Shown here piece after piece: positions 1 through 47,435 of a stretch of DNA of 47,435 bases. The stretch comes from Pseudomonadota bacterium (lineage in GTDB: Bacteria > Pseudomonadota > Gammaproteobacteria > Steroidobacterales > SZUA-146): contig JBCCHD010000030.1 in assembly GCA_039028935.1 (NCBI GenBank), positions 1 through 47,435 on the forward strand. Reading direction: 5' to 3'. The translations under genes and the position numbers were made by a program. Each line of letters starts with the position of its first letter. The first letter of the stretch is position 1. Under the pieces are notes generated by a model. It made no database searches. It saw only the letters and a program-made list of their open reading frames with translations, and had not been told where the DNA came from.

Positions 1-145
1 CGCGCCGGTGCTTTGGCGCCTGCCGAGTTACGGCATTGAACTTGGGCCGGAGGGTGCCGCTATTGAGGCCTACATGGAGCGGGTGTTTGCCCGTCCGTCT
101 TTCCAGAGCAGTCTCACCGAGCTTGAGCAGGAAATGCGGATGTAG
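1..145 (+). CDS. sspA: Stringent starvation protein A, C-terminal fragment
   Basis: Only the last 47 codons lie in the window; the first complete codon is at position 2. The fragment begins APVLWRLPSYGIEL and ends SLTELEQEMRM. This matches the end of the glutathione S-transferase-like fold of SspA, including the LWRLP and FARPSFQ..LTE.E.EMR pattern I know from the E. coli protein. SspA binds RNA polymerase and acts in stationary-phase and acid-stress transcription. It has the GST fold but no GST activity in characterised members. The gene lies 57 bp upstream of sspB, the usual sspA-sspB arrangement, so the two are probably co-transcribed. Identification rests on a short fragment plus the neighbour, which together are convincing. 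Confidence 0.9.
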   Translation, partial: APVLWRLPSYGIELGPEGAAIEAYMERVFARPSFQSSLTELEQEMRM

Positions 146-202
146 GTTGGCCGATTCGGGCGGCGCACCAAATTCAGTGGCGACGCGCGTTCGGAATCCA
201 CA

Positions 203-595
203 ATGAGCGATTCAGAACTTTCTTCCCGTGTGCCCTATCTCTTTCGCGCGATGCACGCGTGGATTGTGGACAATGGCCAGACGCCGTATGTGGTTGTGGA
301 TGCCACGGCGCGCGGGGTGGATGTCCCAGTTCAGCACACCGTTGATGATCGTATCATCCTGAATATCAGCGCTTCGGCGGTTGAGCATCTTGTTATGGAA
401 AACGATGCGGTCACGTTCGTCGCTCGTTTTGGCGGCCAAGCCGAGAGCATCTATCTGCCCACCCACGCCGTGCTGGGTATTTACGCTAAGGAGAGCGGGG
501 AGGGCATGATATTTGCTGCATCCGCGAATGAACCCGACGACGAACCACCCCCATCGGATGATCCGGTTCGGCCATCGCTTCGCGTTGTTAAGTAG
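203..595 (+). CDS. sspB: ClpXP protease specificity-enhancing factor SspB
   Basis: A 130-residue protein, slightly shorter than E. coli SspB. The folded N-terminal domain (about residues 8-105, with the RPYLxRAxxxWxxDN-like start seen here as VPYLFRAMHAWIVDNG) binds ssrA-tagged substrates. An acidic, proline-rich linker follows (EPDDEPPPSDDP). The extreme C-terminus, RPSLRVVK, is the ClpX-binding XB peptide of the family. SspB tethers ssrA-tagged polypeptides to ClpX and so lowers the Km for degradation by ClpXP in the cytoplasm. The ATG at 203 is the only start that gives the complete N-terminal helix. The gene follows sspA with a short gap and is probably in the same transcript. Confidence 0.95.
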   Translation: MSDSELSSRVPYLFRAMHAWIVDNGQTPYVVVDATARGVDVPVQHTVDDRIILNISASAVEHLVMENDAVTFVARFGGQAESIYLPTHAVLGIYAKESGEGMIFAASANEPDDEPPPSDDPVRPSLRVVK

Positions 596-928
596 GTGTT
601 TTCCGCGACGCCCTAAACAGCGGTTTTCCCAACGGTCGACGCGCCCTAGGCTGAATGGCTGGCGCCCCCTCTCTTGGCGTTGTCGCCGCAAACAAAGCGG
701 AGCGTGGTGCACGACGCGGACGTTGCTGCTTCGTGTTTATCACACGTTTCTCCACGTGGCCGATACAGTGAGAACCAGCCACCGCCCGTCCTTTTGGCCG
801 TCGGGATCCGTTCCTGTGACTGGTCCTCAGTAGTAATAGCGAGAAAACCCGGGAAAAACCCTCACTTTATTTCCGAATTGTCACAAATCATTGTTTCAAA
901 ACGTTTTTCTTAAGCAATCGATTGGGCT
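596..928. other. Intergenic stretch, no gene recognised
   Basis: The 333 bp after sspB have short open frames on both strands. None has a plausible ribosome-binding site or a protein I recognise. No tRNA, terminator hairpin or repeat was found. The last part (about 850-930) is AT-rich. Confidence 0.5.
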
Positions 929-961
929 AATAAAAAACGCGAGTCCCATTGGGCTCGCGTT
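929..961 (-). terminator. Rho-independent terminator for leftward transcription
   Basis: AACGCGAG (936-943) pairs with CTCGCGTT (954-961), and an inner CCC/GGG pairing extends the stem around an ATT loop. Read on the minus strand, the hairpin is followed by TTTTTTATTA, so it terminates leftward transcripts. The small minus-strand gene at 1108-1251 is the only candidate upstream. Confidence 0.7.
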
Positions 962-1107
962 CGAATGAAGGGTGTCTTGCTTGCTGCAGCCAAACCTCAA
1001 TTGTCAGCGCCAGAACGAAGTGGCGGCGGACGTGTGCGCGATGAACCAGGTCGCGCGTCTTCGTAGCAGCATCGTGATCGCGGGCGATCACGCAAAGCAA
1101 GTGGCCG

Positions 1108-1251
1108 TTAGGTCAGTTGCGACCCAATGATCGCGCCGGCCAGCGCGCCCACAAAGGCCGCAATGGCCACTGGGATGGTGGGATTTTTGGGAGGCGGTAA
1201 CGCCGCAAATGGAATCGGATCGTTATTTTGTCCGTCAGTGTTGTCTCCCAT
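1108..1251 (-). CDS. Small single-pass membrane protein, unknown function
   Basis: A 47-residue protein. The N-terminal half is polar (MGDNTDGQNN) and proline-rich (ALPPPKNP). It is followed by one hydrophobic, Gly/Ala-rich segment at about residues 26-45 (IPVAIAAFVGALAGAIIGS) with GxxxG-like spacing that could support helix packing. I chose the ATG at 1251 because CAGGAGAG lies just upstream; an in-frame start at 1305 would add 18 residues without such a site. A minus-strand terminator at 929-961 lies downstream. The gene is divergent from the sigma-factor operon that begins at 1570, so the two could share regulation, but nothing in the sequence shows this. I do not recognise the family. The good ribosome-binding site, membrane segment and terminator argue that it is real. 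Confidence 0.6.
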   Translation of the reverse strand: MGDNTDGQNNDPIPFAALPPPKNPTIPVAIAAFVGALAGAIIGSQLT

Positions 1252-1569
1252 GGTTCTCTCCTGTGATTGGTGAATGGGAGACCAAAGACTAAAGGTTGTG
1301 GTCATCCGAACGCGAGCGTTACCCAGGGTTCATGACGTTTCGATGGCAGTCGCTGTCTGTTTGTGTCAAATCCGCTTCGATGGATCACTGCTGCCATCCG
1401 ACTGACCCATCGAAATCCGCCGTTGAGTGGTCGTTTCTCGCGCATTTTTGTCGGGGTGGCGAGGTTAATTGCCAGCCCCTTCAGCGGCAGAGTTCAATTG
1501 AACGGCGGTGAGTTGCGTCGGGCAACGATGGCCGCATACCATTACACGAGATTGACTTGTGGGGGTTTC
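1252..1569. promoter_or_regulatory. Divergent intergenic region with interlocked inverted repeats
   Basis: This region separates the small membrane protein from the sigma-factor operon. Two 8-bp inverted repeats interleave. GATGGCAG (1342-1349) is complementary to CTGCCATC (1391-1398), and TTCGATGG (1376-1383) is complementary to CCATCGAA (1407-1414). In RNA they could form a pseudoknot or mutually exclusive hairpins. No clear promoter hexamers could be assigned. Confidence 0.3.
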
Positions 1570-2121
1570 ATGTCGAATTCGGTAACTCAATTACTCGGTG
1601 CCTGGCGGGAAGGTGACGAAGCCGCGCTCTCGGAATTGACGCCGCTGGTGTATCAGGAGCTTCGCCGACTGGCGGGGAGCTACATGCGTGGTGAGCGACG
1701 AGGCCACACGCTTCAGGCTACCGCCGTGGTCAACGAGGCCTATATGCGCATGGTCGACATGGATGTTGAATGGCAAAACCGCGCGCATTTTTTTGCTATT
1801 GCTGCCCGTCTTATGCGCCGGATCTTAGTGGATCATGCCAAAGCGCACCGTCGCCAGAAGCGCGGTGGTAAAGACACGACGTTGTCGCTCGAAGAAGCCC
1901 TCGTGATGGGGGAAGAGCGTGCGCCCGATTTGTTGCATCTGGATGAAGCGCTCAGCAAGCTCAGTGAAGTGGATGAGCGAAAAAGCCAGGTGGTTGAACT
2001 GCACTTTTTCGGTGGACTGACGTACGACGAAATCGCGGAGGCGCTGGATATTTCTGCCGCAACGGTGCATCGCGACCTACGGATGGCCAAGGCTTGGCTC
2101 AACAATGAGCTCAAAAACTGA
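1570..2121 (+). CDS. ECF-type RNA polymerase sigma factor, kinase-linked class
   Basis: A 183-residue sigma-70 family protein with only region 2 (about residues 10-95) and region 4 (about 125-180). The helix-turn-helix lies in the TYDEIAEALDISAATVHRDL segment. The start at 1570 follows GTGGGGG by a few bases; the open frame extends upstream to 1363, but that part lacks sigma-like sequence. In region 2.2, where ECF sigmas usually have an acidic DAED-like motif for contacting the polymerase beta' coiled coil, this protein reads LQATAVVNEAY, with Thr51 and no acidic patch. That pattern belongs to the ECF group encoded beside Hanks-type kinases, where phosphorylation replaces anti-sigma control (EcfP/PknT of Vibrio is the precedent). 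The stop codon overlaps the kinase gene by 17 bp, so the pair is translationally coupled. Class assignment is firm; target promoters are unknown. Confidence 0.9.
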   Translation: MSNSVTQLLGAWREGDEAALSELTPLVYQELRRLAGSYMRGERRGHTLQATAVVNEAYMRMVDMDVEWQNRAHFFAIAARLMRRILVDHAKAHRRQKRGGKDTTLSLEEALVMGEERAPDLLHLDEALSKLSEVDERKSQVVELHFFGGLTYDEIAEALDISAATVHRDLRMAKAWLNNELKN

Positions 2122-4855
2122 CTCACTATCTACCCAGCAATGGGCCGAACTGCAGCGCTTATTTGATCGCGCAATGGAACTGCCTGCGGCCCAACGCGCC
2201 GAGTTATTGGACACCGAGTGTGATGGCGATGATCGCCTGCGCAAGCAAGTCGATGCGCTCATACTGGCGGCGGACGCCGATGAGGAGCTGGTTGGTGACC
2301 TGATTCGCACGGCAGCGGATCAGGTGCTGGAAACCAATCAGCGCACCCGCGCGCGAATCGGCTCGTTTAAAATCGTTGATACCATCGGAACGGGTGGTAT
2401 GGGCATGGTTTACTTGGGTCAGCGGATTGATGCCGAGTACGAGCAGCAGGTCGCGATCAAAGTGCTTCATGATGGCCTTGAATCGGAGGGAGCGCTGCTA
2501 CGCTTTCGTGCAGAGCGGCAAATTCTGGCGGATCTAAACCATCCGAATATCGCGCGACTGCTCGATGGTGGGCAGACCGAAGATGGGCGACCCTACATCG
2601 TGATGGAATACATCGATGGTATTCCCCTCGTGCAGTACTGTGATCAGCGCCGTCTCGATATTGACGCTCGACTCGATCTGTTTCGGCAGGTGTGTTCAGC
2701 GGTCGCCACCGCTCACCGTAGCCTGGTGGTGCATCGTGATCTTAAGCCAAGCAACATTCTCGTCGACGAGTCGGGTGTTCCGAAGCTGCTTGATTTCGGT
2801 ATCGCGAAAGTGCTTAACAATCGATTCGCTCAAGAGGACCTTGCAGAAACACAGCTCGGCGATCGTCTACTGACGCCCGATTACGCCAGTCCAGAACAGG
2901 TGCAAGGCCAGCCGATCACCACCGCTAGCGACATTTATTCGCTGGGTGTTTTGTTGTTTCAGCTGTTGGCCGGCACGCGCCCGTTTCGGCTGGTGGATAA
3001 GTCGCCTGCTGAAATGGAGCGAATCGTATTGCACGCGATGCCGACGCCGCCGAGCCGAGCGCTGGGTACGCTCAAAGGTCGTGATGATAGTGCGCGCGCC
3101 ATTGCGGCGGATCGGCGAAACACCAACGGGGACAAACTGTCGCGCAAGCTGGCCGGCGAGCTGGATGCGATGGTATTGATGGCGCTACGTAAAGAACCAC
3201 AGCGACGCTACGCATCGGTCGGGCAGTTTGCGGCGGATATCCAGCGTTATCAGCAAGGTTTGCCGATACTGGCCGCTTCCGACTCGCGCGGCTACCTGCT
3301 TCGAAAGTTTGTTCATCGGCACCGCGTGCCGCTGGCCGCGGCGATGCTGGTGTTGGTCTCCTTATTGAGTTTCTCGGTCATGACCTACCGTCAGGCGCAA
3401 GCGCTCGCGGTTGAAAAAGATGTATCTGAGAATGCGCTCGAGTTCTTATCGGAGGTGTTTGAGTCCAGTACCCCAGGTGCGCTCGAAAAAGAGCAGGTGA
3501 CCGCTCTCGATATTCTGGACGTGGGTGCCGCGAGGGTGGAAGAGGAACTGGCCAATCAGCCGGCGCCGCGGGCGCGACTTCAGCGTATCATTGGTTTGGC
3601 CTACGCGAGCAATTTGCAAAGCGAAAAAGCGTTTGAGCAACTTGAGCGGGCGCGCGCTACCTACACCGATTTTTACGGGCCAGACCATCCCTACACGGCG
3701 GATGTCTTGCAAAATCTCGGCAGAATGTATCGCGACCGAGGCGATTCGGCGGCTGCGCTACCGCTGTTTGAAGAGTCGCTGGCGATCTACCAGAACTCCG
3801 TATCCGATACGTTTTTTCGCAACGATCGAATCAAGGGCTATCATGCCGCACGCAATGCCCGGCATGATGTGGCTATCACTGAGCGGCAGCTGGGCAATTT
3901 CGTCATGGCTGAGCGCTTGGTTCGCGACAATATCGCACTAGTCGACAAACAGGGCACCGACGAGCGCTATGTCGAAGAGCTGCCGTATCGATACAGTTTC
4001 CTGGCAAATTTGCTTCAGGTCAAAGGTGATACAGAGAGTGCCGATCAGGCCTTGCGTACGGCGGTGGAGCTTTCAATTGCGAACACGGGAGACGATTCGC
4101 TGTTGACCGCGACCATGTACGAAAGCTACGCGGAATTCAAACATGGAATCGACAGTTTGGCGGAAGCGGAGCAGTTGTACCAAAAAGTAATCAAGATTCG
4201 AACGGGAAAAATGGCGGAGAGTGCCGATGGCATCCGGATGATTCGCGGTCTGATCGGTCGTCTGCGCCGCGATCAGGGTCGTTACGACGAGGCGCATGCC
4301 GTGCTCTCACGCGTCATTGAAGTCGATCGAAAAAACTTTGGATCGCCTTTGCCCTACAACTCCGGCCGAACCTTATGCGAATTGTCCCGCGTTAAACGCG
4401 CGCTCGGTTTATACACAGAAGCGCAAGCTCTTCTCGATGAGGCGGAAAAACTGTACTTGCGTTCATCCGACCCCGGCAGTGCGATGTTTGCTGAAGTACT
4501 TCGGGAACAGGGAAACGTCGCCGTGGCGGTCGGTGACCCCGAGCGCGCGCTGGCGAGATTTGATCAAGCCGTTACACTGTTGCGAGGGCTCTATGGAGAT
4601 AACTACTGGCAAACAGCCGCGAATGTTGCTGAACAGTCAGAAGCCTACATGGCGCTTGGTCAGTACACTCAGGCGCATGAGGCACTCAATGCCGCGTTGC
4701 CGGTGCTTGAAGCTAAATTAGGTTCGCATCATCGACTGTCACGGGCGGCCCGAGAACGACTGCAGCGTGTGCTAGCAGCGATGGAAGAGAAGGAGAATCG
4801 ACATGGATCGCCGGCTCTGTCAGCGTCACCGGTTAGCGATGGTCAATCGCCTTAA
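2105..4855 (+). CDS. Transmembrane Ser/Thr protein kinase with TPR domain
   Basis: A 916-residue protein. An N-terminal helical segment (1-80) precedes a complete Hanks-type kinase domain (about 88-385). It has the glycine loop IGTGGMGMVY (94-103), catalytic Lys119 (AIKV), the HRDLKPSN catalytic loop (210-217), DFG (230-232) and SPE (262-264). A basic stretch KFVHRHR (401-407) is followed by one hydrophobic segment (about 409-427). The remaining roughly 490 residues are alpha-helical with several TPR-like repeats (for example FEQLERARATY and YTEAQALLDEAEKLY). By the positive-inside rule the kinase is cytoplasmic and the TPR half periplasmic, so it may sense an envelope protein or ligand. The 17-bp overlap with the sigma-factor gene argues that the sigma factor is its substrate. 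All catalytic residues are present, so it should be active. The signal it senses is unknown. Confidence 0.92.
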   Translation: MSSKTDSLSTQQWAELQRLFDRAMELPAAQRAELLDTECDGDDRLRKQVDALILAADADEELVGDLIRTAADQVLETNQRTRARIGSFKIVDTIGTGGMGMVYLGQRIDAEYEQQVAIKVLHDGLESEGALLRFRAERQILADLNHPNIARLLDGGQTEDGRPYIVMEYIDGIPLVQYCDQRRLDIDARLDLFRQVCSAVATAHRSLVVHRDLKPSNILVDESGVPKLLDFGIAKVLNNRFAQEDLAETQLGDRLLTPDYASPEQVQGQPITTASDIYSLGVLLFQLLAGTRPFRLVDKSPAEMERIVLHAMPTPPSRALGTLKGRDDSARAIAADRRNTNGDKLSRKLAGELDAMVLMALRKEPQRRYASVGQFAADIQRYQQGLPILAASDSRGYLLRKFVHRHRVPLAAAMLVLVSLLSFSVMTYRQAQALAVEKDVSENALEFLSEVFESSTPGALEKEQVTALDILDVGAARVEEELANQPAPRARLQRIIGLAYASNLQSEKAFEQLERARATYTDFYGPDHPYTADVLQNLGRMYRDRGDSAAALPLFEESLAIYQNSVSDTFFRNDRIKGYHAARNARHDVAITERQLGNFVMAERLVRDNIALVDKQGTDERYVEELPYRYSFLANLLQVKGDTESADQALRTAVELSIANTGDDSLLTATMYESYAEFKHGIDSLAEAEQLYQKVIKIRTGKMAESADGIRMIRGLIGRLRRDQGRYDEAHAVLSRVIEVDRKNFGSPLPYNSGRTLCELSRVKRALGLYTEAQALLDEAEKLYLRSSDPGSAMFAEVLREQGNVAVAVGDPERALARFDQAVTLLRGLYGDNYWQTAANVAEQSEAYMALGQYTQAHEALNAALPVLEAKLGSHHRLSRAARERLQRVLAAMEEKENRHGSPALSASPVSDGQSP

Positions 4856-4985
4856 TGCTAAGCGCACACGCGCAACCCGCATCAGTTCATGACTGGCAAG
4901 CAACGCCGTCGGTTGGGAAAACACTCAACGTTCGCTCGATAGCAAAGTAATCGTCCGAAATCGACTGTTCTAAGCGCATTGTCGT

Positions 4986-5826
<841 letters not shown>

Positions 5827-6204
5827 TCAATCGGTCAAGGCGAAGGCGTTTTCGATCCACTCGATGTGCCATTCTGGCCGTGTAACGGCCACCACATCGA
5901 ACCGGCAAGGGGTCTGCGGGTCGGTGCAACAGTAGGCCAGATAATGATGGGCAGTTTGGATGAGATTGCGCTGTTTTCGGTGACCCACGCTGCTCGCGGC
6001 TCCGCCAAATAGGCGATTACGACGTGACCGGACTTCGACGAACACCAGTTCGAACTTGTGTTGCATGATCAGGTCGATTTCTCCATATCGGCAATGATAG
6101 TTGCGCGCCGTCAACGTTAATCCGGATCGGAGAAGAAACCGCTCGGCCGCGCGCTCCGCGTCCGCGCCTGCCGGATGGCGTCGACGCGGCCGGACAGCGC
6201 GCAC
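5827..6204 (-). CDS. yraN: YraN family (UPF0102) endonuclease-fold protein
   Basis: A 125-residue protein of the UPF0102/YraN family, which has the restriction-endonuclease-like PD-(D/E)XK fold. It shows the family hallmarks G-x-x-A-E-x-x-A (GADAERAAERFL, about 13-24), NYHCRYGEIDLI (about 35-46) with the active-site-like Glu and Asp, VFVEVRSR (about 54-61, the ExK-like strand) and RFDVVAV near the end. Its cellular role is not well established; a nuclease or Holliday-junction role has been suggested for homologues. The start is a GTG at 6204, 10 bp after the lpoA stop codon. No better start is available, and the tight spacing indicates co-transcription with lpoA. Length agrees with the family. 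Confidence 0.9.
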   Translation of the reverse strand: MRAVRPRRRHPAGADAERAAERFLLRSGLTLTARNYHCRYGEIDLIMQHKFELVFVEVRSRRNRLFGGAASSVGHRKQRNLIQTAHHYLAYCCTDPQTPCRFDVVAVTRPEWHIEWIENAFALTD

Positions 6205-6214
6205 GTCCGTCGTA

Positions 6215-8116
6215 TCAGGGTGCGAGGTCGATAGACTCGGTCAGGCTATCTTGCTCGTCGAGCGGCGGCACATACTCGGCACGTCCGCGCCGGATCACCG
6301 CGATGTCGAGATCGCGCGTGATGCGATTGCCAGGCGCGAGGCTCAGGCGTCCGGTGAGTCCAGGAAAACCGGCGTTTAAAGCCACCTGCTGACCATGAAG
6401 TTCCGACAGCAGCGCATAGGCATCCATGCCCATCGCATACAGGCGACCGAAACGCTTCACGCGTTCGGGCCACGCCCGTGTGAGCGCTTCGCGTTGGTCA
6501 ACGATGGTGTCGTCAGTCGAAACGATCCATGGCGTGTCGGCAAAGGTCACTCCCTCGAGGTCTTTGCGGTTGAGGTTTGGGTCGTCTTCAAAAATCGAGG
6601 CCGTTGAAATGACCGGTAGGTCATTGGCGTAGTGGTAGTTGAGTTGCGGTCGCAAGAGTCGTCCTTGCCGGGCGCTGGCGACGAGAAAAATGCTCTGTGC
6701 GTCCTCGCGACGACGTGGCTCAAACTCCAAGCGTTCGCCAACGATCGCGCTCAGTTCCTGATGTCGAGCACGGCTACTGTTGAGGTTGAGCAAGTTTGTG
6801 ATGGGGGCGGCAAAATCTTTATCGGTTGGGGTATAGCGACCGGCATCCAGCAACTGACCTCCCCCCGCTTCGTAGGCTAGCGCAAAACTATTGAGCAGAC
6901 GCTCGCCCAACGCGCTGTCGGGCACCAGAGCCACGCTTCGCATAATCCCCTCTGCCAAGGCGTGACGCGCAATCGCGGCGGATTCATGTTCGGGCGCGAG
7001 CGAAAACTGGAAGAAGTTAATGGGTACGGATTGACCTTCGTCGAGATAGTTAAGCGCCAATGTGGTCGTTGCGACCGCGTTGTTTTCGATCAGGGCGCCA
7101 ACGTTGCGTTTGCTGAGCGGTCCGACCACAAACTCTGCGCCGTTACGGATCGCTGTTTCGTAGGCCTCCACCACCGGCACTGAAGCGGTATCGAAGAGTT
7201 GTACTTGCGGTCGTTGGGCGTTGTCGTTATCACTTAGATAGGCGGCGATGAAGCCGTCGCGTATGGCCATTGCCGGTCCGCTGAAACGGCCGGACATCGG
7301 CAACAGTAGCGCCACGGATTTGGGCTGTTCGCCGCTCGGCAAGGCTTCATCGTCGGCTAAATTGTCGGTGAGAACCGCTGCTCTATGCTCGCGATATTCG
7401 TTTTCCCATTCTCGAACCTGCAGAGCCAGCGAGGCTCGATTGCGGCGATGGTCTCGATAAACACGCGCCAGGGCCAGCCAACCTTGGAGATTGCGGTCGG
7501 CGTCCTCAGGTGTTTCAAGCGGATGACCCTTACGCCCGAGATCGCGCAGTGTGCTCCATAAGAGCGTGCGGTTTTGGCGAATGTCATCGCTGCGACGCAA
7601 CCGGGATTCCCGCTCGGTCAATGTTTGGATCGCGCCGACCGCATCACCGGTGGCCGCCTGAGCTCGAGCCAGGAGCTCAAGATAGGCCGGTTGTTGTGGA
7701 TGCTGCACCTGCGGCCGCAGTCGTTCAAGATCGCTCAAAGCGCCACGCGCTTCGCCATTTACGAGCTTATCGGTCGCCAACAAAATGCCGATAATGGGAT
7801 CGTCGTTGGGATAAGCACCTCGCACTTTGCGCAGTGTTCCAAGCGCGCGTATCGATTCCCCGTGACTGAACCAGGCGCGCGATGCGCGCAACAGATAATC
7901 GTCTCGACGACTGCCGGTGGTCGCGCTGTCTGCGAGTCGCTCGTAAGTGCGTGCTGCTCGATCAAAGCGCCCGTCGGCTTCGTGCCGTTCGGCCATTTCT
8001 TGCGGATTTGTGGACGGCCGCAAGGTGGCTGATTCGGGCACACAGGCGCCGAGCAGCCCCAGCACAATGAGTACGGACAGGCGCACGGCAAATGGCGACG
8101 ACAAGTTGAGTGGCAT
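6215..8116 (-). CDS. lpoA: Penicillin-binding protein activator LpoA (LppC family lipoprotein)
   Basis: A 633-residue outer-membrane lipoprotein. The signal peptide ends in the lipobox LGAC with Cys25. An N-terminal TPR-like helical domain (about 30-260) is followed by a periplasmic-binding-protein-like domain (about 270-620) that starts SVALLLPMSGRFSGPAMAIR, the usual LppC pattern. In E. coli LpoA reaches from the outer membrane through the murein to activate PBP1a. I chose the ATG at 8116 because AGGATG lies about 7 bases upstream; another ATG at 8125 would add three residues and sits directly on that site. The gene is divergent from rsmI, as in E. coli, and is followed at once by yraN. Length is near that of E. 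coli LpoA. Confidence 0.92.
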   Translation of the reverse strand: MPLNLSSPFAVRLSVLIVLGLLGACVPESATLRPSTNPQEMAERHEADGRFDRAARTYERLADSATTGSRRDDYLLRASRAWFSHGESIRALGTLRKVRGAYPNDDPIIGILLATDKLVNGEARGALSDLERLRPQVQHPQQPAYLELLARAQAATGDAVGAIQTLTERESRLRRSDDIRQNRTLLWSTLRDLGRKGHPLETPEDADRNLQGWLALARVYRDHRRNRASLALQVREWENEYREHRAAVLTDNLADDEALPSGEQPKSVALLLPMSGRFSGPAMAIRDGFIAAYLSDNDNAQRPQVQLFDTASVPVVEAYETAIRNGAEFVVGPLSKRNVGALIENNAVATTTLALNYLDEGQSVPINFFQFSLAPEHESAAIARHALAEGIMRSVALVPDSALGERLLNSFALAYEAGGGQLLDAGRYTPTDKDFAAPITNLLNLNSSRARHQELSAIVGERLEFEPRRREDAQSIFLVASARQGRLLRPQLNYHYANDLPVISTASIFEDDPNLNRKDLEGVTFADTPWIVSTDDTIVDQREALTRAWPERVKRFGRLYAMGMDAYALLSELHGQQVALNAGFPGLTGRLSLAPGNRITRDLDIAVIRRGRAEYVPPLDEQDSLTESIDLAP

Positions 8117-8259
8117 GGTGTTCATCCTGATGAGTGTCCGCGACAGAGTGGCACAATGGTACACTCAATCCCAGGCCAATAATGCGCCAAATATTCCCGA
8201 TAAGGCGTGGTTTAGGCGTCGATTTTGGGGGCTAAACTTACTCTCCTGAAGGAAACGGC

Positions 8260-9105
8260 ATGTCGTCAGAAGGCTGTCTGTATGTGGTGGCCACGCCGAT
8301 CGGCAATCTTGGCGATATGACGCCGCGCGCCGTCGAGACGTTAAATCATGTGGAAATAATCGCCGCGGAAGATACACGGCATAGCGGTCGGCTGCTCGAG
8401 CACTTCAATATCCAAACGCCGATGGTGTCGTTCCACGACCACAATGAGGATCGCCGCGCGGACGAGCTCATGCATCGGCTTACCCAAGGTCAATCGGTCG
8501 CATTGATTTGCGACGCGGGTACGCCTTTGATTAGCGATCCGGGTTACACGCTGGTACAGCGGGCACAGTCACACGCCATACGCGTGTGTCCGATCCCAGG
8601 TGCGACGGCGGTGATCAGCGCGCTGAGTGTGTCCGGGTTGCCGACCGACCGCTTTGTGTTCGAGGGGTTTTTGCCCGCAAAAACGGCCGCGCTTCAGCAG
8701 CGATTAGACGCGCTGCGCAGCGAGACCCGAACGCTTGTTTTCTACGTATCGCGTCATCAGGCCGCCCGGGTCTTGGCGCAGTGCGTCCAAACCTTTGGCG
8801 GCGATCGACCTGGACTGTTGGCCAAGGAATTGACCAAACTTCACGAAACATTGGTTCGCGCGACGCTTGAGCAATTGCAGGCTTGGTGGGCGGAGCGGGT
8901 CGAGCGTCAGAAGGGCGAACTGGTGCTCGTCGTGGGTGGGGCGTCGGACACGGTAACGACCGACGATGACCTGCAGCGAACAGTCTCCGTGTTGTGTGAG
9001 CACCTGGGCGCCAAGCAGGCCGCTCAGATCGCCGCGAACTTGACGGGGCGACGCCGAAATGAGGCCTATCGTCTAGCCCTCAAGCTGAAGAACCCACTTT
9101 CCTGA
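8260..9105 (+). CDS. rsmI: 16S rRNA (cytidine1402-2'-O)-methyltransferase RsmI
   Basis: A 281-residue tetrapyrrole-methylase-fold protein. The N-terminus reads YVVATPIGNLGDMTPRA (about 8-24) and AAEDTRHSGRLLEHF follows (about 35-49). DAGTPLISDPG and PGATAVISALSVSGLPTDRF line the SAM and substrate pocket, and the C-terminal HemK-like helical tail is present (KQAAQIAANLTG). RsmI adds the 2'-O-methyl group at C1402 in the ribosomal P site. A clear ribosome-binding site (AAGGAAACGGC) precedes the ATG. It is transcribed divergently from lpoA across a 143-bp spacer. In many gammaproteobacteria rnpB and mraZ follow closely; here about 7.4 kb of accessory DNA intervenes. Confidence 0.95.
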   Translation: MSSEGCLYVVATPIGNLGDMTPRAVETLNHVEIIAAEDTRHSGRLLEHFNIQTPMVSFHDHNEDRRADELMHRLTQGQSVALICDAGTPLISDPGYTLVQRAQSHAIRVCPIPGATAVISALSVSGLPTDRFVFEGFLPAKTAALQQRLDALRSETRTLVFYVSRHQAARVLAQCVQTFGGDRPGLLAKELTKLHETLVRATLEQLQAWWAERVERQKGELVLVVGGASDTVTTDDDLQRTVSVLCEHLGAKQAAQIAANLTGRRRNEAYRLALKLKNPLS

Positions 9106-9530
9106 TGGGCGTATGGCAAGGGGACGCCGCGTCGATTTTATCCGTTCGATCGGCCATGCGAGTGCGCCATACGGGTCTACCCGTAGAGAAATTGGAGTGG
9201 TTGCGTGGTAAATCATTGAAAAGTGGCGCAAAAAACTAAACAGTCAAGTGGCGCGTGAAAAGTGTGCAGGGTATACTCACTCGGCAGGAGTCTCGCAACA
9301 CCCCGCATCTAAGATGATCTTTCGTACAGGAGTGCATGATCGCCTGGGTGTCCGTGTCGCAGTGTGTTTTGTGGACGCAGCGTCTCAAGGCACTCTGGGC
9401 ACCGGTGTTGCCCTGCTAAAAAAGCGACGGGTAATTGACCAGACTTGGGATGGGACGGTCGACGATCATAAAGCAGCGTGCGTTGTAGAAGCGAGGCGGC
9501 TGCACCGATAAATAGAATCAGGGGATTCAC
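9106..9530 (+). promoter_or_regulatory. 425-bp region upstream of the giant surface-protein gene
   Basis: No convincing gene is present. TATACT at 9272-9277 is a good -10 element, but its -35 is poor, so it may depend on an activator. It would give a leader of about 245 nt. AAGTGGCGC occurs twice (about 9222 and 9246) just upstream of this -10 and could be a regulator half-site. The ribosome-binding site CAGGGGATTCAC precedes the ATG at 9531. Confidence 0.35.
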
Positions 9531-12500
9531 ATGAGTTCGAATGTATGGGCGAGCGCGGCTCGCTGGGTACGCGTGGCATCAGGTCTTTTAGTCGCCATGA
9601 TCGCGTTGAGTGCACCGTCAGTGATGGCGCAAACCGAAACACTGACCTACGCCGGCGAGGTGGATGATGCAACTGGCGCATTCGTCGCACTGACGCCAGT
9701 CGGGACGATCGTCGGTGGTCCGATAGTGGTGGATGAAGCCGCCTTGCTCGCCGGTTCGATTGGTATTGCTGATATTGTTTCGATCGACGTAAATGTGGGT
9801 GGTTTTTGTTTTGCTACCGGCATGGGCGATTGTGGAGGCGTTGGCACGCTAGTCCCGATCACGTCAATCGATGCGGCCGCGATAACGGGCTCAGCGGGTA
9901 CCTTGGCCGGCAACTTCACCGTGACGGCATTTTCTCCGACCTTCATGGTCTCTATTCCCATTTCCTTTGATTTGGATGCGGCCTCCTTTTCGGCAGATGG
10001 CGGTGCGTTGGGCACGGTAGGCGGTTTTGGCTCGCTGACATCACCGCTGGCCGCGGCACCTGAAATCGACACCACGCCAGCAGCCGGCGCCGCGGCGATT
10101 GATTTTGGCGATGTCGCGACGGGTTCAGGCGCGCAAGCGCAAACCATCATGGTGAGTAACACCGGCACCGGACCGCTGACGATTTCGTCGGTCACGACCA
10201 CCGGTGCGCCGGGTGATCTGGTTGTAACGAACACCTGTGATGCAGCGCCGATTGCGGCGGGTGGAATGTGTGAGGTCACAGCAACCCTGACGCCCACAAT
10301 CGAAGCGGCGATCAGTGCGAACATTTCCATTGCGTCGGATGACGCGGATGAGTCCGTGCTCGATTTTGGCGTGTTGGCTAATGTGGTTGCACCGGCTGCA
10401 CTGAGCTCCGATGCACCAATCGGCATGGCGCTCATGATCGACTCGGTGGCCGTGGGTGGTACGACAACCGGCGTTGTCACCGTCACCAACACGGGCGGAC
10501 TGGCGGCGACGTTGGGCACAGCGACCATGCCCGGCGCACCGTTTGCGCTAACCGCCCAAGACCTCTGTTCGGGTCAGGTGCTTGCGCCGGCCGGCATGTG
10601 CACGATCGAGGTTGAGTTCTCACCGACTGCGTCTGGCGCCTTTGACAGCACGTTTTCAATCGACCTGGCGACACCGGGAGCGGGCACCAATGCCGACATC
10701 GCCGTCATGTCCTCAACGCTCGATCCGGCGGTTATGGCCTCGGCTGACCCGATCCTGATTGGCGACACCATCGTGGGCGACACCAACACTGAAGTGCTCA
10801 CATTGACGAATACGGGTGACGCGGACTTACTGGTTAGCGCGGTGACCGGATTGGCGGCGCCGTTTTCGGTAGCAGCCGATACCTGCACTGGAACGCCGGT
10901 GGCGCCGATGGCCATGTGCATGATCACCATTGAATTTGCGCCGACGGTTGAGGCGGCCGTGATGGACATCATCGAAATCGCCAGTAATGATCCGGCGTCA
11001 CCACTGAACATAGACGTTTCGGCAAACGGCACCGCGATGCTGTTGCCAAACATAAACGTCGCGCCATTGGCGATCGATTTCGCACCCGCAGTGCTGCTGG
11101 GAACAAGCGAGACCGAAACGGTGACCGTGAGTAATCTGGGTACCGCTGATCTCAACATTACGAGCATCACGGTATCGGCCGGGTCCGCGGATTTCACGAT
11201 CATGAATAACTGTGGTGCGATGCTCGCCACGGCGGCGTCTTGCACGGTTGATGTGACCTATACGCCGTCGGCAGCGGGCAATGCCATGGCTACACTGTCG
11301 ATTGTGTCTGACGATCCTGATACGCCGACGGCCGATGTGGCATTGAGCGGTAGTGGTGTGGCGCCAGCACCTGAAATTGACGTATCCGCCACCGCGTTGA
11401 TGTTCGGTTCCATTCTCGCCAATGCAACCGCAACGTTGGATCTCACAGTGAGTAATACCGGTACGGCTGATTTGGTAATCAGCGGTGTCACGATTGGTGG
11501 TGCCGATTCCGGCGTCTTTGCGCAAACCAATGACTGTGCCACAGTGACTGCGGGCGGCAATTGCGTGGTGTCGGTCACCTTTGATCCGATGATGGTGATC
11601 GATGCGACTGCAACTCTGACCATCGCGTCCAACGATGCGGATGAAGCCATGCTGGATGTGGCGCTCACAGGTATGGCGACACCGGTTCCGGAGCCAATGA
11701 TCGTCGTACCCGCGGGTCTGGATATTGGTGGGGTCAATGCCGGAACAACGGGCACGGGTACGATCACTGTTGAGAATATGGGCACGGCCGATCTGGTCAT
11801 TTCCAGTGTGATGCTCAACGGCACGAGTACCGATTTTGCCCAAACCAATGCGTGTGGCACGGTCGCGCCGAGTGCGACGTGTGACATCGAATTAACGTTT
11901 ACGCCCGCCACACCCGGTGCGGCGACGATCGATGTAGTGATTGATTCCAATGATGCGGATAATCCAACCAGCACGGTACCGGTGACGGCCGAAGCACTGA
12001 TTGCGGTGGCTCAAATCAGTAATACGGCGTTCAACTTTGGCAGCGTACGAATCGGTGAGACCGGCACCAATACGGTGATGATCACCAATGCTGGCAATAT
12101 CGACTTGATGGTGACCGGGGCGACCTTGGGCGGTACGGATGCGGCGAGTTACTCGTTGGCCAATGCCTGCGCGACGTTGGCCGCCGGCGCGTCATGCACC
12201 ATCGATATCACCTACACGCCAGCAGCGGAGGGGGCAAGCATGGCCACACTGACGATCACAACTTCTGACTTGGCGTTGCCGACCGCGGATGTCGCGTTGA
12301 GTGCGGCCGGTGCACCGCGCGAACCGGTGGTGGTGACGGTGTCGACCGAAGGCGGTAGCGGTGGTGTCGGTAGCTTGGGCTGGTTGAGTCTGGCCGGCGT
12401 GCTGCTGGCCGTGGCGCGGCGTTTGCGCCTAGGCGCGTTAATGCTGGCGCTCGGCCTGAGTGCTGCGGCGATGGCGGATGACCATGATGCGTCCTACTGG

Positions 12501-13073
12501 TACGCCGGGGTCGCCTTTGGTGGTGCGGACGGTCAAGCTGATGTGGCGGCCATCCGCAGCGGTATTGAGGAAGCGGTGAATGTCGAGTCGATCGACATTG
12601 GTGATGATGACACAGGGTTTAAAGGCTTTGTGGGTTTTCAGGCTACCGAGCACTTAGGCGTTGAGCTGGGTTACGTCGATCTGGGCGAAGCGGATATCGA
12701 TTTGCAACTGGGTGATGTAACGCTAGAAACGTTGCCGCTCATTTCGCGTACGGTGTCGGGCAACCTGTCGTTGCTCGGTAGTGGCGTGTTTGGCTCGGTC
12801 GTTGCACGCCAGTCAATTGGTGAGCACCTAGGTGTGATGGCGCGGGTGGGGCTCATCAGCTGGGAAGTGGAAACGACCATTGGCGGGTCCACCAGCACTG
12901 GCGCATTGAATATCGAAGAGGTGGAGTCCGGTACAGACTTTACGTTCGGCATCGGTGTTGAAGGGTGGTTTGGTGAGAATAAGCGGTTCGGCGTTCGCGG
13001 CGAATGGGAGCGCTTTGAACTCGGCGAACAAGACGCCGAATTTCTCTCCTTAGGTATCCTGTACCGATTCTGA
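9531..13073 (+). CDS. Giant secreted protein: paralogous head, 7 choice-of-anchor D repeats, CTERM tag, beta-barrel
   Basis: A 1180-residue protein in five parts. (1) A signal peptide, probably cut after VMA (33). (2) A head module (about 37-165), 106 of 129 residues identical to the small protein at 15865. (3) Seven Ig-like repeats of about 105 residues (177-930) of the choice-of-anchor D / ASPM-SPD2-Hydin type, most with a conserved Cys pair (N/D-x-C ... C-x-[IV]). (4) GGSGG (941-945), a hydrophobic stretch (949-962) and RRLR (963-966), which looks like a GlyGly-CTERM rhombosortase-type signal. (5) In frame, GALMLALGLSAAAMA (968-982), which resembles a second signal peptide cut before Asp983, then a barrel of about 198 residues ending YRF, like OmpA-type outer-membrane proteins. 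No stop or frameshift separates the parts. The role is probably surface display or adhesion. A GTG at 12411 could start the barrel part as a separate protein. Confidence 0.85.
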   Translation: MSSNVWASAARWVRVASGLLVAMIALSAPSVMAQTETLTYAGEVDDATGAFVALTPVGTIVGGPIVVDEAALLAGSIGIADIVSIDVNVGGFCFATGMGDCGGVGTLVPITSIDAAAITGSAGTLAGNFTVTAFSPTFMVSIPISFDLDAASFSADGGALGTVGGFGSLTSPLAAAPEIDTTPAAGAAAIDFGDVATGSGAQAQTIMVSNTGTGPLTISSVTTTGAPGDLVVTNTCDAAPIAAGGMCEVTATLTPTIEAAISANISIASDDADESVLDFGVLANVVAPAALSSDAPIGMALMIDSVAVGGTTTGVVTVTNTGGLAATLGTATMPGAPFALTAQDLCSGQVLAPAGMCTIEVEFSPTASGAFDSTFSIDLATPGAGTNADIAVMSSTLDPAVMASADPILIGDTIVGDTNTEVLTLTNTGDADLLVSAVTGLAAPFSVAADTCTGTPVAPMAMCMITIEFAPTVEAAVMDIIEIASNDPASPLNIDVSANGTAMLLPNINVAPLAIDFAPAVLLGTSETETVTVSNLGTADLNITSITVSAGSADFTIMNNCGAMLATAASCTVDVTYTPSAAGNAMATLSIVSDDPDTPTADVALSGSGVAPAPEIDVSATALMFGSILANATATLDLTVSNTGTADLVISGVTIGGADSGVFAQTNDCATVTAGGNCVVSVTFDPMMVIDATATLTIASNDADEAMLDVALTGMATPVPEPMIVVPAGLDIGGVNAGTTGTGTITVENMGTADLVISSVMLNGTSTDFAQTNACGTVAPSATCDIELTFTPATPGAATIDVVIDSNDADNPTSTVPVTAEALIAVAQISNTAFNFGSVRIGETGTNTVMITNAGNIDLMVTGATLGGTDAASYSLANACATLAAGASCTIDITYTPAAEGASMATLTITTSDLALPTADVALSAAGAPREPVVVTVSTEGGSGGVGSLGWLSLAGVLLAVARRLRLGALMLALGLSAAAMADDHDASYWYAGVAFGGADGQADVAAIRSGIEEAVNVESIDIGDDDTGFKGFVGFQATEHLGVELGYVDLGEADIDLQLGDVTLETLPLISRTVSGNLSLLGSGVFGSVVARQSIGEHLGVMARVGLISWEVETTIGGSTSTGALNIEEVESGTDFTFGIGVEGWFGENKRFGVRGEWERFELGEQDAEFLSLGILYRF
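10059..12320 (+). repeat. Seven tandem choice-of-anchor D Ig-like repeats in coding DNA
   Basis: Seven units of 100-115 residues, beginning about PEIDTTPA, ALSSDAP, VMASADP, PNINVAP, PEIDVSA, PEPMIVV and AQISNTA. Each has the core pattern F-G-x-V ... T-V-x-x-x-N-x-G-x-x-x-L, then a Cys about 25 residues on, A-x-x-x-C, F-x-P, and I-x-S-x-D. The units have diverged at the DNA level, so this is an old expansion and not a recent tandem duplication. Confidence 0.8.
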
Positions 13074-13102
13074 TCAACACGTTTAATAAGCCTACACAGC
13101 AA

Positions 13103-13130
13103 GCTGGGGGCGCAATGCCCCCAGCCGTTT
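13103..13130 (+). terminator. Hairpin terminator after the giant surface-protein gene
   Basis: GCTGGGGGC (13103-13111) pairs perfectly with GCCCCCAGC (13117-13125) around a GCAAT loop. The following T-tract is short (CGTTTGCT), so termination may be partial and allow some read-through into the receptor gene at 13260. Confidence 0.6.
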
Positions 13131-13259
13131 GCTCGACACTGACCGCTCGGGCGTTGCTTGTGAACTGCCGCCGTTTTCCAGCGCGTATCAGGCCCCTCAC
13201 CGTGCCGTTTTCGGCCGTACCCATTCGCTGCTGAATTGTACGTAGCTATCGGAGTGACT

Positions 13260-15575
13260 ATGACTAACCGCTTATTTTCCCCTGCTGGTGTCTCGTGTGT
13301 TGCCGTTGTCTGTGCCGTATCATTAGGCGCGGGAGATGTGCAGGCGCAAACATTGGAAGAAGTGTTTGTAACCGCACAAAAGCGAACCGAATCGTTGGAG
13401 GATGTGCCAATTTCGATTACTGCAATCGCGGGCGACGAGATTGCGCGCAATGGGATCGGTAATGTCGATGCACTGCAGGCACGCATTCCCAACTTCAATA
13501 TGTCGACTGCCGCCGTGTCGACTGAAATCTATATTCGCGGTGTCGGCAGTGGTGCGAACGATGGATTCGAACAATCGGTCGGCATGTTTGTCGATGGAGT
13601 GTTCGGCGGACGCGGTCGACAGTTTCGCGCGCCGTTTCTTGATCTTGAGCGATTGGAAGTGCTGCGCGGGCCGCAAGGTGTGCTCTTGGGTAAAAACACG
13701 ATCGCTGGGGCAGTCAATATCGCCACTGCCAAACCCACTTCAGAGTTTACCGGTTCGCTATCCGCGTCCTACGATGACCGGCTAGAAGAGGGGACCGCCA
13801 CGCTGGTCTTGTCTGGACCGTTTTCGGATAGCACCCGGGGTCGCATGGCCGTTACCGGGTTAAAAAGCGAAGGGTATTTGTTTAATACGGTCGACCAGCA
13901 GCCCGAGATGCAGCGTGAGGAATTTACGGCGCGGGGCATTATCGAACATGACTTCAGTGACGCGGTCACGGCGCGTCTCAAGTACGAATCGGGTTCATTT
14001 GACACCGATGGGAGTCGTTTTGTTATTAACGATGTGGGGCCGTTTGAAGACGTCTTTGTCTCCTTCGACGAGAACTTTACCCAAGACCGCTATCGCTCTT
14101 CAAAAGGTGGGCTTGGTGGTGAGGATGAGTTTGATGAAACCACTACCACTAACGCAGCGCTCACGGTTGATTGGGAGTGGGAGAACCACACCTTTACCTC
14201 GGTAACCGGTTATTCCAATTTTGAGTTTCGTCGCTTGCTCGATTCGGACTTCTCGGCGATTCCGCTGATTATTACTGAAACGATCCCCGAGATTTTCGAA
14301 CAGGTCTCTCAGGAATTTCGGTTGAGCTCCGATCCGGGTAACCGCATTGACTATATTCTGGGGCTGTACTGGCAAACCAATCGACTCGATACGCTTCGAG
14401 AAACCAGTATCGATGGTGACACGCTTGCCGCCTTGCTCTTAGGGCCGCTGAATAATCCGCTCGGTGCGGCCGCCACACGCACCACCGGCAAAACCTTTCA
14501 AAAATTTGAACAAAAAGCCGACAGCTTTGCCGCGTTCGCTCAGCTAACCTGGAATATCACCGATCGGTTTCGTACCACTGCGGGCGTTCGTTATTCTGAG
14601 GAGGATAAGTCGGCGCTGCAATTCGTTCGGCTCGAGACGTTAGATGGTCAATTAAATACCGACCCGCTGAGTATTCAACTTACTGAACTCTTTTTCGGGT
14701 TTACCAACCATCGGTTTGAAGGTGAACGTTCGGAGTCGGATGTGTCGCCATCCGTCAATGTGCAGTTTGATTTTAATGACGACATCATGCTCTACGGCAC
14801 CTGGGCACGCGGGTTTAAAGCCGGTGGATTCAATGCGCAGGAGCGCGGCGACGACATTGCGCTGTTCGAGTTTGAAGAAGAGCAGGCGACAACCATCGAG
14901 GCGGGTCTAAAAGGGCGGTTTCTCAATGGCGCGGCGCGACTCAATGTTAATTTTTTCCGATCGGTCTATGACGACTTGCAGGTGAGCTCGTTCAATGGGG
15001 TCACGTTTATCGTGGGCAACGCGGCCGAATCCGAATCGACCGGCGTCGAAATTGACGGCGCCTGGGCGTTAAGCGAACACGTCGAGATCGGCGCAGCGGT
15101 GGCCACGCTGGACGCGACTTACACGTCGTTTCCAAACGGTCCGTGTTTTGCGGGCGACGAGCGACCCGAGTGCACCGATATCAGTTCTTTGGGCGCCCGC
15201 GATTTATCGGGCGAGCGTGTGGGCTATGATCCGGAGTTTTCAGGGAACGTCTATCTGCGTGGACGGGTTGAACTCAACAATGACTATCTGGTTACGTACG
15301 GGGCTGATTGGACGTTTACGGATGGGTTTTTCTACAACGCGGATCTTGATCCGGCGGACTTTCAAGAGCCATTCGGCTTGTTTGATGTGCGTTTGGGTTA
15401 CGGTCCTGCTAATGGCCGATGGGAAATAGCGATAGTGGGGCAAAACTTGACCGAAGAGCTGACCAATGGCAGTTACGGTTCGGACATCCCCTTGCTGACG
15501 GGCGCACACTTCAGTGCTTCGATCCCGCCGCGGCGAGTGGCGCTTCAATGGAACTGGCGATTCGGGTCGCTTTGA
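13260..15575 (+). CDS. TonB-dependent outer-membrane receptor
   Basis: A 771-residue receptor. The signal peptide is probably cut after VQA (29). A TonB-box-like EEVFVTAQKR (33-42) follows, then the plug domain (about 45-160) with IYIRGVGSG, SVGMFVDGVF, LERLEVLRGPQGVLLGKNTIAGAVNI and related motifs. The 22-strand barrel runs from about 165 to the end and closes with RRVALQWNWRF. Energised by TonB-ExbBD, such receptors import siderophores, cobalamin, glycans or other large ligands. The sequence does not reveal the ligand, and no transporter or catabolic genes are adjacent. The subfamily resembles the many generic receptors of marine gammaproteobacteria. GGAG five bases before ATG 13260 fixes the start; an in-frame GTG upstream is less likely. 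It lies between two genes for proteins that share a module, so a common ligand-handling role is possible but unproven. Confidence 0.92.
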   Translation: MTNRLFSPAGVSCVAVVCAVSLGAGDVQAQTLEEVFVTAQKRTESLEDVPISITAIAGDEIARNGIGNVDALQARIPNFNMSTAAVSTEIYIRGVGSGANDGFEQSVGMFVDGVFGGRGRQFRAPFLDLERLEVLRGPQGVLLGKNTIAGAVNIATAKPTSEFTGSLSASYDDRLEEGTATLVLSGPFSDSTRGRMAVTGLKSEGYLFNTVDQQPEMQREEFTARGIIEHDFSDAVTARLKYESGSFDTDGSRFVINDVGPFEDVFVSFDENFTQDRYRSSKGGLGGEDEFDETTTTNAALTVDWEWENHTFTSVTGYSNFEFRRLLDSDFSAIPLIITETIPEIFEQVSQEFRLSSDPGNRIDYILGLYWQTNRLDTLRETSIDGDTLAALLLGPLNNPLGAAATRTTGKTFQKFEQKADSFAAFAQLTWNITDRFRTTAGVRYSEEDKSALQFVRLETLDGQLNTDPLSIQLTELFFGFTNHRFEGERSESDVSPSVNVQFDFNDDIMLYGTWARGFKAGGFNAQERGDDIALFEFEEEQATTIEAGLKGRFLNGAARLNVNFFRSVYDDLQVSSFNGVTFIVGNAAESESTGVEIDGAWALSEHVEIGAAVATLDATYTSFPNGPCFAGDERPECTDISSLGARDLSGERVGYDPEFSGNVYLRGRVELNNDYLVTYGADWTFTDGFFYNADLDPADFQEPFGLFDVRLGYGPANGRWEIAIVGQNLTEELTNGSYGSDIPLLTGAHFSASIPPRRVALQWNWRFGSL

Positions 15576-15864
15576 TTACGAAGCGTGTCGAACTGCAGCG
15601 TTAAGGCAACATAAAACCCCGAAATGTCGGCGTTTTTTGGTTTCAACGTTAACCAAAACCCGATCGATTCGGACGATTTTTGCGTCGATTACGACGTTAG
15701 GGATGCGAATCGTAGATTTATGTGCGTTTTCCAAAAGTTATGTGAAATTCGATAGTGCGGTTGACGATTCACTGGGCTATCATGTCTCGGCGTTTGGGAT
15801 AGGGGAAACTCTGAACCAGCGTGAACAACGTTGTTATTAATAATAAATACATCGGGGATCTTTC
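15576..15864 (+). promoter_or_regulatory. Intergenic: receptor-gene terminator and leader of the small surface protein
   Basis: A hairpin at 15613-15636 (AAAAC/GTTTT outer and CCGA/TCGG inner stems, one C-C mismatch) followed by T residues probably ends the receptor transcript. The AT-rich stretch 15680-15840 must hold the promoter of the next gene. TTGACG at about 15761 is a possible -35, but no well-spaced -10 was found. GGGGA stands 7 bases before the ATG at 15865. Confidence 0.45.
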
Positions 15865-16425
15865 ATGTTTAAGAAAACACTCTCTGCACTGTTTGTTGCT
15901 CTGGTGGCCTCTGTGTCACTCGGCGCTCAAGCAGCTACTTTGACAATCACAGGCGAAGTGACCACTGCGGGTGGCGCGTTTGTTGCTCTGACGCCAATCG
16001 GCACACCAGTTGGTGGTCCGATCGTCGTTGACGACACGGCCCTTGCGTCTGGTTCAATCGGCATTGCTGACATCATCTCAATCGATGTCAATGTTGGTGG
16101 TTTCTGCTTCGCAACCGGCGCTGGCGACTGTGGCGGCATGGGCACCATTGTGCCAATCACGTCGATCGACAGCGCAGCCATTACTGGCAGCAGCGGTACG
16201 CTGGGTGGTTCGTTCTCAGTAACGGCCTTCTCACCGACCTTCATGGTTTCGATTCCAATCGTGTTTGACCTGGACGCCGGCACCTTCTCTGCTGATGGTG
16301 GCGCTCTGGGTACCGTTGGCGGTACCGTTTCGGTAGAAGCCCCTGCACCCGTTCCAGTGCCAGCAGCTGTTTGGCTGTTCGGTTCTGCTTTGCTCGGCCT
16401 GATGGGTATCCGTCGCCGCGCCTAA
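15865..16425 (+). CDS. Small secreted protein with VPLPA/PEP-CTERM-type sorting signal
   Basis: A 186-residue protein. The signal peptide (MFKKTLSALFVALVASVSLG) is probably cut after AQA (23). The mature part is one module (about 24-155), Gly/Ala/Thr-rich, with a Cys pair in GGFCFATGAGDCGG, predicted to be beta-rich. The C-terminus is VPVPAAVWLFGSALLGLMG followed by IRRRA (163-186): a VPxPA motif, a hydrophobic helix and a basic tail, as in exosortase-processed VPLPA-CTERM proteins. The module is 82% identical (106/129) to the head of the giant protein at 9531. Codons are of the kind seen in highly expressed genes: TTC, ATC and GAC preferred, and only GGT or GGC for Gly. A strong terminator follows. 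It is probably an abundant surface or extracellular-matrix protein. No exosortase gene is in the window. The biochemical function is unknown. Confidence 0.85.
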   Translation: MFKKTLSALFVALVASVSLGAQAATLTITGEVTTAGGAFVALTPIGTPVGGPIVVDDTALASGSIGIADIISIDVNVGGFCFATGAGDCGGMGTIVPITSIDSAAITGSSGTLGGSFSVTAFSPTFMVSIPIVFDLDAGTFSADGGALGTVGGTVSVEAPAPVPVPAAVWLFGSALLGLMGIRRRA

Positions 16426-16454
16426 GTGCAGTATCGGTCTAACGACCAAAGAAG

Positions 16455-16483
16455 CCCCGTCAGGAAACTGGCGGGGTTTTTTT
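16455..16483 (+). terminator. Strong Rho-independent terminator
   Basis: CCCCGTCAG (16455-16463) pairs with CTGGCGGGG (16468-16476) with one G-U pair, closed by a GAAA tetraloop and followed by seven T residues. It ends the small surface-protein transcript and insulates rnpB. Confidence 0.92.
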
Positions 16484-16546
16484 ATGCCCGTCGCGTATCG
16501 CTTAGCGTGTGGTCGTGTCGGCTACAGATGGGCAAGTGGCCTATGG

Positions 16547-16552
16547 TACAGT
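16547..16552 (+). promoter_or_regulatory. rnpB: Probable rnpB promoter, -10 element
   Basis: TACAGT ends seven bases before the predicted first base of RNase P RNA (16559). The -35 region is weak; the nearest candidate is around 16521-16526. Confidence 0.45.
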
Positions 16553-16558
16553 GCGGGC

Positions 16559-16924
16559 GGAGTCAGCCAGGCAGTCGCGGCGAACGTATGCTGAATGCGG
16601 TCGTCGAGGAAAGTCCGGGCTCCATAGGGCAAGGTGCCAGGTAACGCCTGGGAGGCGCGAGCCTACGGAAAGTGCCACAGAAAACATACCGCCTAAGCAC
16701 GCTGTGCCGGTAAGGGTGAAATGGTGTCGGTAAGAGCGCACCGCGCCGATGGCAACATCGACGGCAGGGTAAACCCCACCTGGAGCAAGACCAAATAGGA
16801 AAGCGGCGGCTTCGGCTGCGATCGTGGCCCACGATGCTTTCGGGTAGGTTGCTTGAGCATACTGGCGACGGTGTGCCTAGATGAATGGCTGTCCACGACA
16901 GAACCCGGCTTATCGGCTGACTCC
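16559..16924 (+). ncRNA. rnpB: RNase P RNA component (M1-type, class A)
   Basis: The catalytic RNA that matures tRNA 5' ends. The termini pair: GGAGTCAGCC (16559-16568) with GGCTGACTCC (16915-16924). Inside are the universally conserved blocks GAGGAAAGTCCGGGCTCC (16607-16624), AGGGTGAAA, GGTAAGAGCGCACCGC, GGTAAACCCCACC, AGCAAGACCAAATAGG and the 3' block CTAGATGAATGGCTGTCCACGACAGAACCCGGCTTATCGG (positions 16878-16916; only partly needed for recognition). Order and spacing match E. coli M1 RNA. A T5 run (16925-16929) directly after the terminal stem serves as terminator. It is on the same strand as the downstream dcw cluster, a common gammaproteobacterial placement between rsmI and mraZ. Boundaries are inferred from the terminal pairing and should be accurate to a few bases. 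Confidence 0.97.
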
Positions 16925-16929
16925 TTTTT

Positions 16930-17404
16930 CCCCTCGTTTCCTTCGACTAAAGCGGATGATCCTGCCGGTGCGATCGTCTCGTGCGATGCGAATCGCGTTG
17001 CGTGCGGGGCACTGGCGCGATCGCGAGCCAAAAACGCCGGGTTCGATTGGCCAGACGGTGGGCTCGACGCCGATTTCCTATGCGCACGCCCACACTATCC
17101 GTTTCCGCTCACTAGAAAGCTCTTAAAAACAGAGAGTTAAATATCAATAATTGATCAGAATCTTGCCGCTTTTACACCGCCCCTGCGCCGTTTTGACACG
17201 CATGCTCAACGGGATTGCGGAAGTTGAGGAGCGGAAGCCAATTGGCTGGTTCATTCGGGCGGTCATTTTAACGACTGAATGAACTTTACAGTCCGCCGCA
17301 AGTAACCATCCCAAGCTCATGATTTTCGGATGATTACATCGAAAAAAAACCCTAGAAAGGCGAGCTAAGTCCCTGTCAGTTCTACACTTTTCGCCTAAAA
17401 GCGG
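16930..17404. other. 475-bp spacer between rnpB and the dcw promoter
   Basis: No gene was recognised. Inverted repeats are ATCAAT-A-ATTGAT (17143-17155) and GTTCATTC (17249-17256) with GAATGAAC (17277-17284); the latter encloses a GTC/GAC inner pair, so it could fold as an interrupted hairpin. A TTGACA at 17194 lacks a suitable -10. Poly-A (17341-17348) precedes the mapped dcw promoter. Confidence 0.4.
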
Positions 17405-17433
17405 TTGACCGCAACCGACGCGCTAAATATAGT
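17405..17433 (+). promoter_or_regulatory. Pmra promoter of the dcw cluster
   Basis: TTGACC (17405-17410), a 17-bp spacer and TATAGT (17428-17433) form a near-consensus sigma-70 promoter about 60 bp upstream of the mraZ start. It is placed to drive the whole mraZ-ftsZ series. The first MraZ box begins on the last base of the -10 element. Confidence 0.85.
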
Positions 17434-17467
17434 GGGAGAAAGTGGGAAAATGTGGGAATTAGTGGGA
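17433..17467 (+). promoter_or_regulatory. MraZ operator: four TGGGA boxes at 10-bp period
   Basis: TGGGA occurs at 17433-17437, 17443-17447, 17453-17457 and 17463-17467, each separated by five bases. MraZ is known to bind TGGGN direct repeats with 5-nt spacers in the mra promoter and to repress its own operon. E. coli has three such boxes; four are present here, on one helical face. They cover the -10 edge and the predicted start site, which fits steric repression. Confidence 0.9.
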
Positions 17468-17493
17468 TCGATTCGTCATCCTAAGTAACCGAT

Positions 17494-17949
17494 ATGTTTC
17501 GTGGAGCAACCAAAGTCACCCTCGACGCGAAGGGCCGCATGGCCATTCCGACGCGCTATCGGCCGTCTATTCAAGACGGCTGCGAGGGGCGTTTGGTTGT
17601 CACAGTCGATCGGGACTACTGCCTGTTGCTGTATCCGCTGCCTGTGTGGGAAGAGCTCGAGCGACGCCTGGTCAAACTGCCCAGCCTCAAACGAAAGGCG
17701 CGCAATCTTCAGCGACTGATGTTGGGTTACGCCACGGATGTTGAGCTGGATGGGCAAAGTCGAATCCTGGTGTCAAAAGAACTGCGCGAAGTAGCGAGCA
17801 TCTCTCGCGTTGCCATGATGGTGGGTCAGGGTAACAAGTTTGAACTGTGGGATGAAGGGCTTTGGACCGCACGCCGTGATCAGTGGCTTGAGGACAGTCA
17901 GGATGACGATGCGGAGCTGCCTGAAGAACTGGCGACGTTGTCTCTCTAG
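17494..17949 (+). CDS. mraZ: Transcriptional regulator MraZ
   Basis: A 151-residue protein with two SpoVT/AbrB-like repeats. Each carries the family D-x-x-x-R signature: LDAKGRMAIPTRYR (about 10-23) and LDGQSRILVSKELR (about 84-97). MraZ forms a ring-shaped oligomer that binds the TGGGN repeats upstream of its own gene and represses the dcw operon. Four of those boxes lie 27-60 bp upstream of this ATG, so autoregulation is strongly suggested. It is the first gene of the cluster; the rsmH start follows the mraZ stop by 4 bp. Length is close to E. coli MraZ (152). The acidic C-terminal tail (DSQDDDAELPEELATLSL) is unremarkable. Confidence 0.97.
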   Translation: MFRGATKVTLDAKGRMAIPTRYRPSIQDGCEGRLVVTVDRDYCLLLYPLPVWEELERRLVKLPSLKRKARNLQRLMLGYATDVELDGQSRILVSKELREVASISRVAMMVGQGNKFELWDEGLWTARRDQWLEDSQDDDAELPEELATLSL

Positions 17950-17953
17950 TCTC

Positions 17954-18883
17954 GTGGATCATCACGCTCCCGTCTTGCTTTCCCAGTGCCTGGATGGGCT
18001 GGCGATAAAGAGCAGTGGCGTGTATGCCGACGGCACGTTTGGCCGGGGTGGCCACAGCGGAGCCATTTTAAAGCGACTCGATAGCGGTGGGCAGCTTATC
18101 GCGATCGACCGGGATGAAACGGCCATCGAATACGGTCGCGCACATTTTAAACAGTACAAACAGCTGACGCTGGTGAAACGCCCGTTCAGCGATTTGGGAG
18201 AGGTGATTGCCGAGTATTCGGCCTCCGGTATGGCGGATGGTGTGTTGCTCGATCTGGGTGTGTCGTCACCGCAGCTGGACAACCCTGAGCGCGGCTTCAG
18301 TTTTAGGCAAGACGGTCCGCTCGATATGCGTATGGATAGCACCACGGGTCAAAGCGCAGCGCACTGGTTGGCGTCGGCGGACGAAAAGGAAATTAAGTCA
18401 GTGATTAAAACCTTCGGGGAAGAGCGTCAAGCGCATCGCATTGCGCGAGCGATTGTGAAGCGACGCGCGACGGGCCCCATCACGCGGACACTCGAACTTG
18501 CCGAGTGTATAGAGGCGGCGGTGCCGCGCCGCTACGAACAACGGATTCATCCCGCAACAAAATCGTTTCAGGGTATTCGTATTTTTATAAATGACGAGTT
18601 GGGTCAGCTTAAGAAAGTACTGCACGACATGTTATCCGCGTTGTCGATCGGTGGGCGCTTAGCCGTGTTGAGCTTTCACTCATTAGAAGATCGCATGGTA
18701 AAGCGCTTTATGCGTGATCAATCACGTAGCGACATTATGTACTCGGGTTTGGATCAGGTGCCCGATGAGGCGCGCGCCAAACTTCGACTAATCGGCAAGC
18801 AAGTTCGAGCGGATGAAAAAGAAACCGCAGGCAACCCGCGTGCGCGCAGTGCCGTGCTACGTGTTGCGGAGCGCATTTTTTGA
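17954..18883 (+). CDS. rsmH: 16S rRNA (cytosine1402-N4)-methyltransferase RsmH (MraW)
   Basis: A 309-residue SAM-dependent methyltransferase that N4-methylates C1402, the same nucleotide that the upstream RsmI 2'-O-methylates. It begins VDHHAPVLLSQCLDGL, the conserved N-terminus. It has DGTFGRGGHS (SAM motif I, about 30-39), IAIDRD, LDLGVSSPQLDNPERGFSFRQDGPLDMRMD and the C-terminal FHSLEDRMVKRFM. I chose the GTG at 17954 because it gives the standard N-terminus 4 bp after the mraZ stop; the open frame runs further upstream inside mraZ, without homology. The stop overlaps the ftsL start (TGATG), so translation is coupled. Confidence 0.96.
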   Translation: MDHHAPVLLSQCLDGLAIKSSGVYADGTFGRGGHSGAILKRLDSGGQLIAIDRDETAIEYGRAHFKQYKQLTLVKRPFSDLGEVIAEYSASGMADGVLLDLGVSSPQLDNPERGFSFRQDGPLDMRMDSTTGQSAAHWLASADEKEIKSVIKTFGEERQAHRIARAIVKRRATGPITRTLELAECIEAAVPRRYEQRIHPATKSFQGIRIFINDELGQLKKVLHDMLSALSIGGRLAVLSFHSLEDRMVKRFMRDQSRSDIMYSGLDQVPDEARAKLRLIGKQVRADEKETAGNPRARSAVLRVAERIF

Positions 18884-19155
18884 TGGCGCGCTGGATGATG
18901 ATGTCGCTGATTCCGTTGCTGGCACTGGCGGTGTTGGCCACCGGCATCGGCTGTGTGTATGTGCGCCATGAGGCGCGCAAGTTATTTGTTGAGTTGCAGG
19001 AGCTCGAAGCAGAGCGCGATCGACTACAGATTGAATGGGGTAAGTTGCGCATCGAGCAAGGCACTTGGGCATCCCATGGTCGCGTTGAAAACATGGCGCG
19101 AAGCGAACTCAATATGGTTGAGCCCAAACCTGATTCGGTGATGGCGATTCGGTAG
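18883..19155 (+). CDS. ftsL: Cell division protein FtsL
   Basis: A 90-residue bitopic membrane protein. A very short cytoplasmic end (MARWMM) is followed by a transmembrane helix (about 7-27, SLIPLLALAVLATGIGCVYV) and a periplasmic leucine-zipper-like coiled coil (about 28-65, LFVELQELEAERDRLQIEW). The tail has the family pattern ARSELNMVEPKPDSV. FtsL joins FtsB and FtsQ in the complex that activates FtsWI at the septum. Sequence conservation in this family is low; position between rsmH and ftsI, size and topology decide the call. The ATG overlaps the rsmH stop by one base. Confidence 0.93.
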   Translation: MARWMMMSLIPLLALAVLATGIGCVYVRHEARKLFVELQELEAERDRLQIEWGKLRIEQGTWASHGRVENMARSELNMVEPKPDSVMAIR

Positions 19156-19159
19156 TACC

Positions 19160-20908
19160 GTGAGTAAAAAACAACACGCAAAATCGATTTATTCTCCATG
19201 GCGTGAATCCTTCACGTTACTGGTGTTCGCGCTGATGGCTGTATCGCTCATTGGTCGGGCGGTGTATCTGCAGGTCATCGCTAAAGACAAACTTGTGGGA
19301 CAAGGGGACGCACGGCATTTGCGCATTGCGAAATTGTCCGCCCATCGCGGCACGATCTACGATCGTCACGGCGAACCACTGGCGGTGAGTACACCGGTTG
19401 ATTCCATTTGGGCCAATCCGCAGGAATTTGCAGAGAAAGTCGATCAGATCGACGCCCTAGCGGCCGCGGTTAATCGCGATTCGCAGTGGCTGTTGCGTCG
19501 AATCACGCAAAACATGCACCGCGAATTCGTCTATCTGCGCCGGCACATGCCACCGGTCGAAGCGAGCGCGGTGCTCGATCTTGGCTTGCCGGGCATTTAC
19601 ACGTTACGCGAATATCGTCGCTACTATCCTGCGGGCGAAGTTGCCGGTCATCTGATCGGCTTTACCGATGTGGATGATCAGGGGCTTGAAGGCATCGAAC
19701 TCGCTTTTGATGCATGGCTGCGAGGCGAGTCCGGCGCCAAACGCGTGATGAAAGACCGGCTCGGGCAAATTATCGCGAATGTGGAGAGTATTCGTGCGCC
19801 TGAGCCCGGCAAAGACCTGGTTACGTCGATCGATCTGAATATTCAATATCTGGCGTACCGTGAGTTGATGCGTGCAGTCCGGCGTCATGATGCGAAATCA
19901 GGGTCGGTGGTCGTGGTCGATATTCCGACCGGCGAGGTGCTCGCGATGGTGAATCAGCCCGGTTACAACCCCAACGACCGAAACCAATTTAATGCGTCGC
20001 GATATCGAAACCGGGCCGCAACCGATATTTTTGAGCCTGGGTCCAGTCTCAAGCCATTCATCGCGGCGGCCGCACTCGAATCGGGGCAGTATTCGCCCGC
20101 GTCGCCGATCGCGACAGCACCAGGTTATATGAAGGTTGAGCAGCTTTTAGTCGAGGATGTCGCCAATTTCGGTGATCTTGATTTAACCGGCGTGCTCACC
20201 AAGTCGAGCAATGTCGGTGTTGTCAAAGTGGCGATGAGCATGGAAGCAGAGCAGCTTTGGCAAACGCTGTCCCGTCTGGGTATTGGCGAGCTCACGACGA
20301 GTGGCTTTCCAGGCGAGTCCGCGGGTCTGCTGACTAGTTTCCAACACTGGGGGTCGATTACACAAGCGACCCTCGCATTCGGTTACGGCGTGTCTGTCAC
20401 GCCGCTTCAGCTGGCACAAGCGTACGCCACGCTCGGATCGGGTGGTGTCCATCGTCCCGTGTCGTTCGTTGTGCGTGAAAACGACAGTCTTGATCGGCGC
20501 GTGATGGACGCCAGCATCGCGGCGCAGGTGATCGAGATGCTCGAAACGGTGACGCAAGAGGGTGGCACCGGTACGTTGGCGGCTGTCAATGGCTATCGGG
20601 TTGCAGGGAAAACCGGAACGACCAAGAAATTCACCGCTGGTGGTTATGCGGACGGTCAGTACGTGTCGGTGTTTGCGGGGATTGCCCCAGCCAGTGCGCC
20701 ACGCTTTGCGGTGGTGGTGGTGATCGAAGAGCCGAACGCTGGCGATTACTACGGGGGTGATGTCGCCGCCCCGGTGTTTGCTAACGTTATGAGTAATTCG
20801 TTGCGCTTGTTGTCGGTCGTGCCCGACACGGACGATCCAGCGCAGCAACGGCAGCTGGTGCACGAGCGATTCAATCGTCATAACGGTATTCAGGCGGACG
20901 CGCAATGA
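19160..20908 (+). CDS. ftsI: Peptidoglycan DD-transpeptidase FtsI (PBP3)
   Basis: A 582-residue class B penicillin-binding protein. A basic N-terminus precedes one transmembrane helix (about 18-40). The pedestal domain starts with KLSAHRGTIYDRHGEPLAVS (58-77). The transpeptidase domain has all three catalytic motifs: SSLK with nucleophile Ser295 and Lys298, SSN (349-351) and KTGT (484-487). FtsI crosslinks septal peptidoglycan in complex with FtsW and is the target of aztreonam-type beta-lactams. The start is a GTG at 19160, 5 bp after the ftsL stop, giving MSKKQHAKS. Length matches E. coli FtsI (588). The last codon overlaps murE by an ATGA junction. Confidence 0.97.
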   Translation: MSKKQHAKSIYSPWRESFTLLVFALMAVSLIGRAVYLQVIAKDKLVGQGDARHLRIAKLSAHRGTIYDRHGEPLAVSTPVDSIWANPQEFAEKVDQIDALAAAVNRDSQWLLRRITQNMHREFVYLRRHMPPVEASAVLDLGLPGIYTLREYRRYYPAGEVAGHLIGFTDVDDQGLEGIELAFDAWLRGESGAKRVMKDRLGQIIANVESIRAPEPGKDLVTSIDLNIQYLAYRELMRAVRRHDAKSGSVVVVDIPTGEVLAMVNQPGYNPNDRNQFNASRYRNRAATDIFEPGSSLKPFIAAAALESGQYSPASPIATAPGYMKVEQLLVEDVANFGDLDLTGVLTKSSNVGVVKVAMSMEAEQLWQTLSRLGIGELTTSGFPGESAGLLTSFQHWGSITQATLAFGYGVSVTPLQLAQAYATLGSGGVHRPVSFVVRENDSLDRRVMDASIAAQVIEMLETVTQEGGTGTLAAVNGYRVAGKTGTTKKFTAGGYADGQYVSVFAGIAPASAPRFAVVVVIEEPNAGDYYGGDVAAPVFANVMSNSLRLLSVVPDTDDPAQQRQLVHERFNRHNGIQADAQ

Positions 20909-22419
20909 CCGCGACCATCGAAACCTGGCATCGAAGTTTGGCGCAGTTGCTCGAGGGTATCGTTGACCAGGTGCCAGAGTGCGCCATCGAATTTGTCACA
21001 TTAGACAGTCGCCAAGTTAAACCGGGTAGTCTATTTCTGGCAACGAGCGGGATCCGTCGGCACGGCCTTGAATTCGCTCAGCAGGCTTTCGCTAACGGCG
21101 CAGCGGCCGTTCTCTACGAGCCAGTAAAAGGGATCGTGCCGCCGACGGCGCCCCCGGGCAAGGTGGTGCTGCCAATCCATCATTTGAGCGCGCATATCGG
21201 CGCGATCGCGTCTCGGTTTTTTGATGAGCCGTCGATCGATCTCAATATCTGTGGTGTGACCGGAACCAACGGTAAATCCAGTGTCACACATTTGGTTGCG
21301 TCCGCGCTGCGCCTGTGTGGACAGCGTTGCGGGCAGATGGGCACGCTTGGGTTTGGGTTGACCGATCCGCTCACGTCGAGTGAGTTTACTACGCCTGACG
21401 CGGTGTCGGTGCAGCAACGCTTGGGATGGCTCCGCGAACAACGGGCATCGCATGTGGCGATGGAAGTGTCCTCGCACGCGCTGGACCAGCATCGCGTGAA
21501 CGCGGTGGGTTTTGACGTCGCGGTGTTCACGAATCTGAGTCGTGACCATCTGGACTATCACGCTGACCTCGCTGAGTATGCCGCCGCCAAAAAACGCCTC
21601 TTCGAACAATTTCCAATTACGCGTGCGGTAATCAACATTGATGACGCGTATGGTCGCGAGCTGCACGCGTTTGTGCGGGAGTTCAGTCCGGTCACAGTAA
21701 TCACGAACGATTCGGCGCAAGCGGCGGAATTTGACGAGGTATTGGTGGCAGGCAATATTCAGACTCAAGTGCACGGCCTCGCTTTTGATGTCGCCGGTAG
21801 TTTTGGGCAAGGTCGGGTCGAATCGAGTCTGCTGGGTCGATTTAACGCGGCGAATATTTTGTCTGCGTTGGGCGTTTTGCTTCATTGGCAGATTCCCTTT
21901 GACCAAGCGCTTGCGGCGCTGTCGCGCGTGAAAGCGCCTGCCGGACGAATGGAGTCGTTTGGGCGGGATAGCGATGCTCAGTTTGTGGTGGACTATGCGC
22001 ACACGCCTGATGCGCTCGATAACGCCCTTCGCGCACTGCGACCGCATTGTGAGGGTCGACTATGGTGTGTGTTTGGCTGTGGTGGGGATCGCGATCGAGG
22101 CAAACGTCCGTTGATGGCCAGAGCCGCCGAAATGGCCGATCAGGTGATCGTCACCAATGACAATCCGCGTTATGAAGACCCCGAGACCATAATCGAAGAG
22201 ATCATGGTTGGTTTTACGTCTCATGAGAACGTGCATGTTGAGCCCGATCGGGCACGGGCTATTACGCGAGCGGTCGACAATGCACGAACCGGCGATATTG
22301 TGTTAATTGCCGGCAAGGGGCACGAGAGTTATCAAGTGGTCGGCAGCGACCGACTCGAGTTTTGTGATCGCAAACTGATCAGCGAGCTGCTCCAGCGCTC
22401 GGGGGTGCCCCATGAGTAA
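20905..22419 (+). CDS. murE: UDP-MurNAc-L-Ala-D-Glu:meso-diaminopimelate ligase MurE
   Basis: A 504-residue Mur ligase that adds the third residue of the stem peptide in the cytoplasm using ATP. The P-loop is TGTNGKSS (119-126); a Lys of AAKKRLF (229/230) is the probable carbamylated residue. TNDNPRYEDP (417-426) contains the DNPR signature of enzymes that use meso-diaminopimelate, as opposed to lysine, so the cell wall should be DAP-type as in other Gram-negatives. The ATG overlaps the ftsI stop (ATGA), and the C-terminus overlaps murF by 8 bp. Slightly longer than the E. coli enzyme (495). Confidence 0.97.
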   Translation: MTATIETWHRSLAQLLEGIVDQVPECAIEFVTLDSRQVKPGSLFLATSGIRRHGLEFAQQAFANGAAAVLYEPVKGIVPPTAPPGKVVLPIHHLSAHIGAIASRFFDEPSIDLNICGVTGTNGKSSVTHLVASALRLCGQRCGQMGTLGFGLTDPLTSSEFTTPDAVSVQQRLGWLREQRASHVAMEVSSHALDQHRVNAVGFDVAVFTNLSRDHLDYHADLAEYAAAKKRLFEQFPITRAVINIDDAYGRELHAFVREFSPVTVITNDSAQAAEFDEVLVAGNIQTQVHGLAFDVAGSFGQGRVESSLLGRFNAANILSALGVLLHWQIPFDQALAALSRVKAPAGRMESFGRDSDAQFVVDYAHTPDALDNALRALRPHCEGRLWCVFGCGGDRDRGKRPLMARAAEMADQVIVTNDNPRYEDPETIIEEIMVGFTSHENVHVEPDRARAITRAVDNARTGDIVLIAGKGHESYQVVGSDRLEFCDRKLISELLQRSGVPHE

Positions 22420-23809
22420 TGGTCGCATGAGTGAGTTTGCGCAAATCACTGAAGGGATGCTGAAGGGAGAAGACTGCATCTTTACCGGAGTCTCGACCGA
22501 CACGCGCTCGCTAAAAGGCAATGACCTGTTTATCGCGCTTAAAGGCCCGACATTCGATGGTCATGAATTCTTAACCCAAGCCCAAAAGTTAGGTGCGTCT
22601 GGGTTTGTGGTGAGTCAAGATGGGTGTGAGCATGTTCCACATGTTCGCGTAGAGGATACGCGCAAGGCACTCGGCGCGTTCGCGGCTGCGTGGCGTCAAC
22701 GTTTCTCAATACCTGTTGCTGCGATCACCGGTAGCAATGGTAAGACGTCGACCAAGGAGATGTTGGCCGCCATTCTAAGTGTTCGCCACGCGACTCACGC
22801 GACCAGCGGCAATATGAATAATGATATTGGCGTGCCGTTAACGCTGCTCGCATTGAAACGCAGTCATCAGGCGGCGGTCATTGAAATTGGAACCAATGCG
22901 CCGGGTGAGATCGGCTATCTGACCAACTTGGTGACGCCTACGGTGGGCGTTATTACGAACGCGTACTCGGCGCATCTAGCCGGACTGGGCACACTCGAGG
23001 GCGTGGCCGAAGAAAAAGGTGCGCTCCTCGCCGGGTTGTCCGCCGACGCGACGGCGGTTATAAATGCCGACGACCGTTTTGCCGAACAGTGGCGGGACCG
23101 CACGTCCGCTGAAACCGTGCTCACGTTTGGTGAACATGAAGACGCCGATTTCCGATTCAGTGATCTCAATCAGTCCGTTGATCAAGAGCGGGCGAGATTG
23201 GAGTTCACATTGCATACGCCGATTGGTCAGCGACCGGTGACCTTGCCACTCGCCGGTAAGCACAATGCGCGCAATGCCGCGGCAGCGGCTGCCGTCGCCT
23301 TCGCTATGGGTGCCACGCTCGATGAGATACAGGCTGGGCTCGCGGCAGCTAATGGTGTCGCCGGACGCATGCAAATCCAGATGGCACGGTGTGGGGCGCG
23401 CATAATCGATGACAGTTACAACTCCAATCCTGCCTCAGCTCGTGCCGCCATTCGTTTCCTTACCGAACAAAAAGAACCTGGATGGTTGGTGCTTGGCGAG
23501 ATGGGTGAGCTGGGCAGTAATGCGCCCGACATGCACGCCAGTATCGGCAAGCTCGCTTATGAGCTCGGCGTGGAGCGACTGTTCGCGGTCGGATCGCATA
23601 GCCGTGCCGCGGTGGCTGCGTTTGGTAAAGGAGCGCTTTGGTTTGAAACGGTTGAGGAGCTTGAGCGGGCGCTGAACCGAGAGTTACGGCTTGGTGTGAA
23701 CGTGCTTATCAAAGCCTCACGCGCAATGCGCCTCGAACGACTCACCGACGCACTGTGTCGCCCACCCGAATCACTCACGTCCTCATCAAGCGGAGCAGGC
23801 GCATGCTGA
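22412..23809 (+). CDS. murF: UDP-MurNAc-tripeptide:D-Ala-D-Ala ligase MurF
   Basis: A 465-residue Mur ligase that attaches D-Ala-D-Ala and completes the pentapeptide. It has [18 protein letters not shown] in the N-terminal substrate domain (about 26-43), the ATP-binding loop [11 protein letters not shown] (106-116), [10 protein letters not shown], and [12 protein letters not shown] in the C-terminal part. The start at 22412 overlaps the murE stop; an in-frame ATG five codons later is possible, but GGGGG lies suitably upstream of the first. It overlaps mraY by 7 bp. The partner ligase Ddl, which makes D-Ala-D-Ala, is encoded downstream in the same cluster. Confidence 0.96.
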
Positions 23810-24888
23810 TTATTCTCGCGGAATATCTCGAGCAGTATTACTCCGGCTTCAATGTGTTTGGCTATCAGACGATGCGTGCCATTCTGGGGGCGCTGACCGC
23901 GTTATTAATGTCTTTCATTGTTGGGCCCATGATGATACGTCGGCTGAGTGCGTATCAGATCGGCCAGAATGTGCGTGATGACGGGCCTGAGACGCACTTT
24001 GTGAAAGCCGGCACACCGACGATGGGTGGGGCGTTGATTTTAGTGTCGATTGCGGTGAGCACGCTGTTGTGGTCCAACCTCAGTAATCGCTATGTATGGA
24101 TCGTTCTTTTTGCCACGCTTTCATTCGGTCTGATCGGATTTGTTGATGACTATAAAAAGTTGGTTCTGAAAAACTCGAAAGGTCTGAGCGCCCGAGCAAA
24201 GCTGATCAGCCAGACACTGGCCGCGACGGTCACAGCCTATTGGCTCTATGCGACAGCTGTTAACCCCGCCGTAGAGCTGGCGCTGCACGTGCCCTTTTTC
24301 AAAGACGTTATGGTGCCGCTGGGCATATTTTATATCGCTACCACCATTTTTATGATTGTGGCCTTTAGCAACGCAGTGAATCTCACCGATGGTCTCGATG
24401 GGCTAGCCATTATGCCGACGGTGATGGTAGGCGCGGCGCTCGGAATCTTTGCTTACGCGTCAGGCAATGTGAATTTTTCCAATTACTTGAGTATCCCGTA
24501 CATTGCGGGCTCGGGTGAAATGCTGATCTTTTGCGCCGCACTTGGCGGCGCGGGTCTGGGGTTTTTGTGGTTCAACACCTACCCCGCTCAGGTGTTCATG
24601 GGGGACGTCGGTGCGTTGGCGCTCGGTGCTGCCTTGAGCGTTGTGGCGGTAGTGGTTCGTCAAGAGCTGGTGCTCGCCATTATGGGTGGCGTGTTTGTGA
24701 TGGAAACGGTGTCGGTGGTGCTCCAAGTGGTGTCCTACAAGTTAACCGGCAAGCGTCTGTTCAGAATGGCCCCCATACACCACCACTACGAATTAAAAGG
24801 TTGGGCCGAACCCAAGGTGATCGTGCGCTTTTGGATTATTACCGTAATCCTGGTGTTGGTCGGTTTGGCAACGCTCAAATTGCGATAG
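23803..24888 (+). CDS. mraY: Phospho-MurNAc-pentapeptide translocase MraY
   Basis: A 361-residue polytopic membrane enzyme, about ten transmembrane helices, that transfers phospho-MurNAc-pentapeptide to undecaprenyl phosphate to make lipid I. Hallmarks are GTPTMGG (about 65-71), GFVDDYKK with the Asp pair (about 115-122), [16 protein letters not shown] (about 189-204), MGDVGAL, and the cytoplasmic histidine cluster PIHHHYE near the C-terminus. I chose the ATG at 23803 because it gives MLIILAEYL, the family N-terminus; an earlier in-frame start would lie inside murF. Length equals that of E. coli MraY (360) within one residue. Confidence 0.97.
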
Positions 24889-24896
24889 AGAACTCA

Positions 24897-26327
24897 ATGA
24901 CGGTCGATAACGCTTATCAGGACACCACGCAACGCGGCGTGGATTTAGTCGTTGGCCTGGGTGCCAGCGGTTACTCCTGTGCGCGATTTTTGACGCGTCA
25001 AGGTCGCGAGATTCGTGTGCTCGATAGCCGACTCGAACCGCCGTATGCGACGCGTCTGCGCGAGACGCTGCCGGATGTCGACGTGGCGTTTGGCGAGTTT
25101 GATGACGCCTCTTTGTCGGACGTGGGCCGAGTGATCACCTCGCCAGGTATTCCATCCAGTGTGCCGTTGCTGCAGCGCGCGTTTGAGCAAGGCTTAGAGG
25201 TGATCAGCGATATAGAGCTGTTTGCACAAGCGGCTCCGGCACACGTCGTAGGCATTACCGGTTCGAATGGCAAAAGCACCGTGACCAGTTGGATTGCGCA
25301 TGTATTGAACGAAGCTGGATTCGATTGTCTGTGCGGCGGCAATCTTGGCGTGCCGGCTTTGGATCTACTCGATAACGAAATACCCGACTACTACGTGCTT
25401 GAACTCTCCAGTTTTCAGCTTGAGCGCACGCATACTCTGCATTTAAAAGCAGCAGCGATACTCAATATTGGTGTTGATCACATTGATCATCATGGCGACC
25501 TTGAGTCATATCAAAATGCGAAGTGGCGCATTCTTGATCATTGCGAAACAGCGGTGCTCTATGCGCCACTTGCTCAGAGTGCGCATTTTAGTGGCGTACA
25601 GGCACACGTACCCAATGTGGTGTTATACGGCGCCGATGCTGCTGGCGAACTCGTGGGCAACGAATCGAACGCAGCGCAATGGACTTGGCACTTGAGCTGG
25701 TCGGCTGCGCAGGCAGATGGGCAGCCGGGTCAAGGGTGGCTGTGCCGAGAAGGCCAGCGCTTGCTGCCCACTTCGGTGCTGAAGGTAATGGGACGTCACA
25801 ACCATCTCAACGCGCTAGCGGTCTTGGCGTTGGCCGAGTGCTGCGGGCTCGAGTTTACGCAGATCGTTGAAGGCATGACTTCGTTTGCGGGTCTCGATCA
25901 TCGGATGCAGTGGGTGGGCGAAAGTCGGGGTGTGACCTGGATCAATGACTCGAAAGGCACCAACAGTGATGCGACGATCGCCGCGCTCAGTGCGCTGGAT
26001 GGTGGTGTCGTGCTTATTGCGGGTGGGCAAGCGAAGGGAGACGATTTTTCGCGGTTGGCGGACGCGCTCGTCGCCCAGCCACAAGTGAGCGCGGTGATAT
26101 TGATTGGTGCCGATGCGGATCGTATTGAGCGCGCCCTGAGCGAGCGAGAATACGCGCACAACATCGTGCATGCTGCGTCGATGGAAGAAGCGGTTAGCCA
26201 GGCCGCGCGCCACGCGCGTGAAGGTGACACGGTTCTGCTGTCTCCCGCGTGTGCGAGCTTCGATATGTTCGATAACTATGAGGCACGCGGTGAGGCTTTC
26301 ATGCAGGCATGGAGAGCGCTGATATGA
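24897..26327 (+). CDS. murD: UDP-MurNAc-L-Ala:D-glutamate ligase MurD
   Basis: A 476-residue Mur ligase that adds D-Glu. The N-terminal Rossmann-like domain starts VVGLGASGYSCARFL (about 18-32). The ATP loop is TGSNGKSTVTS (121-131), with ELSSFQLE and HRMQWVGE...WINDSKGTN following, and LLSPACASFDMFDNYEARG near the C-terminus. The ATG at 24897 is 8 bp after the mraY stop and gives the expected N-terminus. The frame is open further upstream, but only inside mraY in another frame. It is somewhat longer than E. coli MurD (438), the extra residues lying in the N-terminus and central domain. It ends in an ATGA overlap with ftsW. Confidence 0.96.
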   Translation: MTVDNAYQDTTQRGVDLVVGLGASGYSCARFLTRQGREIRVLDSRLEPPYATRLRETLPDVDVAFGEFDDASLSDVGRVITSPGIPSSVPLLQRAFEQGLEVISDIELFAQAAPAHVVGITGSNGKSTVTSWIAHVLNEAGFDCLCGGNLGVPALDLLDNEIPDYYVLELSSFQLERTHTLHLKAAAILNIGVDHIDHHGDLESYQNAKWRILDHCETAVLYAPLAQSAHFSGVQAHVPNVVLYGADAAGELVGNESNAAQWTWHLSWSAAQADGQPGQGWLCREGQRLLPTSVLKVMGRHNHLNALAVLALAECCGLEFTQIVEGMTSFAGLDHRMQWVGESRGVTWINDSKGTNSDATIAALSALDGGVVLIAGGQAKGDDFSRLADALVAQPQVSAVILIGADADRIERALSEREYAHNIVHAASMEEAVSQAARHAREGDTVLLSPACASFDMFDNYEARGEAFMQAWRALI

Positions 26328-27571
26328 AAACACCGCGCATCGCATTGCCCGTATGGCGCTTTGATCCGATTATGCTGACCATTACTTTGGCGCTGCTATT
26401 GATCGGGTTACTCATGATGTCGTCAGCGTCGATCACGGTTTCCGAGCAGGACTACGGCGATCCGCTGTTTCTCCTTAAGAAGCAGGCCGTGTTCACGCTT
26501 ATAGGTCTTATCGGTGTGATCGCGGCGATGAGTGTGCCCGCTCGTTTCTGGCAATGGTCAGGCTATCTGTCGTTAATCGTCGCGTTTGTGTTGCTTATCG
26601 TAGTGCTGATTCCGGGAATTGGTCACACCGTAAACGGCAGTACCCGTTGGATTCGGCTCGGGTTTATGAACTTTCAGGCCTCAGAAGCAGCTCGGCTATT
26701 GATGCTGTTTTACCTGTGTAGCTACCTGGTGCGCCACAACGACCAGGTGCGTGAATCGTTTGCCGGATTTGCTAAACCCATGCTCTTTGTGGTTCTGGCA
26801 AGCTGCCTGTTGTTACTCGAACCGGATTTTGGCGCGGCCACGGTGCTACTCGGTGTCACACTGGGTGTGCTGTTCATTGGCGGCGTACGCTTTCGCCACT
26901 ATGTGCTATTGGTGGTATTGGCGGTGGCCGCGATGGCGGCCATGGCAACATCGTCGACCTACCGCATGCAACGTCTGACGGCTTTTTGGGATCCGTGGCA
27001 GGACCCGTTTGGTAATGGTTTTCAACTCACCCAATCGCTCATTGCTATTGGGCGTGGCGAGCTGTTCGGCGTGGGCTTGGGCGACAGTGTACAAAAACTG
27101 TTTTATCTGCCTGAAGCCCACACCGATTTTGTTTTTGCCGTACTCGCCGAAGAATTTGGTCTCATGGGATCCGTGCTGGTCCTGGCGCTGTTTTTTGCAC
27201 TGGTCGCACGCGGTTTCGCTATCGCGCGTCGCGCCATGCGCATGGATTTGCCGTTTCAAGGTTATTTGGCCTACAGCATTTCCATTTGGTTTGCCCTGCA
27301 GTCGTTTATCAACATTGGCGTGAATATGGGCGCATTGCCCACCAAAGGCCTGACTCTGCCGCTCATGAGCTACGGCGGAAGCAGCCTGATCATGTCGATG
27401 GTGTCTGTGGGTATTTTGCTGCGCATTTATCACGAGGTAGCGGGTGTTGAATCGAAAGTCGATATGGCCCCGCTCATGGCGAGTAATGCAACGCGTAAAG
27501 CCGCCGCTAATGCGGCGCGAGCGACGGCTAAACGCGCGGCTAAAACCCGTGGACGGAGGGCGGCAGCATGA
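26324..27571 (+). CDS. ftsW: Septal peptidoglycan glycosyltransferase FtsW
   Basis: A 415-residue SEDS-family protein with about ten transmembrane helices. It polymerises lipid II into septal glycan together with FtsI. Typical stretches are LLMMSSASITVSE, GSTRWIRLGFMNFQASEAARL, LLLEPDFGAA, YRMQRLTAFWDPWQDPFGNGFQLTQS, LPEAHTDFVFAVLAEEFG and TKGLTLPLMSYGGSS. I chose the ATG at 26324 because it overlaps the murD stop and has GGAG upstream; an ATG at 26309 would add five residues. The C-terminal 35-40 residues after the last helix are unusual: almost only Ala, Lys, Arg and Thr (RKAAANAARATAKRAAKTRG), like a histone H1 tail. This is longer and more basic than usual. It ends in an ATGA overlap with murG. 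Confidence 0.96.
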   Translation: MKTPRIALPVWRFDPIMLTITLALLLIGLLMMSSASITVSEQDYGDPLFLLKKQAVFTLIGLIGVIAAMSVPARFWQWSGYLSLIVAFVLLIVVLIPGIGHTVNGSTRWIRLGFMNFQASEAARLLMLFYLCSYLVRHNDQVRESFAGFAKPMLFVVLASCLLLLEPDFGAATVLLGVTLGVLFIGGVRFRHYVLLVVLAVAAMAAMATSSTYRMQRLTAFWDPWQDPFGNGFQLTQSLIAIGRGELFGVGLGDSVQKLFYLPEAHTDFVFAVLAEEFGLMGSVLVLALFFALVARGFAIARRAMRMDLPFQGYLAYSISIWFALQSFINIGVNMGALPTKGLTLPLMSYGGSSLIMSMVSVGILLRIYHEVAGVESKVDMAPLMASNATRKAAANAARATAKRAAKTRGRRAAA

Positions 27572-28650
27572 GTCGCATTCTGGTCATGGCCGGTGGCACA
27601 GGCGGGCATATTTTTCCAGCTTTGGCGGTGGCCAAAAAGCTCCGTGGCTTGGGGTGCGAGGTGCGTTGGCTTGGCAGTCAGGGCGGCATGGAACAACGAC
27701 TCGTGGATAAAGCAGGCTTCGAGGGCGATTGGATTTCGGTCGCTGGCGTGCGAGGCAAAGGGTGGCGCACTAAGCTCTTGGCCCCATTTCGTCTGGTGGC
27801 CAGTGTTTGGCAGGCGCTACGAGTATTGCGTTTACGCCGACCGGATGCCGTGCTCGGTATGGGCGGTTTTGCGTCCGGCCCAGGCGGCCTTGCCGCATGG
27901 CTCACCCGGCGGCCGTTGATCATTCACGAGCAAAACGCCGTGGCGGGCACGACCAACAAAGTCCTGTCCCGACTTGCCGATAAAGTGTTTACGGCGTTTC
28001 CGCATGCGTTTGGAACGCGTGCACAAGCGGTTGTCGGTAATCCAGTGCGCGACGACATCATCGCGCTTCCAGTACCTGAGCAACGATTTGCCAAACGTGA
28101 GGGCGCATTGCGCGTGCTCGTACTGGGCGGTAGTCAGGGTGCGCTGGCGTTGAATGAGTATGTGCCTCGCGAACTGGCTGAGTGGGCCAAAACGCAGCCG
28201 ATAAGCGTGCTGCATCAGTCCGGCGAGCGCACGTTTTCAACCGCCCAAGATGCCTATGAAGGCGCGCGACTCACGGTCAATGTCGTGCCGTTCATAACGG
28301 ACATGGCCCAGGCGTACGGTTGGGCTGATTTGGCCGTGTGCCGTGCCGGTGCGCTGACGATCTCCGAACTCGCGGCGGCCGGGCTCGCGGCGGTGCTGGT
28401 GCCGTTTCCATTTGCCATAGACGATCATCAGACGCTTAATGCCGCGTATCTTGAACAAGTGGGTGCGGGGCGCATTCTCGCTGAGCGGGATTGTCAACCT
28501 GGTGCACTCGTGGCCATGCTCAAAGAAGTCGCGGACGATCGCGGGCGGCTTTTGGCCATGGCGACGGCGGCGCGTCACCAGCGCCAGCCCGACTCGGCGA
28601 ATGTGGTCGCCGTGTCGTGCGTGGAACTCGCTTCGGGAGTGGCGCTATGA
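27568..28650 (+). CDS. murG: UDP-GlcNAc:lipid I N-acetylglucosaminyltransferase MurG
   Basis: A 360-residue GT-B glycosyltransferase on the inner face of the membrane that converts lipid I to lipid II. The N-terminal glycine-rich loops are present ([16 protein letters not shown], about 6-21; [13 protein letters not shown], about 95-107), with [12 protein letters not shown] and GNPVR following. In the C-terminal domain, [49 protein letters not shown] binds UDP-GlcNAc (shown here only as recognisable segments). The ATG overlaps the ftsW stop (ATGA). Length matches E. coli MurG (355). The murC start overlaps its stop (ATGA). Confidence 0.97.
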
Positions 28651-30065
28651 ACGATCGCATGCGCCGTATCAATCGTATTCACTTTGTGGGCATCGGTGGC
28701 GTTGGTATGGGCGGCATCGCCGAGGTGCTGATCAATCTGGGCTATCTGGTGCAAGGGTCGGATTTGCACGAAGGCAGTGTGACGCGCCGACTTCAAAGCT
28801 TGGGGGCCACGCTGTTTATAGGCCATGACGCCGCGCATGTTGCCGAAGCGGATGTGGTAGTGGTATCGAGCGCCATTGCCGGCGGTAATCCAGAAGTAGA
28901 CGAGGCTCATCGTTTGCGCATTCCGGTTGTACGCCGCGCCGAAATGCTCGGTGAACTGATGCGTTTTCGACACGCGATAGCGGTTGCCGGTACGCATGGT
29001 AAGACCACCACAACCAGTCTGGTGGCGAGCGTGTTGGCCGAAGGTGGTGAGGACCCCACCTTTGTCATTGGTGGGCAGCTTATTAGCGCCGGCAGTAATG
29101 CACGTCTCGGCGCGGGCAAATACTTGGTTGCCGAAGCCGATGAAAGCGATGCGTCGTTTCTGCACCTGCAACCGATGATTGCGATCGTCACCAATGTCGA
29201 TGCGGATCATTTGGCGACATACGATAACGATTTTGAAAAGCTAAAGAGTGGTTTTACCGACTTTCTGCATAACCTGCCGTTTTACGGTCTCGTTGTGCTG
29301 TGCGGTGACGACGAAGGCGCAACGTCGCTCATCCCATCGATTACCCGCTCCGTTCTGACTTACGGCACGGGGCCCGACAACGACCTTCGCGCTGTGAATA
29401 TTGAACGCGACGGTATGGTCATGCGCTTCGATGTGTTAAGCGAGACACACGACACGCTCTCAATCGAGCTCAACTTGCCCGGACTGCACAACGTGCGCAA
29501 CGCGCTCGCGGCGATTGCCATTGCGCGCGAACTGAATATTGCCGATGAGGCCGTGGCCAGAGCGCTCAATCAGTTCGAGGGTATTGGTCGACGCTTTCAA
29601 GTGTATGGCGACATCGAGACGTCAGCCGGTCAGGTGTTGATGGTGGACGACTATGGCCATCATCCAACGGAAGTCGACGCAACCGTGCAGGCGGCCAATC
29701 GCGGATGGCCTGATCGTCGGCTTGTGGTGGTGTTTCAGCCGCATCGTTATACGCGCACGCGTGATTTGTTCGATGACTTTGCGCGCGTTTTGTCCAAGGC
29801 GGACGTACTGCTGTTGTGCAATGTGTATCCCGCCGGCGAAGCGCCGATTGCCGGTGCTGACAGCCGCTCATTGGCGCGTGCGATTCGTACGCGCGGTCAA
29901 GTCGAGCCGATATTGATCGATGATCTGGACAACTTACCGAATGTGTTGAGTGCGGTGCTCAAGGAACAGGATCTGCTGCTGACACTTGGTGCGGGCAGCA
30001 TCGGCGGTGTAGCGGCAGCGTTACCAACAGCACTTCGCGCCTGTGCGGATGGGGAGGGAGCATGA
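28647..30065 (+). CDS. murC: UDP-N-acetylmuramate:L-alanine ligase MurC
   Basis: A 472-residue Mur ligase that begins stem-peptide synthesis by adding L-Ala. [16 protein letters not shown] (11-26) is the N-terminal Rossmann motif; [10 protein letters not shown] (115-124) the ATP loop; [18 protein letters not shown] and [10 protein letters not shown] the central and C-terminal signatures. The ATG at 28647 overlaps the murG stop; the open frame runs on upstream inside murG without homology. The next gene is ddl, with no murB between them, so UDP-MurNAc must be supplied by a murB elsewhere, as in many gammaproteobacteria. Length is close to the 491 of E. coli. Confidence 0.97.
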
Positions 30066-31024
30066 GCCTACCTCCGTTACGTATTCAGGACCCAGCCGAG
30101 TTCGGCAAAGTAGCGGTATTGATGGGCGGCTGGTCGGCCGAGCGGGACATTTCGTTGCAAACCGGCACCGCCATTCTCGCCGCACTTCGGTCTCGTGGAA
30201 TAGAAGCCCAGACGGTTGATCCACGTGACTCATTTCAAGCGGCGCTTCAGGATGGCGGATACGCTCGCGCGTTCATCGCGCTTCATGGGCGGGGTGGCGA
30301 GGACGGTACCGTGCAGGGTGCATTAGAGCTCTTGCAAATCCCCTACACCGGTAGCGGTGTGTTGGGGTCGGCAATCAGTATGGATAAGGTGCGCAGCAAA
30401 CAGTTGTTTGAAGCAGCGGGTTTAGCCACACCCGGTTATCGACTTGTGCGCTTTGCTGATGAGCTTGACGACGCGGCCGCTGCACTTGGCTTTCCACTGG
30501 CGGTAAAGCCTGCACGCGAGGGGTCGAGTATCGGTCTAAACAAAGTGACGCGGGCTGACGAATTGCGTCGTGCATTTGATGCGGCGAACGCACTCGACAC
30601 GCACGTTTTACTCGAACAATGGATCGAAGGGCCGGAGTATACGGCGGCGGTCATGAGTGGCGTGGTGTTGCCCATGATTCGTATTGAGACGCCAAACGTG
30701 TTTTACGACTATGAGGCCAAATATTTTTCGAACACCACGCAGTATCACTGTCCATGTGGACTCGATCCTGATACCGAAGCGCGCTACGCGCAGGACGTGT
30801 TGAATGCGTTCGAGGCGACCTCCGCGCGCGGTTGGGGTCGGGTCGATTTCATGACCGATAGCAACGGCAGCGCACTCATGTTGGAAGTCAACACGGTGCC
30901 GGGTATGACCGCTACGAGTCTTGTGCCGATGGCCGCCAAAGAGCTGGGCTGTTCGTTCGAGGAGCTTGTGTGGCGCGTCCTAGAGACGAGCTTATCCGAC
31001 GAGGAGGCACGCCATGTGGACTAA
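30062..31024 (+). CDS. ddlB: D-alanine:D-alanine ligase DdlB
   Basis: A 320-residue ATP-grasp enzyme that makes the D-Ala-D-Ala dipeptide used by MurF. It begins with [19 protein letters not shown] (the N-terminal loop with the catalytic Glu and Ser). [33 protein letters not shown], and WGRVDFM...[18 protein letters not shown] near the end bind ATP, Mg and substrate. The start overlaps the murC stop (ATGA) and is preceded by GGGGAGGGAGC. ftsQ overlaps its end by 11 bp. Length is close to E. coli DdlB (306), and it sits in the classic murC-ddlB-ftsQ position. Confidence 0.96.
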
Positions 31025-31811
31025 ACGGAAAAAAACCAATCGCATGCGCAAAGAGAAGAAAGTGCGTCGTGCACCGCAAATGCCGAAAGTGCAGTTCACA
31101 GGTGTGCAGCTCCCGCTGCGGTCTCTGGCTTTGTTTGCAGTAGTTGGGCTTGTTTCCGTGATTGCCTGGCGACTGGCGGACCGGCCGGTGAGCGCCATTT
31201 TAGTCAACGCGCCGTTCCAACGGGTGTCGGCGATGCAGATTGAAGCGGTGGTGCGGGCTGAATTGGGCCGTGGTTTGCTAACGACGGACCTGGATCAAGT
31301 CCGGGCCAAACTCGAAGCGCATGCCTGGGTCGACGAGGTGCGTTTGCGACGTCGTTGGCCTGACGCGTTGGAAGTCGGCGTTGTGGAACAACAAGCCGCC
31401 GCGAGATGGGGTGATTCCGGATTGCTGAATACGCGCGGTGAACTGTTTATTGAAGACACCGCTCGCGCGGTCAGTGAGCTGCCGCAGTTGATCGGCCCAA
31501 AAGGCGAAGAGACTCAGGTAGCGGCACGTTATCTGCAGCTTCACGCCACGTTGCTCAAACATGGTTTTCAGCTTCGTGCCGTCAGGCTGGATGAGCGCGG
31601 CGCGTGGCGACTGACGTTGTCATCGGGGCTTGAAGTGCGGTTAGGGAGAGAGTCGGTGGACGAGCGTGTCGAGCGGTTTCTAACGCTCGTGACACCGTTG
31701 ATCGCGGGGCGAGCAGAACTGGTCGATTACATCGATATGCGTTACGCCAACGGCTTTGCAATTGGCTGGTCTGACAGCGAAGACGACACTGGGGAAGAGC
31801 AAGATGCCTAA
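31014..31811 (+). CDS. ftsQ: Cell division protein FtsQ
   Basis: A 265-residue bitopic protein. A strongly basic cytoplasmic N-terminus ([18 protein letters not shown]) is followed by one transmembrane helix (about 36-52). The POTRA domain (about 60-130) starts with ILVNAPFQRVSAMQIE and contains the AHAWVDEVRLRRRWPDALEVGVVEQ segment as recognisable pieces. The beta domain ends with YIDMRYANGFAIGW, the FtsQ signature. FtsQ scaffolds FtsB and FtsL and links early and late divisome proteins. It overlaps ddlB by 11 bp and ftsA by 8 bp. The acidic tail (SDSEDDTGEEQDA) also encodes the ribosome-binding region for ftsA. Confidence 0.95.
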   Translation: MWTKRKKTNRMRKEKKVRRAPQMPKVQFTGVQLPLRSLALFAVVGLVSVIAWRLADRPVSAILVNAPFQRVSAMQIEAVVRAELGRGLLTTDLDQVRAKLEAHAWVDEVRLRRRWPDALEVGVVEQQAAARWGDSGLLNTRGELFIEDTARAVSELPQLIGPKGEETQVAARYLQLHATLLKHGFQLRAVRLDERGAWRLTLSSGLEVRLGRESVDERVERFLTLVTPLIAGRAELVDYIDMRYANGFAIGWSDSEDDTGEEQDA

Positions 31812-33033
31812 ACAAGAAAAAAATCTCATTGTGGGTCTGGATATCGGCACGTCTAAAGTAGTGGCGATTGTGGGTGAGATTAATGAAGAAGGTGAACTCG
31901 AGGTAATCGGCATCGGCACGAACCCGTCACGTGGGCTGAAGAAAGGTGTCGTCGTCAATATTGAATCCACCGTTCATTCCATTCGTCGCGCCGTTGAGGA
32001 AGCCGAACTGATGGCCGATTGCGAGGTGCACTCGGTGTATGCCGGGATTGCTGGGTCGCACGTTCGATCACTAAACTCACATGGCATCGTCGCTATTCGA
32101 GAGAAAGAAGTGTCGGCGTCTGACGTGGATCGAGCCATCGACTCAGCCCGCGCGGTCGCCATTCCAGCCGATCAAAAGACCTTACATGTGTTGCCGCAGG
32201 AGTTTGTCATTGATGGTCAAGAGGGCATCAAAGAACCAATCGGCATGCATGGTGTTCGCCTGGAGGCCAAGGTCCATATGGTGACCGGCGCAGCGAGCGC
32301 TGCACAGAACATCGTTAAGTGTGTCCAGCGCTGTGGGCTTGAAGTGGATGATGTGGTGCTCGAGCAGTTGGCGTCGAGTTACTCGGTATTGACCGAGGAT
32401 GAGAAAGAACTCGGTGTGTGTCTGGTCGATATTGGCGGTGGCACAACCGATATTGCGGTGTTCGCGGGCGGTGCCATTCAGCATACGGCGGTCATTCCGA
32501 TCGCGGGCGATCAGGTGACCAATGACATCGCCGTATCGATGCGCACGCCCACGCAACACGCAGAAGAAATCAAGATCCGGTACGCCTGCGCGCTGTCGCA
32601 GCTGGCCAATCCGGACGAAACCATCGAAGTGCCAAGTGTCGGCGATCGACCGCCGCGACGACTGGCTCGTCAAACGCTCGCCGAGATCGTTGAGCCACGC
32701 TATGAGGAGTTATTCAGCCTCATCAGTGAAGAGCTGCGCCGGTCTGGCTTTGAGCCTGTGATCGCTGCCGGCATCGTCGTGACGGGCGGTACAGCCAAAA
32801 TGGAGGGTGCCGTAGAGCTGGCCGAAGAAGTGTTTCATATGCCGGTTCGCTTGGGCGTACCGCAACACGTTTACGGTTTGGCGGACGTCGTACGCAATCC
32901 CATCCATGCCACGGGTGTAGGGCTGTTGCTCTACGGTCGCGACAATATTTCCAGCCGGAACGTCGACTCGGGCGGCGTGGGCTTAAAGGATGTTTGGGAA
33001 CGAATGAAATCTTGGTTTAGAGGCAATTTTTAG
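31804..33033 (+). CDS. ftsA: Cell division protein FtsA
   Basis: A 409-residue actin-like ATPase that anchors FtsZ to the membrane. It starts LIVGLDIGTSKVVAIVGE (phosphate-1 motif, about 8-25), has the SHS2/1C subdomain (about 85-165), then VCLVDIGGGTTDIAVF (phosphate-2) and AAGIVVTGGTAKMEG (adenosine motif). The C-terminal amphipathic membrane-targeting helix, VWERMKSWFRGNF, is intact. The start at 31804 overlaps ftsQ by 8 bp; an in-frame ATG at 31756 lies inside ftsQ and adds nothing conserved. ftsZ follows after 55 bp. Confidence 0.97.
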   Translation: MPKQEKNLIVGLDIGTSKVVAIVGEINEEGELEVIGIGTNPSRGLKKGVVVNIESTVHSIRRAVEEAELMADCEVHSVYAGIAGSHVRSLNSHGIVAIREKEVSASDVDRAIDSARAVAIPADQKTLHVLPQEFVIDGQEGIKEPIGMHGVRLEAKVHMVTGAASAAQNIVKCVQRCGLEVDDVVLEQLASSYSVLTEDEKELGVCLVDIGGGTTDIAVFAGGAIQHTAVIPIAGDQVTNDIAVSMRTPTQHAEEIKIRYACALSQLANPDETIEVPSVGDRPPRRLARQTLAEIVEPRYEELFSLISEELRRSGFEPVIAAGIVVTGGTAKMEGAVELAEEVFHMPVRLGVPQHVYGLADVVRNPIHATGVGLLLYGRDNISSRNVDSGGVGLKDVWERMKSWFRGNF

Positions 33034-33088
33034 GTTTGGTTTTTTAGCAATCGTAATTAGATAAATAGGAACTCACTAGGGGACAATC

Positions 33089-34237
33089 ATGTTTGAACTT
33101 ATGGATTCGTACAGCGAAAACGCTGTCATTAAAGTAATCGGCGTCGGTGGCGGAGGCGGCAATGCCGTCGCGCACATGGTGCAGTCGGGCATCGAAGGCG
33201 TGGAATTTATTTGTGCCAATACCGATGCGCAAGCGCTGAAAAACGCCAAGGTAAAAACAGCCTTGCAGATCGGTTGTGACATCACCAAGGGCCTGGGCGC
33301 TGGCGCCAATCCGGACACCGGTCGACAGGCGGCGTTGGAGGATCGCGACCGCATTATGGAAGTGATCGAAGGCTCCGATATGCTCTTTATTACCGCCGGC
33401 ATGGGAGGCGGAACGGGTACCGGCGCGGCGCCTGTGGTCGCACAGATCGCCAAGGAGATGAATATTCTGACGGTTGCCGTTGTGACGAAACCGTTCAATA
33501 TGGAAGGTAAGAAGCGCAGCCACATCGCCGATCAAGGCATTGCTGAGCTTGGCAAGTACTGTGACTCGCTCATTACAATTCCCAACCAAAAGCTGCTGAC
33601 CGTGCTGGGCAGCGATACCACGTTACTCAACGCCTTCCGCTCCGCGAACGAAGTGCTTCAAGGCGCGGTGCAGGGTATCGCTGAGCTGATTACGTGTCCG
33701 GGTTTGATCAACGTCGACTTTGCGGATGTGCGCACTGTGATGGCGGAAATGGGCATGGCCATGATGGGGTCGGGCTACTCCGAGGGCGCCGACCGCGCGC
33801 GCGAAGCGGCTGAAGCGGCCGTTTCCAGTCCGCTGCTTGAGGACATTAATCTGTCGGGTGCCAACGGTATCCTTGTGAATGTAACGGCCGGCATGGATCT
33901 GTCTATCGGTGAGTTTGAGGAAGTCGGTTCAACCGTCAAAGAGTTTGCGTCCGAAGACGCCACGGTGGTGGTCGGAACGGTGATCGACGCGGAGATGGGC
34001 GAGGGTATTCGTGTCACCGTCGTGGCGACCGGATTGGGCTCGCCCGTTGCGCGCGCGGAGACTCCCAATATGAAGGTCGTCGCGCCTCGGACGGCGGCCG
34101 GCGACGCAAACTACCGCGTGTTCGATCGTCCTACCCATGAACGTCGACGCGCGGCGGTGGGCGAGAGCCCCGTTGTCCTGCCTGATGAAGAGGAAATGCT
34201 TGATATTCCTGCATTTTTACGTCGACAAGCGGACTAA
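33089..34237 (+). CDS. ftsZ: Cell division GTPase FtsZ
   Basis: A 382-residue tubulin homologue that forms the Z ring. It has IGVGGGGGNAV (about 17-27), the tubulin signature GGGTGTG (106-112), the T7-loop NVDFADVR, and an Ala/Arg-rich linker. The C-terminal peptide LDIPAFLRRQAD (371-382) binds FtsA, ZipA and ZapD; zapD is also in this window. The ATG is preceded by AGGGGACAATC. The 55-bp ftsA-ftsZ spacer shows no clear promoter, although internal ftsZ promoters are common within upstream genes. Length matches E. coli FtsZ (383). Confidence 0.98.
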   Translation: MFELMDSYSENAVIKVIGVGGGGGNAVAHMVQSGIEGVEFICANTDAQALKNAKVKTALQIGCDITKGLGAGANPDTGRQAALEDRDRIMEVIEGSDMLFITAGMGGGTGTGAAPVVAQIAKEMNILTVAVVTKPFNMEGKKRSHIADQGIAELGKYCDSLITIPNQKLLTVLGSDTTLLNAFRSANEVLQGAVQGIAELITCPGLINVDFADVRTVMAEMGMAMMGSGYSEGADRAREAAEAAVSSPLLEDINLSGANGILVNVTAGMDLSIGEFEEVGSTVKEFASEDATVVVGTVIDAEMGEGIRVTVVATGLGSPVARAETPNMKVVAPRTAAGDANYRVFDRPTHERRRAAVGESPVVLPDEEEMLDIPAFLRRQAD

Positions 34238-34475
34238 GGAATCCGGCGCAGTGCGCCTGATTACGACATTCCTTTGACGCTTTTGGAATAGTTCTAAGCG
34301 CATTGCTTGCGCTTTATGACTTGAATGTGTAAGGTTCCGCGCCTGCGGCCCTGGGTACGGGTCTGCGCGTGCACGGCAAAAAAACCACGCAGGGATTTTT
34401 GCGCGGCATCCGAGGTCTGAGTCTGTTCAGGATCGAACGGAAAGGGCTTCGCGCTATCAAATAGAGGTTGTTTTT
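34238..34475 (+). other. Intergenic region between ftsZ and lpxC
   Basis: AAGCGCA (34296-34302) and TGCGCTT (34308-34314) form a 7-bp hairpin with a 5-base loop, but the T-tract is weak (TATGAC), so termination after ftsZ is uncertain. A GGCGCA/TGCGCC hairpin lies earlier (about 34246). No convincing lpxC promoter was identified. GAGG precedes the lpxC ATG. Confidence 0.4.
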
Positions 34476-35387
34476 ATGCTGAGACAACGCACCCTGAAGA
34501 ACACCATTCGCGCGACGGGCGTCGGCCTGCATACGGGCGAAAAAGTGTTTATGACACTCCGCCCGGCGGCGCCGGACAGCGGCATTATTTTTCGTCGTGT
34601 CGACCTTGAACAGCCGGTCGATATTCCCGCCAATGCGAATTACGTCGGTGACACCCAGCTGGGTACAACGCTGGTGAAAGACGGCGCCCGTGTGTCGACA
34701 GTCGAACACCTGCTCTCGGCCTTTGCGGGATTAGGTATCGATAATGCCTATGTCGACGTAAGCGCGCCGGAGGTGCCGATCATGGACGGCAGTGCCGGTC
34801 CGTTTGTGTTCCTGCTGCAGTCGGCCGGGATCGAACACCAAAATGTCGCTAAGAAGTTCATTCGCATTAAAGACAAAGTGCGCGTAGAAGATGGCGATAA
34901 ATGGGCGGAATTTGTTCCGTTTAACGGCTTCAAAGTCGACTTCTCCATCGAGTTCGATCACCCCATATTTAAGCGGCATAGTCAGCATGCCTCGATCGAT
35001 TTCTCCACCACGTCGTTTTTGCGTGAGGTCAGTCGTGCCCGCACCTTTGGGTTCATGCGCGACATTGAAGCGTTGCGCAGCCAGAATTTGACGCTGGGTG
35101 GCACACTCGACAATGCCATCGTGCTCGACGACTACCGCATCCTCAATGAAGACGGCTTGCGCTACGAGGACGAGTTTGTAAAACACAAGATTCTCGACGC
35201 GATTGGCGATCTGTATTTGCTGGGGCACAGCCTAATTGGTGCGTTCAAGGGTCACAAATCGGGCCACGAGCTCAATAACACCTTGTTGCGCACGCTTATG
35301 GCCACGCAAGAGGCCTGGGAAGAGGTGACTTTCGATGACGTGGCCAAAGCCCCGATCTCTTACGTAGGGACGGTCGCCCCCGCTTGA
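34476..35387 (+). CDS. lpxC: UDP-3-O-acyl-N-acetylglucosamine deacetylase LpxC
   Basis: A 303-residue zinc amidase, the committed step of lipid A synthesis. It starts [20 protein letters not shown] (the usual N-terminus). Zinc ligands are His78 ([12 protein letters not shown]), His237 and Asp241 ([14 protein letters not shown]). The catalytic general acid/base is represented by His264 (KSGHELNN) and the Glu77 next to His78. It lies after ftsZ, its standard place at the end of the dcw region. The C-terminus (after 270) is short and ends in SYVGTVAPA. In E. coli the C-terminal residues are the FtsH degradation signal; this tail looks different, so turnover may differ. Presence of the gene confirms an LPS-bearing outer membrane. 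Confidence 0.97.
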
Positions 35388-35483
35388 TTCGCCTCGCGTC
35401 GATGGGTTCGGCCTGCGGGGCGATGGGCGACGTGCATAGAGAACCAAGGCCTGGGGCGTTAGGATGTGTCCCGAGCGCTACAA

Positions 35484-35825
35484 TTATGTAGAATATCGGC
35501 TCTGGGGATCCTCAGGGGGAGGATTAGGCCGGACTTTCACGATGACCGTATCAGCGTCTAAATTGTGATCTGCAGCCAGGTTTTGCAGCAGCTTCTGTGC
35601 GTAGAATCGGATTCGGGCTGCCCAAGGTGCAGAATCGCAGATTAACGTGAGCGTGGCGTCGGTGAGACTCACCGCGATCACATGATCGCGCATCGGTGCC
35701 TCGAGTGCCTCGGCTACCTGATTACGCAGCGCGACTTGACGCGTGGCTTCTTTGGCCAGCGCGCTCAACTCTGGGTTTTGCCCGAGCAGCAAAGATTGAA
35801 TAGACTTGGGCTCTTTTGCCGACAT
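35484..35825 (-). CDS. dciA: DciA (DUF721), replicative helicase loader/operator
   Basis: A 113-residue protein with the DUF721 domain (about 8-100), including the conserved APWAARIRFYAQKLLQNL segment (about 66-83). DciA is the ancestral bacterial protein that helps load DnaB, replaced in E. coli by phage-derived DnaC. Its presence indicates that this organism uses the DciA route. The gene is on the minus strand between lpxC and the M23 peptidase gene and is divergent from the latter, with a 35-bp spacer. That is a common arrangement near secA in gammaproteobacteria. The C-terminus is short and polar (NPPPEDPQSRYST). Confidence 0.88.
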   Translation of the reverse strand: MSAKEPKSIQSLLLGQNPELSALAKEATRQVALRNQVAEALEAPMRDHVIAVSLTDATLTLICDSAPWAARIRFYAQKLLQNLAADHNLDADTVIVKVRPNPPPEDPQSRYST

Positions 35826-35860
35826 GAATCGACCATAACACGGGACACGCAGCAGACAGT

Positions 35861-36796
35861 ATGATGAATGTAATTTTGTTCACCCGGCGTCGAAACGGCG
35901 TCTCCAGCCAACACGACCTGTCTCAACCCAAAATGCTGTTTGGAATTGCGTGCTCGGTAGTTCTGCTCGCCGCTGGCCTCTTTATGTCTGGCTTTCTGAT
36001 CGCCGCGACTCAGCACGAGGTTGAACCCGACGTGCAGGTCGCACAAATGAAATCGGAGCTTGCCGCCAAACAGCGTGAGCTCGAATCGGCTCAGGCCGAA
36101 GCCCAGGAAAACCTACAAGCGCTGTCGGTGCGCATCGGTCAAATGCAGGCCCATGTGATTCGTCTGGATGCGCTTGGCCAGCGGCTCACACAAATCGCCG
36201 ACCTTGGCGAAGGCGAATTCGATTTCACCAAAGCGCCGCCACGGGGTGGTCCTGAGCTGCCACTGGGCCGCGAGTTCATTGATCACAACGACTTTCTGGA
36301 GGGCCTTGACGACCTGTCTCACCTGATTGCCGACCGCGACAAACAGTTGGGCGTGCTTGAGAGCTTGATGCTCACCAAGCACCTAGAAGAAGAGACACAC
36401 CCAGCGGGACGACCTGTGAAGGCAGGCTGGATCAGCTCGTTCTACGGCACTCGACGTGATCCGTTTACCGGGGCGCGGGCGCGCCATGCCGGTGTCGATT
36501 TTGCGGGCCGCGCGGGAGCCGAAATCATGTCAGTGGGCGCCGGTGTTGTCAGTTGGTCGGCGGATCGATATGGCTACGGCAATATGGTGGAGATCAACCA
36601 TGGCAACGGGTATCGCACGCGCTACGCTCACAACCAGGAAAATTTGGTAGAGCTCGGTCAGAAAGTCGAGAAAGGTCAAGTGATTGCGCTGATGGGGTCC
36701 ACGGGTCGGGCCACTGGACCGAACCTGCATTTTGAAGTGCTGCGCAACGGACGCCCGACCGATCCGGTCAAATTCATTGAGTCGCAGCGCCGGTAA
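35861..36796 (+). CDS. M23 family peptidase (LytM domain), membrane-anchored
   Basis: A 311-residue protein. A short basic N-terminus and one transmembrane helix (about 27-48) are followed by a periplasmic coiled coil (about 55-110). A LytM/M23 peptidase domain lies at about 190-305. The zinc-site motifs are intact: HAGVDFAG (the H-x-x-x-D pair) and the C-terminal LHFEV (H-x-H-like site, preceded by a His in RYAHN). It therefore could be an active endopeptidase, unlike EnvC or NlpD. Such genes commonly lie directly upstream of secA in gammaproteobacteria. The role is probably peptidoglycan cleavage during growth or division. Two adjacent ATG codons (35861 and 35864) are equally possible starts. 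Confidence 0.9.
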   Translation: MMNVILFTRRRNGVSSQHDLSQPKMLFGIACSVVLLAAGLFMSGFLIAATQHEVEPDVQVAQMKSELAAKQRELESAQAEAQENLQALSVRIGQMQAHVIRLDALGQRLTQIADLGEGEFDFTKAPPRGGPELPLGREFIDHNDFLEGLDDLSHLIADRDKQLGVLESLMLTKHLEEETHPAGRPVKAGWISSFYGTRRDPFTGARARHAGVDFAGRAGAEIMSVGAGVVSWSADRYGYGNMVEINHGNGYRTRYAHNQENLVELGQKVEKGQVIALMGSTGRATGPNLHFEVLRNGRPTDPVKFIESQRR

Positions 36797-36846
36797 GACC
36801 GCGCCGCATCCCCCGTACTAAAGTTTCTGTTTCGCGGCCGCGAGAC

Positions 36847-36918
36847 TGATACAATTTCGACCTTTATCAGCGGGATACCCCCGCGCGCCGCTGCCCGGCT
36901 CGGTGAAGTTTGGGCAGC
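36847..36918 (+). promoter_or_regulatory. Probable secA promoter and leader hairpin
   Basis: TGATACAAT (36847-36855) is an extended -10 element (TGn-TACAAT), which can act without a good -35; none is apparent. A start near 36862 would give a leader of about 135 nt. It contains GCTGCCC (36890-36896) paired with GGGCAGC (36912-36918), a 7-bp hairpin with a 15-base loop. No secM-like arrest peptide was found in this leader. Confidence 0.5.
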
Positions 36919-36996
36919 AGGTGCTCTTGAAAACGACGCGTCCGGCATCCATGTCAAATCATTGAGCCGTGCGCATAACTAGCTAAGGACCCCATT

Positions 36997-39681
36997 GTGG
37001 CCAATTTTCTCACCAAAATTTTCGGCAGTCGCAACCAGCGTACGATCAAGGCGTATAGCAAAATTGTCAAAAACGCCAATCAGCTCGAAGACGCCTTTCA
37101 GACGAAATCAGACGAGGAAATTCGTGCGGTTACCGAGGATCTCCGAGCCCGGGTCGAGGGCGGTGAAAGCCTCGAGTCGGTGATGAGTGAGGCCTTTGCG
37201 GCGGTTCGCGAAGCGTCGGTACGCACGCTCGGTATGCGTCATTTTGATGTGCAGCTGATTGGCGGTGCGACGCTTAACAACAATCAAATTGCCGAGATGC
37301 GCACAGGTGAGGGTAAGACGTTGGTGGCGACGCTGCCGGCGTATCTCAATGCCCTCACCGGACGTGGCGTCCACCTGATCACGGTCAATGAGTATCTGGC
37401 TAAGCGTGACTCCGAGTGGATGCGTCCGATCTATGAGTTCTTGGGTATGACCGTGGGAGTGATCTACTCCAATCAGCCTGCCGCTGAAAAGCGCGCCGCG
37501 TACATGGCGGATATCACCTACGGCACCAACAACGAATTTGGTTTCGACTATCTACGCGATAATCTGGCCCATAGTCTTGAAGACAAAGTACAGCGCGAGC
37601 TTCACTTTGCGGTGGTGGATGAGGTCGACTCGATTCTTATCGACGAAGCGCGCACGCCACTGATTATCTCTGGACCGTCTGAAGACAGTCCGGAGATGTA
37701 CGGCAAGATCAATAAAGTGATCCCCAAGCTGAGCGTACAGGAGGTTGAAGAGGGTCCGGGTGACTACAGCCTCGACGAGAAGGGCAAAACGGCGCTACTG
37801 ACCGAAGAGGGCCAAGAAAAAGCCGAAGGTCTGCTCACTCAAGCCGGCCTGCTGGCTGAGGGCGAAAGCTTGTACTCGGCGGCCAATATCAGCCTGATGC
37901 ATTATCTAACCGCGGGTTTGCGTGCGCATGGCATTTACAAAAGAGACGTCGACTACATTGTCAAAGATGGCGAAATTGTCATTGTCGATGAGTTCACCGG
38001 GCGCACCATGCCGGGTCGCCGCTGGTCGGATGGGTTACATCAGGCTATCGAGGCTAAAGAGTTGGTGCCGATTAAACAAGAAAGCCAGACCTACGCCTCG
38101 ATTACCTTTCAGAATTATTTCCGCTTATACGACAAGCTGGCGGGCATGACCGGTACCGCCGATACCGAAGCGTACGAATTTCAGCAAATCTACGCATTGG
38201 AAGTGGTCGTGTTGCCGACGCATAGACCGATGGCGCGCAAAGATCTTCCGGATCTTGTGTACCTGTCACAAAAAGACAAATTCGATGCGATCATCGAGGA
38301 CATTCGAGACTGTCGAAAGCGCCAACAGCCGGTGCTGGTTGGTACGACCTCAATCGAAACATCTGAGTACTTAGCCAAGCTGCTTAAGAAATACAAAATC
38401 AAGCACGAAGTGCTGAACGCCAAGCAGCATTCGCGCGAAGCGGAAATTGTGGCAAACGCAGGGCGTCCCGGCTCCGTTACGATCGCGACGAACATGGCTG
38501 GCCGGGGTACCGATATTGTGCTCGGCGGTCGCAAAACGTTTGAAGAGCAAGAGCTGTCAGAGCGTGAAACCGAGAAGGCGCAAGAAGAGTGGCAAGGGCG
38601 TCACGAGCTGGTATTGGAAGCAGGCGGCCTGCATATTATCGGCACCGAGCGGCACGAATCTCGTCGCATTGATAATCAGTTGCGCGGGCGCTCTGGACGC
38701 CAAGGTGACCCAGGGTCGTCGCGTTTTTTCTTGTCGATGGAAGATAACCTCATGCGGATCTTTGGTGATCCTGAGCGCAACAAAGCGATGTTGGCGCGTG
38801 TCGGCATGCAGGAAGGGGAAGTCATCGAGTCAAAGATGCTGACGCGTCAAATCGAAAAAGCGCAGCGTAAAGTCGAGGCGCACAACTTCGATGCCCGTAA
38901 AAATCTTCTCGAGTACGATGACGTTGCAAACGAGCAGCGCGTGGTGATTTACGAGCAACGCAACGGCATCATGAGTGAAACCGACCTGTCTGATGCGGTC
39001 GTCGGCATTCGCGAAGAAGTGCTGACCGGCGTGGTGGAGGAGTATTTACCGCCCGGCGCGACCGACCAGCTCTGGGAGCCTGACACGCTTGATCAAGTGC
39101 TGCTTCAGGAGTTTGGTACACGTTTTAAAATCGAACAGTGGCTCAGTGAAGACAAGCAGGCGAAGTCCGTTGATGTGTCACAGAAGGTGATCACCGAACT
39201 CGATAAGGACTACGAAGAAAAGGTGACCAACATCGGCGAAGAACCGATGCGCAATTTTGAAAAAGCCATCATGCTTCAGCAGCTCGATAATCACTGGAAA
39301 GAGCACCTCGCGGCGATGGATCATCTCCGCCAGGGTATTCACCTGCGTGGTTACGCGCAAAAGAATCCTAAGCAGGAATATAAACGCGAAGCGTTTACGA
39401 TGTTCAGTAACATGCTGGATCGCTTTAAGCGCGACGTCACAAGCATTCTGTGCCGAGTGCAAATTCAAAGCCCAGAAGAAGCGGCCGCAGTCGAAGCACG
39501 ACGCAAAGCGCAGCAAGAAAGAGAGACCATTCAGATGCGGCATGACAAAGCAGGTCAGCGTCAACAACGTGATGACAATGCCGAGCCGTTCGTGCGCGAG
39601 GGGCGCAAAGTCGGTCGCAATGAGCCGTGTCCGTGTGGTTCAGGTAGAAAATACAAGCAGTGCCACGGTCGGCTGACCTAA
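36997..39681 (+). CDS. secA: Preprotein translocase motor subunit SecA
   Basis: An 894-residue ATPase that drives preproteins through SecYEG. Nucleotide-binding domain 1 has [11 protein letters not shown] (Walker A, 101-111) and [17 protein letters not shown] (Walker B). The preprotein crosslinking domain, NBD2 ([34 protein letters not shown]), helical wing and scaffold follow. The C-terminus ends with the zinc-binding SecB-interaction motif [13 protein letters not shown] (about 879-891). The start is a GTG at 36997, preceded by AAGGA; it gives [10 protein letters not shown], the usual N-terminus. Length matches E. coli SecA (901). The mutT gene starts inside its last 22 bp. Confidence 0.98.
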
Positions 39682-40637
39682 CCACGCAACGCGTGGTCGC
39701 GGCGGTACTTGAACGCGACGGTCAGGTATTCGTTCAGCAGCGTCAGCCCGGCAAGCACATGGCGGGCTTGTGGGAGTTTCCGGGCGGCAAGATCGAAGCG
39801 GGCGAAGCGCCTTGGCCGGCGCTTCAACGCGAGCTGCTCGAAGAACTGGGCATTCACGCGGAACGCGGCGAGCCGCTAATCGCCCTGTCACATACCTATC
39901 CAGATCGTAGAATACTGCTGGATGTCTGGCGTGTAACGGCCTGGCGCGGCGATCCGCAGGCGGTGGAGGGGCAGGTGATTGCCTGGCCGACTTCCGCGGA
40001 GCTTGCCAATCTGCCGCTGCTGCCTGCCGACTGGCCGGTGTGCCACGCACTGTCCCTACCGCATCGGGTACTTGTCACGCCGAACTGTCAGAGCGAACAA
40101 CCCGCCCACCTCGAGACGTTTTTGCGCACACTCGAGCAGGTGGTTGTCGCTCGCAAACTGACCCTGTGTATTCTTCGCCAAACTAACTTGTCTGATGCGT
40201 GTTACGGGGAGCTCGCGACCGAGGCCCAAGCCTTACTGGCTGCGCACGGCGTGGCGCTTATCCTGCACGGCGGGCCTCACCGATTCGAACTGGCTGAGTC
40301 CCTGAGCGGTCGTTTGCACTTGCCCGCGCGATACGCCGCCCACGTCCCCCAGTTACGCTCGCTACGATTATCGATGAGCTGTCACACGCTCGATGAGCTG
40401 CGCGCCGCGTACGAGAATAAGTGTGAGTTTGCGTTGCTCGGCGCTGTCTTGCCGACACCCACCCATCCGGGTGGCCAGACTCTTGGATGGCGTGGTTTTC
40501 GTGAGCGGGTCCAAGCGGCCAATGTGCCGGTGTATGCCATTGGCGGAATGCAAAGCAAGGATGTTGTGCGCAGTCGCTTAGAGGGCGCGCAAGGCATTGC
40601 AGCGATCAGCGCCTTTTGGCCGGCTGTGGGCAAATAG
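39660..40637 (+). CDS. mutT: MutT Nudix hydrolase fused to a thiamine-phosphate-synthase-like domain
   Basis: A 325-residue two-domain protein. The N-terminal Nudix domain (about 8-135) has the complete box G-x5-E-x7-REL-L-EE-L-G-I (43-65), so it should hydrolyse 8-oxo-dGTP and prevent A:T to C:G transversions. The C-terminal domain (about 140-322) resembles the TIM barrel of TMP synthase/Ten[19 protein letters not shown]-like and [24 protein letters not shown] segments are recognisable. This fusion is known in many gammaproteobacteria; the function of the second domain is unclear, and it may not make thiamine phosphate. The start is a GTG at 39660 inside secA, a 22-bp overlap, so the two are co-translated. 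argJ, which separates them in some relatives, is absent. Confidence 0.9.
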
Positions 40638-40667
40638 TCCGATTGGGGCTCAGCGCGGGGCGCCTAT

Positions 40668-40928
40668 TTAGGTTCGCGTGACCGATACATCACGTAGGGA
40701 CTTTTGGCTTTGCGAATACCGGTCCGGACAGCGCACCGTGCGGCCGCTGTTGAAGTCAGGAATCACCATATCACGCGAGTGAAAATCGATGCGGCTGGCG
40801 TGTTCAGTGATGGGGCCTTGCGTCCAGCCGTCGGCGCACCCTGTTAGACACAGTGCACAGAAGATGACGAAAATCGATTTTGCTGCAGCCATGAGTCGCT
40901 TTGACCGCACGGTTATCTTTTTGTTCAT
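40668..40928 (-). CDS. Small predicted lipoprotein, unknown function
   Basis: An 86-residue protein with a lipoprotein signal peptide. The basic N-terminus (MNKKITVRSKR) and the hydrophobic stretch FVIFCALCLTGC end in the lipobox LTGC, so the mature protein would begin at Cys31 and be lipid-anchored. The mature part is only about 56 residues, polar, with a second Cys in TVRCPDRYSQ and no family I recognise. Asp follows the Gly-Ala after the lipidated Cys (C-A-D), which does not clearly predict inner-membrane retention. Met13 is an alternative start giving a shorter n-region. No strong ribosome-binding site precedes either. It lies between mutT (converging) and yacG (same strand, 247 bp away). 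Confidence 0.6.
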   Translation of the reverse strand: MNKKITVRSKRLMAAAKSIFVIFCALCLTGCADGWTQGPITEHASRIDFHSRDMVIPDFNSGRTVRCPDRYSQSQKSLRDVSVTRT

Positions 40929-41174
40929 CGTTTTGTGAACTTTTTAAATGGCGGTGCCGATCCAGCGCCCGTTGCGTAATGCGCGGCGCGGATTAGCCTG
41001 TCGTCGAGCGCCGGAATCCGCTGGACCGTGCTCGTTTTACGGCGATCGGAAAGTGGCAAAGCCGCGCGTGGGATACGGCGACGGCACTGTTATTGTTATA
41101 AAAAACAATTGTTTAACTTGGGTCGATCCAGCGGATGTGCGCGGCACTCTCGTCCGCATCGTGGTGGATGCGGA

Positions 41175-41351
41175 TCAGGTAATGCTGGGTGAGTCGTCGT
41201 AGATGCGGTGTTCTTCGTCGAACCAATCACCAAGATCGATGAGTTGGCATCGTTCGCTGCAAAAAGGACGATAGGCGTTGGCGTCCGAAAATTCACTAGG
41301 TGCCTGACAGTGAGGACAGGCAACTTGAGGAGGCGAGGGAGATGTGGACAT
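41175..41351 (-). CDS. yacG: DNA gyrase inhibitor YacG (zinc-binding)
   Basis: A 58-residue protein with the four-cysteine zinc site of the family: CPHC (about 12-15) and [14 protein letters not shown] (about 30-43). The tail contains the usual WFDEEHRI. In E. coli YacG binds GyrB and inhibits gyrase. I chose the ATG at 41351 because it gives [15 protein letters not shown], typical of the family; the upstream in-frame extension lies inside zapD. It follows the zapD stop by 2 bp, as in E. coli, so the two are co-transcribed and probably translationally coupled. Confidence 0.93.
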
Positions 41352-41353
41352 GG

Positions 41354-42154
41354 CTAACCGCAGCAGGTCAAAAGAAACGGTACATCGTCCGTGCATTGCG
41401 TGGGGCGACTGTCGACGTCGGAGAACTCATAAAATCGCACCGTAAAACGGTGCGCGCTGCCACTTATTTCCGGGTACATATTCGTGCGGTCCGGTAACGT
41501 CACGCGCAACATCTGACAACTGATGCCGCGCCCGAGCACATGCTGATACATACCCGAGCGCGCCAGTTCCTCTTTGGGCTGGTTGCTCTCACGTAACAAC
41601 CACAGCACGCGGTCGACGCCATCGCGCAAGGGTGCCAGCGTTTTCATCCACGTATTGAAGTCGGATTCGCGCTGTTTTTGTGGCAGGCCCAGCCAATGTT
41701 TGTAATCCGGGAGATCGAATTCGCACGTGCCGCCTGGAATGGCACTGCGATGTTTGATCGCGTTGAGAAACATGCTGTCACGCAGCGTGCTGGTGGCGCT
41801 GGCATTGCTCGTGTCGAGGCGGCCGCGAAGTTTATCGAGATCCGCTAATAGTGCGTCGAGTCGCGAAGAATCAACGCCCGGCTGGCTCGAATATTTTTGG
41901 AAATCGGCGGTTAGGCGTTCAAGCTCTTTGACAATCTCTTGGCGAATGTCGCCACGGCCTAAAATGGCCAAAATGTCGAGCAAGCTCGATACGGTGGCGC
42001 GACCGTCCCAGGCCGAATCGCCTGTGGCGTGGTGAGCGGTCTGTTTGAACAAAAAATCAAGCCGCAAAAACATCCTCAGCCGCTCATTGAGTGGCTGTTC
42101 ATACGTCACGCCATTGGCGGAGAGCATGGATTGTATTTCGGCGGTTGACCGCAT
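41354..42154 (-). CDS. zapD: Cell division protein ZapD (YacF)
   Basis: A 266-residue cytoplasmic protein of the ZapD/DUF1342 family. It begins with a helical domain with [19 protein letters not shown] (about 18-36), the family hallmark. The C-terminal beta-rich domain contains [12 protein letters not shown] and [11 protein letters not shown]. ZapD crosslinks FtsZ filaments by binding the FtsZ C-terminal peptide, which is intact in the ftsZ gene here. The gene order coaE-zapD-yacG is the same as in E. coli. The last residues ([22 protein letters not shown]) extend slightly beyond the E. coli protein and look unconserved. Length is near the 247 of E. coli. Confidence 0.95.
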
Positions 42155-42243
42155 TGATCAGCCTTTGCGTTTGCAGTGTGGCCCTTCCCACAAGAAGTAT
42201 ACGGTAATTGCAAGACCTCAACTACCGGCGAACCTGTGGGTAT

Positions 42244-42855
42244 TTATTCAGTGTTTTTGACGTCGGCGAGCGCACAATAACACCGATGCAAGGCATACAC
42301 TTGTGGAAGTAACGCCTCAATGGATGCGTTATTGTCAATCACATCGTCGGCCGCCGCGAGCCGCGTTTGGCGGTCGATCTGAGCATCGATAATGCGTTTG
42401 GCGGATTCGGGGGTTTCATTATCGCGTTCGCACAGACGTCTAATTTGGGTCGACACCGCGCAATCCACAATTAACACACGGTCGAGTTGCTCCTGCCAAC
42501 CACCTTCCACCAACAGTGGAATATCGAGTAAATGATACGGTCCTGGCGCTGAATTGCTGCGCTGAAGCAAGGTCGAGCCGATCATTGGATGCAATAGCGC
42601 ATCGACTCGTTCTTTTTCCGCGGGATCGGAAAATATGATGTCTCTCAGTTGCTTACGGTTTAGCTGGCCGTCGTCGGTGAGAATATCAGGACCGAATAAG
42701 TCCACCACGCCGTGCAGCCCGGGCGTGCCGGGCAGCACCACGTCTCGTGCAATTCGATCGGCATCGATAACCGTGATACCCAGAAACTCAAACAGTTTGG
42801 CGACACTGGATTTGCCGCTGGCGATACCGCCGGATAAGCCCACTCGCAGCGACAT
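42244..42855 (-). CDS. coaE: Dephospho-CoA kinase CoaE
   Basis: A 203-residue P-loop kinase that phosphorylates dephospho-CoA in the last step of coenzyme A synthesis. It has GLSGGIASGKSSVAK (P-loop, 6-20), VIDADRIARDVV (about 33-44), HPMIGSTL, LLDIPLLVEGGW and a lid region with RDNETPESAKRII. The ATG at 42855 is 3 bp after the pilD stop, so it is probably co-transcribed with the pil genes upstream. This pilBCD-coaE-zapD-yacG order is common in gammaproteobacteria. An 89-bp spacer follows before zapD. Length matches E. coli CoaE (206). Confidence 0.97.
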   Translation of the reverse strand: MSLRVGLSGGIASGKSSVAKLFEFLGITVIDADRIARDVVLPGTPGLHGVVDLFGPDILTDDGQLNRKQLRDIIFSDPAEKERVDALLHPMIGSTLLQRSNSAPGPYHLLDIPLLVEGGWQEQLDRVLIVDCAVSTQIRRLCERDNETPESAKRIIDAQIDRQTRLAAADDVIDNNASIEALLPQVYALHRCYCALADVKNTE

Positions 42856-42858
42856 GAG

Positions 42859-43743
42859 TTACTCAAGGCCCGCGATGCGCGCGTAGAACGCGAGCAGCGG
42901 TTCACCAAACATCAACGCCACCCATCCCGCCGCGGCAAGATAGGGGCCAAACGGAATGGGCACTTCGCGGCCATGACGCGCTAATACGATCAACGCGATC
43001 CCTACCACGGCGCCGACGACTGCGGACAACAGAATAACCATAGGTAAGTACACCCATCCCAGCCAGGCACCCAGTACGGCGAGCAATTTGAAATCGCCAT
43101 ACCCCATGCCTTCTTTGCCGGTCGCCAGTTTAAACAGTTGGTATACCGACCAAAGACTCAGATAACCGGCGGCGGCACCCATGATCGCGTTGGTGGGAGA
43201 AATGAACAGCCTCTGGGCATCGACCTCGCCGTGCCACAACGTGAGGAGCAGTCCCAGCCACAACAGGGGCTGCGTGATACTGTCCGGCAGCAACTGCGTG
43301 TCGAAGTCGATGCCGCTCAACGCAATAAGCGCCCAGGTAAGCGCGATGGCGGCCAGAGCTTCGACGCCGGCCCCGAAACGCCAGGCTACAAGCGCCGTTG
43401 CGATGCCGGTAAATAACTCAACCAGAGGATACCGTATCGAAATGGGTGTTCGGCAGTTTGCACATTTCCCGCGTAAAAACAGATAGCTGACGACTGGGAT
43501 GTTCTCGAGCGCGGTGATCATGTGCCCGCAATGGGGGCAGGCGGAGCGGGGCACGACCAAGTTGTAAGGCGTTTGCTCGGGCGGCGTTTCACCGCGCAGC
43601 GCAGCGCATTCGGCCTCCCATTCGCGTTTCATCATGATGGGTAGTCGATGGATCACCACATTGAGAAAGCTGCCCACCAACAAGCCGACCAGACCGGCCA
43701 CCACGATAAAGGTCGTCGGGCTTTGCTGCATGAGTTCAAGCAT
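42859..43743 (-). CDS. pilD: Type IV prepilin peptidase/N-methyltransferase PilD
   Basis: A 294-residue polytopic inner-membrane aspartyl protease that cleaves and N-methylates prepilins. The N-terminal GSFLNVVIHRLP (about 24-35) is followed by a cytoplasmic domain with the two CxxC pairs, CPHC (69-72) and CANC (94-97). The two catalytic Asp are in SGIDFDTQLLPD and GMGYGDFKLLA. Eight or so transmembrane helices are present. AAAGGA stands five bases before the ATG. It also usually serves pseudopilins of type II secretion. coaE follows at 3 bp; pilC lies 214 bp upstream. Confidence 0.97.
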   Translation of the reverse strand: MLELMQQSPTTFIVVAGLVGLLVGSFLNVVIHRLPIMMKREWEAECAALRGETPPEQTPYNLVVPRSACPHCGHMITALENIPVVSYLFLRGKCANCRTPISIRYPLVELFTGIATALVAWRFGAGVEALAAIALTWALIALSGIDFDTQLLPDSITQPLLWLGLLLTLWHGEVDAQRLFISPTNAIMGAAAGYLSLWSVYQLFKLATGKEGMGYGDFKLLAVLGAWLGWVYLPMVILLSAVVGAVVGIALIVLARHGREVPIPFGPYLAAAGWVALMFGEPLLAFYARIAGLE

Positions 43744-43957
43744 GAATGTCCTTTAGGATGTAGCGATGTGCGAGAGCATGTCGTTGCGTGGGACAACCCT
43801 CAACACTGGAAGGCTGATCGGCGATTGTTTCCGCGCCGTCAATCGCCATTACTCGCCGCGCATGGGCAGGGCTGATCGACGCGTTAAACCATCACGATAC
43901 GAATGTGCGTCCTGCCTGATGCGTCCCACTTGCGCTGGATCTGGGGTGGGCGTGCGT

Positions 43958-45175
43958 TTAGCTGACCACCGAACCCATTTTGAAGATCGGTAGGTACATG
44001 GCCACAACCAAGCCACCGACGAGAATCCCGAGTATCGACATGATGAGCGGCTCCAGTAGGCTGCTCATGCTGTCGACCAGGTTATCCACCTCGGCTTCGT
44101 AGAAATCCGCTACTTTGCCCGACATCTCGTCAAGTGAACCCGATTCCTCACCGATCGCGATCATCTGCGTCACCATATTGGGAAAGAGCTCAGTGTCTTG
44201 CATAGCGCGCTGCAATCGCTGTCCGGTTGCCACTTCGTCACGAATCTCGTAGGTCGCCGATTCAAACACAATGTTACCGGTTGCCCCAGCGACCGAATCC
44301 ATGGCTTCGACCAGCGGCACACCAGCGGCGAACATGGTCGATAGCGTACGCGCAAACCGAGCGATTGCTGCTTTGTTCAATATTTGGCCGACAATAGGCA
44401 GCTTGAGAATGATGCGGTCGAGCAAATGGCGAAACTTACGCGAGCGTTTCTTGGTGTAAATGAATGCCCCCGCAATGGCGCCAAGACCGATCACAATCAT
44501 CCAGCCTTTCGTCCGCACAAATAGCGACATATTAATCACGGTTTGAGTGAACGATGGCAGGTCAGCACCGAAACCCGAAAACAGGCTCTCGAACTGAGGA
44601 ATAACGAAAATCAACAAAATGGTGGTAACGATAATGGCGACGAGCACCACGGCGATCGGATAGAACAGCGCTTTCTTAATTTTGGCTTTAATCGCTTCCG
44701 TTTTTTCTTTATAAGTGGCGACCTTATCGAGCAAGGTTTCCAACGCACCGGCTTGCTCACCGGCGCCCACCAGGTTGACGAACAGGTCGTCGAAATACAG
44801 AGGATGACGTGCGAGACTGTCGGCCAGACTCGTACCGCCCTCAACCGACGTTTTAATATCCAACACCAGTTCTTGCATGGCACGGTTTTCATGGCCGTTG
44901 CCGATTATCTCAAATGCCTGCACGAGCGGCACACCCGAAGCCATCATGGTGGCCAGCTGGCGGCTGAAGATAGCGATGTCGGTGGTCGTAATCTTACCGC
45001 CTTTGAATAAAGTCGACTGCTTCTTGATCTTGACGGGCACCAATCCCTGTCGACGCATTTCCGAGCGCACGGCGGCTTCGCTGGCGGCCACCAGTTTGCC
45101 TTTCACGCGCTTGCCGCGACGGTCGGTGCCTTCCCATGAAAACGGAATCTGTTTAGTTGCTGCTGTATCGGACAT
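43958..45175 (-). CDS. pilC: Type IV pilus inner-membrane platform protein PilC
   Basis: A 405-residue protein with two T2SSF (GspF/PilC) domains. The first, about 70-195, has IFSRQLATMMASGVPLVQAFEI. The second, about 270-395, has RFARTLSTMFAAGVPLVEAMD. Transmembrane helices lie at about 170-195, 222-240 and 375-398. The N-terminal cytoplasmic segment starts FSWEGTDRRGKRVKG. PilC couples the PilB and PilT motors to pilin in the membrane. It lies 35 bp after pilB on the same strand. AAGG precedes the start. The 214-bp gap before pilD contains nothing I can identify. Confidence 0.97.
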   Translation of the reverse strand: MSDTAATKQIPFSWEGTDRRGKRVKGKLVAASEAAVRSEMRRQGLVPVKIKKQSTLFKGGKITTTDIAIFSRQLATMMASGVPLVQAFEIIGNGHENRAMQELVLDIKTSVEGGTSLADSLARHPLYFDDLFVNLVGAGEQAGALETLLDKVATYKEKTEAIKAKIKKALFYPIAVVLVAIIVTTILLIFVIPQFESLFSGFGADLPSFTQTVINMSLFVRTKGWMIVIGLGAIAGAFIYTKKRSRKFRHLLDRIILKLPIVGQILNKAAIARFARTLSTMFAAGVPLVEAMDSVAGATGNIVFESATYEIRDEVATGQRLQRAMQDTELFPNMVTQMIAIGEESGSLDEMSGKVADFYEAEVDNLVDSMSSLLEPLIMSILGILVGGLVVAMYLPIFKMGSVVS

Positions 45176-45210
45176 AGTCGGGGCCTTCTGCTGCCGGTTA
45201 GCGCGCTCGA

Positions 45211-46938
45211 TTAATGCTCGAGCGTGACGCGGTTAATTTCTTCAAGACTGGTAATGCCTGCGCGCACCTTTTCGAGTGCGGAGCGTCGCAGGTCCCAAAT
45301 GCCTTCCTTGTCACTCTGGTCGGCGATTTGCTGTGCATTACCGCCTTCCATGATGATGCGGCCCATTTGTTCGGACACTTCCATCACCTGATAAATACCG
45401 ACGCGGCCTTTGTAGCCGTCGGAACACTGACTGCAGCCTACCGGTCCGTTGACAGTAATGCCTTCGTCGATTTCTTCCTGAGTGAATCCTTCCTGGAGCA
45501 GCGCTTCCTGCGGAATTTCTTTGGTTTCTTTGCAGTTGTTGCACAAACGCCGGGCCAATCGTTGAGCGATAATCAGACTCACCGAAGTCGCAATGGCGTA
45601 CGGCTTAACCCCCATGTCGACCAAACGCGTAAGCGTTTTTGGGGCGTCGTTCGTGTGCAGTGTGGACAACACTAAGTGACCGGTTTGGGCAGCCTTGATC
45701 GCGATCTCGGCGGTTTCCAAATCACGAATCTCACCCACCATGATGACATCCGGATCCTGACGCAAGAACGCTTTAAGCGCCGAGGAAAACGTGAGGCCAA
45801 CTTTGTTGTTCACATTGACCTGGTTGATGCCAGGCAAGTTGATTTCGGCCGGGTCTTCCGCGGTCGAAATGTTACGGTCTTCGGTGTTGAGAATATTCAG
45901 TCCGGTATAGAGCGATACGGTTTTACCACTACCGGTTGGTCCGGTGACCAAAATCATGCCGTACGGTTTGGCAAGATTGTCCATGTAGATTTTCTTTTGA
46001 AACGCTTCATAGCCCAACGCGTCGATACCCAACTTGGCGCTGCTCGGATCGAGAATACGCATTACGATTTTCTCGCCAAACAGCGTGGGGCAGGTGCTCA
46101 CGCGAAAATCGATGGCTCGATTCTTGGATAGCTTCATTTTGATGCGGCCATCCTGTGGCACGCGGCGTTCGGCAATGTCCAGCCGTGACATCACTTTTAG
46201 TCGAGCGCAAAGCTTGGTGGCCAGTCCAACGGGTGGCGTCGCCACTTCTTTGAGAATGCCGTCTTGGCGTGTGCGAATACGGAACGTCTTTTCGTAGGGC
46301 TCAAAGTGAATATCGGACGCGCCTTTCTTGATCGCGTCGAGCAGTACTTTGTTGACAAAACGCACAACCGGCGCATCGTCGACATCGTCGCGAGTAATGC
46401 CCTCTTCGTTTTCATCTTCGCCGCTGGATACCTCGAGGTTTTCGAGATCGAAGTCGTCATCGGCAAACGTGTCAAACGAACTGGCGTCGAGTGCTTCAAT
46501 GGCGGCACTGACCCGCTCATTGAGTTTGTCGTCTTCCACGACCACGGCCTCAACGGAATAGCCCGTGGCAAATTTAATTTCATCGACCGCCTGCAAGTTG
46601 GTGGGGTCGGACACCGCGACATAGAGTCGCTTGCCGCGCAGACTCAACGGCAGCACGCGGTGCTTCGTGAGCAGTGGTTCGCTGACCAGTCGCACCACAT
46701 CCATGTCAACATGCATGGCGGCAAGATCAAGCACCGCGACGCCAAATTCGCTGGAGGCGGCGAGCGCGATTTCTTTTGCGCTGGCCAGTTTGTTTTCAAC
46801 CAAATGGTTGACGAGCGACATCTTGGATTCGCGCGCCTTTGTTTTGGCTTCGATTGCGACTTCTTCGCTCAGGATTCCATCCTGAACGAGGCGGCGCGGC
46901 AGGCCGCTCAACGAGGCTTTGGTTGCTGTGACTGCCAT
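45211..46938 (-). CDS. pilB: Type IV pilus extension ATPase PilB
   Basis: A 575-residue GspE-family hexameric ATPase that powers pilus assembly. It has an N-terminal MshEN-like region (about 10-150, the domain that in some members binds c-di-GMP), an acidic linker (about 155-190), and ASDIHFEPYEKTFRIRTRQDG. The Walker A is GPTGSGKT (333-340), with Asp box and AEDP, Walker B VGEIRDLETA, and the His box TGHLVLSTLHTNDA. A tetracysteine zinc site follows (CNNC and CSQC). All catalytic features are intact. It is the first gene of pilB-pilC-pilD. No pilin gene is seen immediately upstream, where pilA is often found divergently. Confidence 0.97.
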   Translation of the reverse strand: MAVTATKASLSGLPRRLVQDGILSEEVAIEAKTKARESKMSLVNHLVENKLASAKEIALAASSEFGVAVLDLAAMHVDMDVVRLVSEPLLTKHRVLPLSLRGKRLYVAVSDPTNLQAVDEIKFATGYSVEAVVVEDDKLNERVSAAIEALDASSFDTFADDDFDLENLEVSSGEDENEEGITRDDVDDAPVVRFVNKVLLDAIKKGASDIHFEPYEKTFRIRTRQDGILKEVATPPVGLATKLCARLKVMSRLDIAERRVPQDGRIKMKLSKNRAIDFRVSTCPTLFGEKIVMRILDPSSAKLGIDALGYEAFQKKIYMDNLAKPYGMILVTGPTGSGKTVSLYTGLNILNTEDRNISTAEDPAEINLPGINQVNVNNKVGLTFSSALKAFLRQDPDVIMVGEIRDLETAEIAIKAAQTGHLVLSTLHTNDAPKTLTRLVDMGVKPYAIATSVSLIIAQRLARRLCNNCKETKEIPQEALLQEGFTQEEIDEGITVNGPVGCSQCSDGYKGRVGIYQVMEVSEQMGRIIMEGGNAQQIADQSDKEGIWDLRRSALEKVRAGITSLEEINRVTLEH

Positions 46939-47332
46939 GTACTACCCGTGGTGTGAGGTGTCGGTTCCGCAATGCGGCGAAAGCTATTGATAATACCCAA
47001 TATTACCGGTCAATTGGGGCTTATGACAAAGTATCTTATCAGCAAAAAATCCCGGTTTTCCGGGCGTGGATCACAGTTGCGGTGGAAAACCGTTACGGAA
47101 TGTTACGCCCGTTATTTGATGCGCCGCATCATGGGCGCGCGACGCTGGGGGCGTGCTCACGACTCAACGCGTGACGGGCGCACAGCGACATGCGCGGCGT
47201 TTGAACACGGGTGGTCCGTTGGGGGGGTATGCGAACCGCATGGCGGGCGGCTATAGACAGGGCGGCGCAAACCGGTAAATGACCTGAAACGTCGGGTTTT
47301 TCGGTCGTTTTTACGCGTCGGATTCGGCCCGG
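46939..47332. other. 394-bp intergenic region upstream of pilB
   Basis: No pilin or tRNA gene was found. On the minus strand TTGACC (about 47014-47019) lies upstream of TATTATCAATA and could form a pilB promoter, but the spacing is poor. TAATA-CCCAA-TATTA (about 46991-47005) is an inverted repeat in the same stretch. G7 at 47221-47227 and the hairpin ATGCG-AAC-CGCAT (47229-47241) lie further up. Confidence 0.35.
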
Positions 47333-47435
47333 TCAGCGCAGAACGACGATGAGTATTACGGGGTCTTGCAGGATTTGGGCACGAATCGGGTTGGGAACGT
47401 GTCGACCTCGCAGCTCCACTTCAATCCGGTGGGCC
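47333..47435 (-). CDS. 3' end of an unidentified minus-strand gene
   Basis: An open frame enters from the right edge on the minus strand and ends in TGA at 47335-47333. The last residues read RIEVELRGRHVPNPIR, then AQILQDPVILIVVLR, 34 codons in all. The alternating hydrophobic pattern and terminal V-V-L-R are compatible with the C-terminal strands of a pilin-like minor subunit, but this is only an impression. The fragment is too short to identify and could be a chance frame. Confidence 0.3.
   Translation of the reverse strand, partial: AHRIEVELRGRHVPNPIRAQILQDPVILIVVLR

Follow-up and report, generated by a model that had tools for sequence, protein, structure and literature searches.

In the TraA/TraB system of Myxococcus, the gene for a CTERM-anchored surface protein sits directly upstream of the gene for its partner, which consists of a signal peptide, a barrel, TSP3 and an OmpA domain; in the portions of the reports available to us, the two genes overlap by four bases and the proteins are 1:1 partners (PMC3325183, PMC12045341). 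A single-chain arrangement is described for MXAN_5598, in which a barrel and an OmpA domain come after an internal MYXO-CTERM (Guo, Haft and Wall 2025; PMC11980579). As far as the accessible text of that paper goes, its authors compare MXAN_5598 with TraA/TraB, and in the Discussion they suggest that two genes became fused and propose that the N-terminal part is processed. For rhombosortase, the available part of Haft and Varghese (2011) holds that an extreme C-terminal position may help the enzyme to choose its substrates, which speaks against a cut at an internal motif.

Architecture of the 1180-residue protein

The window (the whole 47,435-nucleotide stretch of DNA analysed here) contains on its + strand, at 9531–13073, one open reading frame that translates from an ATG into 1180 residues without an internal stop. 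The parts, all on this strand, follow in the order signal peptide, Ig-like repeats, GGSGGVGS, helix, RRLR, signal-peptide core (AMA) and 8-strand OmpA-type barrel. The initial annotation had described a single frame with GGSGG, RRLR, an AMA core and a barrel running to YRF, and this description is borne out by ORF translation, Pfam and AlphaFold2. Residues 1–33 (9531–9629), ending VMA, read as an N-terminal signal peptide. The N-terminal domain (residues 14–174, 9570–10052) is 73% identical to the protein at 15865–16425 and to one on another contig. VesB/HYDIN-like Ig (choice-of-anchor D) repeats occupy residues ~190–914 (10098–12272; PF22544, 8e-73, and NF012200, 7.8e-120, seven stretches each).

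The internal GlyGly-CTERM-like motif, GGSGGVGS, is located at residues 941–948 (12351–12374), with GGSGG itself at residues 941–945 (12351–12365), and is the proposed rhombosortase site. It scores 15.2, 14.8 and 13.3 bits against TIGR03501 (GlyGly_CTERM), just below the curated cut-off of 15.5. With 214 residues after RRLR, the motif is not at the extreme C-terminus as in a GlyGly-CTERM. It is not a MYXO-CTERM either, since it has no Cys and TIGR03901 gives 16.1 bits (cut-off 20). The first hydrophobic helix spans residues 949–962 (12375–12416; by hydropathy, and a model helix at low confidence) and the RRLR loop, predicted to be cytoplasmic, residues 963–966 (12417–12428). A second hydrophobic segment, GALMLALGLSAAAMA, follows at residues 968–982 (12432–12476) and ends in AMA, a putative signal peptidase I site. 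RRLR would thus double as the CTERM tail and the n-region of a signal peptide.

The barrel comprises residues 983–1180, ending YRF, and with the stop codon covers 12477–13073, the codon of Asp983 being at 12477. The assignment relies on Pfam, on the model and on PDB folds: residues 970–1180 match OMP_b-brl (44 bits, cut-off 28.7) and residues 986–1144 OmpA_membrane. Structure prediction had been proposed by the initial annotation for residues 930–1180; AlphaFold2 places two short helices at 951–965 and 968–980 (pLDDT <50 there), followed by a barrel of 8 strands (mean pLDDT 68.5) whose best matches in a PDB fold search are OmpA. Autotransporters (type V secretion) have a C-terminal 12-strand translocator barrel that exports a passenger. 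We rejected this identity, as the barrel is 8-strand and OmpA-type and PDB matches to autotransporter barrels rank below OmpA. Pfam detects no OmpA peptidoglycan-binding domain in the window protein, and the chain ends at YRF after the barrel. We note that the gene lies ~5 kb before a division-gene cluster; a link to division genes, as reported for MXAN_5598, was discarded as the flanks of three relatives (L106, L108 and L110) are without such genes by eye.

Fused and split relatives

The fusion is real and conserved. The same join was found in at least 37 proteins, the window's included, from at least 34 genomes and 16 family codes; one carrier, G047, is a one-contig genome. The 37 were picked out by eye in the translations, all listed matches with an open frame of at least 590 residues and some shorter ones having been inspected. 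Scoring was limited to the six or seven best candidates of each genome, so fusions are undercounted, as L130, found otherwise, shows. Since 36 other proteins share the join and L130 occurs in the same genome, it is more than chance. Five further long frames (L080, L081, L083, L104 and L105) differ from this join on inspection, and L058 goes out of frame close to its end. In L102 and L103 the Gly motif and hairpin are separated from the barrel by ~170 and ~450 residues, respectively; these two are outside the 37, were labelled separate in the tree and are counted within the 84 related-barrel genomes considered below.

The front parts vary and include choice-of-anchor D or U, DUF11, Calx-beta, InlB B-repeat and Big_1 with pro-kumamolisin; that of L087 has no match in domain-profile searches. 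Pfam places an OmpA domain after the barrel in L096, L101 and L130; for L097 and L099 the evidence is NCBIfam matches that fall under their cut-offs. The tree requires 8 switches between the fused and the separate form, although its well-supported branches force only 1. L130 (G000:C20), in the window's own genome, is the 38th fusion and was reached through the GlyGly-CTERM search, not the barrel profile. Its GlyGly motif is at residue 2450 of 3092 (TIGR03501, 17.8 bits, or 15.1 with a longer query), followed by a second hydrophobic segment ending AQA, the barrel, TSP3 and an OmpA domain. The frame recorded as L039, which is this second polyprotein of the window's genome, has no stop within its locus.

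A split form, in which a GlyGly-type gene is adjacent to and followed by a barrel gene, was observed as three pairs in G030 and G052; G030 carries the fused form as well. The paired genes overlap by 1 or 4 bases or are separated by 3, with duplex energies of −7.9 to −11.6. Fused and split homologues thus both occur, as the initial annotation had asked, and its contrary case, a barrel that is always a separate gene, does not hold, as at least 36 other proteins keep the open join. A GlyGly-type gene is upstream at only 3 of the 34 distinct separate-barrel places inspected, and most separate barrels give no hint of a GlyGly-type partner.

At the junctions, GxGS is invariant across 7 aligned modules, and among 20 junctions scanned with TIGR03501, 5 pass, 11 are below the cut-off, 3 have no GlyGly match and 1 is JDVT. 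A script locates a positive cluster (net +2 to +4) between the hydrophobic stretches of 36 of the 37 junctions; in the remaining one, L074, it picked another place and ARR is visible in the sequence. An [AVT]xA is close to the barrel in 36 of the 37, against a mean of 32.2 in shuffled Ala-rich tails, a difference too small for the shuffle test to discriminate.

Sorting proteases and proposed processing

Rhombosortase is present in all 34 genomes with the fusion, which agrees with the rhombosortase-like enzyme postulated from the window. In a class sample all 15 fused genomes have it, compared with 127 of 369 overall (P 6e-8), and with one genome per family so do 9 of 9 fused (P 5e-5), both P values being overstated because the genomes are related. 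In an order sample it occurs in 21 of 21 fused genomes (rows read) against 282 of 396, and it is found in 37 of the 84 genomes that have a related barrel and are outside the fused list. In G701 the rhombosortase is encoded 41 bases downstream of the fused gene on the same strand. The window's own genome (G000) encodes a rhombosortase (143.5 bits, cut-off 84), a GspD secretin (545 bits) and four ordinary GlyGly motifs, located 1–8 residues before the end of the frame.

Other proteases were also considered. D-V-T-like residues precede the Gly run in several relatives, which prompted a JDVT-CTERM search: L100 has this signal at the same internal place (32.5 bits, cut-off 27) and MrtJ in its genome. 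JDVT-CTERM was rejected as the window's signal, L100 being the only one of 20 junctions to score over the cut-off; NF033191 does not appear among the matches to the window junction up to E 10, and NF033192 has no match in G000 at E 1e-5. The genome of the JDVT case, G572, has rhombosortase too, and MrtJ also passes its cut-off in G701, although the G701 fusion is GlyGly-like. A weak match of NF033207 to L097 prompted a search for midcut-by-XrtH; this candidate was set aside, as 1 of 185 genomes matched and G000 did not (E 1e-6).

Taken from the sequence, the protein is probably an envelope polyprotein, from which rhombosortase and signal peptidase I would release a surface-anchored protein and its barrel partner. 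Sec would export the N-terminal part, the first helix would stop transfer with the Arg loop staying in the cytoplasm, and the second helix would act as an internal signal peptide that restarts export. Rhombosortase would cut at the Gly-rich motif and the new C-terminus would, by analogy with VesB, gain lipid; type II secretion could then carry the lipidated Ig-repeat protein to the cell surface. Signal peptidase I would cut after AMA, and the released 8-strand barrel would insert in the outer membrane, where it may be the docking or anchoring partner of the surface protein, as TraB is for TraA.

Were the join an artefact, a stop codon between two genes would have been lost by sequencing or assembly error, as might be suspected from a 91-contig assembly whose relatives have split pairs. 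The same open join, however, is present in 36 other proteins from 33 further genomes and in the second gene here; because relatives, including one-contig G047, keep it, a lost stop is refuted as a general account and is barely conceivable for the window's gene. The barrel could instead be translated separately from an internal start such as the GTG at 12411–12413, leaving the long protein with an ordinary CTERM-like tail or as a minor product. Reading from this GTG does give MARRLRLGALMLALG, as the initial annotation stated, and the split barrel genes do possess ribosome-binding-like sites. Such sites are also stronger in the junction windows than in the front parts (median −5.4 against −3.1, P 7e-7), but weaker than at separate barrels (−6.6, P 0.03). 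Synonymous shuffling traces the excess to the codons of the Gly-rich stretch, 57 of 200 shuffles reaching the observed total summed over the 37 junctions; taken singly, L086 and L068 lie above their shuffles (0.01 each) and are possible exceptions. The GTG lacks a supporting ribosome-binding site, its duplex energy being −2.6 kcal/mol against −6.5 at the gene's own ATG, and the best internal-start candidates in L085, L044 and L078 give only −0.4 to −1.7. A separately made barrel would, moreover, need no open frame through the loop, yet this is kept in 37 proteins. With the raw excess removed by the shuffle, an internal start was rejected as a general account, and the separate start once suggested for the window's gene is highly improbable.

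It is also conceivable that the chain is uncut or cut once, in which case the helix hairpin would stay in the inner membrane and the protein would span the envelope, or the N-terminal part would remain there. That the motif falls narrowly under the GlyGly-CTERM cut-off and that the AxA signal is statistically weak are consistent with this. The co-occurrence with rhombosortase and the one adjacency, the split pairs, which hold each signal at a true terminus, and the relative with MrtJ, which has JDVT-CTERM at the same place, argue against it, and we consider it unlikely. If the two cuts of the polyprotein are real, a signal hitherto treated as a C-terminal tag also marks a place of internal cleavage, and proteins cut in their interior are among the natural substrates of rhombosortase. 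Both the fusions and the split pairs supply candidates for the outer-membrane partners of such substrates. Annotation can easily overlook the arrangement because the family models used here label only parts of it (choice-of-anchor repeats, OmpA-like barrel).

Comparison with known systems

Internal sorting signals are also indicated for other proteases. An ArtA substrate reportedly, to judge by a title among the references of PMC11980579, has a sorting signal that is not at its C-terminus, and the NCBIfam name midcut-by-XrtH presumably denotes a signal away from the C-terminus; we know of no barrel partner for either. A precedent is fbcH of Bradyrhizobium, a cytochrome b/c1 polyprotein that signal peptidase cuts, and to our knowledge bacterial polyproteins cut at two membrane sites into two differently sorted envelope proteins are rare. 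With GlyGly-CTERM/rhombosortase proteins such as VesB the window protein shares the Gly-rich motif, helix and Arg cluster, a rhombosortase in the genome and VesB-like Ig domains before the motif; it differs in having this motif within the chain, with a second signal-peptide-like segment and a barrel after it. JDVT-CTERM/MrtJ occupies the same internal place in L100 and is not the window's signal.

The initial annotation knew of no described system of this kind. That does not stand for the arrangement itself, which MXAN_5598 and TraA/TraB exemplify and which, in the literature as far as accessible, we found described only in PMC11980579; it does stand for the rhombosortase version, as no account of an internal GlyGly-CTERM with a barrel was found in that literature. 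According to the available portions of the Myxococcus xanthus report, MXAN_5598 resembles the window protein in joining a large adhesin-like region, an internal CTERM signal and an outer-membrane barrel in one chain. It uses MYXO-CTERM and the glutamic protease MrtX, whereas the system here has GlyGly and rhombosortase; OmpA cell-wall domains are present in it and in L130 but not in the window protein; and it is a single described protein, whereas the fusions here form a conserved set. Common to TraAB, MXAN_5598 and the proteins here is a CTERM-like signal, then a signal peptide and barrel, in the same chain or the next gene. TraA/TraB are two genes in Myxococcus, and TraA, which is PA14/Cys-rich, does not resemble the Ig repeats of the window protein.

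Somewhat short of an even chance, in our estimate, is a broader reading in which Gammaproteobacteria carry a widespread TraAB counterpart, a lipid-anchored surface protein and a dedicated barrel made 1:1 from one polyprotein. The join would have been fitted to two or more sorting proteases that are unrelated to each other (rhombosortase and MrtJ, with MrtX in Myxococcus as an additional one), and the adhesin–barrel fusion would therefore have arisen or been re-made repeatedly. This tentative reading is strengthened by L130, which shares with TraB the order barrel, TSP3, OmpA domain and sits in the window's own genome.

Architecture and surroundings of the proposed polyprotein

The proposed polyprotein of 1180 residues is encoded on the forward strand at 9531-13073, and its open frame bears out the initial annotation's placement of the junction and barrel at 12351-13073. 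A signal peptide is evident by eye at the N-terminus and is followed by a domain of about 160 residues, which shares 73% identity with two other proteins of the same genome (G000). VesB/HYDIN-like Ig repeats follow (PF22544, 8e-73, seven stretches), also recognised as choice-of-anchor D (NF012200). The junction then runs through GGSGGVGS, a hydrophobic stretch, RRLR and a second hydrophobic stretch ending in AMA, after which the C-terminal part is an OmpA-type barrel (Pfam). The last 261 residues and six relatives were the input for AlphaFold2, which predicts eight strands forming a barrel, preceded by two short helices (mean pLDDT 68.5, pTM 0.61; helices under 50). When the modelled barrel was compared with PDB folds, OmpA gave the best matches.

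The two further copies of the N-terminal domain lie at 15865-16425 of the window and at G000:C28:46233-46715 (L003). One has a sub-threshold PEP-CTERM-like tail and the tail of the other resembles TSP3/dockerin-type repeats (by eye). One domain occurs with three different endings in this genome. G000 has two exosortases. A TonB-dependent receptor-like gene (by eye; 13236-15575, same strand) lies directly 3′ of the polyprotein gene. RNase P RNA is found at 16559-16928 (Rfam), and after it an apparent cluster of genes for cell division and the cell wall, running from rsmH to ftsZ (17840-34237, by eye).

Distribution of fused and split forms

Searching 59 relatives with the C-terminal 273 residues first revealed the same open join elsewhere; the matches were turned into profiles, with which 396 genomes of the order and 369 of the class were screened. 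Inspection of translated loci gave at least 37 fused proteins in 34 genomes and 16 family codes, the window's included. One comes from a genome that is a single contig (G047). This conservation excludes the lost stop codon that had been raised as a possible artefact. Public records label six fused places, all metagenome-assembled, as Woeseiaceae (four), Chromatiales (one) and Gammaproteobacteria (one). In the scanned subset the front parts differ: choice-of-anchor D or U, DUF11, Calx-beta, divergent InlB B-repeat, and Big_1 with a pro-kumamolisin domain, some matched in just one of two libraries; the front part of L087 matched neither. An OmpA peptidoglycan-binding domain follows the barrel in G666 and G702 (Pfam) and in G404 and G557 (NCBIfam, below cut-offs). 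L102 (G454:C124) and L103 (G549:C2) would be polyproteins with an additional middle piece: the Gly motif and helix hairpin are followed by about 170 or 450 more residues, then the barrel.

Split forms occur as well. At two places in G030, which also has a fused copy, and in G052, a gene for a GlyGly-type-tailed protein lies directly upstream of a stand-alone gene for a barrel belonging to this family. The start codon of each such barrel overlaps the preceding stop codon or lies close beside it, and its ribosome-binding site is strong (−7.9 to −11.6 kcal/mol). These are three of the 34 distinct separate-barrel places examined. At six others (L062, L063, L064, L066, L069 and L072) the barrel lies directly 3′ of a gene with a VINVP-type tail, whose product, we presume, resembles ice-binding (DUF3494) protein; this is possibly another surface-protein/barrel pair. 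Neither kind of upstream gene was found at the remaining 25, including L071, a near relative in the split clade. A tree of 77 barrels needs eight fused/separate changes, which suggests that fusion arose repeatedly, but its well-supported branches force only one. The window barrel has no supported grouping with any other fused barrel in this tree.

Sorting enzymes and proposed processing of the junction

Rhombosortase, the protease proposed for GlyGly-CTERM signals, has one representative over the family cut-off in G000 (143 bits), and a type II secretin is present. In the class sample rhombosortase occurs in 15/15 fused genomes against 127/369 overall (P 6e-8, kinship ignored). With one genome per family, and with G000, G007 and the JDVT genome described below excluded, the count is 9/9 (P 5e-5). 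It is found in 37 of 84 genomes with a related barrel outside the fused list. In the order sample the figures are 21/21 fused (read from printed rows) versus 282/396. In G701 the rhombosortase gene lies 41 bases 3′ of the fused gene on the same strand. At L113 (G680:C3:143500-149500) it overlaps the end of a gene for a Gly-motif-tailed protein, with a convergent OmpA-barrel gene adjoining; this motif was seen by eye only and gave no match in the NCBIfam scan.

Against the GlyGly-CTERM cut-off, five of 20 junctions scored over, 11 below (the window's among these) and three gave no match. The remaining junction, L100 of G572, instead has an internal JDVT-CTERM over its cut-off, then a signal-peptide-like segment and the barrel start (L100:264-548). 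G572 encodes MrtJ, proposed for JDVT-CTERM (98.7 bits, cut-off 75). The parallel is suggestive and not specific, because G572 also has rhombosortase and MrtJ is over cut-off in G701 too.

We consider both cuts of the polyprotein, as proposed from sequence, the most likely account. In this account the second helix would serve as a signal peptide within the chain, a cut after AMA would free the barrel for outer-membrane assembly, and nothing but the shared RRLR loop would lie in the cytoplasm. AxA motifs are frequent at the junctions, within what Ala-rich tails yield on shuffling. The alternative is separate translation of the barrel. Ribosome-binding-like sites are better before the AxA site than in front-part stretches. 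Synonymous-codon shuffles reproduce this excess (mean total −200.4 ± 13.0, observed −209.1; 57/200 as low), which argues against internal starts as a general account, and the GTG at 12411, put forward as the barrel start, has a weak site (−2.6). At L086 (G701) and L068 (G114) the site before the internal start beats around 99% of synonymous shuffles, and there a separate start is possible.

A second proposed polyprotein and known systems

G000 has six GlyGly-CTERM places. Four are 1-8 residues from the frame end; the others are the window's and one internal to a 3092-residue frame, L130 (L130:6148-15423, or G000:C20:12147-21422, reverse strand). Its motif at residue 2450 (17.8 bits, 15.1 in a longer query; cut-off 15.5) is followed by an Arg-containing loop and a second hydrophobic segment ending in AQA, then a barrel, TSP3 repeats and an OmpA domain (Pfam). 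The barrel scores 18 bits against the profile built from the other barrels, a distance that kept L130 out of the profile-search results. L040, another GlyGly-tailed protein, is encoded on that strand too, at a distance of about 4 kb.

GlyGly-CTERM is described at the extreme C-terminus (Haft and Varghese 2011, PMC3237569). For internal GlyGly-CTERM signals with barrels, no report was found in the literature text searched. The earlier view that no such system was described does not hold for the arrangement: MXAN_5598 has an adhesin region, internal MYXO-CTERM, barrel and OmpA domains, is perhaps a gene fusion, and is compared by its authors to TraA/TraB (Guo, Haft and Wall 2025, PMC11980579). 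TraA and TraB are encoded by overlapping genes (PMC3325183); TraB comprises signal peptide, barrel, TSP3 and OmpA domain, and is modelled under TraA (PMC12045341). The window protein is of the same kind, but its signal is of the rhombosortase type and its barrel is bare. L130, with the domain order described for TraB, is the closer match. MXAN_5598 is reported inside a division/cell-wall cluster; the window gene sits just before an apparent one. Compared with this single published case, the present set is broader and its enzyme linkage stronger.
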